Assembly (NCBI GenBank): GCA_000720995.1
Contig: JOEL01000011.1
Coordinates: 117,995-181,994 of the forward strand
Source: Streptomyces celluloflavus
GTDB lineage: Bacteria > Actinomycetota > Actinomycetes > Streptomycetales > Streptomycetaceae
DNA: 64,000 bases
Direction: 5' to 3'
The translations under genes and the position numbers were made by a program. This document shows positions 1 through 64,000 of the stretch, one piece after another (within the stretch, counting starts at the first letter, position 1; each line of letters starts with the position of its first letter). The notes under the pieces were generated by a model that saw only the letters and a program-made list of their open reading frames with translations, had not been told where the DNA came from and ran no database searches.

Positions 1-1
1 C

Positions 2-931
2 GGGACGCTGCCGCACCGGCTGGGCGCGCGGGAGGTGCGCTGGTCGGGCAGCGACCTGGCGCAGATCGTCGACCCGGCCATGCTGATCACGGATCTGACG
101 GGGTATCTGCTGCCGTTCCCGGGCGGCGGCTGGCTGCTGCCCGGCAGCCAGGGCGCCATCGGCACCAGGCTGGACATCGAGACGTACCGGGTGGTGATGA
201 CCTCGCTGCGCCGGTACTTCGCCACCACCGTCGTGGACTGCGAGACGCTGCCCGCCGAGGTGGCGCGCACCGCGCTGGTGACGACGCAGGCGCGGGTGCT
301 GGTCTCCCCGGCGACCCCGGAGGGCGTGGTGGCCACCCGCGCCGTCCTGGACTGGGTGGGCGGTGTGCACCCCGGCATCCTGCCGACGACGGTCGTGGTG
401 GTCAGCCATGCCGCGCCCGATACGGGACTTGACCTCCGCAGGGCCGCCGAGCATCTGGGCATCGGCGGCGCGGTCGTGCTGCCGCTGCCGTACGACCGCC
501 ATCTCGCGGCGGGCGGCGCGATCCGTACCGATCTGCTCGGCGAGCGGACGCTCCAGGCCGCGGCGCGGATCGCGGCCGAGGTGATGAACCGCGCGGTCTC
601 GCGCACCCCGGGCCGACGCCGCACCGGAGCGGGCGCACCGGTCGCCGCCCCCGGCGCACCCGCCCCCACGTCGTCCGGCGTACCCGCGTCCCCTGGCACC
701 TCTACGACCCCTGGCGCCCCGACACCTCCCCCTGGCCCAATGCCCCCGACCGCCCGGCCGGTCCCCACCGCCCGGCCGGCTCCGGCAGCCCCGCCCGCCC
801 CGGCAGCCCTGCCGGTCCCGTCGGTCCCCCCGGTCCCGTCAGCTCCGCCGGTCCTGCCGTCCCCGGCGGTCTCCACGGCCTACGGAAGCCCCTCGGGTCC
901 CGGCATGCCCGCCCCCGGCCCGCCCCGGTGA
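2..931 (+). CDS. MinD/ParA-like protein with Pro-rich tail (5' partial)
   Basis: The reading frame is open from base 2 of the window, so the gene begins upstream; the GTG at 35 is only an internal candidate. The visible part resembles the C-terminal half of the MinD/ParA P-loop fold: a strand ending VVDCETLP, then a stretch with VLVSPATPEGVVATR and later VVLPLPYDRHLAAGG, where MinD-like proteins have their switch-II and adenine-facing loops. The Walker A part would lie outside the window. From about residue 205 the protein becomes a low-complexity Pro/Ala tail with repeated APPVP-like units, typical of actinobacterial MinD-like proteins linked to secretion or large assemblies. The partner is unknown. 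Family assignment is moderately sure, function is not. Confidence 0.6.
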   Translation, partial: GTLPHRLGAREVRWSGSDLAQIVDPAMLITDLTGYLLPFPGGGWLLPGSQGAIGTRLDIETYRVVMTSLRRYFATTVVDCETLPAEVARTALVTTQARVLVSPATPEGVVATRAVLDWVGGVHPGILPTTVVVVSHAAPDTGLDLRRAAEHLGIGGAVVLPLPYDRHLAAGGAIRTDLLGERTLQAAARIAAEVMNRAVSRTPGRRRTGAGAPVAAPGAPAPTSSGVPASPGTSTTPGAPTPPPGPMPPTARPVPTARPAPAAPPAPAALPVPSVPPVPSAPPVLPSPAVSTAYGSPSGPGMPAPGPPR

Positions 932-1014
932 ACGTGCGGGTGACCGGGCCGGAAGAAGCGGGGACTTCCTGCCATCGGCGTGACGCGGCTGGTCAGGGTG
1001 GGCGGTGCAGGGCC

Positions 1015-1020
1015 TAGACT
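1015..1020 (+). promoter_or_regulatory. Possible -10 element of the nuo operon
   Basis: TAGACT lies 60 bases before the nuoA start, in the only gap (932-1080) before the operon. No good -35 hexamer is visible at normal spacing, so this is a weak call. Confidence 0.25.
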
Positions 1021-1080
1021 CCCGTGCGTACAGATCGTCGAAGTCGTTGAACAAGCGCAGTCAGGGAGCGAGGGGCGGAC

Positions 1081-1482
1081 GTGCCGGACGCGACCGTACG
1101 CACCACCGTCGCCGCGGACTATTTCCAGAGTTATTCGGTCGTCGGGCTCATCGCCGTGATCGGTGTGCTCTTCGTCGCCGTGGCCTTCGGGGCCGGGCGG
1201 CTGCTGCGGCCCGTGGTGCCGACGCCCGAGAAGCTGCTCACGTACGAATGCGGCGTGGACCCCGTCGGCGAGGGCTGGGCACACACCCAGGTCCGCTACT
1301 ACGTCTACGCCTTCCTCTACGTCATCTTCGCCGTCGACTCGATCTTCCTCTTTCCCTGGGCGACGGTCTTCGCCGCCCCCGGCTTCGGCGGCACGACGCT
1401 CGTGGAGATGTTCATCTTCCTCGGCTTCCTCACCGTCGGCCTGCTCTACGCATGGAAGAAGGGCGTCCTGGAATGGACGTGA
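1081..1482 (+). CDS. nuoA: NADH-quinone oxidoreductase subunit A (second nuo set)
   Basis: A 133-residue membrane subunit of the proton-pumping arm of complex I. Three hydrophobic segments are visible (about residues 19-37, 77-97 and 106-127), with the conserved YECGVDP loop after the first and the acidic VDSIF patch in the second. The GTG start follows GAGGGGCGGAC, a purine-rich ribosome site. The end overlaps nuoB by 10 bases. It heads a 10-gene cluster that lacks nuoD, E, F and G, so this is the second, partial nuo cluster known from Streptomyces and not the full 14-gene operon. Confidence 0.93.
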
Positions 1483-2135
1483 CCCCCGCCTCCGACGGCT
1501 CCGCCGGCGACGCCGAGTGCGCCGTCCCCGTCTACCTGCCGGAGCCGCGGCGCCTGGGCACACTGGCCCGTCTGGCCCCCGAGCCGATGAAGGTGGTCCT
1601 CAACTGGGGCCGCCGCTACAGCCTGTGGGTCTTCAACTTCGGTCTGGCCTGCTGCGCCATCGAGTTCATCGCCGCGTCCATGGCCCGCCACGACTTCATC
1701 CGGCTCGGCGTGATCCCGTTCGCGCCCGGTCCGCGCCAGGCCGACCTGATGATCGTCTCCGGCACGGTCACCGACAAGATGGCGCCCGCGATCAAGCGGC
1801 TCTACGAGCAGATGCCCGAGCCGAAGTACGTCATCTCCTTCGGGGCCTGCTCCAACTGCGGCGGCCCCTACTGGGACTCGTACTCCGTCACCAAGGGCGT
1901 CGACCAGATCATCCCGGTGGACGTGTACGTACCGGGCTGCCCGCCGCGGCCGGAGGCGCTGCTCCAGGGCATCCTCAAGCTCCAGGAGAAGATCGCGCGC
2001 GAGTCGCTGGGGGAGCGGTACGGGCACGGGGGCGGCGCCGCGCGGCCTTCGGCGGCGGCGCTGCGCAGCGGGCTGGTGGCGCCGCCGGCGCCGAAGCCGG
2101 GCGGTGGCACGACGCCGGGGGAGGGGCCCCGATGA
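1473..2135 (+). CDS. nuoB: NADH-quinone oxidoreductase subunit B
   Basis: A 220-residue peripheral-arm subunit carrying the N2 [4Fe-4S] cluster. The ligands are visible: the tandem pair in GLACCAIEF, one in GACSNCGG and one in VPGCPPRPE. The start is ATG inside the 3' end of nuoA, and the stop overlaps the nuoC ATG by four bases (ATGA), so translation is coupled on both sides. The last 45 residues are an Ala/Gly/Pro-rich tail not found in enteric NuoB. N2 normally passes electrons to quinone bound between NuoB and NuoD. NuoD is not encoded here, so this subunit must use NuoD from elsewhere or another partner. Confidence 0.93.
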
Positions 2136-3457
2136 GCGAGCAGCGGCCCGAGCCGGGGGAGCCGGCCGAGCCGGTCGCCGAGCCCGCCGCGGCGTCCGCC
2201 GCCGAGCCCGTTGCCGCCGAACCGGTCGTCGGCTGGCTGCCGCGGCCCGCGAGCGAGATCTTCGGCGCGGGGGCCACGGCGGAACTGGCCTACGACCTGC
2301 TGACGGTCGACGTCCCGGCCGACCGCTGGCTCACGGCGCTGACGGCCGCCCGCGACGACCTCGGCTGCACCTACTTCGACTGGCTGAGCGCCGTCGACGA
2401 GCCGGGCACCGGCTTCCGGATCTGCGCCCACCTCGCGGACGTGGCCCGCCCCGGCACCGTCCACCGCCTGCTCGTCCGTACGACCGTCCCGCACGACGCC
2501 GCGGTGCTGCCCACCGCCGTGGGGGTGTTCGCGGGCGCGGGCTGGCACGAGCGGGAGACCCACGAGATGTTCGGCGTCGACTTCACCGGACATCCGCACC
2601 TCGTACCGCTGCTGCTCCCCGACACGTTCGAGGGCCACCCGCTGCGCAAGGACTTCGTGCTGGCGGCGCGGGTCGCCAAGGCGTGGCCGGGCGCGAAGGA
2701 GCCGGGCGAGTCCGAGCACGGCGGGCCCAAGCGCCGCCAGATGCTGCCGCCCGGTGTCCCGGACCCGAACGAATGGGGCCCGCTGAAGGGCCAGCTGCCG
2801 CCCGCGCCCGCACGGCAGGCGCGGGGTGCGCGAGCGGCCGGCGCCGCCGCGGGCGAGCGTCCGGTCCGCCGTACACGGACGGCCGGCGAGGGATCGGCCG
2901 GCCAGCGGGCGGCGGGCCCGGAGACCGGTACGGGGCCGGGCGCGAGCACCGAAGCCACGGCGGCCCCGGAGTCCCGGACGGTCCCGGAGTCCCAGGCGGC
3001 CCCGGGGACCCAGGCGGCGGCCGGTGACTCGGGCGTGGCCGGACGTCCCGCGCGCCCCGAACGTCCCGCACGCCCGGCGCGTACGGACCGTCCCGCACGC
3101 CGTACGCGTTCCGCGAGCGAGGGTTCGGCCAGCCAGCAGCAGGTGGCACCGGCGGAGGGTACGCCGACCGAGACAGCCGCCCCGGACAAGGGCGCGGCGG
3201 CCGAGGAGGGTGCCCCGGCGGCCACCCCGCCCGCCTCCGACGCCCCCTGGCACCACGCGCGCCCGGCGTTCACCGAGCCGACGGCGCAGCCGGAGCCGGG
3301 AAAGCCGGAGCCGGAGACGGAAGAGCCGCAGCCGGAGCAGCCGGATCGGCAGCCGGACCAGCCGGACGAGCCGGCACAGGACCAGCCGCAGAACCAGCAG
3401 GACGGCCCCGGCGCCCACCCCACCCCCCATGACCAGGCAGGAGGCGACACCCCATGA
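2132..3457 (+). CDS. nuoC: NADH-quinone oxidoreductase subunit C with long disordered tail
   Basis: 441 residues. The recognisable NuoC (30 kDa subunit) core is roughly residues 40-215, with [10 protein letters not shown] and the family signature [18 protein letters not shown] followed by [17 protein letters not shown]. NuoC is usually 150-250 residues; the remaining half is low-complexity Ala/Pro/Glu/Arg-rich sequence ending in [13 protein letters not shown]-like repeats and is probably disordered. NuoC normally sits between NuoB and NuoD in the peripheral arm. It overlaps nuoB and nuoH by four bases each. The core is clear; the tail is lineage-specific and of unknown role. Confidence 0.9.
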
Positions 3458-4419
3458 GCGACACCCTCGCCATCGTGCTGCGCCTCCTCGCCGTCTTCGT
3501 CGTCTTTCTCGTCTTTCCGCTGGTCATCGGGCAGACCGAGCACAAGGTGATGGCCCATATGCAGGGCCGGCTCGGGCCCATGTACGCGGGTGGCTTCCAC
3601 GGCTGGGCGCAGCTTGTCGCCGACGGTGTGAAGTTCGCGCAGAAGGAGGACATCGTCCCGGCCGGCGCCGACCGGCGGATCTTCCAGCTCGCGCCCGCCG
3701 TCGCCCTGCTGCCGTACCTCCTGGTCCTCGTCGCCATCCCGGTCGGCCCGCACAACGCCGTCGGACAGGCCCTCGACGCGGGCCTGTTCTTCGTCCTCGC
3801 CGTGATGGGCGTCGGCGTGCTCGGCTCGCTCATGGCGGGCTGGGCCTCCGCGAACAAGTTCTCGCTGCTCGGCGGGTTGCGGACGGCCGCGCAGCTGCTC
3901 GCGTACGAGCTGCCGATGCTGCTCGCCGCCGCGTCCGTCGCGATGGCGGCCGGCACGCTCTCGCTCCCCGGCATCCTCGACGCCTTCCACTGGTGGTGGG
4001 TGCCGTGGCAGCTCGTCGGCGGCCTGGTCTTCTTCACCGCGGGCCTCGCCGAGCTGCAACGCCCGCCGTTCGACATGCCGGTCGCCGACTCGGAGATCAT
4101 CTTCGGCGCGTACACGGAGTACACCGGACTGCGGTTCGCGCTCTTCCTGCTCGCCGAGTACGCCGGGATCGTCGTGCTCGCCGCGCTGACCTCGGTGCTC
4201 TTCCTCGGCGGCTGGCACGGCCCGTTCGGCGCGGACGGTCTCGGCTGGCTCTGGACGCTGCTGAAGACCGCGGTCCTCGCGTTCGGTGTCATCTGGCTGC
4301 GGGTCACCTACCCCCGCCTCCGCGAGGACCAGCTGCAGAAGCTCGCCTGGACGGTCCTGATCCCGCTCGCTCTCGCCCAGATCGCCTTCACCGGCGTCGT
4401 CAAGGTGCTGATCTCCTGA
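3454..4419 (+). CDS. nuoH: NADH-quinone oxidoreductase subunit H
   Basis: A 321-residue membrane protein with about eight hydrophobic helices that joins the peripheral and membrane arms and forms part of the quinone channel. The signature loop is present as [20 protein letters not shown], a variant of the usual PFDLPEAEsELvaG. The start ATGAGC overlaps the nuoC stop. The end overlaps nuoI by one base. Confidence 0.93.
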
Positions 4420-5141
4420 TGGCCACGTACCACGATCCGGCCGACGCGCCGGGCAAGCAGCCGGACGCCGCACCGGACGCGCGGCCGGCCGGAAAGCCGG
4501 GCAAGAAGGGCGGCTTCCCCGGGTCCGGGCTCGCCAAGGGCCTGGCCGTCACCCTCCGGACGATGACGAAGCGGTCGGTCACCCAGCAGTACCCGGACGC
4601 CCAGCCCGACCTGGCGCCGCGCACCCGCGGCGTCATCGCGCTGTTCGAGGAGAACTGCACGGTCTGCATGCTGTGCGCCCGCGAATGCCCCGACTGGTGC
4701 ATCTACATCGACTCCCACAAGGAGACGATGCCGCCCGCCGCCCCCGGCGGGCGCGAGCGCAGCCGCAATGTGCTGGACCGTTTCGCGATCGACTTCGCGC
4801 TGTGCATGTACTGCGGTATCTGTGTCGAGGTCTGTCCCTTCGACGCGCTTTTCTGGTCCCCGGAGTTCGAGTACGCGGAGACGGACATCCTTGAGCTGAC
4901 CCATGAGCGCGACCGGCTGCGCGAGTGGATGTGGACGGTGCCCGAGCCGCCCGCGCTCGACCCGGCGGCCGAGGAGCCCAAGGAGGCCGCCGCCGCCCGC
5001 AAGGCCGCGGACAAACTCGCCGCCCAGCAGGAAGCGGAACAGGAACGGCAGGCGGAACGGGAACAGCGACCGGCCGGGCCGGAAGAGCAGGCCGGGCCGG
5101 ATCAGCCGGGGCAACGGGACGTGCCCGGGGAGGAATCGTGA
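4419..5141 (+). CDS. nuoI: NADH-quinone oxidoreductase subunit I (two 4Fe-4S clusters)
   Basis: A 240-residue ferredoxin-like subunit. Two complete Cx2Cx2Cx3CP motifs are seen, [12 protein letters not shown] and [12 protein letters not shown], which bind clusters N6a and N6b on the path to N2 in NuoB. The N-terminal 35 residues (Pro/Gly/Lys-rich) and the C-terminal 70 residues (Ala/Glu/Gln-rich, [13 protein letters not shown]) are extensions. It starts with an ATG one base into the nuoH stop and is coupled in the same way to nuoJ. With no NuoE/F/G in this cluster, its electron donor could be a ferredoxin-type protein or the partner subunits of the main nuo operon. Confidence 0.93.
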
Positions 5142-5827
5142 TGCTCGCCGCCGCAAGCCCCGGCTTCCTTTCGCCCACCGGCGTCGAGATCGCCTTCCTC
5201 CTCGTCGGCATCGTCACCCTCGGCGCGGCCGTGGTCACCGTCACCACCAGGCAACTGGTGCACGCCGCCCTGTGGCTGGTCGTCGCCCTCGGCGGGATCG
5301 CCGTCGAGTACCTCCTGCTCACGGCCGAGTTCATCGCCTGGGTGCAGGTCCTGATCTACGTCGGTTCCGTCGTCGTCCTCTTGTTGTTCGGCCTGATGCT
5401 CACCAAGGCGCCCATCGGCCGCTCCCCGGACGCCGATTCGGGCAACCGCTGGGCCGCCCTCACGGTGGCCATCGCCTCGGCCGTCGCGCTGGTCTGGGTC
5501 GTCGTGGACGCGTTCCGGGCCACCTGGATCCGCCTCGACACCGTCCAGGGCTCCACCGAGGTCTCCGGGCGCAGCCTCTTCCAGTACTGGGTGCTGCCCT
5601 TCGAGGCGCTGTCCGTGCTGCTGCTCGCCGCGCTCGTCGGCGCGATCGTGCTCTCCCGCAAGAAGGGCGAACCGCCCGCCGCGTCGGAGGCATCGGCCAC
5701 GTCCACTCCGTCGGTCATCGCCGCACCACCGGCCGCGTCGGCTGCGTCCGCCGCATCCGGCACGTCCGCCGCGCCCGCCGGTGGGGACGGCGACACCGCC
5801 GGCCCCGCTCCGCGAGAGGACCGCTGA
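5141..5827 (+). CDS. nuoJ: NADH-quinone oxidoreductase subunit J
   Basis: A 228-residue membrane-arm subunit with five hydrophobic helices. The conserved motif [20 protein letters not shown] marks NuoJ and contains the pi-bulge helix region. A hydrophilic Ala/Ser/Pro tail of about 55 residues follows the last helix. The ATG overlaps the nuoI stop (TGATG); a GTG directly before it is an alternative start. The AGGAAT before it is a plausible ribosome site. Confidence 0.92.
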
Positions 5828-6201
5828 TGCATCTCGCCTATCCGGCCGTCCTCGCCGTCCTCCTCTTCTGCACCGGTCTGTACGGCGTGCTCGCGCGCCG
5901 CAACGTGATCCTGGTGCTGATGTCCGTCGAGCTGATGCTCAACGCCGTCAACCTCAACCTCGTCGCCTTCGACGTCTGGCTGCGCGACACCCTGCACGCC
6001 GGCCAGGCGCTCACCCTCTTCACGATCGCGCTCGCCGCCGCCGAGATCGGCATCGGGCTGGCGATCGTGCTGCTCGTCTACCGCAACCGCGGCAGCTCCG
6101 ACCTCGACCGGCTCCGGGACCTCGCCGAACGGGCGGACGACGCGGACGCGGCGGACCGGGACCCGCAGCAGCCGGACACCAAGGCGGAGGCCACCGCGTG
6201 A
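5827..6201 (+). CDS. nuoK: NADH-quinone oxidoreductase subunit K
   Basis: A 124-residue, three-helix membrane subunit. The two conserved membrane Glu residues are visible in [11 protein letters not shown] and [12 protein letters not shown]. About 35 hydrophilic residues extend past the last helix. The start is coupled to nuoJ (TGATG) and the end overlaps nuoL by GTGA. NuoK forms half of the proton channel next to NuoJ and NuoN. Confidence 0.93.
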
Positions 6202-8195
6202 CGCTCACGACCACCGCCGTCCTCGTCCCCCTGCTGCCCTTCCTCGGGGCCGTCGCGGGCTTCCTGCTGGGGCGCCGGCACCCCGGTTTCGTCCGGCCGC
6301 TGGCCGTGCTGCCGACGCTCGCCGCCGCCCTGCTCGCCATCGCCGTCGCCTTCGGGCAGGGCGGCGGCACGGCCACCGACGTCGCGACCCGGCTCACCCC
6401 GACCGGCTCGGTCCCCATCGACCTGGCCCTGCACATCGACGGCTTCGCCGCGCTCATCGGCGTACTCGTCGGCGTGGTCGCGAGCTGTGTGCAGATCTAC
6501 TCCACCGGCTATCTGCGCGACGACCCGCGCTACCCCTCCTACGCCGCGCTGGTCTCTCTCTTCACCTCCGCGATGCTGCTCGTCGTCTACACCGGCGATC
6601 TGATGGTGCTGCTGGTCGGCTGGGAAGTCATGGGCATCTGCTCGTACTTCCTCGTCGGCCACTACTGGGAGACCGAGGCCGCCCGCGCCGCCTCCCTCAA
6701 GGCATTCCTCGTCACCAAGCTCGGCGATGTCCCCTTCCTCTTCGGCATCTTCGCGCTCGCCGCCGACACGGGCACCTTCCGCATCACCGGCATCCTCAGC
6801 CACGTAGCCCGGGACGGCCTGGACCACCCCACCCTGATCGCGCTCCTCCTGCTGGCGGGTGTCGCGGGCAAGTCGGCGCAGTTCCCGCTGCACACCTGGC
6901 TCCCGGACGCGATGGCCGGTCCGACCCCCGTCTCGGCGCTCATCCACGCCGCGACGATGGTGGCGGCCGGTGTCTATCTCGTGGCCCGGCTCCTCCCCGT
7001 CTTCGCCGCCTCCGCGGCCGCGCTCGTCGTGCTCGCCGTCCTGGCCGCGGTCACCATGGTCGGCTCCGGTCTGGCGGCCCTCGCCCAGGACGACATCAAA
7101 CGCGTGCTGGCCTATTCGACCGTCGGCCAGCTCGGCTACATGACCGGCGCGCTGGCCGTCGGAGACCGCGGCGCCGCCGTCTTCCACCTCCTGTCGCACG
7201 GCGCCTTCAAGGCCCTCCTCTTCCTCTGCGCGGGCGTGATCATCCACGCCGCGGGCACCAACTCGCTGGCCGCCATGTCCCGGATGAGCGGCCTGGCCCG
7301 GCGCATCCCGGACGCCTTCTGGACGGGCACCGTCGCACTGCTCGCGCTCGCCGCGATCCCGCCGTTCGCCGGCTTCTTCTCCAAGGAAGCCGTCCTGGGC
7401 GCCGCCGAGCACGCCACCACCGGTGCGGTGCCCGGCATCCCCGGCGCCGTCGGCTGGACCGTACTGATCTCCGGCCTGGTCACCGCCCTCCTCACCGCGG
7501 CCTACGCCACCCGCCTGTGGCTGCTCGCCTTCAGGGGCAGCGGCGCCGAGGCCCCCGACCACGGCAGGCAGCCGCTCGCCATGAACGCCGTGCTGTGGGT
7601 GCTCTTCATCCCCACGGCCGCGCTCGGCCTGGGCGCCCCCTTCCTGCCCGACTGGTTCGACGGGCGCTCGCTCACACCGACCCTGACCACCTCCGTCCTG
7701 GCCACCGGCGCCGCCCTCATCGGCGGCCTGGTCACCTACGCGGCCTGGCGGCACTCCATCGCGCTGGCCGCCCGGACGCCCATCGGGGTGGCCGTCGCCG
7801 CCCCGGACGCGTCCCCCGGGCTCTCCGAGGAACTGGCCATCGCCACCCACACCCCGCCCTACGCGGACATCGCGGGCGCCCAGGACCCGGCCGACCCGAG
7901 CCGCCTCCTCCTCGGCCCGCTGCGCCGCCACGCGGCCACCGGCTTCCACCTCGACGCCGTCTACACCGCCCTGTTCGTCCGGCCCGTCCGCGCCGCCGCC
8001 ACGCTCGTCCGCTTCCTCGACCGCGAGGTCATCGGCACCTACGTGCGCGGCGCGGGCACCGCCCCCGGCTGGCTGGGCGCCGCCGTCCGCCGCGCCCAGA
8101 CCGGCAACGTGCAGAGCTATCTCGGCGCGCTGCTCGCGGGCTCGCTCGTCCTGGCCGTCGCCGCCGTCCTCGTCGCCACGGGCACGGGAGCCTGA
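6198..8195 (+). CDS. nuoL: NADH-quinone oxidoreductase subunit L (antiporter-like)
   Basis: A 665-residue multi-helix protein, the distal proton-pumping subunit with the lateral helix. Family features include [17 protein letters not shown] (with the pumping Glu), [31 protein letters not shown] and [21 protein letters not shown]. The GTG start overlaps the nuoK stop by four bases. Length is close to the usual 610-670. The C-terminal region after residue 530 is less conserved. Confidence 0.94.
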
Positions 8196-8198
8196 CCG

Positions 8199-8291
8199 AT
8201 GCCGCACACTCCCGGGGCACGCACCCCGCACCCCCAGCCGACCCCCCTCGCGGCCGGGCTCGCCGGAGCCGAACCCCTGAGGAGCGCCTGA
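8199..8291 (+). CDS. Possible 30-codon ORF between nuoL and nuoM
   Basis: An ATG four bases after the nuoL stop opens a short Pro/Ala-rich frame that ends four bases before the nuoM GTG. It fills the only real gap in an otherwise overlapping operon, so it may just keep ribosomes loaded for nuoM. No recognisable domain and no strong ribosome site; it may be chance. Confidence 0.15.
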   Translation: MPHTPGARTPHPQPTPLAAGLAGAEPLRSA

Positions 8292-8294
8292 CCC

Positions 8295-9914
8295 GTGAAC
8301 CCCACCGCTCTGCAACTCCTCCTCGCGGCACTCGTCGTGCTCCCCCTGCTGGGCGCGGTCGGCGCCCTGCTGCCGGCCCCGCCCGGACTGCGGGGCCGCG
8401 GCCCCGACCAGGCCGTACTGCGCCACGGTGTGACCGTCACCGGCGCCGTCCTCGCCGTCGCGATCGCGCTGGCCGCCGGCTTCGACCACGGCCATCCCGG
8501 CCGTATGCAGGCCACCACGGACATCAGCTGGATCCCGGCCCTGGGCATCCGCATCCACCTAGGCGTCGACGGCATCTCGCTCCCCCTTGTCGTCCTGACC
8601 GCGCTGCTGGCCTTCCTCTGCGCGCTCTACAGCTACTTCCGGATGCCAACGGGCCCGTCACCCAAGGCATTCGTGGCCCTGCTGCTCCTTCTGGAGGCCG
8701 GCACCCTCGCCACCTTCGCCGTCCTCGATCTCGTGCTGTTCTTCCTCGCCTTCGAGACGGTCCTCATCCCGATGTACTTCCTGATCGCCCGCTGGGGCGG
8801 TGCGCAACGGCAGGCGGCCGCCTGGAAGTTCATCCTCTACACGGTGCTCGGCTCCGTCGTGATGCTGCTCGGCCTCCTCCTCATCGGCGTGAAATCCGGC
8901 ACTTTCGACATGGTGGCACTCGCCACTGACAACGGCCCGAAAGCCCAGCTCAGCCACACGGTTCAGCTCGTCGCGGTGCTCGCCGTCGGCATCGGACTGG
9001 CCGTGAAGACCCCGCTGTGGCCGCTGCACAGCTGGCTGCCGGACGCGCACACCGCCGCCCCCACCGTCGGCTCGGTGCTGCTGGCCGGTGTCCTGCTGAA
9101 GATGGGTACGTACGGGTTCGTCCGTATCGCGCTGCCCATCACGCCCGACGGGATGCACACCTTCGCGCCGTACCTCGGCGCGTTCGCCGCCGTCGGCATC
9201 GTCTACGGATCGCTCGCCTGCCTCGCCCTGGTCCGCAAGGGCGCCAAGGGCGACCTCAAGCGGCTGATCGCGTACAGCTCCGTCGGCCATATGGGCTTCG
9301 TCCTGCTCGGCATCGCCACCATGACCCCCACCGGCGTCAACGGCGCGCTGTTCGCCAACATCGCGCACGGCCTGATCACCGGTCTGCTCTTCTTCCTGGT
9401 CGGCGCCCTCAAGGACCGCTGCGGCAGCACCGACCTCGACCGGCTCGCGGGCCGCACCGGAGCGGCCCTGTACGGCAGGGCGCCGCGCTTCGGGGGGCTG
9501 CTCGCCTTCGGCGCCGTCGCCTCCCTGGGCATCCCCGGTCTGGCCGGCTTCTGGGGCGAGATGCTCGCCATGTTCGGTGCGTTCCGGCCGGCCGCGGGCC
9601 TCAGCCGCCCCGCCTTCCTCACCTTCATGGTGCTGGCCGGCCTCGGCACCCTGCTGACCGCCGCCTACCTGCTGCTCGTCGTCCGCCGCGTCTGCATGGG
9701 CGGCACCCCGGCCGCGACACCGGCCGGGCCCGCGCCCGACAGCGCCCCCGTTCCCGCACCCGCACCCGCCCCCGCTGTCGCGGATATCGCGGGCTACGAA
9801 TACGCGGCCTGGACCCCCCTGACCGTCCTCACCGTCCTCGCCGGACTCTGGCCCGCGGCCCTCCTCGGCCTCACCGACCCGGCCGTCCAGCAGCTCCTCG
9901 GAGGCGGTAAGTGA
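8295..9914 (+). CDS. nuoM: NADH-quinone oxidoreductase subunit M (antiporter-like)
   Basis: A 539-residue antiporter-like subunit with about 14 helices. Typical motifs: LVLFFLAFETVLIPMYFLI (channel Glu), KTPLWPLHSWLPDAHTAAPTVGSVLLAGVLLKMG and KGDLKRLIAYSSVGHMGFVLLG. GTG start with GAGGAGCG upstream. There is an Ala/Pro-rich insert near residues 475-495. The stop overlaps the start of nuoN by one base. Confidence 0.94.
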   Translation: MNPTALQLLLAALVVLPLLGAVGALLPAPPGLRGRGPDQAVLRHGVTVTGAVLAVAIALAAGFDHGHPGRMQATTDISWIPALGIRIHLGVDGISLPLVVLTALLAFLCALYSYFRMPTGPSPKAFVALLLLLEAGTLATFAVLDLVLFFLAFETVLIPMYFLIARWGGAQRQAAAWKFILYTVLGSVVMLLGLLLIGVKSGTFDMVALATDNGPKAQLSHTVQLVAVLAVGIGLAVKTPLWPLHSWLPDAHTAAPTVGSVLLAGVLLKMGTYGFVRIALPITPDGMHTFAPYLGAFAAVGIVYGSLACLALVRKGAKGDLKRLIAYSSVGHMGFVLLGIATMTPTGVNGALFANIAHGLITGLLFFLVGALKDRCGSTDLDRLAGRTGAALYGRAPRFGGLLAFGAVASLGIPGLAGFWGEMLAMFGAFRPAAGLSRPAFLTFMVLAGLGTLLTAAYLLLVVRRVCMGGTPAATPAGPAPDSAPVPAPAPAPAVADIAGYEYAAWTPLTVLTVLAGLWPAALLGLTDPAVQQLLGGGK

Positions 9915-11509
9915 TGACGTCCCTGGTCCAGTCCGTCGACTGGCTCGCCATCGCGCCGCCCACCCTCACCGCGGCCGCCGCCCTGGTGGTGCTCGTCACC
10001 GACCTCTTCCTCCCCGCGGCCAGGAAGCCGCTGCTGGGCTGGATCGCGACCGGCGGGCTCGCCCTCGCCGCACTCTCGCTGCTGCCCCTCCTGGGCGGCC
10101 ACCGCGCCACCTTCTGCCTCGCCCAGCCGTCGCCCGCCACCGCCCCGGCAGGCGGGCATTCCGCGCTCGCGGCGGAGGTGTGCAGCTATGTGGCCGACCC
10201 GTTCGCCCTGGTCATCCAGTTCCTGGTGCTGGCCGGCGCGCTGCTGACCGCGCTGCTCTCCGTCGACGCCGTCAAGGAGCACCGCCTGCCGGCCGGCGAG
10301 TACTGGTTCCTGCTGCTCTCCTCGGCGGCCGGCGCGGCCCTGCTGCCCGCCTCCCGGGACCTCGCCACCCTCGTCATCGCCCTCGAAGTCGCCTCACTGC
10401 CCGCCTTCGCCCTGGTCGGACTGCGGCGCGGCGACCGGCTCTCCTCGGAGGCCGCCCTCAAGTTCTTCCTGTCCTCGGTCGTCGCCACCGCCGTGACGCT
10501 GCTCGGCGTGAGCTTCCTGTACGCGGCCACCGGGAGCCTCCACCTCTCCCAGGTGGCGCACACCCTCACCGCCCTGCCGGACCCCCGGCTGGCCACCCTG
10601 GCGGCCGCCGGCGTCGCGCTCACCCTCGTCGGCTTCGCCTTCAAGACCGCGGCCGTCCCGTTCCACTTCTGGGTGCCCGACACCTACGTCGGCGCGCCGC
10701 TCCCCATCGCCGCGTACCTCTCCGTCGTCGGCAAGGCCGTCGGCTTCTCCGGGCTGATCCTCGTCACAGTCCGGGGCTTCCCCTCGTACGCGCACGTCTG
10801 GGGTCCGGCGATGGCCGTCCTCGCCGCGCTCACCATGACCGCGGGCAACGTCGCCGCCCTCCGCCAGGACCCGGACCGCCGGCACGGCGCCGTCCGGCTG
10901 CTCGCCTGGTCCTCGGTCGGCCAGGCGGGCTACCTCCTGGTCCCGATCGCGGCGGCCGGTTACACCGGCGATCCTGCGCACGCCATCGGCGCCACCGTCG
11001 CCTACGCCCTGATGTACGCGGCGGTGAACCTCGGCGCCTTCGCCGTCGCCGCCCTGGTGGCCCGTACGCGCCCCGCCAACCGCATCGCCGACTACCGGGG
11101 CCTGTACGCCCGGCATCCGCTTGCCGCCCTCGCCCTCGGCTTCTTCCTGCTCTGCCTCGCCGGTCTGCCGCCGGGTGTCATCGGCCTCTTCGCCAAGGTC
11201 ACGGTCTTCTCCGCGGCCGTCGACGCGGGGCTGGGCTGGCTCGCCGTCGTCATGGCCGTCAACGTCGCGATCGCGCTCTACTACTACCTCCAGTGGACCG
11301 CGGTCCTCTTCCGGGGAGCCGGGGAAGGCGCCGAACGGCCAACGGGAGAGCCGGTGGGAGAGCCCGCGGAAGCCGCCGCCGCGGCGCCGCTCCGGGCCGC
11401 GGTCCCGGCCACACTGACCACCGCCATCGCCCTCGCCGCCGTCCTCGGCATCGCCCTCTCCGGCGCTCCGCAGCTCGTCCTCCGCTTCGCCTCGGGCGCC
11501 CTCCTCTAG
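9914..11509 (+). CDS. nuoN: NADH-quinone oxidoreductase subunit N (antiporter-like)
   Basis: A 531-residue antiporter-like subunit, last gene of the cluster. Conserved parts include LATLVIALEVASLPAFALVG, FAFKTAAVPFHFWVPDTYVGAPLPIAAYLS and RLLAWSSVGQAGYLLV. The ATG at 9914 (TGATG overlap with nuoM) has GGAGGCGG at good spacing; a GTG at 9911 is the alternative. The operon ends here, about 210 bases before htpX. Confidence 0.93.
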   Translation: MTSLVQSVDWLAIAPPTLTAAAALVVLVTDLFLPAARKPLLGWIATGGLALAALSLLPLLGGHRATFCLAQPSPATAPAGGHSALAAEVCSYVADPFALVIQFLVLAGALLTALLSVDAVKEHRLPAGEYWFLLLSSAAGAALLPASRDLATLVIALEVASLPAFALVGLRRGDRLSSEAALKFFLSSVVATAVTLLGVSFLYAATGSLHLSQVAHTLTALPDPRLATLAAAGVALTLVGFAFKTAAVPFHFWVPDTYVGAPLPIAAYLSVVGKAVGFSGLILVTVRGFPSYAHVWGPAMAVLAALTMTAGNVAALRQDPDRRHGAVRLLAWSSVGQAGYLLVPIAAAGYTGDPAHAIGATVAYALMYAAVNLGAFAVAALVARTRPANRIADYRGLYARHPLAALALGFFLLCLAGLPPGVIGLFAKVTVFSAAVDAGLGWLAVVMAVNVAIALYYYLQWTAVLFRGAGEGAERPTGEPVGEPAEAAAAAPLRAAVPATLTTAIALAAVLGIALSGAPQLVLRFASGALL

Positions 11510-11618
11510 CCGCTGCGGGGCCGCGCCGGTCCCGCGCCGGGTCCGCAGCCACCCGGACGGCCGTACACCGCCGCGTACACCGCCCCGGCCTCGCGCCGCC
11601 GCGCCCCGCGTGCACAAG

Positions 11619-11644
11619 GGAACTAGCTCTCCACATCTCGCGTT
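11619..11644 (+). promoter_or_regulatory. Candidate ECF-sigma (SigR-like) promoter for htpX
   Basis: GGAAC at 11619-11623 and GTT at 11642-11644 are separated by exactly 18 bases, in the gap before htpX. This fits the GGAAT-N18-GTT pattern known for Streptomyces SigR and related ECF sigma factors, with C for T at the fifth position. The site lies 80 bases before the htpX start. Inference only. Confidence 0.45.
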
Positions 11645-11723
11645 GACCAGTGAGTAAGGGTCCACTGGAGAGTGGAGAAACGAAGCAAAGGGTTCCCCTG
11701 CCGCACCGCTTGGAGGGCGTACC

Positions 11724-12587
11724 GTGCACCGCCGGCACAACGGGCTCAGGACCGCCGTACTCCTCGGGGGACTGTCCGCACTCATCATCGTCATCGGCAG
11801 CCTCTTCGGCCGTACGGGCCTGATCATCGCCGTCGTCGTCGCCTTGGGCACCAACGCCTACGCGTACTGGAACAGCGACAAACTGGCCCTCAAGGCCATG
11901 CGCGCCCGCCCCGTCAGCGAGTTCGAGGCACCCAAGCTCTACCGCATGGTCCGCGAGCTCTCCACGGCCGCCCGCCAGCCCATGCCGCGCCTCTACATCT
12001 CCCCGACCCAGGCCCCCAACGCCTTCGCCACCGGCCGCAATCCGCGCAACGCCGCCGTCTGCTGCACCGACGGCATCCTCCAACTGCTCGACGAACGCGA
12101 GCTGCGCGGCGTCATCGGCCATGAGCTCAGCCATGTCTACAACCGCGACATCCTCATCTCCTCCGTCGCGGGAGCCCTCGCCTCCGTGGTGATGTTCCTG
12201 GTGAACTTCGCCTGGCTGATTCCCGTGGGCCGCTCCGACGACGACGAGGGCCCCGGCATCGTGGGCATGCTGCTGATCATGCTGCTCGGCCCGATCGCGG
12301 CCTCACTGATCCAGCTCGCCGTCAGCCGCTCCCGCGAGTACCAGGCGGACGCCTCGGGCGCTCAGCTCACCGGCGACCCGCTGGCGCTCGCCTCCGCCCT
12401 GCGCAAGCTGGAGGCCGGCACCCAGCAGCTCCCGCTGCCCCCCGAACCGCGCATCGAGACCGCCAGCCACATGATGATCGCCAACCCCTTCCGGGCGGGC
12501 GAGGGCATGTCCAAGCTCTTCTCCACCCACCCCCCGATGCGCGAGCGCATCACCCGTCTCGAACAGATGGCGGGCCACCGCCCCTAG
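11724..12587 (+). CDS. htpX: Zinc metalloprotease HtpX (M48B)
   Basis: A 287-residue membrane protease of the HtpX family, which degrades damaged membrane proteins. Two N-terminal hydrophobic segments (about residues 12-28 and 32-48) are followed by the zinc motif HELSH in [14 protein letters not shown], two more hydrophobic segments, and the third ligand in [10 protein letters not shown]. Late conserved [10 protein letters not shown] is also present. The GTG start is preceded by TTGGAGGGCG. Length matches the family (about 285-295). It is probably a separate transcript from the nuo operon because of the 214-base gap with a promoter-like element. Confidence 0.93.
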
Positions 12588-12705
12588 GGTGCATGCCCGC
12601 CGGTGTCCCCCTCAGGTCTGATATCGCCCTTCGACTGCAACGATTTACCATGGCCGGAGCGTCTGGCACGGCAGACACATTCGTGCCCGTGGAAGGCTGC
12701 CGATC

Positions 12706-13098
12706 ATGAAGCTCATCCTCAACGTTCTCTGGCTGGTCCTCAGCGGATTCTGGATGGCGATCGGCTATGTCGTCGCCGGAATCATCTGCTGCATCCTGAT
12801 CATCACGATCCCCTTCGGCATCGCGTCCTTCCGGATCGCCGGCTACGCCCTGTGGCCCTTCGGCCGCACCACCGTCATGCGCCATGACGCCGGGGTCGGC
12901 TCGGCGATCGGCAATGTCATCTGGATCATCTTCGCGGGCTGGTGGCTGGCCCTGGGGCACATCGTCACCGGCATCGCCCTGTGCGTGACGATCATCGGGA
13001 TCCCCTTCGGCATCGCCAACTTCAAGCTGATCCCCGTCTCCCTGATGCCGCTGGGCCGCGACATCGTCCCCACCGACCAGCCGTTCGCCACCCGCTGA
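12706..13098 (+). CDS. YccF-family inner membrane protein (DUF307)
   Basis: A 130-residue protein with four hydrophobic segments arranged as two repeats. Each repeat contains the family signature: TIPFGIASFRIAGYALWPFGR and GIPFGIANFKLIPVSLMPLGR. GGAAGG lies upstream of the ATG. The function of YccF proteins is unknown. It follows htpX on the same strand after 118 bases. That gap holds a TACCAT that could be a -10 element. Confidence 0.85.
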   Translation: MKLILNVLWLVLSGFWMAIGYVVAGIICCILIITIPFGIASFRIAGYALWPFGRTTVMRHDAGVGSAIGNVIWIIFAGWWLALGHIVTGIALCVTIIGIPFGIANFKLIPVSLMPLGRDIVPTDQPFATR

Positions 13099-13146
13099 CC
13101 GCCCCGGCCCACCGACAGCGCCCCGGCCCCTCGCCCCGTCCGGGCC

Positions 13147-13893
13147 TCACACCCGTACGAGCCCCCGAGGGGCCGTGTAGCGCCGGAACCCCTGCGGCTC
13201 CACGCCCGGCACACTCGCGATGAAGTCCATCACCCGCCCGCCGTCGCGCAACGCGGTGCCGACGATCCGCTCGTGCGACTCCGCGTCCGTCCACTCGCTG
13301 TAGTTGACGACCTGTCCGCCGTCCTCGCTGATGTGGAAGTGCGAGGCGATCCCGCCGTCGCCGCCCTGCCGGCCGCCGAACATGTCCAGCAGACCGTCGA
13401 CGAGCTGCCGGGCGGCGCCGTGCCCCGTCGTGCGGAAGGCGACGCGGACCACGCAGCCCGGCGCCGGCGACTCGTCCCGCAGCAGGCTGCCGTGCAGCCG
13501 GAAGCGCGTGGGACCGGGATCGCCGGCCACGCCGGCCCCGTCCAGCGCCGCCGCGACCCGCTCCCGCAGCCCCGTGCGCTCGGTCCGGACGAACTCCTGG
13601 TGCGCCGCATCGCTCGTCCACTGCGCGTAGTTGAGCACGCTGCGGCCGTCCGTCCCGGCGAGCAGCACCCGTGACAGAAAGCCCGTGGGCAGCGGCGTCC
13701 GCGCCCAGGCGCGCGCGACACCGTCCAGCACGGCCCGCTGCCCCTCGGGGCCGCCCGCGTCCCACTCACCGATCAGCACGGTTCCGGCATCCGGACGCCG
13801 GATCGTGGGAAAAGCGTCGACAAGAAATCCGGGCTGCTCGTCGTATCCGGGGCGCCCGGCATGTCCGGTGCCCTCGTCATGAAGTGAAGTCAT
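13147..13893 (-). CDS. Antibiotic biosynthesis monooxygenase (ABM) protein, two ABM domains
   Basis: 248 residues containing two ferredoxin-like ABM half domains: one around residues 25-100 with NYAQWTSDAAHQEFV, and one around 140-235 with HFHISEDGGQVVNYSEWTDAESHERIV. The duplicated W-T-D/S-A-x-x-H pattern suggests an internal duplication; many ABM proteins form dimers and this one would be a fused dimer. Such proteins are cofactor-free quinone-forming oxygenases or heme-related enzymes; the substrate is unknown. ATG start with AGGGTGG nearby. Its promoter overlaps a SoxR/MerR-like palindrome at 13907-13928. Confidence 0.8.
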   Translation of the reverse strand: MTSLHDEGTGHAGRPGYDEQPGFLVDAFPTIRRPDAGTVLIGEWDAGGPEGQRAVLDGVARAWARTPLPTGFLSRVLLAGTDGRSVLNYAQWTSDAAHQEFVRTERTGLRERVAAALDGAGVAGDPGPTRFRLHGSLLRDESPAPGCVVRVAFRTTGHGAARQLVDGLLDMFGGRQGGDGGIASHFHISEDGGQVVNYSEWTDAESHERIVGTALRDGGRVMDFIASVPGVEPQGFRRYTAPRGLVRV

Positions 13894-13906
13894 GCCGCCA
13901 CCCTGC

Positions 13907-13928
13907 GACCTGAACCAAAGTTGAGGTC
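13907..13928 (-). promoter_or_regulatory. MerR/SoxR-type operator in the ABM gene promoter
   Basis: A 22-base near-perfect inverted repeat (9-base arms GACCTGAAC and GTTGAGGTC around CAAA, one mismatch). Read on the minus strand it follows directly on TTGACC and is followed by CAGGGT at about 19-base spacing, the long spacer typical of MerR-family activated promoters. The ABM ATG lies a few bases past the presumed -10. Which regulator binds is inference. Confidence 0.5.
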
Positions 13929-14008
13929 AAGCCCATGGGTGGGGCCCCGGCATACCGGCGGGGCGGCGCGCCCACGGCACACCGCCCCACCCGGCCACCT
14001 CTCCGACA

Positions 14009-14026
14009 CCGGCGGCCCGCCGCCGG
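14009..14026 (-). terminator. Hairpin that probably once ended yajQ, now separated by the element
   Basis: CCGGCGG and CCGCCGG arms around a four-base loop lie 12 bases outside the left attachment repeat. In the pre-integration arrangement this hairpin would sit just behind the yajQ stop codon. Confidence 0.4.
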
Positions 14027-14038
14027 CCGGGAGTGCCT

Positions 14039-14052
14039 ACCGGTAGTTCACG
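14039..14052. repeat. Left attachment site (attL)
   Basis: ACCGGTAGTTCACG, identical to 26420-26433. Read on the minus strand it would encode VNYR followed by TAG, which is what the original yajQ stop would have been. Confidence 0.8.
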
Positions 14053-14159
14053 GACTTCCCGCTTGATCGTCTGACCTGCGATCTTGCTTCGGAAGGGCCC
14101 GTGAGCTGCGAAAACTACGTTCAGTAGTTGCCGCCGTTTTCCGGGCCTTTCCTCGCCCT

Positions 14160-14177
14160 TGTGCCCTGACTGTGCCC
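14160..14177. repeat. Paired TGTGCCC, candidate integrase arm site (left)
   Basis: TGTGCCC at 14160-14166 and 14171-14177, start to start 11 bases. The same pair with the same spacing occurs at 26356-26373 near the other end. Tyrosine integrases bind such arm-type repeats; inference. Confidence 0.45.
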
Positions 14178-14253
14178 TCGGGGCACGGGAGGGCATGCGG
14201 CACTCGGCCCGCTGCAAGTAGCGACCGGTGGGGCGCGCCTGCCAATACGACAA

Positions 14254-14279
14254 CGGCCCTCGCTGCGTGGCGAGGGCCG
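14254..14279 (-). terminator. Terminator after the DUF397 gene
   Basis: A 10-base perfect stem (CGGCCCTCGC with GCGAGGGCCG) and a six-base loop lie 24 bases beyond the stop of the DUF397 gene, followed on the minus strand by TTGT. The remaining 14053-14250 stretch shows no credible gene. Confidence 0.6.
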
Positions 14280-14302
14280 CATACTTGGGGGCTGCTCGGG
14301 AG

Positions 14303-14521
14303 TCAGACGGGGAACTCCCCGCCCTTGACGGCGGTGACGAACAACGACCAAGCGGACGATTCGAAGGTAAGCGCCGGGCCGTGCGGGTCCTTGCTGTCCC
14401 GGACCAGGAACTCACCCGTTGCGTGCGCGTGGGCGGGTGCCCATTCAATGCACTGTCCCTCGCCGCCGCTATAGGTGCTCTTGACCCACCGCATGGGCTG
14501 AGGGTCGGGCGTGCTGCTCAT
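14303..14521 (-). CDS. DUF397 family small protein
   Basis: 72 residues with the DUF397 core: WVKSTYSGGEGQCIEW near the start, then VRDSKDPHGPALTFESSAWSLFV. Such small acidic proteins are encoded next to Scr1/WhiJ-type helix-turn-helix regulators in Streptomyces and are thought to work with them. The start overlaps the stop of the upstream regulator by four bases (ATGA), so the two are translated together. Confidence 0.9.
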   Translation of the reverse strand: MSSTPDPQPMRWVKSTYSGGEGQCIEWAPAHAHATGEFLVRDSKDPHGPALTFESSAWSLFVTAVKGGEFPV

Positions 14522-15348
14522 TTGGCGTGATCCTCCATGATCTTGCGAACTAGGGTCAGCGACTCTTCTTCGGACAGTGCCGCCATGCGAAGCCGATCGA
14601 ACATGCCAACGGCCTTCGCCACCACGCCGGAGCTGTCGTCCACTTGACCGCCATGGGTGGGGGTCTCGGTGTAGACCGCGTGGGGTGCGCCGTTCAACGA
14701 GAGCAGCGTAAACGGCAAGTGGCTGGGCGAGGCGCCGGCTTTGTACGGCAGCACTTGAACCGTGACATGGGGTGATGTCATCTGCACGGTCAGGTGTTCA
14801 AGCTGCCCGATCAGGGCGGAACGACCACCGACGCACGCACGCAAGACAGCTTCATGGATCACGACCCACAAGAGCGGTGGTTCATCACGCTCAATGACGG
14901 CCCGCCGCCTTATGCGTAGCTCGACGCGCTCTTTGATTTGGTCCTCTGTCTCGCGTGGAAAAGCGGCGCGTATGACGGCTGCTGCGTACTCCGGGGTCTG
15001 CAACAGGCCTATAAGGAACGTGCATGAGTAGTCCGTGATCCCGCTCGCGGACTCCTCAAGGGTGATGTACGGCACGAACCATTCAGGATGCCCCTGCTTG
15101 CCCAGCTTGGCGCGAAGACGGGCGTACACGCCCGGCGTTCCGGCGACACGGTCCATAGCCTCTGCGAAGGCTTCGGACGCGAGCACGGTTCCGTTTTCAA
15201 CCTTGCTGACTTGCGCCTGTTGGTAGTGCAGTTTCTCCGCGAACTTCCCTTGAGACAGCCCCAAGGCTTCCCGTAGCGCCTTGGTCTCCACGCCGAAGTA
15301 GGCGGCACCGTTCGCGGGTTCGCGCGCCTGGTCGACTGCCTCGCTCAC
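14518..15348 (-). CDS. Scr1/WhiJ-type helix-turn-helix regulator (DUF5753)
   Basis: 276 residues. An XRE-type helix-turn-helix is at about residues 24-60 (ALREALGLSQGKFAEKLHYQQAQVSKVENG), followed by a DUF5753 domain from about 95 to the end with FLIGLLQTPEYAAAVI and SHLPFTLLSLN. GTG start with GGAG eight bases upstream. The regulator/DUF397 pair is common in Streptomyces developmental or element-borne control modules. Regulated targets are unknown; the divergent small genes at 15493 share its upstream region and are the nearest candidates. Confidence 0.88.
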   Translation of the reverse strand: MSEAVDQAREPANGAAYFGVETKALREALGLSQGKFAEKLHYQQAQVSKVENGTVLASEAFAEAMDRVAGTPGVYARLRAKLGKQGHPEWFVPYITLEESASGITDYSCTFLIGLLQTPEYAAAVIRAAFPRETEDQIKERVELRIRRRAVIERDEPPLLWVVIHEAVLRACVGGRSALIGQLEHLTVQMTSPHVTVQVLPYKAGASPSHLPFTLLSLNGAPHAVYTETPTHGGQVDDSSGVVAKAVGMFDRLRMAALSEEESLTLVRKIMEDHAK

Positions 15349-15492
15349 TTATTCAACTCCCCAGTATTCCGCTTCCGTTGGAATGGCTTCCGGTCTGTTG
15401 AGCGTACGTCGCGCTGGTGATGCTGGGAGTACACAACGTAAGTACCCGCTCAGCGTGAGGGACGAACGACCAACGGCTACGGAGTGGCAGGC

Positions 15493-15747
15493 ATGACGAC
15501 GGTAGGCAGGCAGCAGACGGCCATGGACAAGGTCAGAGACGCCGAACAGGCGCGCGATGAACTGCGCGATGCGCTCAAGGCGGCGGGGGTGCAACTGCCG
15601 TCCCTCGGACTCGACGCCGCTACCTGCGTCGGGCCTGCCCCGCTCGCGCTGATCGACTTGGGGCGCTGCAACGTGGGGACGGCCCGCGCGCTTGCCGCCG
15701 CACTCCGGCCCGACGGGAGCGCGCGACGGAAGGGGGCGAGGGCATGA
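15493..15747 (+). CDS. Small hypothetical protein of the element
   Basis: 84 residues. The first half looks like an amphipathic helix (AMDKVRDAEQARDELRDALKAAG); the second has LPSLGLDA and APLALIDLGRCNVGTARALAAAL. No catalytic motif is recognised. ATG chosen because GGAG lies at good distance; a GTG at 15484 is the alternative. Ends in a four-base overlap with the next gene, so it opens a chain of coupled small genes (15493-16757). Confidence 0.65.
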   Translation: MTTVGRQQTAMDKVRDAEQARDELRDALKAAGVQLPSLGLDAATCVGPAPLALIDLGRCNVGTARALAAALRPDGSARRKGARA

Positions 15748-16019
15748 CCTGGCGTGTGTTCCGCTACGTCCCGTTCACCGTCGGCCAGGACGAGTCAGCA
15801 GAGCCCACCTACGAGGCCGAGTGCGTATCCGGAGACGACTCGCAGTGTGAGGCCGAGTCCGGTCCGCAGCTCACTCCTGACGGCGTGGAGGAGTGGATGC
15901 GCAAGCACGCGCAGGAGACCGGGCACCGCCGCTACTTCCGGATCTTCTCGGACTACGCGGTCATGGAGCCCCCGACGGGGATGGGCGAGCTGGTGCGGGC
16001 GAACGGGGGTACGGCGTGA
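15744..16019 (+). CDS. Small hypothetical protein (DUF7848-like)
   Basis: 91 residues. The pattern TYEAECVSGDDSQCEAESGPQ, with two Cys that could hold a small metal site or disulfide, followed by GVEEWMRKHAQETGHRRYFRIFSDYAVMEPP, resembles small proteins found beside Scr1/DUF397 genes in Streptomyces. ATGA overlap with the gene before, GTGA overlap with the gene after. Function unknown. Confidence 0.65.
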   Translation: MTWRVFRYVPFTVGQDESAEPTYEAECVSGDDSQCEAESGPQLTPDGVEEWMRKHAQETGHRRYFRIFSDYAVMEPPTGMGELVRANGGTA

Positions 16020-16132
16020 CTTTCGCCCTGGCCCGTCCCGCGGTTCCCGTACTCGGCCGCGTCGACATCACCATCTGTTCCGAGTGTGCCCTCGACGTCG
16101 GGTTACCGGTGACCTTGGAGGGCACGCGATGA
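16016..16132 (+). CDS. 38-residue hypothetical protein
   Basis: A very short frame (GTG start) locked into the chain by GTGA and ATGA overlaps at both ends, which is why it is called. It contains a CSEC pair in ITICSECALDVG, possibly half of a zinc site. No known family. Confidence 0.4.
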   Translation: MTFALARPAVPVLGRVDITICSECALDVGLPVTLEGTR

Positions 16133-16365
16133 CCACCTCACTGGGACTCGGCCACCAGTCGCACCCGCTGATTGGTCGCCTGGTCGTTGACCACGCACAC
16201 GACGACCGGGTTGGCGTTCTGCGCGCCATCGCGCCGGACTCGAAAGACAACCGGTACGGCCTGGTCATCATGGTGCCGAACGCGCCGCCGGTGGCATGGC
16301 TGGCGCCCGAGGGCGGCGGCCTTGAATGGACGACGTCGCCAGATGCGATCGAAGCGGCGAGATGA
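16129..16365 (+). CDS. 78-residue hypothetical protein
   Basis: Contains GRLVVDHAHDDRVGVLRAIAPDS and a short C-terminal WLAPEGGGLEW stretch; predicted small beta-rich fold. Four-base overlaps with both neighbours. Small proteins of this look are frequent next to Scr1-type regulators, but no function is known to me. Confidence 0.6.
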   Translation: MTTSLGLGHQSHPLIGRLVVDHAHDDRVGVLRAIAPDSKDNRYGLVIMVPNAPPVAWLAPEGGGLEWTTSPDAIEAAR

Positions 16366-16757
16366 GCGGCCGCGATTCCTTATGGCGACCCTTGTCGGTC
16401 CTCGCACTGATCGGCATCACCCCGCCGGCCGCGATCACCACCGCCTGTGTGGACGCCCACGGCGCGCCCGCTTCGGTCAGCATCAAGCAGCCCGACGCAC
16501 CGATCAAGCAGGCCGCGGCCGACGCCGATCCGTTGGATTACCGCTCACGCCCCCGTCTGCGGACACATGCCGCGGTCCTGGTGCCCATCGTTCGTCGACA
16601 CCCCAGCGCCTGTGACGACGAACCGGTAGCGCTGGCTGTGAAGCACCTCACCGAGGCTTTGTACGGCCAGACGGACATGGGCCTGGTGGCGATGGCCGAG
16701 GCCGTCGAGGTGCTGCTCGACGTGGTCGACCCCCGCGGCTCACCCGGCCGCCCCTGA
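16362..16757 (+). CDS. 131-residue hypothetical protein
   Basis: Starts ATGAGC over the previous stop. The N-terminal 30 residues contain a hydrophobic stretch (LSVLALIGITPPAAITTAC) that might be a signal or lipoprotein leader but the positive region is weak. The C-terminal half (ALAVKHLTEALYGQTDMGLVAMAEAVEVLLDVVD) looks helical. Last gene of the coupled chain. Family unknown. Confidence 0.5.
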   Translation: MSGRDSLWRPLSVLALIGITPPAAITTACVDAHGAPASVSIKQPDAPIKQAAADADPLDYRSRPRLRTHAAVLVPIVRRHPSACDDEPVALAVKHLTEALYGQTDMGLVAMAEAVEVLLDVVDPRGSPGRP

Positions 16758-16939
16758 ACCCCGGCGGCCCGGCGGGAGAAGGAGGACAGCCCCGCCCGGC
16801 CGCCGGTACCACTCCGTTCCGCCCCGTTGTCCCATGTCTCCCACGCACGGCCCACGGGCCGGAACGGTCACCCTGGCGCCCTCTTCCCCCGAAGAGGGCG
16901 GCCGGTCCAACGTCGGAACATCAACCGAAGGAGATCGCG

Positions 16940-17863
16940 TTGACAGTCATGGATGAGCGCACCGCCGTTGGCGTAACGTCGCTCGCGCTGGAGATCACCG
17001 GCCAGTGCCAGAACACCTGCAAGACGCACTGCTACGCACAGTCGGGACCGACCGGCAGCCACGGCACCATGACCCGCGAAAACTGGTTCGCACTCTTGGC
17101 GCAGGCCAGCGAACTCGGCGTGACCATGGTGCAGTACATCGGGGGCGAACCGACCCTCCACCCCTACCTTCCGCAGCTCATCAATCGCGCGCTGTCCCTG
17201 GGCATCCGTGTAGAGGTGTTCACCAACCTCATTCACATCCGCCCCTCGATGTGGCACGCGTTCGAACAGGACGGTGTCACCCTCGCCACCAGCTACTACA
17301 GCAATCACGCGGCCGAACACGAGAAGATCACCGGCGGGCGCGGTTCCTACGCCCGTACAAAGGCGAACGTCGCCGAAGCCATCCGCCGCGGTATCCCGCT
17401 GCGCGCCGGCATCATCCACGTCCTCGAAGAACAGAACGTCAACGGGGCCCTCGCCGAACTGCGGCAACTCGGCGTCACAGGACACATCGGCATTGACCGC
17501 GTACGCGCCATCGGCAACGGCAACACCACCGGCGTGAACATCCACAGCCCGGCGGAACTGTGCGGACGCTGCGGCTCCGACCGCGCCGCCATCAACCCCG
17601 ACGGCATCGTCACCCCGTGCGTCATGTCCCGCTGGATGACCGCCGGCACCATCCGGCAACAGTCACTCGCCGAGATCCTGACCGGGCCCGCATGGGCCGA
17701 CCAGATGGCAACGATCCCAAGGAACGCCGGCACCTGTGTCCCCGACACCTGCACCCCCCAAGAGGACTCCTGCCAGCCGTCCCCCGGCCAGACCGGATGT
17801 GCTCCCGACGACTCCGCATGCCAGCCGGGACAGCCCGCCTGTCTGCCCAAGTTCCCCGTCTGA
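16940..17863 (+). CDS. Radical SAM/SPASM-like protein with Cys-x-Pro tail
   Basis: 307 residues. The radical SAM cluster motif is CQNTCKTHC (C23, C27, C31), that is Cx3Cx3C instead of the usual Cx3Cx2C. IGGEPTLHPYLPQL supplies the GGEP SAM-binding motif. A SPASM-like Cys group follows in ELCGRCGSDRAAINPDGIVTPC. The last 42 residues hold six Cys (266, 271, 278, 287, 294, 301), each followed by x-Pro. The TTG at 16940 is chosen because GAAGGAG sits six bases before it; ATG 16949 is too far. Followed after 23 bases by a methyltransferase gene with the same kind of TTG start. Probably a peptide- or protein-modifying enzyme; the substrate is unknown. Confidence 0.8.
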   Translation: MTVMDERTAVGVTSLALEITGQCQNTCKTHCYAQSGPTGSHGTMTRENWFALLAQASELGVTMVQYIGGEPTLHPYLPQLINRALSLGIRVEVFTNLIHIRPSMWHAFEQDGVTLATSYYSNHAAEHEKITGGRGSYARTKANVAEAIRRGIPLRAGIIHVLEEQNVNGALAELRQLGVTGHIGIDRVRAIGNGNTTGVNIHSPAELCGRCGSDRAAINPDGIVTPCVMSRWMTAGTIRQQSLAEILTGPAWADQMATIPRNAGTCVPDTCTPQEDSCQPSPGQTGCAPDDSACQPGQPACLPKFPV

Positions 17864-17886
17864 CACCCACTACCAGGGAGACAACG

Positions 17887-19023
17887 TTGACCGACTGGCA
17901 CAAGCACGCCGCCATGCTGGCGGAGAAAGTGACACACCCACAGTCCCGTTGGCGTGGCGCCGTCGCGGGCACGCCCCGCCACCTGTTCGTACCCCGCTGG
18001 TGGTGGAAAGAGCCGACGGGCCCCGTACTGGCCGACGGGCCGGCCGATCCGGACCTGTGGATGCGCGTCGCCTACAGCGACATGACCGTTCTTACGCGCA
18101 TCGGCCCCCTGCACGCAGACCACGCCCACCCCGACGACCACCCCGAGGGACTGCCCACCTCATCGGCAACACTGCCCTCGCTGACGTTGCAGATGTACCG
18201 CCACGTCCGCCCTGCTGAGAGCCTCGACATCCTCGACGTGGGGACCGGATCGGGATACGGCGCCGCACTCCTCGCCCACCGGTTCGGCAACGAGCGCGTG
18301 ACCACAATCGACGTAGACCCCTACCTGACCAAGGCCGCGGCCGAACGGCTGGACGCCGCCGGCCTCGCCCCCCGCGCGCTGACAGCGGACGTGATGGAGC
18401 CGCTACCTGGCCAGTGGGACCGCATCGTGTGCACGGTGTCACTGCCCCGTATCCCGCCGACGCTGCTCGCGGCTCTGCGCACGGGCGGACGGCTGGTGAC
18501 CAACATCGCCGACACCTGCCTCATCATCGGCGTAGAGAAGACTACGGACGGCGGCGCGGTCGGCCGCGTCGAACGCGACTGGGCCGGATTCATGACCACA
18601 CGCCACGGCGACAACTACCCGCCCGGCCGCGCCGAGTGGTTCCTCGAACTCCGCAACAAAGAGGGCGAGGAGGTCAGCACGGGCCGTTACCCCGTGTTGA
18701 AAGTGATGGAGGCGTGGGACCTGTGGACCATGCTCGAACTCACCGCCCCCGGGATTATGCACCGCCACGAAGAGGGCCCAGACGGGCACCAGACGGCGTA
18801 CATGATCCACACTGACGGATCGTGGGCCCGCGCCGAGGCGCACCGGACCGCCCCCCCGACCGTTCACCAGGGCGGCCCCCGTCGGCTGTGGGGCGAGCTG
18901 GAACGCATCCGCCACAAGTTCAACACCGAGGGCAGTCTCGGCCTGTACGGCTCCCGCGTCCGCGTCGAGCCCGACGGCGTGTGCCACATCGAACGAGGCG
19001 AATGGGTGGCCACCATCGAATAG
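17887..19023 (+). CDS. Protein-L-isoaspartate O-methyltransferase-like enzyme
   Basis: 378 residues. The SAM-binding motif is LDILDVGTGSGYGAALLAHRFG at about residues 115-136, preceded by PRHLFVPRWW as in isoaspartyl methyltransferases (PIMT). PIMT is about 210 residues; here a further 150-residue domain follows (from WLLELRNK-like WFLELRNKEGEEV to the end). Related two-domain methyltransferases occur in peptide natural product clusters, where PIMT homologues convert Asp to aspartimide or isoaspartate. TTG start with AGGGAG six bases upstream. It forms a two-gene unit with the radical SAM gene. Confidence 0.8.
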   Translation: MTDWHKHAAMLAEKVTHPQSRWRGAVAGTPRHLFVPRWWWKEPTGPVLADGPADPDLWMRVAYSDMTVLTRIGPLHADHAHPDDHPEGLPTSSATLPSLTLQMYRHVRPAESLDILDVGTGSGYGAALLAHRFGNERVTTIDVDPYLTKAAAERLDAAGLAPRALTADVMEPLPGQWDRIVCTVSLPRIPPTLLAALRTGGRLVTNIADTCLIIGVEKTTDGGAVGRVERDWAGFMTTRHGDNYPPGRAEWFLELRNKEGEEVSTGRYPVLKVMEAWDLWTMLELTAPGIMHRHEEGPDGHQTAYMIHTDGSWARAEAHRTAPPTVHQGGPRRLWGELERIRHKFNTEGSLGLYGSRVRVEPDGVCHIERGEWVATIE

Positions 19024-19087
19024 AACGGCGCCCGTACCCCTTGCCGCTCCGTCCGCCCGCTGTTCCCCGTAACGGACGGACGGAGCC

Positions 19088-19366
19088 TTACGTGCTCGGG
19101 GTGGCCCCGTCCTGCTTCCGCTCGGCTACGTAGGTACCGCGCCCCGACACCGCGTAAACGAGCCCTTCCTCGGCCAGTACAGCAATCGCCCGGCGGACGG
19201 TCGGGCGGGAAAGCCCGTACTCGTCGGCGAGGGTGTTCTCGCCGGGGATGGCGCGGTTGGGTTTCCAGTCGCCGCGTTTCACCCGTGCGCGCAAGATCCC
19301 CGCGAGTTGCTGAAACGGCGCGTCGGGCGCGTCGCGCTCTACCTGGTCATCCGGCCCGTACTCCAT
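19088..19366 (-). CDS. GntR-family transcriptional regulator
   Basis: 92 residues from the chosen ATG (MEYGPDDQVE); ATG 19393 or GTG 19417 would add 9 or 17. Almost all of it is a GntR winged helix: FQQLAGILRARVKRGDWKPNRAIPGENTLADEYGLSRPTVRRAIAVLAEEGLVYAVSGRGTYV. No effector domain follows, as in the KorSA-type repressors of integrative elements such as pSAM2. It faces away from four tandem decamers (19420-19459) that overlap a promoter, so it likely represses the rightward genes and perhaps itself. Confidence 0.85.
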   Translation of the reverse strand: MEYGPDDQVERDAPDAPFQQLAGILRARVKRGDWKPNRAIPGENTLADEYGLSRPTVRRAIAVLAEEGLVYAVSGRGTYVAERKQDGATPST

Positions 19367-19419
19367 GGGCCGAAGGTATCCGGCCGGCGGCATACCGGCA
19401 CTCTCTGACAGGCTCACGC

Positions 19420-19459
19420 AGGCCTTTACAGGCCTTTACAGGCCTTTACAGGCCTTTAC
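19420..19459 (+). repeat. Four tandem copies of AGGCCTTTAC
   Basis: Perfect head-to-tail decamers followed by AGG of a fifth. The last TTTACA can act as a -35 with TAGGGT at 19469-19474 as -10 (18-base spacer), so the repeats cover the rightward promoter. Candidate operator of the adjacent GntR protein, with spacing close to one helical turn. Confidence 0.75.
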
Positions 19460-19474
19460 AGGTAGGTCTAGGGT
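19445..19474 (+). promoter_or_regulatory. Promoter overlapping the decamer repeats
   Basis: TTTACA-N18-TAGGGT, driving the gene at 19550. Confidence 0.5.
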
Positions 19475-19549
19475 CAGCCCACAAGAAGACCCCCGCGACG
19501 CGGCGAACGTCCGGGGGCATGGCCCATCAGCTTTAGGGAGCTGACGAAC

Positions 19550-19933
19550 GTGACTGACTTTATCGTGCGCCTTGTGCGCCTCCTCGCGCTGTTGATCCCC
19601 GCGCGCGGGAAGCACCGCGCCACCCTTGCCCCCACGCCCGAACCGGCGCCTGCCCCGTCCTCGCGGCCCTTGCGCTTGCTGCCGGAGCGCAAGAGCCCGT
19701 ATGCCCGCGAGGCGGCCGAGAAGCATCCGTTCGTGGACACGATCAGCCCCGTGCGTCCGTACGTGCTTGCGGAGCCCCGCAGGCGGCCGGACGACGCGAA
19801 GCAGCGGGCCCAGGCTGAACGGCGCTGGGCGCTCGACATGGCCCTACGCGGTATCGACGTGGGCCCGGCCACGATTCACGGCGTGCACGTCCGGCCCGGT
19901 GCCCGTACGGCCAGGGTGGCGGTGGGAGCGTGA
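19550..19933 (+). CDS. Hypothetical protein of the element
   Basis: 127 residues. The N-terminus (MTDFIVRLVRLLALLIPARG) is amphipathic to hydrophobic; the rest is Pro/Arg/Ala-rich with a possible short helix DDAKQRAQAERRWALDMALRGI. GTG start with AGGGAG upstream. Its promoter lies under the GntR-facing repeats, so it is probably the main controlled gene. Ends by GTGA overlap with the next small gene. No family recognised; position matches small transfer or regulatory genes of other elements, but no homology is claimed. Confidence 0.6.
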   Translation: MTDFIVRLVRLLALLIPARGKHRATLAPTPEPAPAPSSRPLRLLPERKSPYAREAAEKHPFVDTISPVRPYVLAEPRRRPDDAKQRAQAERRWALDMALRGIDVGPATIHGVHVRPGARTARVAVGA

Positions 19934-20103
19934 GCGGCGCTGTCTGCTGCCGCTGTGAGCGGCTGACCCTTGCCCCGGTCGCGGTGCGCTATGTCGAACG
20001 GGCGAGCGGCCCCAGCGTGACGCTGTACGCCTGCCCGGACTGCGCGCCCCGCCTGATCCCGGGCCCACTTCCTGGGGAGGCCGCCGCGCCGCTACGCGGC
20101 TGA
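19930..20103 (+). CDS. 57-residue zinc-ribbon protein
   Basis: A short frame with CCRC near the N-terminus and CPDC 29 residues later, a classic four-Cys zinc ribbon. GTG start overlaps the previous stop by four bases. Small zinc-ribbon proteins are frequent in Streptomyces integrative elements. Partner unknown. Confidence 0.6.
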   Translation: MSGAVCCRCERLTLAPVAVRYVERASGPSVTLYACPDCAPRLIPGPLPGEAAAPLRG

Positions 20104-20304
20104 CTGAAGCGCTACACCTTGCCCCGTCCGGTCCTCGGGCGGGGGTTTCATCGTTCCTGCGCACAGATGCGCCTGGCGTTGGGCGAATTGGTGACGACGG
20201 AGAGGTGAGCCGTACCGGAGTGCGGGGCCCAACCCCGTACATCTGCCGACCCACAACACGCTTGCAGTGGGGGAGGGGAGGCACCCCAGGACCCATTGCG
20301 GTGA

Positions 20305-20330
20305 CCATTTTGAGGGCGCCCCCAAAATGG
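20305..20330. terminator. 26-base palindrome, terminator or origin element
   Basis: CCATTTTG and CAAAATGG arms enclose a GGGCGCCC core, so the whole unit is self-complementary apart from one central pair. The T-run inside the arm allows terminator function, but an origin hairpin is equally possible. Confidence 0.4.
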
Positions 20331-20557
20331 TCGATGTGCTGCTGACGCCGCGTCGCGGCGGGACCATCCCCTATGCACCCCTGACATGGTGGCGGCATCG
20401 TTGGGGCTGACGTCAACAATGGCGCTTGGCGGCGGAAACCTTCTGCGCGGCGCCACGCAGACGCCTTGGGTGGAAGTGTCGTTGCGGTGTGATATTCGCG
20501 CGCGCGGGCGCGGGCAAGGACACGACCGGTCGCGGCGGGACACTTCCGCGGCGGGCT

Positions 20558-20767
20558 GGGGACGGCGGGGACGTAGGGGACGCTGTTTCTGGGCTGCTCT
20601 CTACTTTCCTCTCCCCTCTCCTCAATGGGACAGAGAGGAGAGGGGGTGAGGCGTCCCCGCGTCCCCCACCTGGGGTCGTTCGTCCGTTTCCGCAGGCAGA
20701 AGCGGGGCGTAGTGGGGGACGCCTGGTGACCTTGGGCGCGTCCCCCGTCGTCCCCCATGCGTCCCCC
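20558..20767. repeat. Iteron-like cluster of CGTCCCC / GGGGACG
   Basis: Direct copies of GGGGACG at 20558, 20567 and 20576 (period 9); inverted copies (CGTCCCC) at 20652, 20660, 20739, 20749 and 20760 (last three 10-11 apart); one more GGGGACG at 20715. Nine copies in 210 bases. Such phased repeats are typical of replication initiator binding sites. Confidence 0.5.
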
Positions 20768-20826
20768 GGACGTGGTTGCGCCCCGGTCGGCGGGTGCCGT
20801 GCCGGGGCGCGTCGTGCGGGGGTGGG

Positions 20827-22398
20827 TTATGGCGTTGGGGCGTAGGTTATGGCCCACAGCTTGCCGTTCTTGTTGCTGCCCGTGGCGCGGCTGACATGGA
20901 TGTCGCGGGAGCGGAGTGCGGGGGCAACCTGGCGGATGCGGGCGCTGAGGATGGCGGGGGTTTGGGGCCATCCCTTGGTGAACTTCCCGCCTCGGTCGCC
21001 AAGCAGGTCGTGCAGCTCCGTCATGGTTCCGCGCCAGCCACCGGCGGGGAAGGCGGGAGAGGCCGTCCATGCTCGCAGGGCGGCGGCGACCGGGTGACCG
21101 TCGAGAACGGCATCGTTGAGCGTGTCCTGTGCCCTGTTGAAGGCGTCGAGGCTGTGCCAGCCGGTGACGCGGTCGAGGGCGTGCAGCAGTTCGGCGAAGT
21201 CAGCCAGTCGCGGACGCTCGGTCAACTCTGCCGCAGCATGGGGAAGTTCTGACCACACGGCGGCGGCGAGGTCGAGCAGCGCTCCGAGGATGCGTGGGTG
21301 CGCCCGCTCGTAAGCGGCCCACAGGGCTCCGGCGGTGCGACGCTTGTTTCGTGGGATGGGTTGAAGTTCGAGGGGCAGCATGCGCTCGGCGAGGTCGTTG
21401 CGGAGCGCGCCGAGGTCGATTCCGGTGAGCAGCACAGGGCGCTGGTAGGTGAGTACGTTCACGTCGTCGTCGGTGTAGAGGGCGCGGGTTACCTGGGCGT
21501 CGCCGGTGACGATGCGGCACAGGGCGTCGGACAGCCAGCCGTGCATGCCCGAGAGGTTGTCGAGGGCGAGCACCCACCCGGCCGCTGTGGTCGGCCCGAG
21601 GTCCCGCGGGTTCTCGGGCGCCTGGCGCAGCGGCGCGCGTGGACCCTCGATGACGCCGGCGAGCATCTGTCCCGACGTGCTCTTGCCCGTGCCCTGTTCG
21701 CCCGTCAGATAGGCGACGGGCCGGGGGATGCCGGGACGCAGGGCAGCGAGCAGCCAGCCGACGGCCAGCGGCAGCGTCTGGGGCGTGAACGGCAGCAGCG
21801 TGGCGAACTCCTCGATGCCTGCTTGCCAGCCGCCGGCCGGACGGTCCGGGCGCGGTAGGCGGGCGATCAGCTTGCTGCGCCGCCACACCGGCCCGGCCTC
21901 GGGATCGGGGAGGGTAAGCGTCCAGCCATCTGGGGCAAGGCGTACCGATTCCCCGTCGGGGCGGCCGAGGTCGAGCCAGGTCACCGCGGGGTCGTCCGGG
22001 TCGGGGGCGATGCGCAGGGGTAGCTCGGTCTCGGGGGCGTTCATGGCGAGCGCGTCGAGGGCGGCCAGTGCGTCAGCGAGCGCGGACTGCGAGGGGGTGA
22101 AGTTGTGCTCGGTCACGCATACCCGGATGAGGTGTTGGCGCAGACTCCCTGATCCGCTGTGGGCGGTGCCACGCAGCGGTACGGCGACCGGCGGGCCGTG
22201 GTGGGGGACGGCGTAGGGGGCGCCGTTGTGGCGCAGGTAGCGGAAGCGGTTCTGTCCGAGTACGCGCAACAGATCGGCCTGCGGCGGCTTCCGCTCAGGT
22301 TTCGGAGCACGGGGCGGCTCCGCGCCTGCTTCCGATCGGGGGAAGGGGACGATGGAGCGCGCCGCGGCTGCGGGGTTGAAGGTCGGGGCAGGAGTCAC
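20827..22398 (-). CDS. P-loop ATPase/helicase-like replication protein
   Basis: 523 residues. Walker A GEQGTGKST is near residue 235, followed by a Walker B-like AAGWVLALDNLSGMHGWLSDALCRIVTG and LTYQRPVLLTGIDLGALRNDLAERMLPLEL, an arrangement seen in the ATP-binding proteins paired with prim-pol in actinomycete elements. The N-terminal 200 residues have no clear fold. The GTG start overlaps the prim-pol stop by four bases (GTGA); an earlier in-frame start would run deep into prim-pol. Probably unwinds or remodels the origin with the primase-polymerase. The gene ends at the iteron-like region. Confidence 0.75.
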   Translation of the reverse strand: MTPAPTFNPAAAARSIVPFPRSEAGAEPPRAPKPERKPPQADLLRVLGQNRFRYLRHNGAPYAVPHHGPPVAVPLRGTAHSGSGSLRQHLIRVCVTEHNFTPSQSALADALAALDALAMNAPETELPLRIAPDPDDPAVTWLDLGRPDGESVRLAPDGWTLTLPDPEAGPVWRRSKLIARLPRPDRPAGGWQAGIEEFATLLPFTPQTLPLAVGWLLAALRPGIPRPVAYLTGEQGTGKSTSGQMLAGVIEGPRAPLRQAPENPRDLGPTTAAGWVLALDNLSGMHGWLSDALCRIVTGDAQVTRALYTDDDVNVLTYQRPVLLTGIDLGALRNDLAERMLPLELQPIPRNKRRTAGALWAAYERAHPRILGALLDLAAAVWSELPHAAAELTERPRLADFAELLHALDRVTGWHSLDAFNRAQDTLNDAVLDGHPVAAALRAWTASPAFPAGGWRGTMTELHDLLGDRGGKFTKGWPQTPAILSARIRQVAPALRSRDIHVSRATGSNKNGKLWAITYAPTP

Positions 22399-23441
22399 GC
22401 GGCGGCCCCGGTCATGGTGCGCGGGTGGTTCTGGCCGGCGGCCAGTCCGGAACGGATCGCGGTCTCGGCCTCGCGTTCGGGCAGCCCTGCATGCCGGGCG
22501 GCGTCGGTGAGGACGTCGGTGACCTGGGCGCGGTCGAGGCGGCCGGCGCCGCACAAGGTACCCAGGCTGAACGCAGCGCGGTTGAGCGTGCCGTTCCGAG
22601 TGCCGGGCTGCGCCTCGGCGACTGCACGCAGTTCTGCCTCAACGGCAGCAGCCACGTACCCGTTGCCCATCCGGCGGGGGCGCCAGGGCAGGACGACGCG
22701 GGGCCGCTCAGGGCGTACGCGGTGCCCGGTGCGGTCGAGATCACGGGCCAGCCACACGGGCAACTCGGCGACCGTGCGGCAGTCCCCGAGCGCGGTGTAG
22801 GTGCCCTGACGGGTGACCGTGCCCGGGGCGACGGCGTACGACGATCCGGCGCGCACGTCCAACTGCCAGCCAAGCGCCCCTGCTTGGGGGCGCCACTGCG
22901 TACCGGCGGGGACCCGGAACCAGTAGTGCAGCCCACCCGAGGGGGTGCGGACGGTGAGGGTTTCCGGGGCGCAGCCGGGCAGCGTGGCGCGTCGCGCCTC
23001 CACCAGCAGCGCAAGAACGTCGCGGCCGTCAACGACACTGCCTGAGGCTATGTCGCCGGGCAGTTCAACGCCGGGCAGCAGCCGCTCGGGATCGATGGGC
23101 GTCTCTCCGCCGTGGCAATCGACGTCGAGGATCACCAGCCCGGACGGCCCGGCGGCCACACCCACCCCGGCCGCGGGCATGTTCGCCCACCAGGTAGTGA
23201 GGCGGTTGGGGTCAGTCGTGGCGGCCAGCACCCCATGACAAGGGAGCCCCTGGGCGTGGCAGGGGCAAGTGCGCCCGTCGCGTTCAACGTAGGCAGGGTT
23301 GGGGCGGTCGGAGGCACCGGGGGAGCAGCGGCCGCAGCCGCGCACGGGCACCTTCAAGCCAGGGGCGAGCGGGTGCACGGCGTAGCCCTGGCCGGCCAGC
23401 CACAGGGCGACGCGCAGCGGATCGGGAGCCGGGGAACTCAA
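22395..23441 (-). CDS. Bifunctional DNA primase/polymerase (prim-pol)
   Basis: 348 residues. The prim-pol core is visible: WLAGQGYAVHPLAPGLKVP at the N-terminus, LVILDVDCHGG with the metal-binding Asp pair, TVRTPSGGLHYWFRVP and LDVRAGSSYAVAPG with the conserved Arg/Ser/Tyr elements. A Cys/His-rich insert (CGRCSPG..CPCHAQGLPCHG) near residues 36-69 suggests a zinc knuckle. TTG start, chosen for the GGGGAGGA directly upstream and the TTGA overlap with the gene before. This is the replication initiator typical of AICEs that do not use a RepSA rolling-circle protein. Confidence 0.85.
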   Translation of the reverse strand: MSSPAPDPLRVALWLAGQGYAVHPLAPGLKVPVRGCGRCSPGASDRPNPAYVERDGRTCPCHAQGLPCHGVLAATTDPNRLTTWWANMPAAGVGVAAGPSGLVILDVDCHGGETPIDPERLLPGVELPGDIASGSVVDGRDVLALLVEARRATLPGCAPETLTVRTPSGGLHYWFRVPAGTQWRPQAGALGWQLDVRAGSSYAVAPGTVTRQGTYTALGDCRTVAELPVWLARDLDRTGHRVRPERPRVVLPWRPRRMGNGYVAAAVEAELRAVAEAQPGTRNGTLNRAAFSLGTLCGAGRLDRAQVTDVLTDAARHAGLPEREAETAIRSGLAAGQNHPRTMTGAAA

Positions 23442-23755
23442 ACGGTCCTCCCCGCTGCGACGTCGCCGATCAGGGCAGACAGCGCGTCACCAACGGCGGC
23501 GAGGCCCTGCGGATCGGTGCCGCGCACGCTGTAGAACGCGCAGTTCACCAGGGCGGAGGCGAGCTGCTGAGCGGTGTACGCATCGATATCGCGCGCGGCC
23601 CCGATGTAGACGTCAGCCCGGTAGCCATACGGGACAGGGGCTAGCCCACCGAACTCCCGAGTCGGTTGAGGCAGCGCGACCCATCCGTGCCGGACGGGGA
23701 GGCTGTAGGCCATGGCGGGCGGGGTGAGAGAGCTGCGGGGGTGCGTAGTCTGCAC
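23438..23755 (-). CDS. Hypothetical protein upstream of prim-pol
   Basis: 105 residues from the GTG with GAAGGACG upstream. An alternative ATG at 23899 overlaps the excisionase stop by one base and would give 153 residues, but the added part is Arg/His-rich and low complexity. The core, WVALPQPTREFGGLAPVPYGYRADVYIGAARDIDAYTAQQLASALVNCAFYSVRG, looks like a small alpha/beta domain. Overlaps prim-pol by TTGA. Function unknown. Confidence 0.6.
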   Translation of the reverse strand: MQTTHPRSSLTPPAMAYSLPVRHGWVALPQPTREFGGLAPVPYGYRADVYIGAARDIDAYTAQQLASALVNCAFYSVRGTDPQGLAAVGDALSALIGDVAAGRTV

Positions 23756-23898
23756 GGTGATGCGTCCTTCAGAGCGGCCCGGGTGGTGAGACACCCGGTG
23801 CCGCTGGTCACTGGTGAAGTGGTGGGCGAGGGCGTTCGGGCCGTCGGCGTGGCTGCGCCGGCGGCCCTTGTTGGTGGGGTGAGCGAGCGGGGTGCGCA

Positions 23899-24117
23899 TC
23901 ACGCGGCGTCGGTGGCGTGGGCGTCGAGCCAGCGCTCTATGTCCTCCCAGCGGGCGCGCAGGTGGCGGCCGACCTTGATCATGCGGGGGCCGCCCCCGCG
24001 GTGACTCCATTGGTAGACCGTGGTGAGCGGTACGCCGCAGTAGTCGGCGAGCTCCTGCGCGGTGGCGAGCTTGCGGTGCTTCGGGGCGGCGAGGCTGGTG
24101 AGTTGAGCGCGAGACAT
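23899..24117 (-). CDS. xis: Excisionase (HTH_17/AlpA-like)
   Basis: 72 residues with a MerR-like winged helix: LATAQELADYCGVPLTTVYQWSHRGGGPRMIKVGRHLRARWEDIERWLDAH. These proteins direct the integrase toward excision. ATG with CCGGAGGA upstream. First gene of the leftward xis-rep unit and divergent from the gene at 24214. Confidence 0.88.
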   Translation of the reverse strand: MSRAQLTSLAAPKHRKLATAQELADYCGVPLTTVYQWSHRGGGPRMIKVGRHLRARWEDIERWLDAHATDAA

Positions 24118-24213
24118 GGTGTCGATTCCTCCGGCTGAAGCGTTATCAAATCGTTCTCTCGAAACTTAACGATCTTTCGCACTCGTGTCCAGCGGAAGGT
24201 ATTCTTTCGCTCC
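24118..24213. promoter_or_regulatory. Divergent promoter/operator region between xis and the regulator
   Basis: AT-rich for this genome. It holds an inverted repeat ATCGTT-N12-AACGAT (24150-24173). Rightward, TATTCT at 24200-24205 ends eight bases before the ATG at 24214, so the mRNA would start at or next to the start codon (leaderless). A TGATAA on the minus strand at 24142-24148 may serve xis. Confidence 0.45.
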
Positions 24214-25074
24214 ATGAGTCGAAGTGATGGCAACGAGCGAGAACGGGAAGGCGGCTCCACAGCCGCCGGTGGCGTCGACGAACAGTGGACGCGGGCACTG
24301 GAAGAGGCCCCGGCCTTCGGTAAGGCGATCGGCCGACAGTTGCAGCGCGTGCGGGAGGAGGAGGGGCGTACAGCCGAAGACGTGGCGCGGACTGCGCAAC
24401 AGCTCGGGCTCTCGTGGCACCGCCCAACTGTGGGCCAGATTGAGCGCGGGCAGCGCGCGCTTTCCGCCGTCGAGCTGGTCGTACTGCCGTTGATCTATGG
24501 GCGCCCGTTGGGGGAGCTGCTGCCCGAGGGAACGGTCTGGCTGACGCCCGACCTGGGCGTCTACGACCGCGAGGTGCGGCGCGTGCTCGGCGGGGACTAC
24601 AGCCCCAGTGCCCGCGCCCTGCGGACCCCCGGCGGCTGGCACGTGAAGGGGTGGAGCGACCAGACCGGAGAGGAGTTGGCCAGCCGCGTGGCGCAGGTGG
24701 TGACAGAGCTGTCGGAGCGCTCCCCCTGGCCGGCCGACGCACAGGTGCGCTACACGCAGGACAAGCCCGATGAAGCGGAGGCCAAGGCGGCGAAGCGACT
24801 CGGCGTCACGCCGCATTACGTCGCCTACGCGGCGCGCGAGACCTGGGGGCACGGCTTGGCCGCGGAACGCGAGGCGCGCCTACGTGAGCGGGGCGACCTA
24901 CCGGAAGGGAGGCGCGCCCTCCAGTCCGCACGCGGTCACATCACACGAGCGCTCTTGGCCGAGCTGGAACCAGTCGTGAAGGCGTACGGGGGACGGCGTA
25001 GTACGCAGCACGAACGCACGGCACCCACAGCGGCAGAGGGTCTGTCCAGCAAGCGGAGGGAAACGGATGGCTGA
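24214..25074 (+). CDS. XRE-type helix-turn-helix protein next to integrase
   Basis: 286 residues. The helix-turn-helix is at about residues 35-85: IGRQLQRVREEEGRTAEDVARTAQQLGLSWHRPTVGQIERGQRALSAVELVVL. The middle (150-235) is Ala/Glu/Arg-rich and helical. The ATG is preceded by no ribosome site but by a -10 at leaderless distance. The end overlaps the integrase start by eight bases, so it is co-expressed with int. Likely an autoregulator of the excision/integration switch. Confidence 0.8.
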   Translation: MSRSDGNEREREGGSTAAGGVDEQWTRALEEAPAFGKAIGRQLQRVREEEGRTAEDVARTAQQLGLSWHRPTVGQIERGQRALSAVELVVLPLIYGRPLGELLPEGTVWLTPDLGVYDREVRRVLGGDYSPSARALRTPGGWHVKGWSDQTGEELASRVAQVVTELSERSPWPADAQVRYTQDKPDEAEAKAAKRLGVTPHYVAYAARETWGHGLAAEREARLRERGDLPEGRRALQSARGHITRALLAELEPVVKAYGGRRSTQHERTAPTAAEGLSSKRRETDG

Positions 25075-26389
25075 GGTTTACGACCGCTGGCACAAGTCCC
25101 GTCCGGGTAAGGACGACAAGGAGTGCGGCGAGCACACCAGCAAGACGCGCAAGCTCGTGCCGAGCAGCGACCACGGCAAGGGGAAGCGGTGGCAAGTCCG
25201 CTGGCGTGACGCCGGCGGGAAGCAGTGCAAAGAGAACTTCGGAAAGAAGGCCGACGCCGACACGCGCGCGGCCACCATCAAGGCCGACCTCGATCGCGGC
25301 TTGTACATCGACCCCTCGGCCGGCAAGGAGAGCTTCCGAGCCGTCGCCGAGCGGTGGCGCATGTCCGCAGTGCACCGGCCCACCACGGCGTCACGTGTTG
25401 AGCGTGGGCTGCGCAATCACATCTATCCGATGTTCGGTGATCGCCCGGTTGCCGGCATACGGGCGTCGGACATACAAGCCTGGATCAAGGACCGTTCGCA
25501 GGTGCTCGCGCCCTCGACTCTAGAGGTCACGTACGCCTATCTGGTCACGCCCCTGAAGTCGGCCGTACGGGACCGGATCATCGCGAGCAACCCGTGTGAC
25601 GGCGTCCGGCTTCCGCGTCAGCGGAGAGTCGAGGTCACGCCCCTGCATAACGACGCGGTACGGGCGCTCATCGAAGCGGCGGCGCCGAGATTCCGCGCCC
25701 TGTACCTGCTCGCGGCGTCATCGGGGCTGCGCCAAGGGGAATTGTTCGGCCTGGAGGTCGACTGCATCGACTTCCTGCGCCGGGAGGCCAAGGTGCGTCA
25801 GCAACTCGTCGACCCGGACGACGGCGAGCCGTACCTCGGCGAACCCAAGACCCATCAGAGCTATCGCACGGTGCCGCTCACGAAAGCAGTGGTCGACGCA
25901 CTCGCCGCGCATCTCGAACAGTTCCCGGCGCATGGCGTGAAGATCGAGGATCGTACGGACCCGCGGAAACCCCGGACCCGCACGGCGCGGCTCCTCTTCC
26001 TCAATCAGCGTCGCGAAGTGTTCCGGCGCGGCGCCTGGTCGCAGGTGTGGGGGAGGTCCCGCAAGCTTGCGGGCGAGGCGCTCACCAAGGCGTACGACAC
26101 TGCACACGCGGCATGGGTACGCGCCGGCAAGCCCGAGGGGCGCGAACCGGCCCGGGTAGTGATCCCCGAAGGCGCCAGCCTGCACGACCTGCGGCACTTC
26201 TACGCCTCGCTGCTGATCAAGCACGGTGAGAACGTGAAGACCGTGCAGAAGCGTCTCGGGCACACGAAGCCATCGATCACGCTCGACACGTATACGCACC
26301 TGTGGCCCGATGAGGAAGACACAACGCGGGCCGCCGTCGAGGCTGTCCTCGGCGATGTGCCCCCGTTGTGCCCTGCAAAGTCTGCCTAG
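25067..26389 (+). CDS. int: Site-specific tyrosine integrase
   Basis: 440 residues. An N-terminal arm-binding part (residues 1-80, Lys/Arg-rich), a core-binding domain (about 95-180, FRAVAERWRMSAVHRPTTASRVERGLRNHI) and a catalytic domain. The catalytic set is R222 (ASSGLRQGELFGLE), H373 and R376 (HDLRHFYASLLI), the LGH motif (KRLGHTKPSITLDTY) and nucleophile Y409. A stretch of about 40 extra residues with RTARLLFLNQR sits inside the catalytic domain, common in actinomycete integrases. It lies 31 bases from the right attachment repeat. Confidence 0.93.
   Translation: MAEVYDRWHKSRPGKDDKECGEHTSKTRKLVPSSDHGKGKRWQVRWRDAGGKQCKENFGKKADADTRAATIKADLDRGLYIDPSAGKESFRAVAERWRMSAVHRPTTASRVERGLRNHIYPMFGDRPVAGIRASDIQAWIKDRSQVLAPSTLEVTYAYLVTPLKSAVRDRIIASNPCDGVRLPRQRRVEVTPLHNDAVRALIEAAAPRFRALYLLAASSGLRQGELFGLEVDCIDFLRREAKVRQQLVDPDDGEPYLGEPKTHQSYRTVPLTKAVVDALAAHLEQFPAHGVKIEDRTDPRKPRTRTARLLFLNQRREVFRRGAWSQVWGRSRKLAGEALTKAYDTAHAAWVRAGKPEGREPARVVIPEGASLHDLRHFYASLLIKHGENVKTVQKRLGHTKPSITLDTYTHLWPDEEDTTRAAVEAVLGDVPPLCPAKSA
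26356..26373. repeat. Paired TGTGCCC, candidate integrase arm site (right)
   Basis: TGTGCCC at 26356-26362 and 26367-26373, inside the last codons of int. Same orientation and same 11-base phase as the pair at 14160-14177. Confidence 0.45.
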
Positions 26390-26417
26390 CTGCGTTCGTG
26401 CAGGTCAGGCCGGTTGA

Positions 26418-26906
26418 TCACCGGTAGTTCACGAACTGGATCGCGAAGTCCAGGTCCTTCCCCTTGAGCAGCTGCTGCACCGCCTGGAGGTCGTCCCGGC
26501 TCTTCGACGTGACCCGGAGTTCGTCGCCCTGCACCTGCGCCTTGACGCCCTTCGGGCCCTCATCGCGGATGATCTTGGCGACCTTCTTCGCGTTCTCCTG
26601 CGAGATCCCCTCCTCGATCGAGGCGAAGATCTTGTACTCCTTGCCCGAGGGCTGCGGCTCGCCCGCGTCCAGCGACTTCAGCGAGATCCCGCGCTTGATG
26701 AGCTTGGACTGGAAGATGTCGAGCACGGCCTTGACCCGCTCCTCGGCGTTGGCCCGCATCTCGATCTTCTCGCCCGACCACTCGATCGACGCGCCCACGC
26801 CCTTGAAGTCGTAGCGCTGCGAGATCTCCTTGGCGGCCTGGTTGAGGGCGTTGTCGACCTCCTGCCGCTCGACCTTCGAGACGATGTCGAAACTGGAGTC
26901 GGCCAT
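26418..26906 (-). CDS. yajQ: YajQ-family nucleotide-binding protein
   Basis: 162 residues, the normal length of YajQ (UPF0234). Conserved features: [13 protein letters not shown] at the start, [30 protein letters not shown] at the end. YajQ proteins bind nucleotides (cyclic di-GMP in some bacteria); the role in Streptomyces is not established. The start is the ATG before ADSS with GAGGAG upstream. The last four codons lie in the attachment repeat, so insertion of the element left the protein intact and only changed the stop from TAG to TGA. Confidence 0.92.
26420..26433. repeat. Right attachment site (attR) within the yajQ 3' end
   Basis: ACCGGTAGTTCACG, identical to 14039-14052. On the minus strand it encodes the C-terminal VNYR; the stop (TGA) comes from the element side while the left copy is followed by TAG. 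Confidence 0.8.
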
Positions 26907-27094
26907 ATTGAGTTGGCTCCTCGTACGTAGATCCGTCAGGGGTACGGCCCATCCGGACCGCCCCGCAAGCCTAGCCACCCACCCGTGATCCAGCAGTGCG
27001 GAATCGAGTGGCGAACCACCCCCAGCCATCGGGTATGGTTTACGTCGTTGCCCCGGAAAACCGCCTTACAGCGGGCCTCCAGGCAGCAAACCCT

Positions 27095-27176
27095 GGCGGT
27101 GTGCCCGAGCGGCCAAAGGGAGCAGACTGTAAATCTGCCGGCTTCGCCTTCCCAGGTTCGAATCCTGGCGCCGCCA
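27095..27176 (+). tRNA. tRNA-Tyr (GTA)
   Basis: An 82-base class II tRNA with a seven-pair acceptor stem, long variable arm, anticodon GTA in CTGTAAA and T-arm GGTTCGAATCC. CCA is not encoded. The tRNA-Tyr gene is the known integration target of SLP1 in S. coelicolor; here it is intact and the element sits in the neighbouring yajQ instead. A TATGGT at 27034-27039 may be its -10. Confidence 0.97.
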
Positions 27177-27184
27177 CAGGTGGA

Positions 27185-27228
27185 AAAACGGCCCCTGAAC
27201 TGCATTAATGCAGTTCAGGGGCCGTTTT
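27185..27228. terminator. Perfect 44-base palindrome, terminator after tRNA-Tyr
   Basis: Both halves are fully complementary (22 bases each). It ends in CGTTTT and begins with AAAACG, so it can terminate transcription in both directions. Confidence 0.85.
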
Positions 27229-27422
27229 GCCATGCGGTTTTCCTCGTGCCCTCTTCGCGCCCTCTGCGCTCTTCGCCCCGCTCGCTCCCTCCAGCGGCGA
27301 ATTTCCGGCGGCTTCGCGGCGTCCGTGCGGCGGGTGACCGGTTCACCGGGCCGGTCGCTCCCGTGGGCCGTGCCGGTGCGTAGCGCTCGCGGCGGGGGGA
27401 GTGGCGGGGTAGATATGGGGGT

Positions 27423-30182
27423 ATGGCCCGAATCCGGAGCCGTTCCTGGGGGCTCACGGGCCGATGGCTCGCCAGTTGGCTCCCGGGGCACAGGCGCGAG
27501 CGGCGAGAGCGGAGCCCGGATTCGCGGGTGCCGTCGGCGCGGCGTCCCAAGTCGCTGGCGGGCGTCCGCAGCGTCGCCGGGCAGATGTTCGTGCTGCAAC
27601 TGCTGATCGTGCTGCTGCTCGTGGTGGCCGCGGTGGCCACGCTGCTGCTCCAGGCGCGGAGCGACAGGTTCCAGGCGGCCCGCGACCGTACGCTGGCCGC
27701 GGCCGAGGCGTTCGCCCACGGGCCCGGACTGGTGGACGCGCTGCGCGGCCCCGACCCGACCGCGGTGCTCCAGCCGCTGACCGAAGCGGCACGCAAAAAG
27801 GGCCAGGTGGACTTCATCGCCGTGCTCAACCGGCAGGGCATCCGCTACACCCACCCGCTGCCGGCCGAGATCGGGAAGAAGTTCGTCGGCACCATCGGAC
27901 CGTCGCTGGCCGGCCGCACCACCACCGAGAGCGTGCACGGCCCGCTGGGCGACGAGGAGCAGGCGGTGGTCCCGGTCACCGACGCGCACGGCGCGGTCGT
28001 CGGCCTGGTGGCGTCCGGCATCAAGGTCAGCCGGGTGAGCAGCGCGATCGACCGTCAGCTGCCGGTGCTCCTCGGCGCCGGCGCCGCCGCGCTCGTCCTG
28101 GCGACCGGCGGCGCGGCGCTGGTGAGCCGGCGGCTGCAGCGGCAGACCCATGGACTCGGCCCGGCCGAGATGACCCGGATGTACGAGCACCAGGACGCCG
28201 TACTGCACGCGGTGCGCGAGGGCGTGGTGATCATCGGCGGCGACGGCCGGGTCCTGCTCGCCAACGACGAGGCGCGCCGCCTCCTGGACCTGCCCCCGGA
28301 CGCGGAGGGGCGCCGCGTCACCGACCTCGGCCTCGACGCCCGCGCGGCCGGACTGCTGGCCTCCCGGCGCGTCGCCACCGACGAGGTGCTCCCCGTCGGG
28401 GACCGGCTGCTGGCGGTGAACCACCGGCCCACGGACCGCCGGGGCGGCCCGCCCGGCAGCGTGGCCACCCTGCGGGACACCACCGAGCTGCGCGCGCTCG
28501 CGGGGAAGGCCGAGGTCGCGCGCGGCCGGCTGCGGCTGCTGTACGACGCGAGCGTCGCCATCGGGACGACGCTCGACGTGGCGCGTACCGCCGAGGAGCT
28601 CACCGAGGTCGCCACCCCCCGGTTCGCCGACTACGTCAGCGTCGATCTCGCCCCGGCCGTCCTGCGGGGCGAGGAGCCGCCGGTGGCGGTGCGCGGCTCG
28701 GCGGCGGAGGTGCGCCGGGTGGCGGTCCGCGGCGCCCGGGACGACCACCCCTTGTACCCGGTGGGCGAGCCGGTGACGTACGCCGCGCCCACTCCGCAGG
28801 CCACGGGGTTCATCAGCGGGCATCCGGTGCTCGTCCCCGACCTGCGGACCGCCGTCGACTGGCGTACGCAGGGGGCCGCGCACGCCGAGCGGGTCCTGGA
28901 CTACGGGTTCCACTCGCTCATCACCGTCCCGCTGAAGGCCCGGGGCGTGCTGACGGGGATCGTCAACTTCTGGCGTACCGAGGAGAGCGGCCCCTACGAG
29001 GCGGACGATCTGTCGCTGGCCGAGGAGCTGGCGGCGCGCGCCGCGGTGTGCATCGACAACGCGCGCCGTTACACGCGCGAGCACGCCCTGGCCGTGACGT
29101 TGCAGCACAGCCTGCTGCCGCGCGGCCTGCCCGAGCAGAACGCCCTCGACATCGCCTACCGCTACCTGCCCGCCCAGTCGGGGGTGGGCGGCGACTGGTT
29201 CGACGTCATCCCGCTGCCGGGCGCCCGCGTCGCCCTGGTCGTCGGCGACGTGGTCGGCCACGGTCTGCACGCCGCCGCCACGATGGGCCGGCTGCGCACG
29301 GCGGTGCAGAACTTCTCCTCCCTCGATCTGCCGCCGGACGAACTCCTCGGACATCTCGACGAGTTGGTCGGCCGCATCGACCAGGAGGCGTCCGCCGCGG
29401 AGGGGGAACCCGTGATCGCGGGCGCCACCTGCCTGTACGCGATCTACGACCCGGTCTCGGGAGTCTGCACCCTGGCCCGCGCGGGCCACCATCTGCCGGC
29501 CCTCGTCCACCCCGACGGCACCGTACGGTTCCCCGAACTCCCCGCCGGCCCGCCGCTCGGTCTGGGCGGTATGCCCTTCGAGGCCACGGAACTGCCGCTG
29601 CCCGAGGGCAGCAGCCTGGTCCTGTTCACCGACGGGCTGATCGAGGACCGCAGGCGGGACATCGACGCCGGGCTGGAGATCCTCAGCCGCACGCTGGCGG
29701 CCCCCGGCCGGTCGCCGCAGGAGATCTGCGAGGCGGTGCTCGACGTGCTGCCGCCCGCCGAGCAGAGTGACGACATCGCCCTGCTCGTCGCCCGCACCCA
29801 CGTCCTGGCGGCCGGTCAGGTCGCCGAGTGGGAGCTGCCCACCGACCCCGCGGCCGTGGCCGGCGCCCGCGCCGACGTCAGCCGGCAGCTGACGCGGTGG
29901 GGCCTGGACGATGCGGTGTTCACCACCGAACTCATCCTCAGCGAGCTGATCACCAACGCCATCCGGCACGCCTCCGGCCCGGTCCACGTACGCCTGTTGC
30001 GCGACCGCAGCCTGATCTGCGAGGTCTCCGACACCAGCAGCACCTCACCGCATCTGCGCTACGCGGCCGCGGAGGACGAGGGCGGCCGCGGCCTGTTCCT
30101 CGTCGCCCAGCTCGCCGAACGGTGGGGCACCCGGTACACCTCGGAAGGCAAGGTCATCTGGGCCGAACAGCCGCTCTTCTGA
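27423..30182 (+). CDS. Multidomain PP2C (SpoIIE-type) phosphatase with sensor and kinase-like domains
   Basis: 919 residues. Order: basic N-terminus; a membrane helix (about 55-73); an extracytoplasmic PAS/dCache-like sensor (75-205); second membrane helix (about 215-235); PAS (255-350, VREGVVIIGGDGRVLLANDEAR); GAF (360-545, TLDVARTAEELTEVATPRFADYVSVDL); SpoIIE PP2C (560-780, YLPAQSGVGGDWFDVIPLPGARVALVVGDVVGHG and the acidic SDDIALLVAR); and a C-terminal HATPase_c (790-919, TTELILSELITNAIRHASG). This is a complete partner-switch signalling unit: the phosphatase acts on anti-anti-sigma factors and the last domain resembles RsbW-type kinases. ATG start with GGGG just upstream. It is monocistronic, bounded by a palindromic terminator on each side. 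Confidence 0.92.
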   Translation: MARIRSRSWGLTGRWLASWLPGHRRERRERSPDSRVPSARRPKSLAGVRSVAGQMFVLQLLIVLLLVVAAVATLLLQARSDRFQAARDRTLAAAEAFAHGPGLVDALRGPDPTAVLQPLTEAARKKGQVDFIAVLNRQGIRYTHPLPAEIGKKFVGTIGPSLAGRTTTESVHGPLGDEEQAVVPVTDAHGAVVGLVASGIKVSRVSSAIDRQLPVLLGAGAAALVLATGGAALVSRRLQRQTHGLGPAEMTRMYEHQDAVLHAVREGVVIIGGDGRVLLANDEARRLLDLPPDAEGRRVTDLGLDARAAGLLASRRVATDEVLPVGDRLLAVNHRPTDRRGGPPGSVATLRDTTELRALAGKAEVARGRLRLLYDASVAIGTTLDVARTAEELTEVATPRFADYVSVDLAPAVLRGEEPPVAVRGSAAEVRRVAVRGARDDHPLYPVGEPVTYAAPTPQATGFISGHPVLVPDLRTAVDWRTQGAAHAERVLDYGFHSLITVPLKARGVLTGIVNFWRTEESGPYEADDLSLAEELAARAAVCIDNARRYTREHALAVTLQHSLLPRGLPEQNALDIAYRYLPAQSGVGGDWFDVIPLPGARVALVVGDVVGHGLHAAATMGRLRTAVQNFSSLDLPPDELLGHLDELVGRIDQEASAAEGEPVIAGATCLYAIYDPVSGVCTLARAGHHLPALVHPDGTVRFPELPAGPPLGLGGMPFEATELPLPEGSSLVLFTDGLIEDRRRDIDAGLEILSRTLAAPGRSPQEICEAVLDVLPPAEQSDDIALLVARTHVLAAGQVAEWELPTDPAAVAGARADVSRQLTRWGLDDAVFTTELILSELITNAIRHASGPVHVRLLRDRSLICEVSDTSSTSPHLRYAAAEDEGGRGLFLVAQLAERWGTRYTSEGKVIWAEQPLF

Positions 30183-30199
30183 GGGCGCGCGCCGCACCG

Positions 30200-30247
30200 C
30201 CGCCGTACGGCCCGGCCGAGCGCGTACCGGCCGGGCTTTACGGCGGT
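30200..30247. terminator. Bidirectional terminator between convergent genes
   Basis: Two stacked arm pairs, CCGCCGTA...TTACGGCGG outside and GGCCCGGCC...GGCCGGGCT inside, form one long hairpin between the PP2C gene and the oxidoreductase gene. Confidence 0.6.
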
Positions 30248-30312
30248 GGCCTGTCACCTGTGCGGCGGTCGCTCACCCGCAGGAGCGGACCGGCACCCGC
30301 CGGCACGCCGCC

Positions 30313-30975
30313 TCAGTGCGCGGCCACCGCCCGTACCGCGTCGGCCAGCGGGACATCGCCGTTGACCAGTTCCAGGCACCGGCCGGCGGTGGCCGGTTCG
30401 GTGAGCAGGGCGGCCAGCACGGCTGCCACGTCGTCGCGGGTCACCGCGCCGCGGCCGGTCGCGTCGGCCAGCGTCACCAGGCCCGTTCCGACGTCGTCCG
30501 TCAGCCGGCCGGGGCGCAGGATCGTCCAGTCGAGTCCGGCGCGGGAGCGTACGTCCGCGTCCGCGGCGCCCTTCGCGCGCAGGTAGGCCGCGAAGACCGG
30601 GTCGGTGTCCGCCGGGGGTTCGCGGTCCGCGCCCATCGACGAGACCACGACGAAGCGCCGCACCCCGGCCGCCTCGGCCGCGTCCGCGAAGAGGACCGCG
30701 GCGCCGCGGTCCACGCTGTCCTTGCGGGCCTCGCCGCTGCCGGGGCCCGCGCCCGCGGCGAAGACGGCCGCGTCCGCGCCCTCCAGATGGCGCGCGACAT
30801 CCGCCACCGTCGCCGACTCCAGGTCGCAGACCACCGGTTCGGCTCCCGCGGCCAGCACGTCCCCGGCCTGTCCGGGCCGCCGGACGATGCCCGCGACCTC
30901 GTCCCCGCGCCCGGCGAGCAACCGCTCCAGCCGAAGCGCGATCTGACCATGTCCACCTGCGATGACAATGCGCAT
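30313..30975 (-). CDS. NAD(P)-binding atypical short-chain dehydrogenase
   Basis: 220 residues from ATG (MRIVIAGGHGQ). The Rossmann motif is GGHGQIALRL, and the NmrA/YwnB-like features EPVVCDLESATV, VVVSSMGADREPP and DWTILRPGRLTDD place it in the atypical SDR group (SDR a5 type). The TILRPGRL pattern replaces the YxxxK catalytic pair, so it may be a redox sensor or an isomerase-like enzyme. An extension to 31035 is possible but has no ribosome site. Confidence 0.82.
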   Translation of the reverse strand: MRIVIAGGHGQIALRLERLLAGRGDEVAGIVRRPGQAGDVLAAGAEPVVCDLESATVADVARHLEGADAAVFAAGAGPGSGEARKDSVDRGAAVLFADAAEAAGVRRFVVVSSMGADREPPADTDPVFAAYLRAKGAADADVRSRAGLDWTILRPGRLTDDVGTGLVTLADATGRGAVTRDDVAAVLAALLTEPATAGRCLELVNGDVPLADAVRAVAAH

Positions 30976-31077
30976 GATGCCGACCGTACGCGCAACTCCC
31001 GCGCCGCACCGCCGGGACGGGGCGGCGTCGGCCACTCCGGACGACCGGACGGCGGGACGACCGGGCCGGCCCCGGCG

Positions 31078-32364
31078 TCAGCGCTGCGACTGCCGGGGCA
31101 GCTCCAGCGCCACCTCGGCCGCCGAGTCGCAGTACTCGCGCACCGCGCTGGTACGCGCCACCACCCGCCCGCGGTGCACCACGATCCGGCTGTAGGCGAG
31201 CGAGAGCGCCCCGGCGATCCGCTCGCCGCGGACGGCCAGCAGCTCGGCGGGGAAGCCCGCCTCGACGCGGACCTCCGGCAGGCCCAGCGTCGCCCGCGCC
31301 GCCGTGCTCACCGTCTCGTACGCGGCCTCGGGCGTGGCCTCACCCAGCGACGCCAGCAGATACGCGGCCTCCAGCGGATCGCCGCGGCCCACCGGATTGG
31401 CCACATCGCGCAGCGCCCCGCTGCCCGCCGCGACCCGCACCCCGGCCGCCCGCAGCAGCCGGACCGGGGCCGGCCGGGAGACCCGGGAGCCGTGCCGCTC
31501 CAGGCCCGTGCAGTCGCCCTGCGGCAGGCAGATCACCGCGACACCGGCGGCGGCCAGCTGTTCGGCGGCCCGGGTCGCCACGCTCCGGGGCATCCGCGCC
31601 ATGCCCGCGCACGGCCCGATCGCGACCCCCGGCCGCAGTCCGCCGGCCATCGCCGCGAAGCGCGCCAGCCGCGCGGGGTCGTCACCGTCTGTGTGCAGGT
31701 CCACCGGGCAGCCGTGCTCGCCGGCCAGCTCCAGGACCACCTCGGCGTACCCGGCCGGATCGGGGTCCAGGTCCGGGCAGCCGCCGATGACCGAGGCGCC
31801 CATCTTCACCGCGTCCCGCAGCATCGCCAGCCCGTCCGCGCCGGCCACGCCGGTCAGCACCCGGGGCACCGCCACCGCCGCCAGATCGGCCAGCCCGCGC
31901 AGCGACCGGCGCGCCTGGAGCACCGCCTCCAGCGAGCGCAGGCCCTGTACGTCGCCGATCCGGACGTGGCTGCGGCAGGCGGTCGCGCCGTGCCCGAGCT
32001 GCAGCAGCGCGGCCTCCGTCGTACGCCGCTGGACGTCCTCGGGGGAGTCGGCGGCGGGGCCGTCGCAGTCCGCCGTCAGCGCGGTGTCACAGTGCGCGTG
32101 CGGTTCGGCGGGGGCGGGGAGCAGGAGATAGCCGGCGAGGTCGATGCGGGCGCCGTACGGGCCGAGGCTGCCGGTCGTCCCGACGGCCTCGATGCACCCG
32201 CCGCCGAGCCGTACGTCCACCGTGCGCCCGTCGGCGAGCCGGGCGCCGCACAGGACCAGCGCGCCCGCGTCCGGCTTGGGGTGCCGGGCGGTGCCGGCGG
32301 GGCCGCCCGGCTGGTCCGGCCTGTCCGGCTGGGGATGCGGCTGCGGTGAACTGCTGTCGGACAT
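31078..32364 (-). CDS. Amidohydrolase, cytosine-deaminase-like
   Basis: 428 residues. Metal-binding features of the amidohydrolase superfamily: PAEPHAHCDTAL (HxH), CPVDLHTDGDDPARLARFA (His), and CRSHVRIGDVQG. The arrangement HxHxD... and LHTDGDD is that of cytosine deaminase/atrazine-chlorohydrolase-like enzymes. The usual late Asp motif (HD...) is weak: VAAGSGALRDVANPVGRGDP replaces GTDNVRD, so activity on cytosine is uncertain. GAGGAGCG precedes the ATG of MSDSSS. It lies between the oxidoreductase gene and the tRNA-Thr gene. Confidence 0.8.
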   Translation of the reverse strand: MSDSSSPQPHPQPDRPDQPGGPAGTARHPKPDAGALVLCGARLADGRTVDVRLGGGCIEAVGTTGSLGPYGARIDLAGYLLLPAPAEPHAHCDTALTADCDGPAADSPEDVQRRTTEAALLQLGHGATACRSHVRIGDVQGLRSLEAVLQARRSLRGLADLAAVAVPRVLTGVAGADGLAMLRDAVKMGASVIGGCPDLDPDPAGYAEVVLELAGEHGCPVDLHTDGDDPARLARFAAMAGGLRPGVAIGPCAGMARMPRSVATRAAEQLAAAGVAVICLPQGDCTGLERHGSRVSRPAPVRLLRAAGVRVAAGSGALRDVANPVGRGDPLEAAYLLASLGEATPEAAYETVSTAARATLGLPEVRVEAGFPAELLAVRGERIAGALSLAYSRIVVHRGRVVARTSAVREYCDSAAEVALELPRQSQR

Positions 32365-32546
32365 CGCGCTCCTCGAAGGCACGGGCGTGCAAGATCACGC
32401 AGCGTTCGTCCGAGCCTATGGGGCGGCCGGGAGAGCTTCGAGCAGGCGCGGAATAGTCGTACCGGTGTGGTGCGCGGGGCGGCTGGGGCAGGGCCCGGAT
32501 ACGGATTTCACCTTTGGCTGCGGTCCGTGTAATGTCTTCATCGCTC

Positions 32547-32619
32547 GCCCCAATAGCTCAGTCGGCAGAGCGTCTCCATGGTAAGGAGAAGGTCTACGGT
32601 TCGATTCCGTATTGGGGCT
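32547..32619 (+). tRNA. tRNA-Thr (GGT)
   Basis: 73 bases. Acceptor GCCCCAA with TTGGGGC, anticodon stem TCTCC/GGAGA around loop ATGGTAA (anticodon GGT), T-loop TTCGATT. CCA is not encoded. TAATGT at 32530-32535 may be its -10. Confidence 0.95.
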
Positions 32620-32666
32620 CTGATGTGTGAGGTATCCCGCCTTCGGGCGGGGAACTCTTACATCAC

Positions 32667-32739
32667 AGCGGTGTAGCTCAGTCGGTAGAGCAAGCGGCTC
32701 ATAATCGCTGTGTCACCGGTTCAAGTCCGGTCACCGCTA
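32667..32739 (+). tRNA. tRNA-Met (CAT), elongator
   Basis: 73 bases. Acceptor AGCGGTG with CACCGCT, anticodon stem AGCGG/TCGCT around CTCATAA. It lacks the three G-C anticodon pairs and unpaired first base of an initiator tRNA. 47 bases after tRNA-Thr and before rpmG. Confidence 0.94.
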
Positions 32740-32827
32740 CCTACAGTAGCCGATTGTGGGGTCGGTCCTCCGATCGGCTACTCTTTTATGCGTTCATCCG
32801 TCCATTTGTCCGTCAAGGAGCACTCAC

Positions 32828-32992
32828 GTGGCTGCCACCGACGTCCGCCCGAAGATCACGCTGGCCTGCGTGGAGTGCAAGGAGCGGAACTACATCACCA
32901 AGAAGAACCGGCGTAACGACCCGGACCGTCTTGAGATGAAGAAGCACTGCCCTCGTTGCAACTCGCACACCGCGCACCGCGAGACGCGATAA
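32828..32992 (+). CDS. rpmG: 50S ribosomal protein L33 (zinc-binding form)
   Basis: 54 residues with both Cys pairs (CVEC and CPRC), the zinc-containing C+ form. The GTG start has AAGGAGC upstream. Encoded next to tRNA-Met and the MaoC pair, the same order as in mycobacteria (rpmG-hadABC-trpT-secE). Confidence 0.95.
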
Positions 32993-33005
32993 CACAGGCT
33001 CGTCC

Positions 33006-33040
33006 GTGAGGCCGTCCCCATCCGATGGGGGCGGCCTCAC
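33006..33040 (+). terminator. Terminator after rpmG
   Basis: A 16-base stem with one G-U pair and a three-base loop, 14 bases after the rpmG stop. Confidence 0.75.
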
Positions 33041-33080
33041 GGCGTTATCACCGCATCAGGACAGGGAGGTTGCGAGGCCC

Positions 33081-33533
33081 ATGGCTCTCGACCAGTCATT
33101 TGTAGGTCGCACGTACCCGCCCACCGAGCCGTACGAGGTCGGTCGGGAGAAGATCCGCGAATTCGCCGCGGCGATCGGCGACACCAACCCCGCTTATACC
33201 GACACCGAAGCGGCCAAGGCGCTCGGTCACCCCGAGGTGATCGCACCGCCGACCTTTGTGTTCGCGATCACATTCAGGGCCGCGGGGCAGGTCATCGAGG
33301 ACCCGCAGCTCGGGCTCGACTACAACCGGGTGGTGCACGGCGACCAGAGGTTCGCCTACACCCGCCCGGTGCGCAGCGGCGACCGGCTGACCGTCACCTC
33401 CACCATCGAGGCGGTCAGGTCCATGGCGGGCAACGACATCCTCGATATCCGGGGTGAGGTGCACGACGAGGCGGGCGAACACGTCGTGACCGCCTTCACC
33501 AAGCTGGTGGCCCGCGCCGCCGAGGGGGCCTGA
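33081..33533 (+). CDS. MaoC-like dehydratase subunit, HadA-like
   Basis: 150 residues of hotdog fold. Where catalytic MaoC proteins have D-x-N-x-x-H, this one has GDTNPAYTDTEAAKALGHPEVIAPPTF, with Tyr instead of His, so it looks like the non-catalytic partner. In Mycobacterium tuberculosis HadA and HadC stabilise the active HadB in the fatty acid (mycolate) dehydratase. In this genome mycolates are unlikely, so the substrate may be a fatty or polyketide acyl carrier. ATG with GGGAGG upstream; next gene follows after one base. Confidence 0.85.
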   Translation: MALDQSFVGRTYPPTEPYEVGREKIREFAAAIGDTNPAYTDTEAAKALGHPEVIAPPTFVFAITFRAAGQVIEDPQLGLDYNRVVHGDQRFAYTRPVRSGDRLTVTSTIEAVRSMAGNDILDIRGEVHDEAGEHVVTAFTKLVARAAEGA

Positions 33534-33534
33534 G

Positions 33535-33969
33535 ATGACCGCGAAGATCTCCTACGACGATGTCGAGGTCGGCACCGAACTCCCCGCCCAGTCCTTTCCG
33601 GTGAGCCGCGCCACGCTCGTCCGGTACGCGGGCGCCTCCGGCGACTTCAACCCGATCCACTGGAACGAGAAGTTCGCCAAGGAGGTCGGGCTGCCGGACG
33701 TCATCGCGCACGGCATGTTCACGATGGCCGAGGCGATCCGGGTGGTCACCGACTGGACCGGTGACCCGGGCGCCGTCGCCGAGTACGGCGTGCGGTTCAC
33801 CAAGCCCGTCATCGTCCCCGACGACGAGACCGGCGCGCTGATCGAGGTCAGCGCCAAGGTCGCGGCCAAGCTGGACGACGAGGCCCGGACGGTCCGCGTC
33901 GACCTCACCGCGACCAGCGCGGGCCAGAAGGTGCTGGGCATGTCCCGCGCCGTCGTCCGCCTCGCCTGA
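33535..33969 (+). CDS. MaoC-like dehydratase, HadB-like catalytic subunit
   Basis: 144 residues, hotdog fold. Catalytic pair is intact: YAGASGDFNPIHWNEKFAKEVGLPDVIAHGMFTMA (Asp and His). The ribosome site GAGGGGG is inside the end of the HadA-like gene. Expected to act as a heterodimer with it, dehydrating 3-hydroxyacyl thioesters. A strong hairpin follows. Confidence 0.88.
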   Translation: MTAKISYDDVEVGTELPAQSFPVSRATLVRYAGASGDFNPIHWNEKFAKEVGLPDVIAHGMFTMAEAIRVVTDWTGDPGAVAEYGVRFTKPVIVPDDETGALIEVSAKVAAKLDDEARTVRVDLTATSAGQKVLGMSRAVVRLA

Positions 33970-33981
33970 AGCGTTGCCGCC

Positions 33982-34017
33982 GGGGGCGGTCCGGCTGGGG
34001 ACGGCCGGACCGCCCCC
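33982..34017 (+). terminator. Terminator after the MaoC pair
   Basis: A 14-base perfect stem (GGGGGCGGTCCGGC and its complement) with an eight-base loop. TACTCT follows directly and may be the -10 of murB. Confidence 0.7.
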
Positions 34018-34031
34018 GTACTCTTGTGCGC

Positions 34032-35087
34032 GTGCAGGAACTCCACGACGCCCCTCTCGCCCCGCTGACCACCTTCCGCCTCGGCGGCCCGGCGCGGCGC
34101 CTGGTCACGGCCACCACCGACGACGAGGTCATCGCCGCCGTCCGCGAAGCCGACGACACCGGCACTCCGCTGCTGATCATCGGCGGCGGCAGCAACCTCG
34201 TCATCGGCGACAAGGGCTTCGAGGGCACCGCACTGCGCATCGCCACCCGCGGGTTCGCGCTCGACGGGACGAACCTGACGCTGGCGGCCGGCGAGAACTG
34301 GTCCGACGCGGTGGCCCGTGCGGTCGCCGCCGGACTGGCCGGTATCGAGTGCCTGGCCGGCATCCCGGGCTCCGCGGGGGCCACCCCGATCCAGAACGTC
34401 GGGGCGTACGGCCAGGAGGTGTCCGCCACCATCAGCGAGGTCGTCGCCTACGACCGGCGCGCCGAGGAGACCGTCACGCTCCGCAACGCGGACTGCGGCT
34501 TCTCCTACCGCCACAGTCGCTTCAAGCAGGACCCCCACCGGTTCGTCGTGCTGCGCGTGCGCTTCGCCCTGGAAGACGCCGGCGGCCTCTCCGCGCCCCT
34601 GAAGTACCCCGAGACGGCCCGCGCCCTCGGCGTCGGGGCGGGCGACCGCGTCCCGGCCGCCAAGGCGCGGGAGACCGTCCTCGCGCTGCGGGCCGGCAAG
34701 GGCATGGTGCTGGACGCCGCGGACCACGACACCTGGTCGGCCGGCTCCTTCTTCACCAACCCGATCCTCACCGAGGCCGAGCACGCCGCCTTCGTCCGCC
34801 GCGTCCAGGACCGCCTCGGCCCGGACGTCACCCCGCCCGGCTTCCCGGACGGCGACTCCCGGGTGAAGACCTCCGCGGCCTGGCTGATCGACCGGGCCGG
34901 CTTCACCAAGGGCTACGGCAGCGGCCCGGCCAGGATCTCCACCAAGCACACCCTCGCGCTCACCAACCGCGGCGCGGCCACCACCGAGGACCTCCTCGCA
35001 CTGGCCCGCGAGGTCCGCGACGGCGTGCACGCGGCCTTCGGCGTGCTGCTCGTCAACGAGCCGGTGACGGTGGGCGTCAGCCTGTAG
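34032..35087 (+). CDS. murB: UDP-N-acetylmuramate dehydrogenase
   Basis: 351 residues. FAD-binding motifs LIIGGGSNLVIGDKGFEG and GIPGSAGATPIQNVGAYGQE, and the catalytic region NADCGFSYRHSRFK, LSAGSFF-type SAGSFFTNPIL and VNEPVTVG. It reduces UDP-GlcNAc-enolpyruvate to UDP-MurNAc in peptidoglycan synthesis. Two GTG starts are possible (34026, 34032). TACTCT at 34019-34024 puts transcription start at about 34032, so a leaderless mRNA beginning with the second GTG is favoured. Confidence 0.93.
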   Translation: MQELHDAPLAPLTTFRLGGPARRLVTATTDDEVIAAVREADDTGTPLLIIGGGSNLVIGDKGFEGTALRIATRGFALDGTNLTLAAGENWSDAVARAVAAGLAGIECLAGIPGSAGATPIQNVGAYGQEVSATISEVVAYDRRAEETVTLRNADCGFSYRHSRFKQDPHRFVVLRVRFALEDAGGLSAPLKYPETARALGVGAGDRVPAAKARETVLALRAGKGMVLDAADHDTWSAGSFFTNPILTEAEHAAFVRRVQDRLGPDVTPPGFPDGDSRVKTSAAWLIDRAGFTKGYGSGPARISTKHTLALTNRGAATTEDLLALAREVRDGVHAAFGVLLVNEPVTVGVSL

Positions 35088-35109
35088 GAGAACGGCGGCG
35101 GCCCGGCCG

Positions 35110-36129
35110 TCAGGCCGCCAGCCAGGCGTCGATGCCGGTCAGCAGGCGCTGCTGTTCGTCCTGCGGGGCCCGGGAGCCGCGGACGGACTGCCGGGCCAGC
35201 TCGGCCAGCTCGGCGTCGGTGAAGCCGTGTGTGCGGCGGGCGATCTCGTACTGCGCGGCCAGCCGGGCGCCGAACAGCAGCGGGTCGTCCGCGCCCAGCG
35301 CCATCGGCACCCCGGCGTCGAAGAGCGTCCGCAGCGGTACGTCCTCCGGCTTCTCGTACACCCCCAGCGCCACATTCGACGCCGGGCACACCTCGCAGGT
35401 CACCCCCCGCGACGCCAGCCGGTTCAGCAGTACGGGGTCCTCCACGGCCCGGACGCCGTGCCCGATCCGGCCGGCGTGCAGATCGTCCAGGCAGTCCCGC
35501 ACGCTCGCCGGGCCCGCCAGCTCGCCGCCGTGCGGCGCGGCCAGCAGACCGCCGTCCCGGGCGATGGCGAAGGCGCGGTCGAAGTCCCGGGCGAAGCCCC
35601 GCCGTTCGTCGTTGGAGAGGCCGAAGCCGACGACACCCTCGTCGGCGTAGCGCACCGCCAGCCGGGCCAGCGTCCGGGCGTCCAGCGGGTGCTTCATACG
35701 GTTCGCGGCGACCACCACGCGGATGCCCAGACCGGTGGCCGCGGAGGCGCCGCGGACCGCGTCCAGGATGATCTCCAGCGCCGGGATCAGCCCGCCGAGC
35801 CGCGGTGCGTACGAGGTCGGATCGACCTGGATCTCCAGCCACCCGGAGCCGTCGCGGACGTCCTCCTCGGCGGCCTCGCGCACCAGCCGCTGGAGGTCCT
35901 CGGGCGAGCGCAGACACGACCGTGCGATGTCGTACAGCCGCTGGAAGCGGAACCAGCCCCGCTCGTCCGTGGCGCGCAGCCGGGGCGGCTCACCGCTGCG
36001 GAGCGCCTCCGGCAGATGGACGCCGTACTTGTCGGCGAGCTCCAGCAGGGTCGTGGCCCGCATCGAACCCGTGAAATGCAGGTGCAGGTGGGCTTTCGGC
36101 AATCGACGCACATCACGAACGCTCTCCAT
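35110..36129 (-). CDS. add: Adenosine deaminase
   Basis: 339 residues. Zinc and catalytic motifs: PKAHLHLHFTGS (HxH), LLAAPHGGELAG (His, and Glu proton donor), RIGHGVRAVEDP and LGADDPLLFG. The usual SDDP/TDDP motif is ADDP here. Converts adenosine to inosine. ATG chosen at MESVRDV; a GTG at 36147 is possible. It is convergent with murB, 22 bases apart. Confidence 0.9.
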   Translation of the reverse strand: MESVRDVRRLPKAHLHLHFTGSMRATTLLELADKYGVHLPEALRSGEPPRLRATDERGWFRFQRLYDIARSCLRSPEDLQRLVREAAEEDVRDGSGWLEIQVDPTSYAPRLGGLIPALEIILDAVRGASAATGLGIRVVVAANRMKHPLDARTLARLAVRYADEGVVGFGLSNDERRGFARDFDRAFAIARDGGLLAAPHGGELAGPASVRDCLDDLHAGRIGHGVRAVEDPVLLNRLASRGVTCEVCPASNVALGVYEKPEDVPLRTLFDAGVPMALGADDPLLFGARLAAQYEIARRTHGFTDAELAELARQSVRGSRAPQDEQQRLLTGIDAWLAA

Positions 36130-36197
36130 CCGGAGATCTTGCCGCACGCACCCGCCGCGCCGGTAGGGCCTTTTCCAAAGGGATGCCCGGCAGAACA

Positions 36198-36261
36198 CGC
36201 GAGCGGGCGCCCGCCGGGGCACGGAAACGGGCGCCCGGCATGCCCCGGGCGCCCGCTCGCG
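36198..36261 (-). terminator. Large hairpin between the aminotransferase and add genes
   Basis: Perfect 16-base arms (36198-36213 and 36246-36261) enclose a loop that itself contains GGGCGCCC units. It lies behind the aminotransferase gene on the minus strand. Confidence 0.6.
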
Positions 36262-36306
36262 ACGGTCAGCTCCCGGGGCGCCGGACGGCCGCCGCGGGAG
36301 GCCGGC

Positions 36307-37545
36307 TCACGCCGTGGCCTCGGCCAGCAGCTTCTGGATCCGCGAAACGCCCTCGACCAGGTCCTCGTCGCCGAGCGCGTACGAGAGCCGCAGGTAGCCG
36401 GGGGTGCCGAAGGCTTCGCCCGGGACGACCGCGACCTCTGCCTCCTCCAGGATGAGCTCCGCCAGCTCGACGCTGGACTGCGGGCGCTTGCCGCGGATCT
36501 CCTTGCCCAGCACGCCCTTCACGGACGGGTAGGCGTAGAACGCGCCCTCCGGCTCCGGGCACAGCACACCGTCGATCTCGTTGAGCATCCGCACGATCGT
36601 GCGCCGCCGCCGGTCGAAGGCGACCTTCATCTCCTCGACGGCCGTGAGATCGCCGGTGACCGCCGCGAGGGCCGCGATCTGCGCGACGTTGGAGACGTTG
36701 GAGGTGGCGTGCGACTGGAGGTTCGCGGCGGCCTTGATGACGTCCTTGGGGCCGATCGCCCACCCGACGCGCCAGCCGGTCATCGCGTAGGTCTTCGCCA
36801 CACCGTTGACGACGATGCACTTGTCGCGCAGCTCGGGGACGACCACCGGCAGCGAGGAGAACTCGGCGTCGCCGTAGACCAGGTGCTCGTAGATCTCGTC
36901 GGTCAGCACCCACAGGCCGTGCTCGGCGGCCCAGCGGCCGACGGCCTCGACCTGGTCGCGGGTGTACACCGCGCCGGTCGGGTTGGACGGCGACACGAAC
37001 AGCAGCACCTTGGTGCGCTCCGTGCGGGCGGCCTCCAGCTGCTCCACCGACACGCGGTAGCCGGTCGTCTCGTCCGCCACGACCTCCACCGGTACGCCGC
37101 CCGCGAGGCGGATCGACTCGGGGTAGGTGGTCCAGTACGGCGCCGGGACGATGACCTCGTCGCCCGGGTCGAGGATCGCCGCGAACGCCTCGTAGATGGC
37201 CTGCTTGCCGCCGTTGGTGACCAGGACGTTCGCGGCCTCGACCGCGTAGCCGGAGTCACGCAGCGTCTTGGCGGCGATCGCGGACCGCAGCTCGGGGAGG
37301 CCGCCGGCCGGGGTGTAGCGGTGGTACTTCGGGTTGCGGCAGGCTTCGACGGCCGCCTCGACGATGTAGTCGGGCGTGGGGAAATCGGGCTCACCCGCGC
37401 CGAAGCCGATCACCGGACGGCCGGCGGCCTTCAGAGCCTTCGCCTTGGCGTCGACGGCGAGGGTCGCGGACTCGGAGATCGCCCCGATGCGGGCCGAAAC
37501 CCGTCGGTCGGCGGGGGACGGTGCGGAAGGTGTGGCAGCGCTCAT
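36307..37545 (-). CDS. aspC: Pyridoxal-phosphate aminotransferase, aspartate type
   Basis: 412 residues, fold type I class Ib. Motifs: [49 protein letters not shown] and the PLP lysine in [17 protein letters not shown]. These match bacterial aspartate/prephenate aminotransferases encoded near secE-nusG in Streptomyces. The start is ATG in CTGTATGAGC; no strong ribosome site. Confidence 0.88.
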
Positions 37546-37724
37546 ACAGGCATCGTCCCAGAACGCCGGAGGGCCCGGCACACGGGTTGTGGACCGGCCC
37601 GGGGCCTCCTGTTCGACGCCCGGCCCCGAAGCACGTACACTCGCTGACCGTTGGCTCCCATCAGGTCGCCGCGGCTCACGCACCCAGTGCGGTCGGCCGT
37701 ATGCGGTAGGTTGGGGGACTGCAA

Positions 37725-37797
37725 AGGGTCGTAGCTCAATTGGTAGAGCACTGGTCTCCAAAACCAGCGGTTGGGGGTTCAAGTCCCTCCGGCCCTG
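37725..37797 (+). tRNA. tRNA-Trp (CCA)
   Basis: 73 bases. Acceptor AGGGTCG with CGGCCCT, anticodon stem CTGGT/ACCAG around CTCCAAA, T-loop TTCAAGT. It lies directly before secE, an order conserved in actinobacteria. TAGGTT at 37707-37712 is a possible -10. Confidence 0.95.
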
Positions 37798-37906
37798 CTA
37801 CACGCACTTCTTCACCAAGGTGCGTGCACGCGTACGTACTGAAATGCACCGCCGTGCGGCTCTACCGGGCGCGGCACGGCCACGACCCGGATTCAGGTGA
37901 GGACGA

Positions 37907-38203
37907 GTGACGGACGCCCTGGGCTCCATCGACATGCCTGAGCGCGGTCGTTCCGAGGACGAAGCCGCGGAATCCGAGAAGAAGCCCCGTCGTGGCGGCA
38001 AGCGTGGCAAAAAGGGCCCCTTCGCGCGTCTTGCGCTTTTCTACCGCCAGGTTGTGGCGGAGCTCCGCAAGGTCGTCTGGCCCACCCGCAACCAGCTGAC
38101 GACGTACACCTCCGTGGTGATCGTCTTCGTTGTCATCATCATCGGTCTCGTAACCGTGATTGACTTGGGAATCAACCGAGTCGTCGGGTACGTCTTCGGC
38201 TGA
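37907..38203 (+). CDS. secE: Preprotein translocase subunit SecE
   Basis: 98 residues. A Lys/Arg-rich N-terminal half ([13 protein letters not shown]) is followed by the SecE signature [20 protein letters not shown] and a single membrane helix. Essential part of the SecYEG channel. GTG start with GGTGAGGA upstream. Pairs with nusG as in nearly all bacteria. Confidence 0.95.
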
Positions 38204-38274
38204 CCCCGCGGAGGGCGTCTCAGCGGGCGCCTTTTCGCATGTTCAACCCCTTGAAGCAAGGAAGAAGCAGCCAC

Positions 38275-39174
38275 GTGTCTGACCCGAACCTGAACGACGC
38301 CGCCGAGCCCGTCGCGGCTGCAGAGGCCGACGTTGACGCGGCCGTCTCGGCCGAGGTCGAGGGCGACGACACCGCTCTGGAGATCGTCGAGAACGCCGAC
38401 GGTGCCGACGAGCTCGACGCCGAGGAAGCTGCTGCCGGCGAGCCCGCCGAGGAAGCCGCGATGCACGTCGAGGACGAGGCGGCGGACGAGGACGAGGCCG
38501 CCGGCGAGGCAGCCGAGGACGAGTCCGCGGAGCCCGTGGAGGAGGAGCCGGAGCCGGTCGACCCGGTGGCCGCCCTCCGTGACGAGCTGCGCACCCTCCC
38601 CGGTGAGTGGTACGTCATCCACACCTACGCGGGCTACGAGAACCGCGTGAAGACCAACCTCGAACAGCGCGCCGTCTCGCTGAACGTCGAGGACTACATC
38701 TTCCAGGCCGAGGTGCCGCAGGAAGAGGTCGTCCAGATCAAGAACGGTGACCGCCGTACGGTCCGCCAGAACAAGCTCCCGGGCTATGTGCTGGTGCGCA
38801 TGGACCTGACGAATGAGTCCTGGGGCGTCGTCCGCAACACGCCGGGTGTCACCGGCTTCGTCGGCAACGCATACGACCCGTACCCGCTGACGCTGGACGA
38901 GATCGTCAAGATGCTCGCCCCGGAGGCCGAGGAGAAGGCCGCCAAGGAGGCCGCCGCGGCCGAGGGCAGGCCGGCGCCGTCCCGCAAGGTCGAGGTCCAG
39001 GTGCTGGACTTCGAGGTGGGCGACTCCGTCACCGTCACCGACGGTCCGTTCGCGACGCTCCAGGCGACCATCAACGAGATCAACGCCGACTCGAAGAAGG
39101 TCAAGGGCCTCGTCGAGATCTTCGGCCGCGAGACCCCGGTCGAGCTCAGCTTCGACCAGATCCAGAAGAACTAG
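38275..39174 (+). CDS. nusG: Transcription termination/antitermination protein NusG
   Basis: 299 residues. The first 100 are a long acidic Ala/Glu tail typical of Streptomyces NusG. The NGN domain starts at [23 protein letters not shown] and the KOW domain at [23 protein letters not shown]. Binds RNA polymerase and couples to Rho or ribosomes. GTG start with AAGGAAG upstream. Confidence 0.95.
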
Positions 39175-39200
39175 GTTCTTCCGGACCAACAGCCACCGCA

Positions 39201-39245
39201 CAGGTCAGACGGGCTCTTGGAGCCCTTCTGACCTGCTCGGTTTTT
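39201..39245 (+). terminator. Terminator between nusG and rplK
   Basis: Long stem (CAGGTCAGA/GGGCTC with near-perfect partner) followed by TTTTT. rplK is therefore likely to have its own promoter in 39246-39342. Confidence 0.85.
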
Positions 39246-39342
39246 GGCCGCAGGACCATACCCGTTATCGTTGTGCGGTATGCCTCCATCCGGATGACCG
39301 GATGATGAGGCGAAACAACTCTCACTAGGACCCGGAGAGAGC

Positions 39343-39777
39343 ATGCCTCCCAAGAAGAAGAAGGTCACGGGGCTCATCAAGCTCCAGATCCAGGCCGGTG
39401 CCGCGAACCCGGCTCCGCCGGTCGGCCCCGCGCTGGGCCAGCACGGCGTCAACATCATGGAGTTCTGCAAGGCCTACAACGCCGCGACCGAGTCGCAGCG
39501 TGGCATGGTCGTGCCGGTGGAGATCACGGTCTACGAAGACCGCTCCTTCACCTTCGTCACGAAGACTCCGCCGGCCGCGAAGCTGATCCTGAAGGCCGCG
39601 GGCGTGGACAAGGGCTCCGGCGAGCCGCACACCAAGAAGGTCGCCAAGATCACCGGCGCCCAGGTGCGCGAGATCGCCACGACCAAGATGCCCGACCTGA
39701 ACGCCAACGACCTGGACGCCGCGGTGAAGATCATCGCCGGCACCGCCCGTTCCATGGGCGTCACGGTCGAGGGCTGA
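39343..39777 (+). CDS. rplK: 50S ribosomal protein L11
   Basis: 144 residues: [34 protein letters not shown] at the N-terminus and the rRNA-binding C-terminal half. Binding site of thiostrepton-type antibiotics on the ribosome. GGAGAG upstream of the ATG. Confidence 0.97.
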
Positions 39778-39883
39778 CCGCCACCTCGTAGGCACCCCGT
39801 GGCAGGGCCAGGCGCTGGCCCGCACCACGACTCCATCCGCCATCCGGCGGCAGCCGGGTGGACGCAACTGTTCAGGAGCAGCA

Positions 39884-40600
39884 GTGAAGCGCAGCAAGAC
39901 TCTTCGCAACGCGGACGCGAAGATCGACTCGGAGCGTCTGTACGCCCCGCTCGAAGCCGTCCGTATCGCCAAGGACACCTCGTCCGTCAAGTTCGACGCG
40001 ACCGTCGAGGTCGCCATGCGTCTGGGTGTCGACCCGCGCAAGGCCGACCAGATGGTCCGTGGCACCGTGAACCTCCCGCACGGCACCGGTAAGACCGCCC
40101 GGGTCCTGGTCTTCGCGACCGGTGACCGTGCTGCGGCCGCGGAAGCCGCCGGCGCCGACATCGTCGGCTCGGACGAACTGATCGACGAGGTGGCCAAGGG
40201 CCGCCTGGACTTCGACGCCGTCGTCGCCACCCCGGAGCTCATGGGCAAGGTCGGCCGCCTCGGCCGCGTGCTCGGCCCGCGTGGTCTGATGCCGAACCCG
40301 AAGACCGGCACGGTCACCCCGGATGTCGTCAAGGCCGTCAACGACATCAAGGGCGGCAAGATCGAGTTCCGCGTGGACAAGCACGCGAACCTCCACTTCA
40401 TCATCGGCAAGGTCTCCTTCGACGAGACCAAGCTGGTGGAGAACTACGCCGCGGCGCTGGACGAGATCTTCCGTCTGAAGCCGTCGGCCGCCAAGGGCCG
40501 CTACATCAAGAAGGCCACCATCACCACCACGATGGGCCCTGGCATCCCGCTGGACGCCAACCGCACCCGCAACCTCCTCGTCGAGGACGAAGCCGTCTGA
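39884..40600 (+). CDS. rplA: 50S ribosomal protein L1
   Basis: 238 residues with signature [27 protein letters not shown] and [21 protein letters not shown]. Starts GTG with AGGAGCAGCA upstream. L1 also represses its own operon in many bacteria. Confidence 0.97.
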
Positions 40601-40637
40601 TCTCGCCGATCGGCGCCTCGTAGCGCGTGACATTGCC

Positions 40638-40674
40638 GTCAGACCCCGCTCCCCGTCAGGGAGCGGGGTCTGAC
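40638..40674 (+). terminator. Terminator after rplKA
   Basis: 16-base perfect stem with loop CGTCA, 38 bases after the rplA stop. Confidence 0.85.
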
Positions 40675-40747
40675 GCGTTCGGTGTCGGTGCCCTCGGCTA
40701 CAGTCGCCCCCGAGGTCCATAAAAGAGATGTAAAGGGGGAGCCTCAC

Positions 40748-41602
40748 ATGCGTAACAAGCGAATGGTCGCCGCTGTGGCAGGCGTCGTGGTGATGGCGGG
40801 TCTGACGGCCTGTGGCGGTGGCAAGGGCGGAGGCGAAGCGGCGTCGGACACGGCGGTGGTGAAGAAGTCTCCGCTCGAGCTCGCGCTGGCCTCGCTGCGG
40901 ACGGCCTCGCAGCAGACGGACGGCAAGAAGTCCGCGAAGGTCGAGGGCACGGTCAAGAACGGCCCGTCGACGCAGTCCATGAAGGGCGCGCTGGACTGGT
41001 CCCAGGGCATGCGGATGGACGTCGACATCACCCAGGCGGGCGGGCAGTCCCCGGTGGCCGGGAAGCCCGTCAAGGCGCTCTACACGCCGCAGGCGATGTA
41101 CATGAACATGGGCGCGGCCGGTCTGCCGGTGGGCGGCAAGTCCTGGGTGAAGTACGACTACGACGCCCTGACGCGGAAGCTGGGCCCGGCCGGCGCGCTG
41201 CTCAAGGACCAGATGCAGAACAACAACCCGACCCGCGCGGTCGAGCTGCTGATCGCCTCGGGCAAGGTCAAGGAAGCCGGCAAAGAGGACGTACGCGGTG
41301 TCCAGGCGACCCGCTACACCGGCACGCTCACGGTGTCCGAGCTGACCCGTATGCAGTCCAAGTCCTTCAGCGAGGCGGACCGCAAGGCGCTCCAGCAGCA
41401 GATGCAGCAGACCGGCAGGGAGAGCGAGACCATCGATCTCTGGATCGACTCGGAGAACCTGCTGGTCAAGAAGCGCGAGCGGAGCGACAGCATGGCGAGC
41501 GCCTTCGACTCGATGGTGTACTACTCGGACTACGGCACCAAGGTCGCGGTGACCGAGCCGCCGGCGAGCGAGACCGTGGACTTCGACAAGGTGGCCGGCT
41601 AG
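40748..41602 (+). CDS. Lipoprotein (LppX/LprG-like)
   Basis: 284 residues. A lipoprotein signal MRNKRMVAAVAGVVVMAGLTAC ends in the lipobox LTAC (Cys 22). The mature part begins with a Gly-rich linker and then looks like a LolA/LppX-type half-barrel with GALDWSQGMRMDVDIT, VKALYTPQAMYMNM and TIDLWIDSENLLVKKRE. Probably a surface lipid- or ligand-binding protein. Placed between rplA and rplJ as in other Streptomyces. AAAGGGGGAG precedes the ATG. Confidence 0.88.
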   Translation: MRNKRMVAAVAGVVVMAGLTACGGGKGGGEAASDTAVVKKSPLELALASLRTASQQTDGKKSAKVEGTVKNGPSTQSMKGALDWSQGMRMDVDITQAGGQSPVAGKPVKALYTPQAMYMNMGAAGLPVGGKSWVKYDYDALTRKLGPAGALLKDQMQNNNPTRAVELLIASGKVKEAGKEDVRGVQATRYTGTLTVSELTRMQSKSFSEADRKALQQQMQQTGRESETIDLWIDSENLLVKKRERSDSMASAFDSMVYYSDYGTKVAVTEPPASETVDFDKVAG

Positions 41603-41644
41603 CCGCACCGGGGGCGTCGTCGCCGGCGCCCCCTCTCGGCCGAT

Positions 41645-41674
41645 TTGCCTGAGCGCGGGCCGCTCCCGTACCGT
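41645..41674 (+). promoter_or_regulatory. Candidate promoter for rplJL
   Basis: TTGCCT-N18-TACCGT, about 220 bases before rplJ, leaving a long leader. Confidence 0.45.
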
Positions 41675-41809
41675 GTGCGAGAAGCCAAAGACCGCTGGTT
41701 GTCTCTGTGCGCCTGATCTCGGGCGTACGGTGGCCGAAGGATCCGCTAGCTGCGGACGGCCTGCGCAGGTATGTGTGGATGAACTCCTGGATGTATGTCT
41801 GGTCGAGTC

Positions 41810-41842
41810 ACGCCCCGTGCGCCTGCGCCGGGGCGTTTGTTT
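41810..41842 (+). promoter_or_regulatory. Terminator-like hairpin in the rplJ leader
   Basis: ACGCCCCG and CGGGGCGT arms followed by TTGTTTTG. It sits between the presumed promoter and rplJ, the position of the L10 leader in many bacteria, where L10-L7/L12 binding controls read-through or translation. Confidence 0.5.
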
Positions 41843-41893
41843 TGCCCAGCCCCTTCTGCGCGGTCCTCATCACCCGGAAGGAGGCCGAGGCTC

Positions 41894-42445
41894 ATGGCGA
41901 GGCCCGACAAGGTCACAGCCGTCGAGGACATCACGGACAAGTTCCGCAACTCCAACGCTGCTGTAGTGACCGCGTACACCGGTCTTACCGTTGCGCAGCT
42001 CAAGCAGCTGCGTCGTTCGCTCGGTGAGAACGCTCAGTACCGTGTGGTGAAGAACACGCTGACCAAGATTGCGGCCAATGAGGCCGGGATTCAGCTGGAC
42101 GAGCACTTCAAGGGCTCGACCGCTGTCGCCTTCGTCACCGGTGACCCGGTCACGGCGGCGAAGGGTCTTCGTGACTTCGCCAAGGAGAACCCGAATCTCG
42201 TCATCAAGGGCGGTGTCCTTGATGGCAAGGCGCTGACCGCCGACGAGATCAAGAAGCTTGCGGACCTCGAGTCCCGCGAGGTTCTGCTCGCCAAGCTGGC
42301 GGGTGGCATGAAGGCGTCCATGGCCAAGGCCGCGGCGACCTTCCAGGCCCCGCTCACGAAGTTCGTCCGCACCGCGGACGCGCTTCGCAGCAAGGTCGAG
42401 CAGGGCGGTGCCGGTACGCCGGCTCCCGCCGAGGCTGCGGAGTAA
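41894..42445 (+). CDS. rplJ: 50S ribosomal protein L10
   Basis: 183 residues. [56 protein letters not shown] is the typical N-terminal domain; the C-terminal helix that holds L7/L12 dimers follows. The ATG has GAAGGAGG upstream. Autoregulation through the leader is expected. Confidence 0.97.
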
Positions 42446-42526
42446 CCCACCCCGTAGTCCAGCGGGCCCGTACGCCCGCCGACATGTACATCCGGCACCA
42501 GCCGAATTAGTGGAAGGACCGCCACC

Positions 42527-42910
42527 ATGGCGAAGCTCAGCCAGGAAGACCTGCTCGCGCAGTTCGCGGACATGACCCTCATCGAGCTCTCCGAGTTCGT
42601 GAAGGCGTTCGAGGAGAAGTTCGACGTCGAGGCTGCCGCCCCGGTCGCCGTCGCCGCGGGTGCCCCGGGCGCCCCGGCCGCCGCCGAGGTCGAGGAGCAG
42701 GACGAGTTCGACGTCATCCTCACCGGCGCCGGTGACAAGAAGATCCAGGTCATCAAGGTCGTGCGTGAGCTGACCTCCCTGGGCCTGAAGGAGGCCAAGG
42801 ACCTCGTCGACGGCACCCCGAAGCCCGTCCTGGAGAAGGTCGACAAGGCCGCCGCGGAGAAGGCCGCCGAGTCCCTCAAGGGCGCCGGCGCGTCCGTCGA
42901 GGTCAAGTGA
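42527..42910 (+). CDS. rplL: 50S ribosomal protein L7/L12
   Basis: 127 residues: N-terminal dimerisation region [32 protein letters not shown], Ala-rich hinge and the factor-binding C-terminal domain with [32 protein letters not shown] upstream of the ATG. Confidence 0.97.
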
Positions 42911-42964
42911 CCTCACTGAGTCTCCGACTCACGTTCTGAGCGCCTCAGGCGCCCCGGGACACAG

Positions 42965-43000
42965 CGAAGGGCGATCACCCATGCGGGTGGTCGCCCTTCG
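42965..43000 (+). terminator. Terminator after rplL
   Basis: 16-base stem with one G-U pair and an ATGC loop, 55 bases after the rplL stop. Separates rplJL from rpoBC. Confidence 0.75.
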
Positions 43001-43346
43001 GCGTGCTCGCCACGGCTGCGTTGCCTCGGGCCGGAGTGCGAGTATGGTGATCTTCGTTGCCCGGACGCGCCCCGTGTGACGATCTCTCCGGAGGCGAGGG
43101 GCCTTGACGAACCGGTCGTGGCGCGCAATTCTCGGGACGCGGCGCAGAAGCGATCCAGGGTCCGAGGCATGGATCGCCGACGAAGAGGGAAGCATCGGTG
43201 TGCGCCACTGGCGCAGGGCTTTCGGCAGGCGCAGGGCATTGGGCGAAGAGAAGAACAACGAGGGACTCCTCCGGATCGGAGGGTGTTACCTCCCGGAGGG
43301 AGAAGATCGGTATCACGGTGCTGAACCGGTCTCCGGAATCTCGCTC

Positions 43347-43375
43347 TGGACATCAGTGTGCCAAGTGGCTACACT
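43347..43375 (+). promoter_or_regulatory. rpoBC promoter candidate
   Basis: TGGACA-N17-TACACT, close to the housekeeping consensus, leaves a leader of about 155 bases before rpoB. The rest of the 626-base rplL-rpoB gap shows the terminator and no gene. Confidence 0.65.
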
Positions 43376-43536
43376 GACCCTTTGCGCTGCCTGTTAGCTG
43401 CTCCCTGCCCGTCACCAGGGGCATGCCCGAGCCCGAGCACTGCCGGAAGATCCGCCCTGACCTGGGCCTTCCCTAGATCGCTCGATTCGGGACCGGTACG
43501 CGCGTAGTGAGTCCGAGCCCTCGGAAGGACCCCCTC

Positions 43537-47022
<3,486 letters not shown>

Positions 47023-47030
47023 CGGGTCTG

Positions 47031-47058
47031 GCCGGGGCCTCCTGACGGAGGCCCCGGC
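47031..47058 (+). other. Strong hairpin between rpoB and rpoC
   Basis: 12-base perfect stem (GCCGGGGCCTCC with its complement) and TGAC loop, eight bases after the rpoB stop, with no T-run. May act as an attenuator or processing/stability element; a second short stem (TCGGGGG/CCCCCGA) lies at 47112-47127, close to the rpoC start. Confidence 0.45.
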
Positions 47059-47144
47059 TAACCCCGGACCCCCAGACCATGATTGAGACTCGACCCTGGC
47101 AGCGACAATTGTCGGGGGAACCCCCGAAGGTGGGATTGACGACA

Positions 47145-51044
<3,900 letters not shown>

Positions 51045-51075
51045 GCGCCGCCGGTTCGTCCGGATGCGCGTGGTA

Positions 51076-51113
51076 CGCAGGGCGGTCACCCCGATGGGGG
51101 TGGCCGCCCTGCG
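51076..51113 (+). terminator. Terminator after rpoC
   Basis: 17-base stem with one G-U pair, 32 bases after the rpoC stop. Confidence 0.75.
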
Positions 51114-51292
51114 GCGTTGCGGGGCGGACGCCGGCCCCCTTCCGTGCGGGGTGCCGCGGGTCCGTACCGGTGCCCCGGGCCGCCGTGTCCGGCGGTTTCG
51201 TGCCCTGAGGGAACTTGGCCTCCCTCCATTGCGTCTGTGATGAGAGGATGAGGGCTCAGGATGAGGGCTCACTATGGAGCGGGGGAGGTCGC

Positions 51293-51826
51293 GTGGCGTT
51301 TCAGCCCTGGCAGGGCGGGCAGCCCGCTCAGCCGTCGAATCAGGTGCCGGCCATGCGCGCCTCGCACGCCGATCGCGAGCGTGCGGTCGATGTGCTGAAG
51401 GCGGGCTTCGCCGAGGGGCGGCTGCCGCAGGCCGAGTACGAGCAGCGGATCGGCCGCGCCTATGAGGCGAAGACCCACTCCGAGCTCCAGATGCTGGTCT
51501 CGGACCTGCCGCAGGGTCCGACTGCGCAGGCGTTCGAGCCGCGGCCGGTGCCGGCGACGTTCATGCCGATGCAGATGCCGCCGCCGGTGCGTACCAGCAG
51601 CACCGCGACCGGTGCGCTGGTCTGCGGGATCCTCTCGCTGCCGACCTGGGGACTGACCTCGATCCCGGCCGTGATCCTGGGCCACAAGGCGCGTGCGGAG
51701 ATCCGCCGGACCGGTGAGCGCGGGGACGGTCAGGCGCTCGCCGGCCTGGTGATGGGCTGGCTGGGCATCGGCGGCTGGGCGTTGCTGCTCCTGGGGATCG
51801 CCTTCGCGGTCGTCTTCGGCCACTGA
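51293..51826 (+). CDS. DUF1707/DUF4190 membrane protein
   Basis: 177 residues. DUF1707 at about residues 17-72 (MRASHADRERAVDVLKAGFAEGRLPQAEYEQRIGRAYEAKTHSEL) and two membrane helices of DUF4190 type (GALVCGILSLPTWGLTSIPAVILGHKA and LAGLVMGWLGIGGWALLLLGIAF). GTG start with GGGGGAGG. Of unknown function; this gene commonly follows rpoC in Streptomyces. Confidence 0.85.
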   Translation: MAFQPWQGGQPAQPSNQVPAMRASHADRERAVDVLKAGFAEGRLPQAEYEQRIGRAYEAKTHSELQMLVSDLPQGPTAQAFEPRPVPATFMPMQMPPPVRTSSTATGALVCGILSLPTWGLTSIPAVILGHKARAEIRRTGERGDGQALAGLVMGWLGIGGWALLLLGIAFAVVFGH

Positions 51827-51924
51827 GGCCGCGGCCGTCGGGACCGGGTCTGCCGGTCCGCCGGGAGGCATGGTCGTCGCGGCTGTTCCTCTCCTCGCTT
51901 TCTTCTTTGTTTTTGCGCTGTTCC

Positions 51925-51967
51925 GGAAGCCGCTTCTCGCCACGCGAGAAGCGGCTTCCTTTGTTGC
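51925..51967 (+). terminator. Terminator after the DUF1707 gene
   Basis: 16-base perfect stem with a three-base loop followed by TTTGTT. The rest of 51827-52299 contains the promoter below and no convincing gene. Confidence 0.8.
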
Positions 51968-52068
51968 GTTCTTGTTGCGCGCGCGGTTTCGCGTATTCGG
52001 TGCGGGGTGCGGGCCCGGAGTCGGGAGTGGTGATGCGGAGGATGCGTTCCGCTCTCTCGGAGCATGTC

Positions 52069-52096
52069 TTGAATTCGGATCAAGACTTGTTAGGCT
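52069..52096 (+). promoter_or_regulatory. Promoter candidate for the LuxR-type gene
   Basis: TTGAAT-N16-TAGGCT, about 200 bases before the chosen start, leaving a long leader. Confidence 0.5.
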
Positions 52097-52299
52097 GAGC
52101 GTGAGGAATGGGGGAACTGGGGGACGGTGACATTGGGTTACCGTTTTGCGCCCGCCGTGCGCATGCGGGATGCGGCACGTGAAATACGGCATTGCTTATC
52201 CCAATCATTGGACACCCGGCTGACCGACCGTCGCGCCATGCGCCGGGCACGGGCGGCTTGCGGGCAATTGGGTGGATTCACAGGGGAGGTCGTGTACCG

Positions 52300-52731
52300 G
52301 TGTCAGTTGACCAGGCGTGGATCGATCAGGTTTTACCTCTTGTGGGCGGGGCGGATGCGGCGGCGCTGGACCGTACGGCAGCCGCGCTCCGTGACCTGCT
52401 GTTCGCCGTGGAGCGCCTGCAGAAGGCCGGGCAGGGTCAGTTTCAGGACAATCTTCAGGTCCGTGAGCAGTGCTCGGTGGAGCGGTACGGCGGTCCGCGG
52501 GCCCCTGATACGCGCCTGCCGGTCGACACCCTGACACCCAGGGAGCGCGAGGTGCTCCGGCTGGTTGTGACCGGGCTGCCCAACCGGCTGGTCGCCCGCC
52601 GGCTGGAGATCGCCGAGCGTACGGTCAAGACCCATCTGCACTCCATCTACCGCAAGCTGGGGGTCTCGGGGCGCACCGAGGCCACCGCTCTCATCCTGCG
52701 CCAAGAGGTCCAGAAGGCGCGGGCCAGCTGA
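52300..52731 (+). CDS. LuxR-family transcriptional regulator (HTH only)
   Basis: 143 residues. The C-terminal LuxR helix-turn-helix (about 77-140) is DTLTPREREVLRLVVTGLPNRLVARRLEIAERTVKTHLHSIYRKLGVSGRTEATALI. The N-terminal 70 residues form a short helical region without a receiver or ligand domain. GTG with GGGGAGG at 52283-52289. It is convergent with the E2 gene, four bases apart, at the border of the biosynthetic cluster; it may control that cluster. Confidence 0.8.
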   Translation: MSVDQAWIDQVLPLVGGADAAALDRTAAALRDLLFAVERLQKAGQGQFQDNLQVREQCSVERYGGPRAPDTRLPVDTLTPREREVLRLVVTGLPNRLVARRLEIAERTVKTHLHSIYRKLGVSGRTEATALILRQEVQKARAS

Positions 52732-52735
52732 ACGA

Positions 52736-53965
52736 CTACGGGACAGCGGTCGCGGGCCGCCCCTCGGCCCGCTGTATGACGTGCCGCAGGAAGGCGGCCG
52801 CTGTCTCGCCGTCGCATACGCGATGGTCGAAGGTGAGCGAGAATGTGGCCACCTTGCGCACGGCGAGCTGTTCCTCGACGACCCATGGCCGGCTCGCGAT
52901 GGATCCGATGCCGAGCATTGCCGCTTCGGGGATATTGAGCAGCGGTGTGGCTCCGGCTACCCCGAATATTCCGTAATTGTTCAGCGTGAAAGTACCGCCG
53001 CTCATATCGGCCGGTGCGAGGGTTCCCGCGCGGGCCGCGCCGACGAGTTCGTGAATGGCCGGGACGAGGGAATCCGTATCGTACTGCTGGGCATTCCGCA
53101 GTACGGGGACGACCAGACCGGTTTCCGCCTGTACGGCTATGCCCAGGCCGATGCCGGGGAATTGCAGAATCTCCCGGCGTGCGGTGTCCACGTGGGCATT
53201 CAGCCGCGGGTAGAGCGCCAGTGCCTCGATGCAGAACGTGCCGAACAGCGCCGGCAGGCCGGTGCGGCAGGGCCGGTGCCGGTCGTGGAGCGCGTCGCGC
53301 CGGGCGAGGAGGCCGGTGACGTCCGCCTCCTGCCAGATGGTCACGCGGGGGATGTCCTGATGGCTGCGGGTGAACTTCTCCGCGGCCAGCAGGCTTCGGC
53401 CACGCAGCGGCAGCCGGACCGGTGCGCCGGCGGCGGGCGTGCGGAGCGCGATCGCGGCCTCGACGTCGGCGCGCAGGATCAGCCCGCCGGACCCGCTGCC
53501 GCGCAGTGCGGTGAGCGTGATGCCGTGGTCGCGGGCGAGTTTGCGGACGACCGGGGAGACGACCGCGGGCCGTGCTCCCGTACCGGTGGGGCGGATCGCG
53601 GGGGCCGCCGGGCGAGGCACCGGGCGGGGTGCCGGGAGGACGGCGGCGGGGCCGTAGCCGACGAGCACCGGGCCGTCGGGCTCCGGGGGCCCGGCCGCCT
53701 CGGGTGCGGCCGCGACGGTGACCAGCGGGGCGCCCACCGGGACGAGGTCGCCCGGTTCGCCGTGCAGCGCGGTGACCACGCCCGCGTACGGGCAGGGCAG
53801 ATCGAGTGCCGTCTTGGCGGTCTCGACCTCGGCGACCGGCTGGTCCGCGGTGATCCGGTCGCCGACGGCCACCAGCCAGCGGACCAGCTCCGCCTCGACC
53901 AGGCCCTCGCCGAGGTCGGGGAGCGCGAAGCGCAGGTCCCCGGTGGCCGTGGGTCCGCCGTTCAT
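52736..53965 (-). CDS. 2-oxo acid dehydrogenase E2 (dihydrolipoamide acyltransferase)
   Basis: 409 residues. One lipoyl domain with K51 in VETAKTALDLP, a Pro/Ala linker, a peripheral subunit-binding domain (PVVRKLARDHGITLTALRGSGSGGLILRADV) and a catalytic domain with DHRVCDG (H381, D385). Transfers an acyl group from E1 to CoA. No E3 gene is nearby, so the common lipoamide dehydrogenase would serve. The ATG overlaps the E1beta stop (ATGA). It is the last gene of the five-gene operon. The acyl substrate cannot be read from sequence; context suggests arylpyruvate. Confidence 0.9.
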   Translation of the reverse strand: MNGGPTATGDLRFALPDLGEGLVEAELVRWLVAVGDRITADQPVAEVETAKTALDLPCPYAGVVTALHGEPGDLVPVGAPLVTVAAAPEAAGPPEPDGPVLVGYGPAAVLPAPRPVPRPAAPAIRPTGTGARPAVVSPVVRKLARDHGITLTALRGSGSGGLILRADVEAAIALRTPAAGAPVRLPLRGRSLLAAEKFTRSHQDIPRVTIWQEADVTGLLARRDALHDRHRPCRTGLPALFGTFCIEALALYPRLNAHVDTARREILQFPGIGLGIAVQAETGLVVPVLRNAQQYDTDSLVPAIHELVGAARAGTLAPADMSGGTFTLNNYGIFGVAGATPLLNIPEAAMLGIGSIASRPWVVEEQLAVRKVATFSLTFDHRVCDGETAAAFLRHVIQRAEGRPATAVP

Positions 53966-54960
53966 GAGGTGCTCCCGGTCTCGGGCCACTGGAGCGCCGC
54001 CACGGCTTCGAGGACGCGCGGCACATCGGGCAGGTGGTGCTGTTCCAGCAGGGGTGGCGGGTAGGGCAGGTCGAGGCCGGTGACCCGGAGGACCGGTGCC
54101 TCCAGGTGGTGGAAGCAACGCTGGCTCACCCGGGCCGCGATCTCCGCACCGAAGCCCGCGAACCCGGCGGCCTCGTGGACGACGACCGCGCGGCCGGTCC
54201 GCCGGACACTGGCCGTCACGGTCTCGTCGTCGAAGGGGACCAGCGTCCGCAGGTCGACGACCTCCAGGTCCCATCCCTCGGTGTCCGCCGCGGCCTCGGC
54301 GGCCGCCAGCGCGACGGGGACGGCGGGCCCGTACGCGATCAGCGTCGCGGAGGTGCCGGGGCGGCGTACCGCGGCGCGGCCGAGGGGCTCGGCGGGGCGC
54401 TCCCGGGCCACCTCGCCCTTGTGCCGGTAGAGCCGCTTCGGCTCCAGGAACACCACCGGGTCGTCGGAGGCGATGGCCGCCCGCAGCAGGGAGTAGGCGT
54501 CCTGGGCGGTGGCGGGCGCCACGACGTGCAGGCCGGGGGTGTGGACGTAGTACGCCTCGGAGGCGTCGCTGTGGTGCTCCACGGCGCCGATGCCGCCGCC
54601 GTAGGGGATGCGGATGACCAGGGGGAGGGTGAGTTCCCCGCGGGTGCGGTTGCGGAGCTTGGCGATATGGCTGACGACCTGTTCGAAGGCGGGGTAGGCG
54701 AAGGCGTCGAACTGCATCTCGATGACCGGGCGCAGGCCATACATCGCCATGCCGACCGCGGTGCCCGCGATGCCCGCCTCGGCGAGCGGTGCGTCGAAGC
54801 AGCGCTGCGGGCCGAAGGCGGCCGCGAGGCCGTCGGTCACCCGGAAGACTCCGCCGAGCGGTCCGACGTCCTCGCCGTAGACGAGGACCCGGTCGTCCTC
54901 GCGCATCGCGTCGGACAGCGCGGCGTTGAGTGCCTGGGCCATGGCCAGCTGCGGCGTCAT
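53962..54960 (-). CDS. 2-oxo acid dehydrogenase E1 beta subunit
   Basis: 332 residues of the transketolase central plus C-terminal type: LVYGEDVGPLGGVFRVTDGL, FDAPLAEAGIAGTAVGMAMYGLRPVIEMQFDAFAYPAFEQ, EHHSDASEAYYVHTPGLHVVAPAT and VVDLRTLVPFDDETV. Resembles branched-chain/pyruvate-type E1beta and PglC of the pristinamycin phenylglycine pathway, which has the same role. Overlaps the E1alpha stop and the E2 start by four bases each. Confidence 0.9.
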   Translation of the reverse strand: MTPQLAMAQALNAALSDAMREDDRVLVYGEDVGPLGGVFRVTDGLAAAFGPQRCFDAPLAEAGIAGTAVGMAMYGLRPVIEMQFDAFAYPAFEQVVSHIAKLRNRTRGELTLPLVIRIPYGGGIGAVEHHSDASEAYYVHTPGLHVVAPATAQDAYSLLRAAIASDDPVVFLEPKRLYRHKGEVARERPAEPLGRAAVRRPGTSATLIAYGPAVPVALAAAEAAADTEGWDLEVVDLRTLVPFDDETVTASVRRTGRAVVVHEAAGFAGFGAEIAARVSQRCFHHLEAPVLRVTGLDLPYPPPLLEQHHLPDVPRVLEAVAALQWPETGSTS

Positions 54961-56066
54961 GAGGCGTGCCTCCCCAGGCGGGCGGCGAGTTCGGCGGCCT
55001 GTTCGCGCAGTTGCGGGGTGGGGGCCGCGTAGACGTGGTCGAAGAGCTCCAGCGGATCGAGGGCCGGTGGCTGCCGCATCCGGTCGCGCAGGCCGGCGGC
55101 GAGGGCCTCGGCCTCGGCGGTGTACGCGGCGGCGGTGGCGTCGTCCAGCAGCCCCTCGGCGCGCAGATGGGCCGCCAGGCGGTCCAGCGGGTCGCGGCCG
55201 GACCAGACCGCGACCTCTTCGGCGCTGCGGTAGCGGGTGGGGTCGTCGGCGCTGGTGTGCGGGTTCATGCGGTAGGTGAGGGCCTCGATGAGGGTGGGGC
55301 CGCCGCCCGCGCGGGCGCGTTCGACGGCCTCGGTGACGGTGGTGTACACCGCCAGCGCGTCGTTGCCGTCGACCAGTGCGGCCCGCATGCCGTAGCCGAT
55401 GGCCTTGTGGGCGAGGGTGGGGGCGGCGGTCTGCGCGGCGAGCGGGACGCTGATGGCGTACTGGTTGTTCTGGACCAGGAAGACGGTGGGCACCCGGTGG
55501 ACGGCGGCGAAGTTGCACGCCTCGTGGAAGTCGCCCTCGCTGGTGCCGCCGTCGCCGATGAACGACAGCGAGACGAGGTCGTCCCCGGCCAGCCGGGCCG
55601 CGTGCGCCAGGCCCACGGCGTGCGGGCACTGGGTCGCCAGCGGGGTGCACTGCGGTGCGGTGCGGTGCCGGCGGACGGAGTAGCCGCAGTGCCAGGAGCC
55701 GCGCATCAGCGTCAGCACCTCGAAGGGGTCGATACCGCGGGCGACGAGGGCGACGCTGTCGCGGTAGGTGGGGAAGAGCCAGTCCGTCTCGCGCAGCGCC
55801 ATCGTGGCGCCGATCTGGCACGCCTCCTGGCCGTACGAGGAGGGGTAGACGGCCAGTGCGCCCTGCTTGCCCAGGGCGGTGGCCTGGCGGTCGAACTGGC
55901 GGCCGAGCACCATCCGCCGGTAGAGCTCGCGGCGCAGCCCGGCGTCGGGCGGGGTGCCGGTGCCCACCCACCGTCCCGCGGCGTCCAGCAGGCGGACCGG
56001 TTCCGCGCCGGGCAGCATCTCGTGTGTGCCCGGTGGCGCGGGGCCGGGGCGGCTGGTGACGGACAT
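54957..56066 (-). CDS. 2-oxo acid dehydrogenase E1 alpha subunit (ThDP-dependent)
   Basis: 369 residues. The thiamine diphosphate motif runs from GDG (171-173) to NN (200-201) in FIGDGGTSEGDFHEACNF and VFLVQNNQYAISV. It decarboxylates a 2-oxo acid and transfers the acyl group to E2-lipoate. The ATG has GGAGG upstream on the minus strand. The E1alpha/E1beta/E2 set lies 59 bases after the aminotransferase gene in the same direction. Confidence 0.9.
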   Translation of the reverse strand: MSVTSRPGPAPPGTHEMLPGAEPVRLLDAAGRWVGTGTPPDAGLRRELYRRMVLGRQFDRQATALGKQGALAVYPSSYGQEACQIGATMALRETDWLFPTYRDSVALVARGIDPFEVLTLMRGSWHCGYSVRRHRTAPQCTPLATQCPHAVGLAHAARLAGDDLVSLSFIGDGGTSEGDFHEACNFAAVHRVPTVFLVQNNQYAISVPLAAQTAAPTLAHKAIGYGMRAALVDGNDALAVYTTVTEAVERARAGGGPTLIEALTYRMNPHTSADDPTRYRSAEEVAVWSGRDPLDRLAAHLRAEGLLDDATAAAYTAEAEALAAGLRDRMRQPPALDPLELFDHVYAAPTPQLREQAAELAARLGRHAS

Positions 56067-56125
56067 GGCGGGGACCTCCGGGAGATGACGGGGACGGCTG
56101 GGCACGGCCGGTACGGAATCCGCGG

Positions 56126-57460
56126 TCACCGGGCGCGGCACTCCTCGTCGACCAGCGCCTTGAGCCGGTCCAGCCCTTCGTCGATGCGTTCCGGGGTGAT
56201 CCGGCTGTAGGACAGGCGCAGCTGCCGGTGGCCGCCGCCGCCCGCGTAGAAGTGGTGCATGGGCATCCACAGCACGCCGTGCCGCCGGGCGGAGCGTGCC
56301 AGCAGTTCGTCGTCCACGCGGAACGGGACGGTGAGGACGACGAAGAAGCCGCCGCCCGGGACGTTCCAGTCGATGCCCAGGCGGGCGCGGACCGCCGCCG
56401 GCCAGCGCTTGTCGAGGCCGTTGAGGAGGCAGTCGAGGTGGTGCCGGTAGATCTCCGTCTCGCGCCGGTTGGCGAGCGAGAGGCGGCAGTCGTTCTCCAG
56501 CAGTTTGCCGCCGATGACGGCCTGGGCGAGGGGGGAGGTGTTGACGGTGACCATGCTCTTCAGCGTCGAGAGCTGATCGGCCAGCAGACCGCCGGGGCCG
56601 GCGCCGGTCACCGGCTGGTCGGCGACCGCGAAGCCGACCCGGGCGCCGGGCAGACCGGTCTTGGCGAGCGAGCCGAGGTAGACGACGCGGCGCCGGGTGT
56701 CCAGCGCCTTCAGGGTCGGCGGCCGCGTCTGGGCACGGGTGTAGAGGCCGTAGGGGTTGTCCTCCAGCAGGAGGATGTCCGCCTCTTCGGCCAGCGCGAG
56801 GAGGCGGTGCCGGGTCGCCATGTCGAGGCTGCGGCCGGAGGGGTTGGAGAAGTCGGGGACGAGGTAGAGGGCGCGGGGCCGCAGGCCGTCCGCGCGGGTC
56901 CGGCGGAGCTGCTCGGTGAGGTCGTCCAGGTCGATGCCGAGCGGGCCTTCGCGTACCGGCACCACCGTCATGTCGAGCAGCCGGGCCGCCCCCGTCAGGC
57001 CGACGTAGGACGGGGACACGGTCAGCACCACGTCCCGGGCGTCGCGGCGCAGCGCGCGCAGGACCAGGAGGATGGCCTCCTGGCACCCCACGGTGACGAC
57101 GAGGGACTCCGGGTCGACGTGGATGTTCTCGTCGCGCGCCAGATAGGTGGCGAGGAGGTCGGTGATCACGCCCTTGGTCCGGCCGTACTGGAACAGCGTC
57201 CGGGTCACCTGCGCCTCGTCCATGCCCCGGTCGTGGGCGAGGTGGTCGCAGAACGTCCGCAGATGGCGGTGGAGGGACTCGGTGTCGAAGTACCCCTCGT
57301 ACGGGCTGCCCGAGGCGAAGGAGATGGCGTCCGGGTGGCGCTCGGCGATCTCGCTGAGCATGTTCATGGACGCCATCACCGGGTCGCCGAGGGAGGCGTG
57401 CAGGTCCGCGAGGGACAGGGTGACGGTCCCGGCGGGCGCCGGCGGCCCGGGGAGCGTCAC
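56126..57460 (-). CDS. PLP aminotransferase, HpgT/PglE-like
   Basis: 444 residues. Features: MASMNMLSEIAERHPDAISFASGSPYEGYF, LFQYGRTKGVITDLLATYLARDENI, VTVGCQEAILLVLRALRRDARDVVLTVSPSYVGLTGAARLLDM, PDFSNPSGRSL, LLLEDNPYGLYTR and the PLP lysine (about 262) in YLGSLAKTGLPGARVGF. This pattern is that of (hydroxy)phenylglycine aminotransferases (HpgT) and the related PglE. The GTG start overlaps the preceding stop by GTGA. It would turn an arylglyoxylate into the arylglycine. Confidence 0.82.
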   Translation of the reverse strand: MTLPGPPAPAGTVTLSLADLHASLGDPVMASMNMLSEIAERHPDAISFASGSPYEGYFDTESLHRHLRTFCDHLAHDRGMDEAQVTRTLFQYGRTKGVITDLLATYLARDENIHVDPESLVVTVGCQEAILLVLRALRRDARDVVLTVSPSYVGLTGAARLLDMTVVPVREGPLGIDLDDLTEQLRRTRADGLRPRALYLVPDFSNPSGRSLDMATRHRLLALAEEADILLLEDNPYGLYTRAQTRPPTLKALDTRRRVVYLGSLAKTGLPGARVGFAVADQPVTGAGPGGLLADQLSTLKSMVTVNTSPLAQAVIGGKLLENDCRLSLANRRETEIYRHHLDCLLNGLDKRWPAAVRARLGIDWNVPGGGFFVVLTVPFRVDDELLARSARRHGVLWMPMHHFYAGGGGHRQLRLSYSRITPERIDEGLDRLKALVDEECRAR

Positions 57461-58809
57461 TTCGGCCTCCGCCGGTGTGCCGACCAGGTGCGTTCCAGGT
57501 TGTGGATCAGCGCATCGCTGTGGGCGCAGTACGCCTGGTCGCGGGCGTAGTGGGCCATGTACGTACGGAACAGGTCGAGGGGTTCGGCGCCCAGGCGCAT
57601 GGCCCGGCGGTTGGCGCGCACGCTCGGCAGACCGCAGGCCATCAGCTGGTCCACGGCGCGGGCGATGGCGTCGTCCATACCGGCCGGGTCGACGACCTCG
57701 GCGACCAGCCGTCTGCCGTCCGGGCTGTCCACCGGGAAGTCGCGGTTGAAGAGCACCGCCTCGCGGGCCGGTCCCTCGCCGAGGAAGCGCGGCAGGCGCA
57801 TCACACCACAGCCGGGGATGATGCCCTCCTTGCCGGCCGGGAGGTTGAAGTACGCGCCGGTCTCCGCGACCACCCGGTCCAGGACCAGCAGGAACTGGCA
57901 GCCGCCGCCGATGGCGAAGGAGTCGACCGCGCCGATCCACGGCTTCTCGTGCCGGCTCTCCAGTGCGTCGGGGCGCGGCGGTGCGAGGTCGTGGCCGCGG
58001 TAGAGCTTGTTGACGACGCCGAGTTCGCGCTCCAGGAAGAAATCGGTGAGCGAGATACGGCCGTGGTAGAGGTGCGTCAGGTTGATGCCCGAGCTGAACA
58101 CCCGGCGGCCCGCGTACTTCGGATGGGTGGCGGGACCGCCGCGCAGCACTCCCGCCTCGATCCGGTCGTCCAGCAGGACGAGGTCGACGGCCGTCTCCAG
58201 GGCGGCGGTTGACGCATCGTCCTCGGCGTTGAGGCAGCTGTGGTTCTGCACCGTCACATGGCCGACGTTGTCCTTGCGCTGGACGTGCACCACACCGAGG
58301 TCGACCGCGTCGTCGAGCAGCAGGGTGTCGAGCAGGTCGAGGGCCTCCTGGCGGGGCTGGGCCATCGCGTGCAGCAGGTGGTGGCCGGTGCGCGGCCGGG
58401 CCAGCACCTGGGCGAGGAAGATGCCCTGGGCGATCTCCAGGCTGTCGCGGTCCTTCAACGGCAGCTGATGTGCGGCCAGTTGGGCGCGGGAGGGGACCAG
58501 TTCGGGGAACCGGAGCGCCACCGCGTCGACGAGTTCGCCGACCCGCAGCGAGGTGCGGAAGCCGTTGGTCACCGTCTCGTAGACGGCCTCGGCGTGCTCC
58601 GTCAGGAACGCCTCGCGTATCGCGTGGCCCCGGGTCAGCAGGGCCTCGGCGGCCGTCTGCTCCTCCGGTGTGCGCGCGGGCTTGGGGGGCAGGTCCGCCA
58701 ACTGCTCGCGCAGGGCCGCCAGTTGCCGGGCGGCGACTTCGTGATCGGCGGCCGGACCGCCCGTGAAAACCGGTGCTGGTTCCGACTTCCTGCCCGCCAT
58801 ATTCGCCAC
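57457..58809 (-). CDS. DpgC-like cofactor-free dioxygenase
   Basis: 450 residues from GTG 58809, which has AAAGGGACGG upstream; ATG 58800 would give 447. The first 200 residues form the helical extension typical of DpgC, and the rest is a crotonase fold: VTVQNHSCLNAEDD, RRVFSSGINLTHLYHGRISLTDFFLERELGVVNKLYRG, and SFAIGGGCQFLLVLDRVVAE with the conserved Gln near residue 300. DpgC converts (3,5-dihydroxyphenyl)acetyl-CoA with O2 to the arylglyoxylate and CoA without metal or flavin. The usual partners DpgA, DpgB and DpgD are not encoded nearby, so another arylacetyl-CoA is the likely substrate. Confidence 0.85.
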   Translation of the reverse strand: MANMAGRKSEPAPVFTGGPAADHEVAARQLAALREQLADLPPKPARTPEEQTAAEALLTRGHAIREAFLTEHAEAVYETVTNGFRTSLRVGELVDAVALRFPELVPSRAQLAAHQLPLKDRDSLEIAQGIFLAQVLARPRTGHHLLHAMAQPRQEALDLLDTLLLDDAVDLGVVHVQRKDNVGHVTVQNHSCLNAEDDASTAALETAVDLVLLDDRIEAGVLRGGPATHPKYAGRRVFSSGINLTHLYHGRISLTDFFLERELGVVNKLYRGHDLAPPRPDALESRHEKPWIGAVDSFAIGGGCQFLLVLDRVVAETGAYFNLPAGKEGIIPGCGVMRLPRFLGEGPAREAVLFNRDFPVDSPDGRRLVAEVVDPAGMDDAIARAVDQLMACGLPSVRANRRAMRLGAEPLDLFRTYMAHYARDQAYCAHSDALIHNLERTWSAHRRRPK

Positions 58810-58935
58810 CAGTTCAACCGTCCCTTTCTGCCCTGCGCAATGAATTCCGACGGAAGAACTCCAGCCGCATGGGATACGAATGCGCCGTAGTCGGAGCATG
58901 GGGCATACCGGGATTCCGGTAAATGCAACCTATGG

Positions 58936-58960
58936 ACTAGACGCGCGGTGTGGGTCTAGT
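58936..58960. repeat. Inverted repeat ACTAGAC-N11-GTCTAGT
   Basis: Seven-base arms; the right arm continues into CTAGTACC, the complement of GGTACTAG at 59192-59199. Confidence 0.55.
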
Positions 58961-59176
58961 ACCAAGGTTGGCCGGAGGCCGCACCGAGGATTCGCCGGCG
59001 AGGGCGGGTGTCCGGGGGAAGCGGAATGCGTCGTCCGTGGAGCCGGCGGAGGCCGGACCGACGGACGCGGAGAGGCAATTCCGCGAGATCCGGGGGTGGC
59101 AGGGGGGTCGGCCGGGCTCGCCGTCGGACCGCCGTGGGCCGGGCTTGCGGTGCGGCCGCGTCCGGGTAAACGCAAC

Positions 59177-59206
59177 CAAGGTTCTAGTCCTGGTACTAGA
59201 ACCTTG
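59177..59206. repeat. Inverted repeat with 11-base perfect arms
   Basis: CAAGGTTCTAG and CTAGAACCTTG with an eight-base spacer, followed by TTTC. It could be an operator or, for the minus strand or plus strand, a terminator. The low GC content of the stem is unusual here. Confidence 0.65.
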
Positions 59207-59441
59207 TTTCTATACATGCCGAGAACTCTGCGGCGGGCCTGCCGATAAGGTTCTGGCCAGGAGCGGTTGTGGCTGCTTCACTGATCCGCCGTGGCAGCGT
59301 TTCGGGGGCAATGGCGTACGGCGCGTATCCACGGTTTCCCATTGCATTTGCCTGTCGCCGGTCGGCGATTCTCCGGTAATTGATTCCGCAGGTCATTCGG
59401 GCAGCAATCAAGGTTCCAGAAGGTTCCAGGGGGTTTGAGCG

Positions 59442-62400
59442 GTGGTTTCGGTGACTGGCCAGCAGGGCGCTGACGCGCGTGGGACCGGCAGGACGCCCGC
59501 AGGCGGGGCCGCGACGCTCCCGGCGCTCTTCGAGGCACAGGCGGCACGGACTCCGCAGCGGATCGCGGTGACCGCCGCGGACACCGAACTCACCTACGCG
59601 GAGCTCAACGCGCGGGCCAACCGCCTCGCGCACCACCTGATCGCGCAGGGCGTCGGCCCCGAGCGGACGGTCGGCCTGATGTTCTCCCGCTCCGCGGAGC
59701 TGGTCGTCGCGGTGCTCGGCGTGCTCAAGGCGGGCGCGGCCTACGTCCCCCTCGACCCCGACTACCCGGCCGAGCGCCTCGCGCAGACCCTCGCCGACGC
59801 CCGCCCCGCCCTGCTGATCGGCGAGACCGACCGGGGGCTCACCACCGGCATCCCGCAGATCGTGCTCGACGCGCCGGCCACCGCCGCCCTGATCGCCGCG
59901 CGGCCCGACCACGACCCCACCGAGGAGCACCGCGGCGCACCGCTGCTGCCCGGCACCGCCGCGTACGTCATCTACACCTCCGGCTCCACCGGCCGACCCA
60001 AGGGCGTGGTGATCCCGCACCACAACGTGCTGCGCCTGTTCTCCGCCACCGAGCAGTGGTTCGGCTTCGGCGAGGAGGACGTCTGGACCCTCTTCCACTC
60101 CTACGCCTTCGACTTCTCGGTCTGGGAGCTGTGGGGCGCCCTGCTGCACGGCGGGCGCCTGGTCGTGGTGCCGTTCGAGACCAGCCGCGCACCCGGCAGG
60201 TTCCGGGCGCTGCTGGCGGACGAGGGCGTCACCGTCCTCAACCAGACCCCGTCGGCCTTCTACCAGCTGATGCAGGCCGAGCGGAGCGCCCCCGCACCGG
60301 CGCCGCCGCTGCGCCTGCGCACCGTGGTTTTCGGCGGCGAACCCCTCGACCCGGCCCGGCTCGCCGACTGGTACCGCCACCACCCGGACGACGCCCCGCG
60401 CCTGGTCAACATGTACGGCATCACCGAGACCACGGTGCACGTCACCTACGCCGCCCTCGACCGGTCCGACGCCGCCCCGGGGGCGGCCGGCGGTATCGGC
60501 CTGCCCATCCCCGACCTGCGCGCCTACGTCCTCGACGGGCTGACGCCCACCGCCCCCGGCGAGGCCGGCGAACTGTACGTCGGCGGCGCCGGCCTCGCCC
60601 GCGGCTACCTCGGCGCGCCCGGCCTGACCTCGGAACGCTTCCTCGCCGACCCGTTCGGCCCGGCGGGCAGCCGGATGTACCGCACCGGCGATGTCGTCCG
60701 CCGGCTCCCCGACGGCGGCCTGGAGTTCGTCGGCCGCGCCGACAGCCAGGTCAAGGTCCGCGGTTTCCGTATCGAACCGGGCGAGATCGAGGCCGTACTC
60801 GCCGCACACCCGCAGGTCGGCCAGGCCGCCGTCGTCGTCCGGGAGGACCGCCCCGACGACAAGCAGCTGGTCGCCTATGTCGTCCCCGCCGACGACGGCA
60901 CCGCCGCCTCGGACGAGACCGACACCGCGACCCGCGAACAGGTCGATGAATGGCGCGAGATCTTCGACGCCCAGTACGAGGGCGCCGCCGCGGCCACCTT
61001 CGGCGAGAACTTCGTCGGCTGGAACAGCAGTTACGACGGCACACCCATCCCGCTGGACGAGATGCTCCAGTGGCGCGACGCCACCCTCGACCGCATCCGG
61101 CAGCTGCGCCCGCGCCGGGTGATGGAGATCGGCGTCGGCACCGGCCTCCTCCTGGCCCATCTGGCACCCGACTGCGAGACCTACTGGGGCACCGACCTGT
61201 CCCCCCGCGTCATCGAGGCGCTGCAGGAACAGCTCGCCGACCGCCCCGGCCTGGCCGCGAAGCTCACCCTGCGCGCCCAGGCCGCCGACGACACCACCGG
61301 CCTGCCCGAAGGCCATTTCGACGTGGTGGTCATCAACTCCGTCAGCCAGTGCTTCCCGAGCGGCGCCTACCTCGCCGACGTGCTGCGCAAGGCCGTCTCG
61401 CTGGCCGCACCCGGCGGCGCCGTCTTCGTCGGCGACGTACGCAACCTCAGCTCGCTGCGCTCCTTCCGCAGCGCCATCGAGCTGCGCCGGGCGCGCCTCG
61501 ACGACGACCCGGCCCGGGTCCGCCAGGCCATCGAGCGGGCCCTGGTGCTGGAGAAGGACCTGCTCGCCGAACCGGAGTTCTTCACCGCCCTCGCCGCCGC
61601 CGACCCCACCGTCGCGGGCGTCGACATCCGGCTGCGGCGCGGCGCGCCGCACAACGAACTGACCCGGTACCGCTACGACGCGGTGCTGTTCAAGCGGGGC
61701 CGCCCCGTCCTGGACGCGACGCACGCCACCGGCACCGCCTACGGCCGGGACCTCGACGGCCTCGACGGCATCAAGGCCCTGCTCGGCGCGGACCACCCGG
61801 CGACGCCGCAGGGCCCGGCCGTGCTGCGGGTCACCGGGGTGCCCAACGCCCGGGTGGCGCCCGAGACGACGGCGATGCGCGCCCTCGACAAGGGCGAACC
61901 GCTCGCCCACGTACGGGAGCAGTTCACGCTCACCGCCGGTGTGGACCCCGAGGAGCTGCACGCGCTGGGCGAGGCGATGGGTTACCGCACCGAGATCACC
62001 TGGTCCGCCGCCGCGGCCGACCGGATGGACGTGATCTTCGTATCCCGCGTGGGCGCGGCGGCGGGGGACCGGGAGCCGGACCTGGTGGGCACCTACCTGC
62101 CCGCCACCCGGCCCCGCACCCCCGAGCGGCACGCGAACAACCCGGTCGCCACCCGCGGCAGCGGTGTCCTGCTGCACGAACTGCGCGACTACGCCAAGGA
62201 GCACCTGCCCGCCCACATGGTGCCCGCCGCCGTCCTGCGCATCGAACGGCTGCCGCTCACCGTCAACGGCAAACTGGACCGGCGTGCCCTGCCCGCCCCG
62301 GAGTTCGAGAGCGCCGGGGGCCGGGCGCCGAGGTCGGCGCGCGAAGAGGCGCTGTGCGGCCTGTTCCGCGAGGTGCTGGGCGTCGACGGCGTCGGCATCG

Positions 62401-64000
62401 ACGACAGCTTCTTCGACCTCGGCGGGCACTCCCTGCTCGCCACCCGCCTGGTCAGCCGGGTCCGCGCCGAGCTCGGCGTGGAGATGTCGATCCGGGTGCT
62501 CTTCGAGGCCCCCAGGGTGGCCGAGCTGGCCGAACGCCTGGACGCCACCACCCGCGCCCGCCTCCCCCTCACCGCCCGCCCGCGCCCGGAGCGGCTGCCG
62601 CTGTCCTCCGCCCAGCACCGGCTCTGGTTCCTGCACAGCCTGGACAAGGAGGCCGGCACCTACACGATTCCGTGGGCGCTGCGGCTGACGGGGCGGCTGG
62701 ACGCCGGGGCGCTGCGGGCGGCGCTCGGCGATGTGGTGGCGCGCCACGAGGTGCTGCGCACGGTCTTCCCGGAGGTGGACGGGGAGCCGTATCAGCTGGT
62801 GCTGGCGGCGGCAGACGCCCGGCCGGAACTGGACGAGATCGCCGGGCCCGCCTCGCTGGCCGGGCTCCGGCCCGTACTGGACGAGGCGGCCCGCCACCGC
62901 TTCAACCTCGCCACCGAACTGCCCGTCCGCGGACGGCTGTACCGGCTGGGGGAGAGCGGGGACGAGTTCGTTCTGCTGCTGCTGTTCCATCACATCGCGT
63001 GTGACGGGTGGTCGTATGCGCCGCTCGCCCACGATCTGATGGCGGCCTACGAGGCGCGGTGCGCGGGAGCCGCCCCCGAGCTGCCGGCACTGCCGGTGCA
63101 GTACGCCGACTACACCCTCTGGCAGCGGGAGCTGCTGGGGGACGAGAACGACCCGGAAAGTGTGCTCGCCCGGCAAGTCGCTTACTGGAAGGGGCAGTTG
63201 GCGGGTCTGCCGGAGCGGATCGAACTGCCGACGGACCGGCCTCGGCCGGCGGTCGCCTCACAGCGGGGCGACATGGTGCGCTTCGAGTGGGACGCGGAGC
63301 TGCACGGGAAGCTGAGTGAGCTGGCGCGGGCCGAGGGCGCGAGTCTGTTCATGGTGTTGCAGGCGGGCCTTGCGGTGCTGTTGTCGCGGTTGGGTGCCGG
63401 GGATGACATTCCGATCGGTATGCCGATCGCGGGGCGTACGGATGAGGCGCTGGACGATCTGGTCGGGTTTTTCGTCAATACGTTGGTGATGCGGACGGAT
63501 ACGTCGGGGAATCCGTCGTTCCGGGAGCTGCTCGGGCGGGTGCGGGAGACCGCTCTCGGTGCGTACGCAAACCAGGACGTGCCGTTCGAGCATCTGGTGG
63601 AGGTGCTCAACCCCGAGCGGTCGATGTCCCATCACCCGCTCTTCCAGGTGTCGTTGGCGGTCCAGAACGCCGCGGATGTGGAGCTGCGGGTGCCCGGACT
63701 GCGAATCGGTGCCCAGCTTTTGTCGAATGGTGGCACGCGTTTTGACGCTTTCTTCAGTGTGACGGAGAAGGTGGATGGTGTGGGTGGGCCGAGTGGGCTT
63801 TCGGGGTTTGTTGAGTTTTCGACTGATGTGTTTGATCGGGTGTCGGTGGAGCGGTTGGTGGGGCGGTTTGAGCGTGTGTTGCGGGCTGTGGTGATGGATG
63901 CGGGTGGTTTGTTGAGTGGGGTTGGTGTGTTGGGTGGGGTGGAGCGTGGGGAGTTGTTGGGTTTGGGGCGTGGTGGGGTTGTTTCGGGTGTGGTGGGTGG
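59442..64000 (+). CDS. Non-ribosomal peptide synthetase, A-MT-T-C... (3' partial)
   Basis: The frame is open to the end of the window (about 1520 codons). Order: adenylation domain (from residue 20; [11 protein letters not shown] near 176, NMYGITETT near 323, [11 protein letters not shown] near 440), a methyltransferase inserted before the end of the A domain (510-760, motif [15 protein letters not shown] near 559), the A10 [10 protein letters not shown] near 945, a carrier protein (LGGHS near 993) and a condensation domain (from 1048; HHIACDGWS near 1183). No C domain precedes the first A, so this is an initiation module. The pocket residues read as D-F-W-N-V-G-M-V-H-K, nearly the threonine code. 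The MT position suggests N-methylation. GTG at 59442 with CAGGGGG upstream; an in-frame TGA lies just before. Next module outside the window. Confidence 0.92.

Follow-up and report, generated by a model that had tools for sequence, protein, structure and literature searches.

Organization of the operon

The window, the whole 64,000 nucleotide stretch of Streptomyces celluloflavus DNA analysed here, contains a five-gene operon on the minus strand (52736–58809). The first gene (57457–58809) encodes a CoA-ester oxygenase of the DpgC/PglA family with a crotonase fold, predicted to convert phenylacetyl-CoA to phenylglyoxylate. It contains an ECH_1 domain and a match to the NCBIfam DpgC model, and its closest solved structure is DpgC (5kag/2np9; E ~3e-97). 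The start codon is GTG, with an alternative ATG at 58899. The second gene (56126–57460) encodes a PLP aminotransferase with an Aminotran_1_2 domain, which is predicted to convert phenylglyoxylate to L-phenylglycine. These are followed by the components of a 2-oxoacid dehydrogenase: E1 alpha, the PglB counterpart (54957–56066; E1_dh domain), E1 beta, the PglC counterpart (53962–54960; Transket_pyr and Transketolase_C domains), and an E2 with lipoyl, E3-binding and acyltransferase (2-oxoacid_dh) domains (52736–53965). Contig C17 of this genome carries a paralogue with 75% identity to the E1 beta. From the oxygenase to the E2 the junctions are a GTGA overlap, a 59-base gap, and two ATGA overlaps, in agreement with the five-gene unit described in the initial annotation.

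On the left, the chromosomal boundary of the cluster is rpoC (47079–51044, plus strand). Long minus-strand ORFs at 43369–46617 and 47058–51272 have no family match and were rejected as genes, the plus-strand ORFs there being rpoB and rpoC. Between rpoC and the operon is a gene for a LuxR-type regulator with a GerE domain and an ambiguous start codon (52192–52731, plus strand), which may regulate the cluster. The divergent intergenic region on the other side of the operon contains a palindrome with 12-bp arms (59177–59206, plus strand) and related direct repeats of 16 bp (58925, 59172 and 59404), a possible regulator site. Beyond these is the first module of an NRPS (59442–64000, plus strand), A-N-methyltransferase-T-C, which ends at the end of contig C11 and not merely at the edge of the window. 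Its A code, DFWSVGMVHK, we take to be Thr-type; together with the methyltransferase domain it makes the module one as for N-methylated Thr. NRPS fragments on contigs C101, C104, C106 and C31 would belong to the same cluster, and rpsL on C31 would form its other side across the contigs. In addition to the Thr/N-methyltransferase first module and an altered S12, the cluster holds P450s. Beside P450s, both in this genome and in Sphaerisporangium, is a free-standing A-PCP didomain with the code DAFGIGAVFK, presumably Val/Ile-like.

Two sides of the oxygenase family

Neighbourhoods were read for 40 of 76 oxygenase matches, as 38 regions (one with two matches) and the window. In a tree of 47 proteins, a branch with support of 100/99 separates 30 DpgCs linked to dpgA/B from 17 others, including that of the window. 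Residues E189, H222, R254 and Q299, which we take to be the DpgC active-site residues, are conserved in all 47 rows. Two further positions, chosen after a scan of all alignment columns, follow the division. Residue 320 is Ala in 30/30 dpgA/B-linked rows and in none of the 17 others; residue 412, a number that is our own count, is Phe in the same 30 and Tyr in all 17 others.

The gene rows, read at 46 loci of about 11–25 kb each, divide similarly. E1 alpha and E1 beta are both in the row of 13 of the 17 non-Dpg oxygenases, yet E1 genes are near only one of the 30 linked to dpgA and dpgB (L078, a locus holding both kinds), so the association of oxygenase and E1 is not due to chance. Two rows counted among the streptogramin type are not complete: between the genes of L062 no pglB/C/D match is present, and L073 is truncated by a contig end. 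The E1 beta was also considered as a marker of substrate and rejected; its tree gives no single arylpyruvate clade, and E1 is therefore uninformative on this point.

Could this be a true 3,5-dihydroxyphenylglycine pathway, with dpgA/B/D located elsewhere? The oxygenase does match the DpgC model, at 419 bits, but this is below the model cut-off of 530 bits, while a dpgA/B-linked DpgC reaches 557, and the protein is off the Dpg side of the tree. Also, the best DpgA match in the genome is just 33% identical, whereas the DpgAs encoded next to the 30 Dpg-type oxygenases reach 64% or more; thus no dpg set was found in this genome. A dpg pathway was rejected on these grounds and we regard it as very improbable. 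The initial annotation had named a DpgC phylogeny and a search for dpg genes as checks on its reading.

Adenylation domains and the proposed use of an arylglycine

The initial annotation had the arylglycine used by the adjacent NRPS. The neighbouring module, however, has the Thr code and not one for an arylglycine, and the arylglycine-type A domain is on a separate contig, C101 (L124, code DPYGLGLLCK). The L124 stretch is 57% identical over 1879 aa to modules 2–3 of Sphaerisporangium melleum, and was placed by this similarity. For its A domain alone the best match, at 506 bits, is almost level with non-Phg domains at 504 and 496. Five domains from this genome served to build the A-domain HMM, and wherever a gap coincides with residue 278 the code letter there is uncertain. 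The case is clearer for module 3 of S. melleum, which has the code DIYGLGLLTK.

A product of 4-hydroxyphenylglycine instead of phenylglycine would suit the D.Y..GLLC type of code, which we take to resemble Hpg codes, and 4-hydroxyphenylpyruvate is a close analogue of the proposed starting compound. This is nevertheless improbable. The S. melleum module-3 and streptogramin Phg-position A domains are mutual best matches among 18 domains, a set that includes no known Hpg domains, and PMC7089894 says that dityromycin contains L-Phg.

A probable dityromycin connection

The presence of Phg in dityromycin is the statement of that one paper; the available text of other papers lists different residues, without Phg. 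Dityromycin is also described as containing N,N-dimethyl-Thr (PMC5960728). The sole rpsL found in the genome encodes Thr32, Lys55 and Ile78, which according to PMC6763770 are the S12 residues of the dityromycin producer AM-2504, Thr32 with Lys55 being present in 2 of 72 other Streptomyces. In the eight other genomes of the genus that we read, all have Val32 and Arg55. An S12 change is not a strict marker of the cluster, since Asn32 is also present in 3 of 9 Sphaerisporangium genomes that have no oxygenase.

A preprint, PMC11761653, proposes a dityromycin cluster, dty, in Streptomyces kasugaensis NBRC 13851. Its figure legend lists a 2-oxoacid dehydrogenase, an enoyl-CoA-hydratase-family gene, P450s and a methyltransferase, as in the window cluster, and by this legend the two are probably of the same type. 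DtyA/DtyB, the dehydrogenase and hydratase, are proposed in the preprint to modify isoleucine into the epoxy-dehydro residue of dityromycin, whereas we assign their counterparts to phenylglycine. In favour of isoleucine are the legend itself and the authors' linking of a cluster of this kind with dityromycin and with a mass spectrum. However, the same kinds of enzyme recur in streptogramin-type clusters, and the A-PCP didomain beside the P450s is a better candidate for an Ile-type residue. Given the chemistry of DpgC, the combined action of E1/E2, a DpgC-type enzyme and an aminotransferase would also remove one carbon from a chain; this is required to turn Phe into Phg but not to turn Ile into the epoxy residue. 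The isoleucine role is therefore unlikely, and the phenylglycine role fits better. A search of open-licence literature turned up no paper that describes this operon as supplying the phenylglycine of dityromycin.

Proposed pathway

The sequence directly shows the genes, the families to which they belong, their order, the side of the tree on which the oxygenase falls, the A codes, the rpoC neighbour and the S12 residues. We see in these what is very probably the L-phenylglycine supply of a dityromycin-type NRPS cluster between rpoC and rpsL. Every catalytic step, substrate and product is a prediction from sequence. The E1 alpha, E1 beta and E2, with an E3 from the host, would carry out the oxidative decarboxylation of phenylpyruvate to phenylacetyl-CoA. 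The oxygenase would add O2 at the alpha carbon and release CoA as in DpgC, giving phenylglyoxylate; because it would release CoA itself, PglD would be unneeded in the operon. The PglE-like aminotransferase would then generate L-phenylglycine for the arylglycine-type A domain, placed in module 3 by comparison with Sphaerisporangium. This succession, an arylpyruvate to arylacetyl-CoA step, DpgC-like oxidation and transamination, appears the best reading of the chemistry, as in the initial annotation. Phenylglycine, a rare amino acid, would most likely go into a dityromycin-type peptide antibiotic that blocks the ribosome.

A broader reading seems to us evenly balanced. The DpgC-family oxygenase, with its dihydroxyphenylglycine and phenylglycine sides, may be the fixed core of a modular arylglycine supply. 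Host 2-oxoacid dehydrogenases would have provided E1/E2 on more than one occasion, and the enzyme for amination would have been exchanged between a PglE-type, a class IV and an ornithine-cyclodeaminase-family protein, of which the ornithine-cyclodeaminase relative would give a reductive route to phenylglycine. In two bacterial families, dityromycin-type clusters would adjoin the gene for S12, which is their own target on the ribosome.

If correct, the proposed pathway would extend phenylglycine synthesis to a second antibiotic class, point to DpgC-type oxygenases as the family of PglA against the printed label of dehydrogenase, suggest a reason why PglD could be dispensable, and correct the published guess for the dityromycin cluster. 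It would also provide new phenylglycine-making enzymes, including a dedicated E2 and a possible reductive aminase. The location beside rpsL raises a hypothesis of target-linked self-protection that is testable across genomes.

Comparison with known systems

The window oxygenase and the vancomycin-type DpgC are of the same protein family and share the presumed active-site residues. Unlike the latter, the window oxygenase has no adjacent DpgA/B, is on the other side of the tree and differs at residues 320 and 412.

In S. melleum and Sphaerisporangium sp. TRM90804 (L020 and L021), the oxygenase, E1 alpha, E1 beta and E2 recur next to rpsL. These clusters share with that of the window related P450s, the A-PCP didomain and a type II thioesterase. 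Where the window operon has its aminotransferase, however, they carry an ornithine-cyclodeaminase-family gene, and their phenylglycine genes are at the rpsL end instead of the rpoC end.

The pglA–E genes for pristinamycin in Streptomyces pristinaespiralis were, according to a 2020 paper (PMC7089894), the only known natural phenylglycine pathway. Its text names PglA a 'Phg dioxygenase', while a table of the same paper and PMC10685826 print dehydrogenase. In two streptogramin-type clusters, on plasmids of Streptomyces sp. NBC_01294 and NBC_01361, the order is NRPS, DpgC-family gene, E1 alpha, E1 beta, alpha/beta hydrolase, MbtH, PLP aminotransferase, NRPS. This is the published order snbDE-pglA-B-C-D-mbtY-pglE-snaD (PMC7089894), in which mbtY is merely described as embedded in the operon. 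A DpgC-family gene thus occupies the pglA position; pglA and pglE positions were assigned here by gene order in these two plasmids. The initial annotation had proposed a hybrid in which a DpgC-like enzyme replaces PglA, which the DpgC-family genes in that very position rule out.

The window operon and pgl share the same logical steps, counterparts of the oxygenase, E1 alpha, E1 beta and PglE-type aminotransferase, and attachment to an NRPS cluster; identity to the proteins in the pglA and pglE positions is 44% and 57%, respectively. The window operon differs in gene order and in having its own E2, which the pristinamycin operon lacks according to PMC7089894. It has no PglD thioesterase within 52736–58809, and the window no MbtH match. 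A relative of the PglD-position protein, 36% identical, is on contig C31, and relatives at 33–38% are in 5 of 7 E2-type loci (L020, L021, L076, L077 and L079), immediately upstream of the oxygenase in L077 and L079. Most likely, then, the route is a rearranged pristinamycin phenylglycine pathway and not a wholly new one.

An oxygenase operon divergent from an NRPS gene

Five genes on the minus strand encode a DpgC-family oxygenase (57457-58809), an aminotransferase (56126-57460), E1alpha (54957-56066), E1beta (53962-54960) and E2 (52736-53965). The initial annotation had read them as one unit, and the coordinates bear this out; Pfam and NCBIfam support the assignment of each gene. From oxygenase to E2, the junctions are GTGA, a 59-base gap, ATGA and ATGA. 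The divergent NRPS gene at 59442 is cut because the window stops at the end of contig C11, with which it shares that end. The region between operon and NRPS (58925-59429) contains the palindrome CAAGGTTCTAGT-N6-ACTAGAACCTTG (59177-59206) and related 16-bp direct repeats at 58925, 59172 and 59404, possible candidates for regulator-binding sites.

Phylogeny of the oxygenase

Relatives of the oxygenase are present in 4 of 396 genomes across the phylum and, with 76 matches, in 65 of 392 genomes of the genus, the window's own being counted each time. Gene surroundings were examined at 46 loci, the window among them, and 47 DpgC-family proteins were placed in a tree that was midpoint rooted for drawing only. 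DpgC is the nearest solved structure to the window oxygenase. In the tree, a 100/99 branch splits the 30 proteins encoded beside dpgA and dpgB from the 17 others, the window oxygenase among them. Eight of these 17 were counted as streptogramin type and form one group (100/99). The seven with E1 and E2 do not group together and require three changes, and two have neither association. The NCBIfam DpgC model (cut-off 530 bits) agrees with this two-sided tree, scoring 419 for the window, 496 for Streptomyces sp. NBC_01361, 517 for Sphaerisporangium melleum and 557 for the single dpgA/B-linked DpgC scanned.

All 47 rows share E189, H222, R254 and Q299, active-site residues in DpgC. Two other positions separate the groups: residue 320 is Ala in 30/30 Dpg rows and 0/17 others, and residue 412 is Phe in the 30/30 Dpg rows and Tyr in the 17/17 others. 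Both were picked from a scan of every column, in which common descent by itself would produce some differences of this kind.

Several loci are of interest in their own right. In L078 (genome G417), dpgA, dpgB and a Dpg-side DpgC adjoin a second oxygenase that falls among the 17 others and is accompanied by E1, E2 and a PglE-like aminotransferase. L062 (G415, 8169-11380) has counterparts of pglA, MbtH and pglE, with no pglB, pglC or pglD matches between. The oxygenases nearest the window's, in L069 (G246, 2490-3764; 60%) and L070 (G500, 10016-11266; 55%), come after MbtH genes and near NRPSs with Thr-type codes; the stretches searched there gave no E1/E2 matches. A RiPP cluster of the pheganomycin family on a Streptomyces globosus plasmid (L089) includes dpgA, dpgB, dpgC and an aminotransferase gene. 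Two copies of a streptogramin-type oxygenase, equal in score, near opposite ends of an 8.5-Mb contig (G517:C1:224977 and G517:C1:8306309) suggest terminal inverted repeats.

The oxygenase as a counterpart of PglA

The plasmid records of Streptomyces sp. NBC_01294 and NBC_01361 show, between NRPS genes, a row that opens with a DpgC-family gene and continues with E1alpha, E1beta, an alpha/beta hydrolase, MbtH and a PLP aminotransferase. Further on, NBC_01361 has two LLM-class flavin oxidoreductases and metK, and its A-domain codes would specify Thr, Abu, Pro, Phe, Pip and Phg. This gene row matches the pristinamycin operon order as published (PMC7089894). The DpgC-like enzyme had been proposed to replace PglA, which is not borne out: in both plasmids the pglA position itself holds a DpgC-family gene. 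The window oxygenase is the likely counterpart of PglA; that PglA belongs to the DpgC family rests on the gene order in these plasmids. PglA is a Phg dioxygenase in the text of PMC7089894, a phenylglycine dehydrogenase in its gene table, and a Phg dehydrogenase in PMC10685826.

Acyl-CoA supply, amination and thioesterases

In the E1beta tree (42 rows), where a long-branch warning applies to distant paralogues, cluster copies are scattered in several places among housekeeping-type paralogues. That of G417 is nested in a housekeeping-type group (96/95 with L184). The starred branches imply three or more changes of label among the seven E2-type rows, whether by gain or by loss.

Amination also varies. 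The window and G417 share a PglE/HpgT-like aminotransferase (60% alike), the window's being 57% identical to the PglE-position protein. A class IV aminotransferase follows E2 in G720 and G502 (Pfam in both, NCBIfam in G720). At two Sphaerisporangium loci an ornithine-cyclodeaminase-family gene sits between oxygenase and E1alpha; the nearest models to the S. melleum protein are archaeal alanine dehydrogenase, ornithine cyclodeaminase and iminosuccinate reductase, all far under their cut-offs. In G455, neither the locus matches nor the two ORFs scanned included an aminotransferase.

Thioesterases with 33-38% identity to the PglD-position protein occur in 5/7 E2-type loci, directly upstream of the oxygenase in L077 and L079, and contig C31 of the window's genome encodes one at 36%. 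Their role could be that of PglD, or simply that of the usual type II thioesterases of NRPS clusters.

The NRPS cluster and its probable site between rpoC and rpsL

The window NRPS opens with an A(Thr-type)-methyltransferase-T-C module. Contig C31 contains the terminal part of an NRPS (C, A, methyltransferases, T, TE), four P450 ORFs, a type II thioesterase, an O-methyltransferase, a thioesterase-like gene, a PhyH gene and a free-standing A-PCP didomain (code DAFGIGAVFK). Further modules lie on the small contigs C101, C104 and C106. From content and the match to S. melleum, we infer that C11, C31, C101, C104 and C106 would be pieces of one cluster. An arylglycine had been expected for the adjacent NRPS; the module adjoining the operon is Thr-type, and an arylglycine-type A domain (DPYGLGLLCK) lies on the separate contig C101. 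C106 has an apparent condensation-T unit without an A domain (L126), to which the free didomain (L123, 9074-10987) may supply a residue in trans, or which may be an assembly fault.

On the left, the cluster is bordered in the window by rpoC (47079-51044). The sole rpsL found in this genome lies after the C31 cluster genes; beyond it, judging from the N-terminal residues, come genes for S7 and EF-G. In both S. melleum and Sphaerisporangium sp. TRM90804, one contig passes from rpoC into a window-like NRPS; on a second, P450s, oxygenase and E1/E2 lead up to rpsL. We infer that these two are the ends of one cluster. Nine Sphaerisporangium genomes lack the oxygenase; in the five of them inspected, only about 0.56-0.79 kb separates rpoC from rpsL, and the cluster therefore appears to be inserted there.

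S12 residues

The S12 protein of the window's genome carries Thr32, Lys55 and Ile78, as reported for the dityromycin producer AM-2504; among 72 other Streptomyces, Thr32 occurs in 7, Lys55 in 2 and Ile78 in all (PMC6763770). Val32 and Arg55 were read in eight out of eight further genomes from the genus. In Sphaerisporangium, the two cluster bearers combine Asn32 with an unchanged Arg55. The change is ruled out as a strict cluster marker because 3/9 Sphaerisporangium genomes without the oxygenase share it. Leu29/Asn32/Val34 S12 occurs with adjacent rpoC and rpsL in L159, L160 and L161 (Sphaerisporangium genomes G785, G782 and G786), which gave no oxygenase match; possibly clusters were lost there, or this S12 is lineage specific.

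Product and comparison with known systems

Dityromycin is a bicyclic decadepsipeptide (PMC4282715). One source, PMC7089894, states that it contains L-Phg; the residues named in the portion of PMC5960728 concerned are N,N-dimethyl-Thr, N-methyl-Val and epoxy-dehydro-isoleucine, Phg being unmentioned there. The first stretch of S. melleum NRPS codes runs Thr-type with methyltransferase, DLYGWGGTFK, DIYGLGLLTK and Pro-like; beyond a break between contigs, a Val-like code with methyltransferase stands between two codes of DMGAVAA type. Of 18 domains compared, none of them a known Hpg domain, the third S. melleum A domain and the one at the streptogramin Phg position match each other best (61%).

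The boldest elements of our reading are the proposed swapping of supply and amination round one oxygenase and the cluster's location beside the target gene. The pathway is of a known kind, and the cluster type has already been proposed in print: a 2025 preprint puts forward an S. kasugaensis cluster for dityromycin, assigning its 2-oxoacid dehydrogenase and enoyl-CoA hydratase to isoleucine modification (PMC11761653). Comparing by description only, we think that these are counterparts of the window operon and make phenylglycine.
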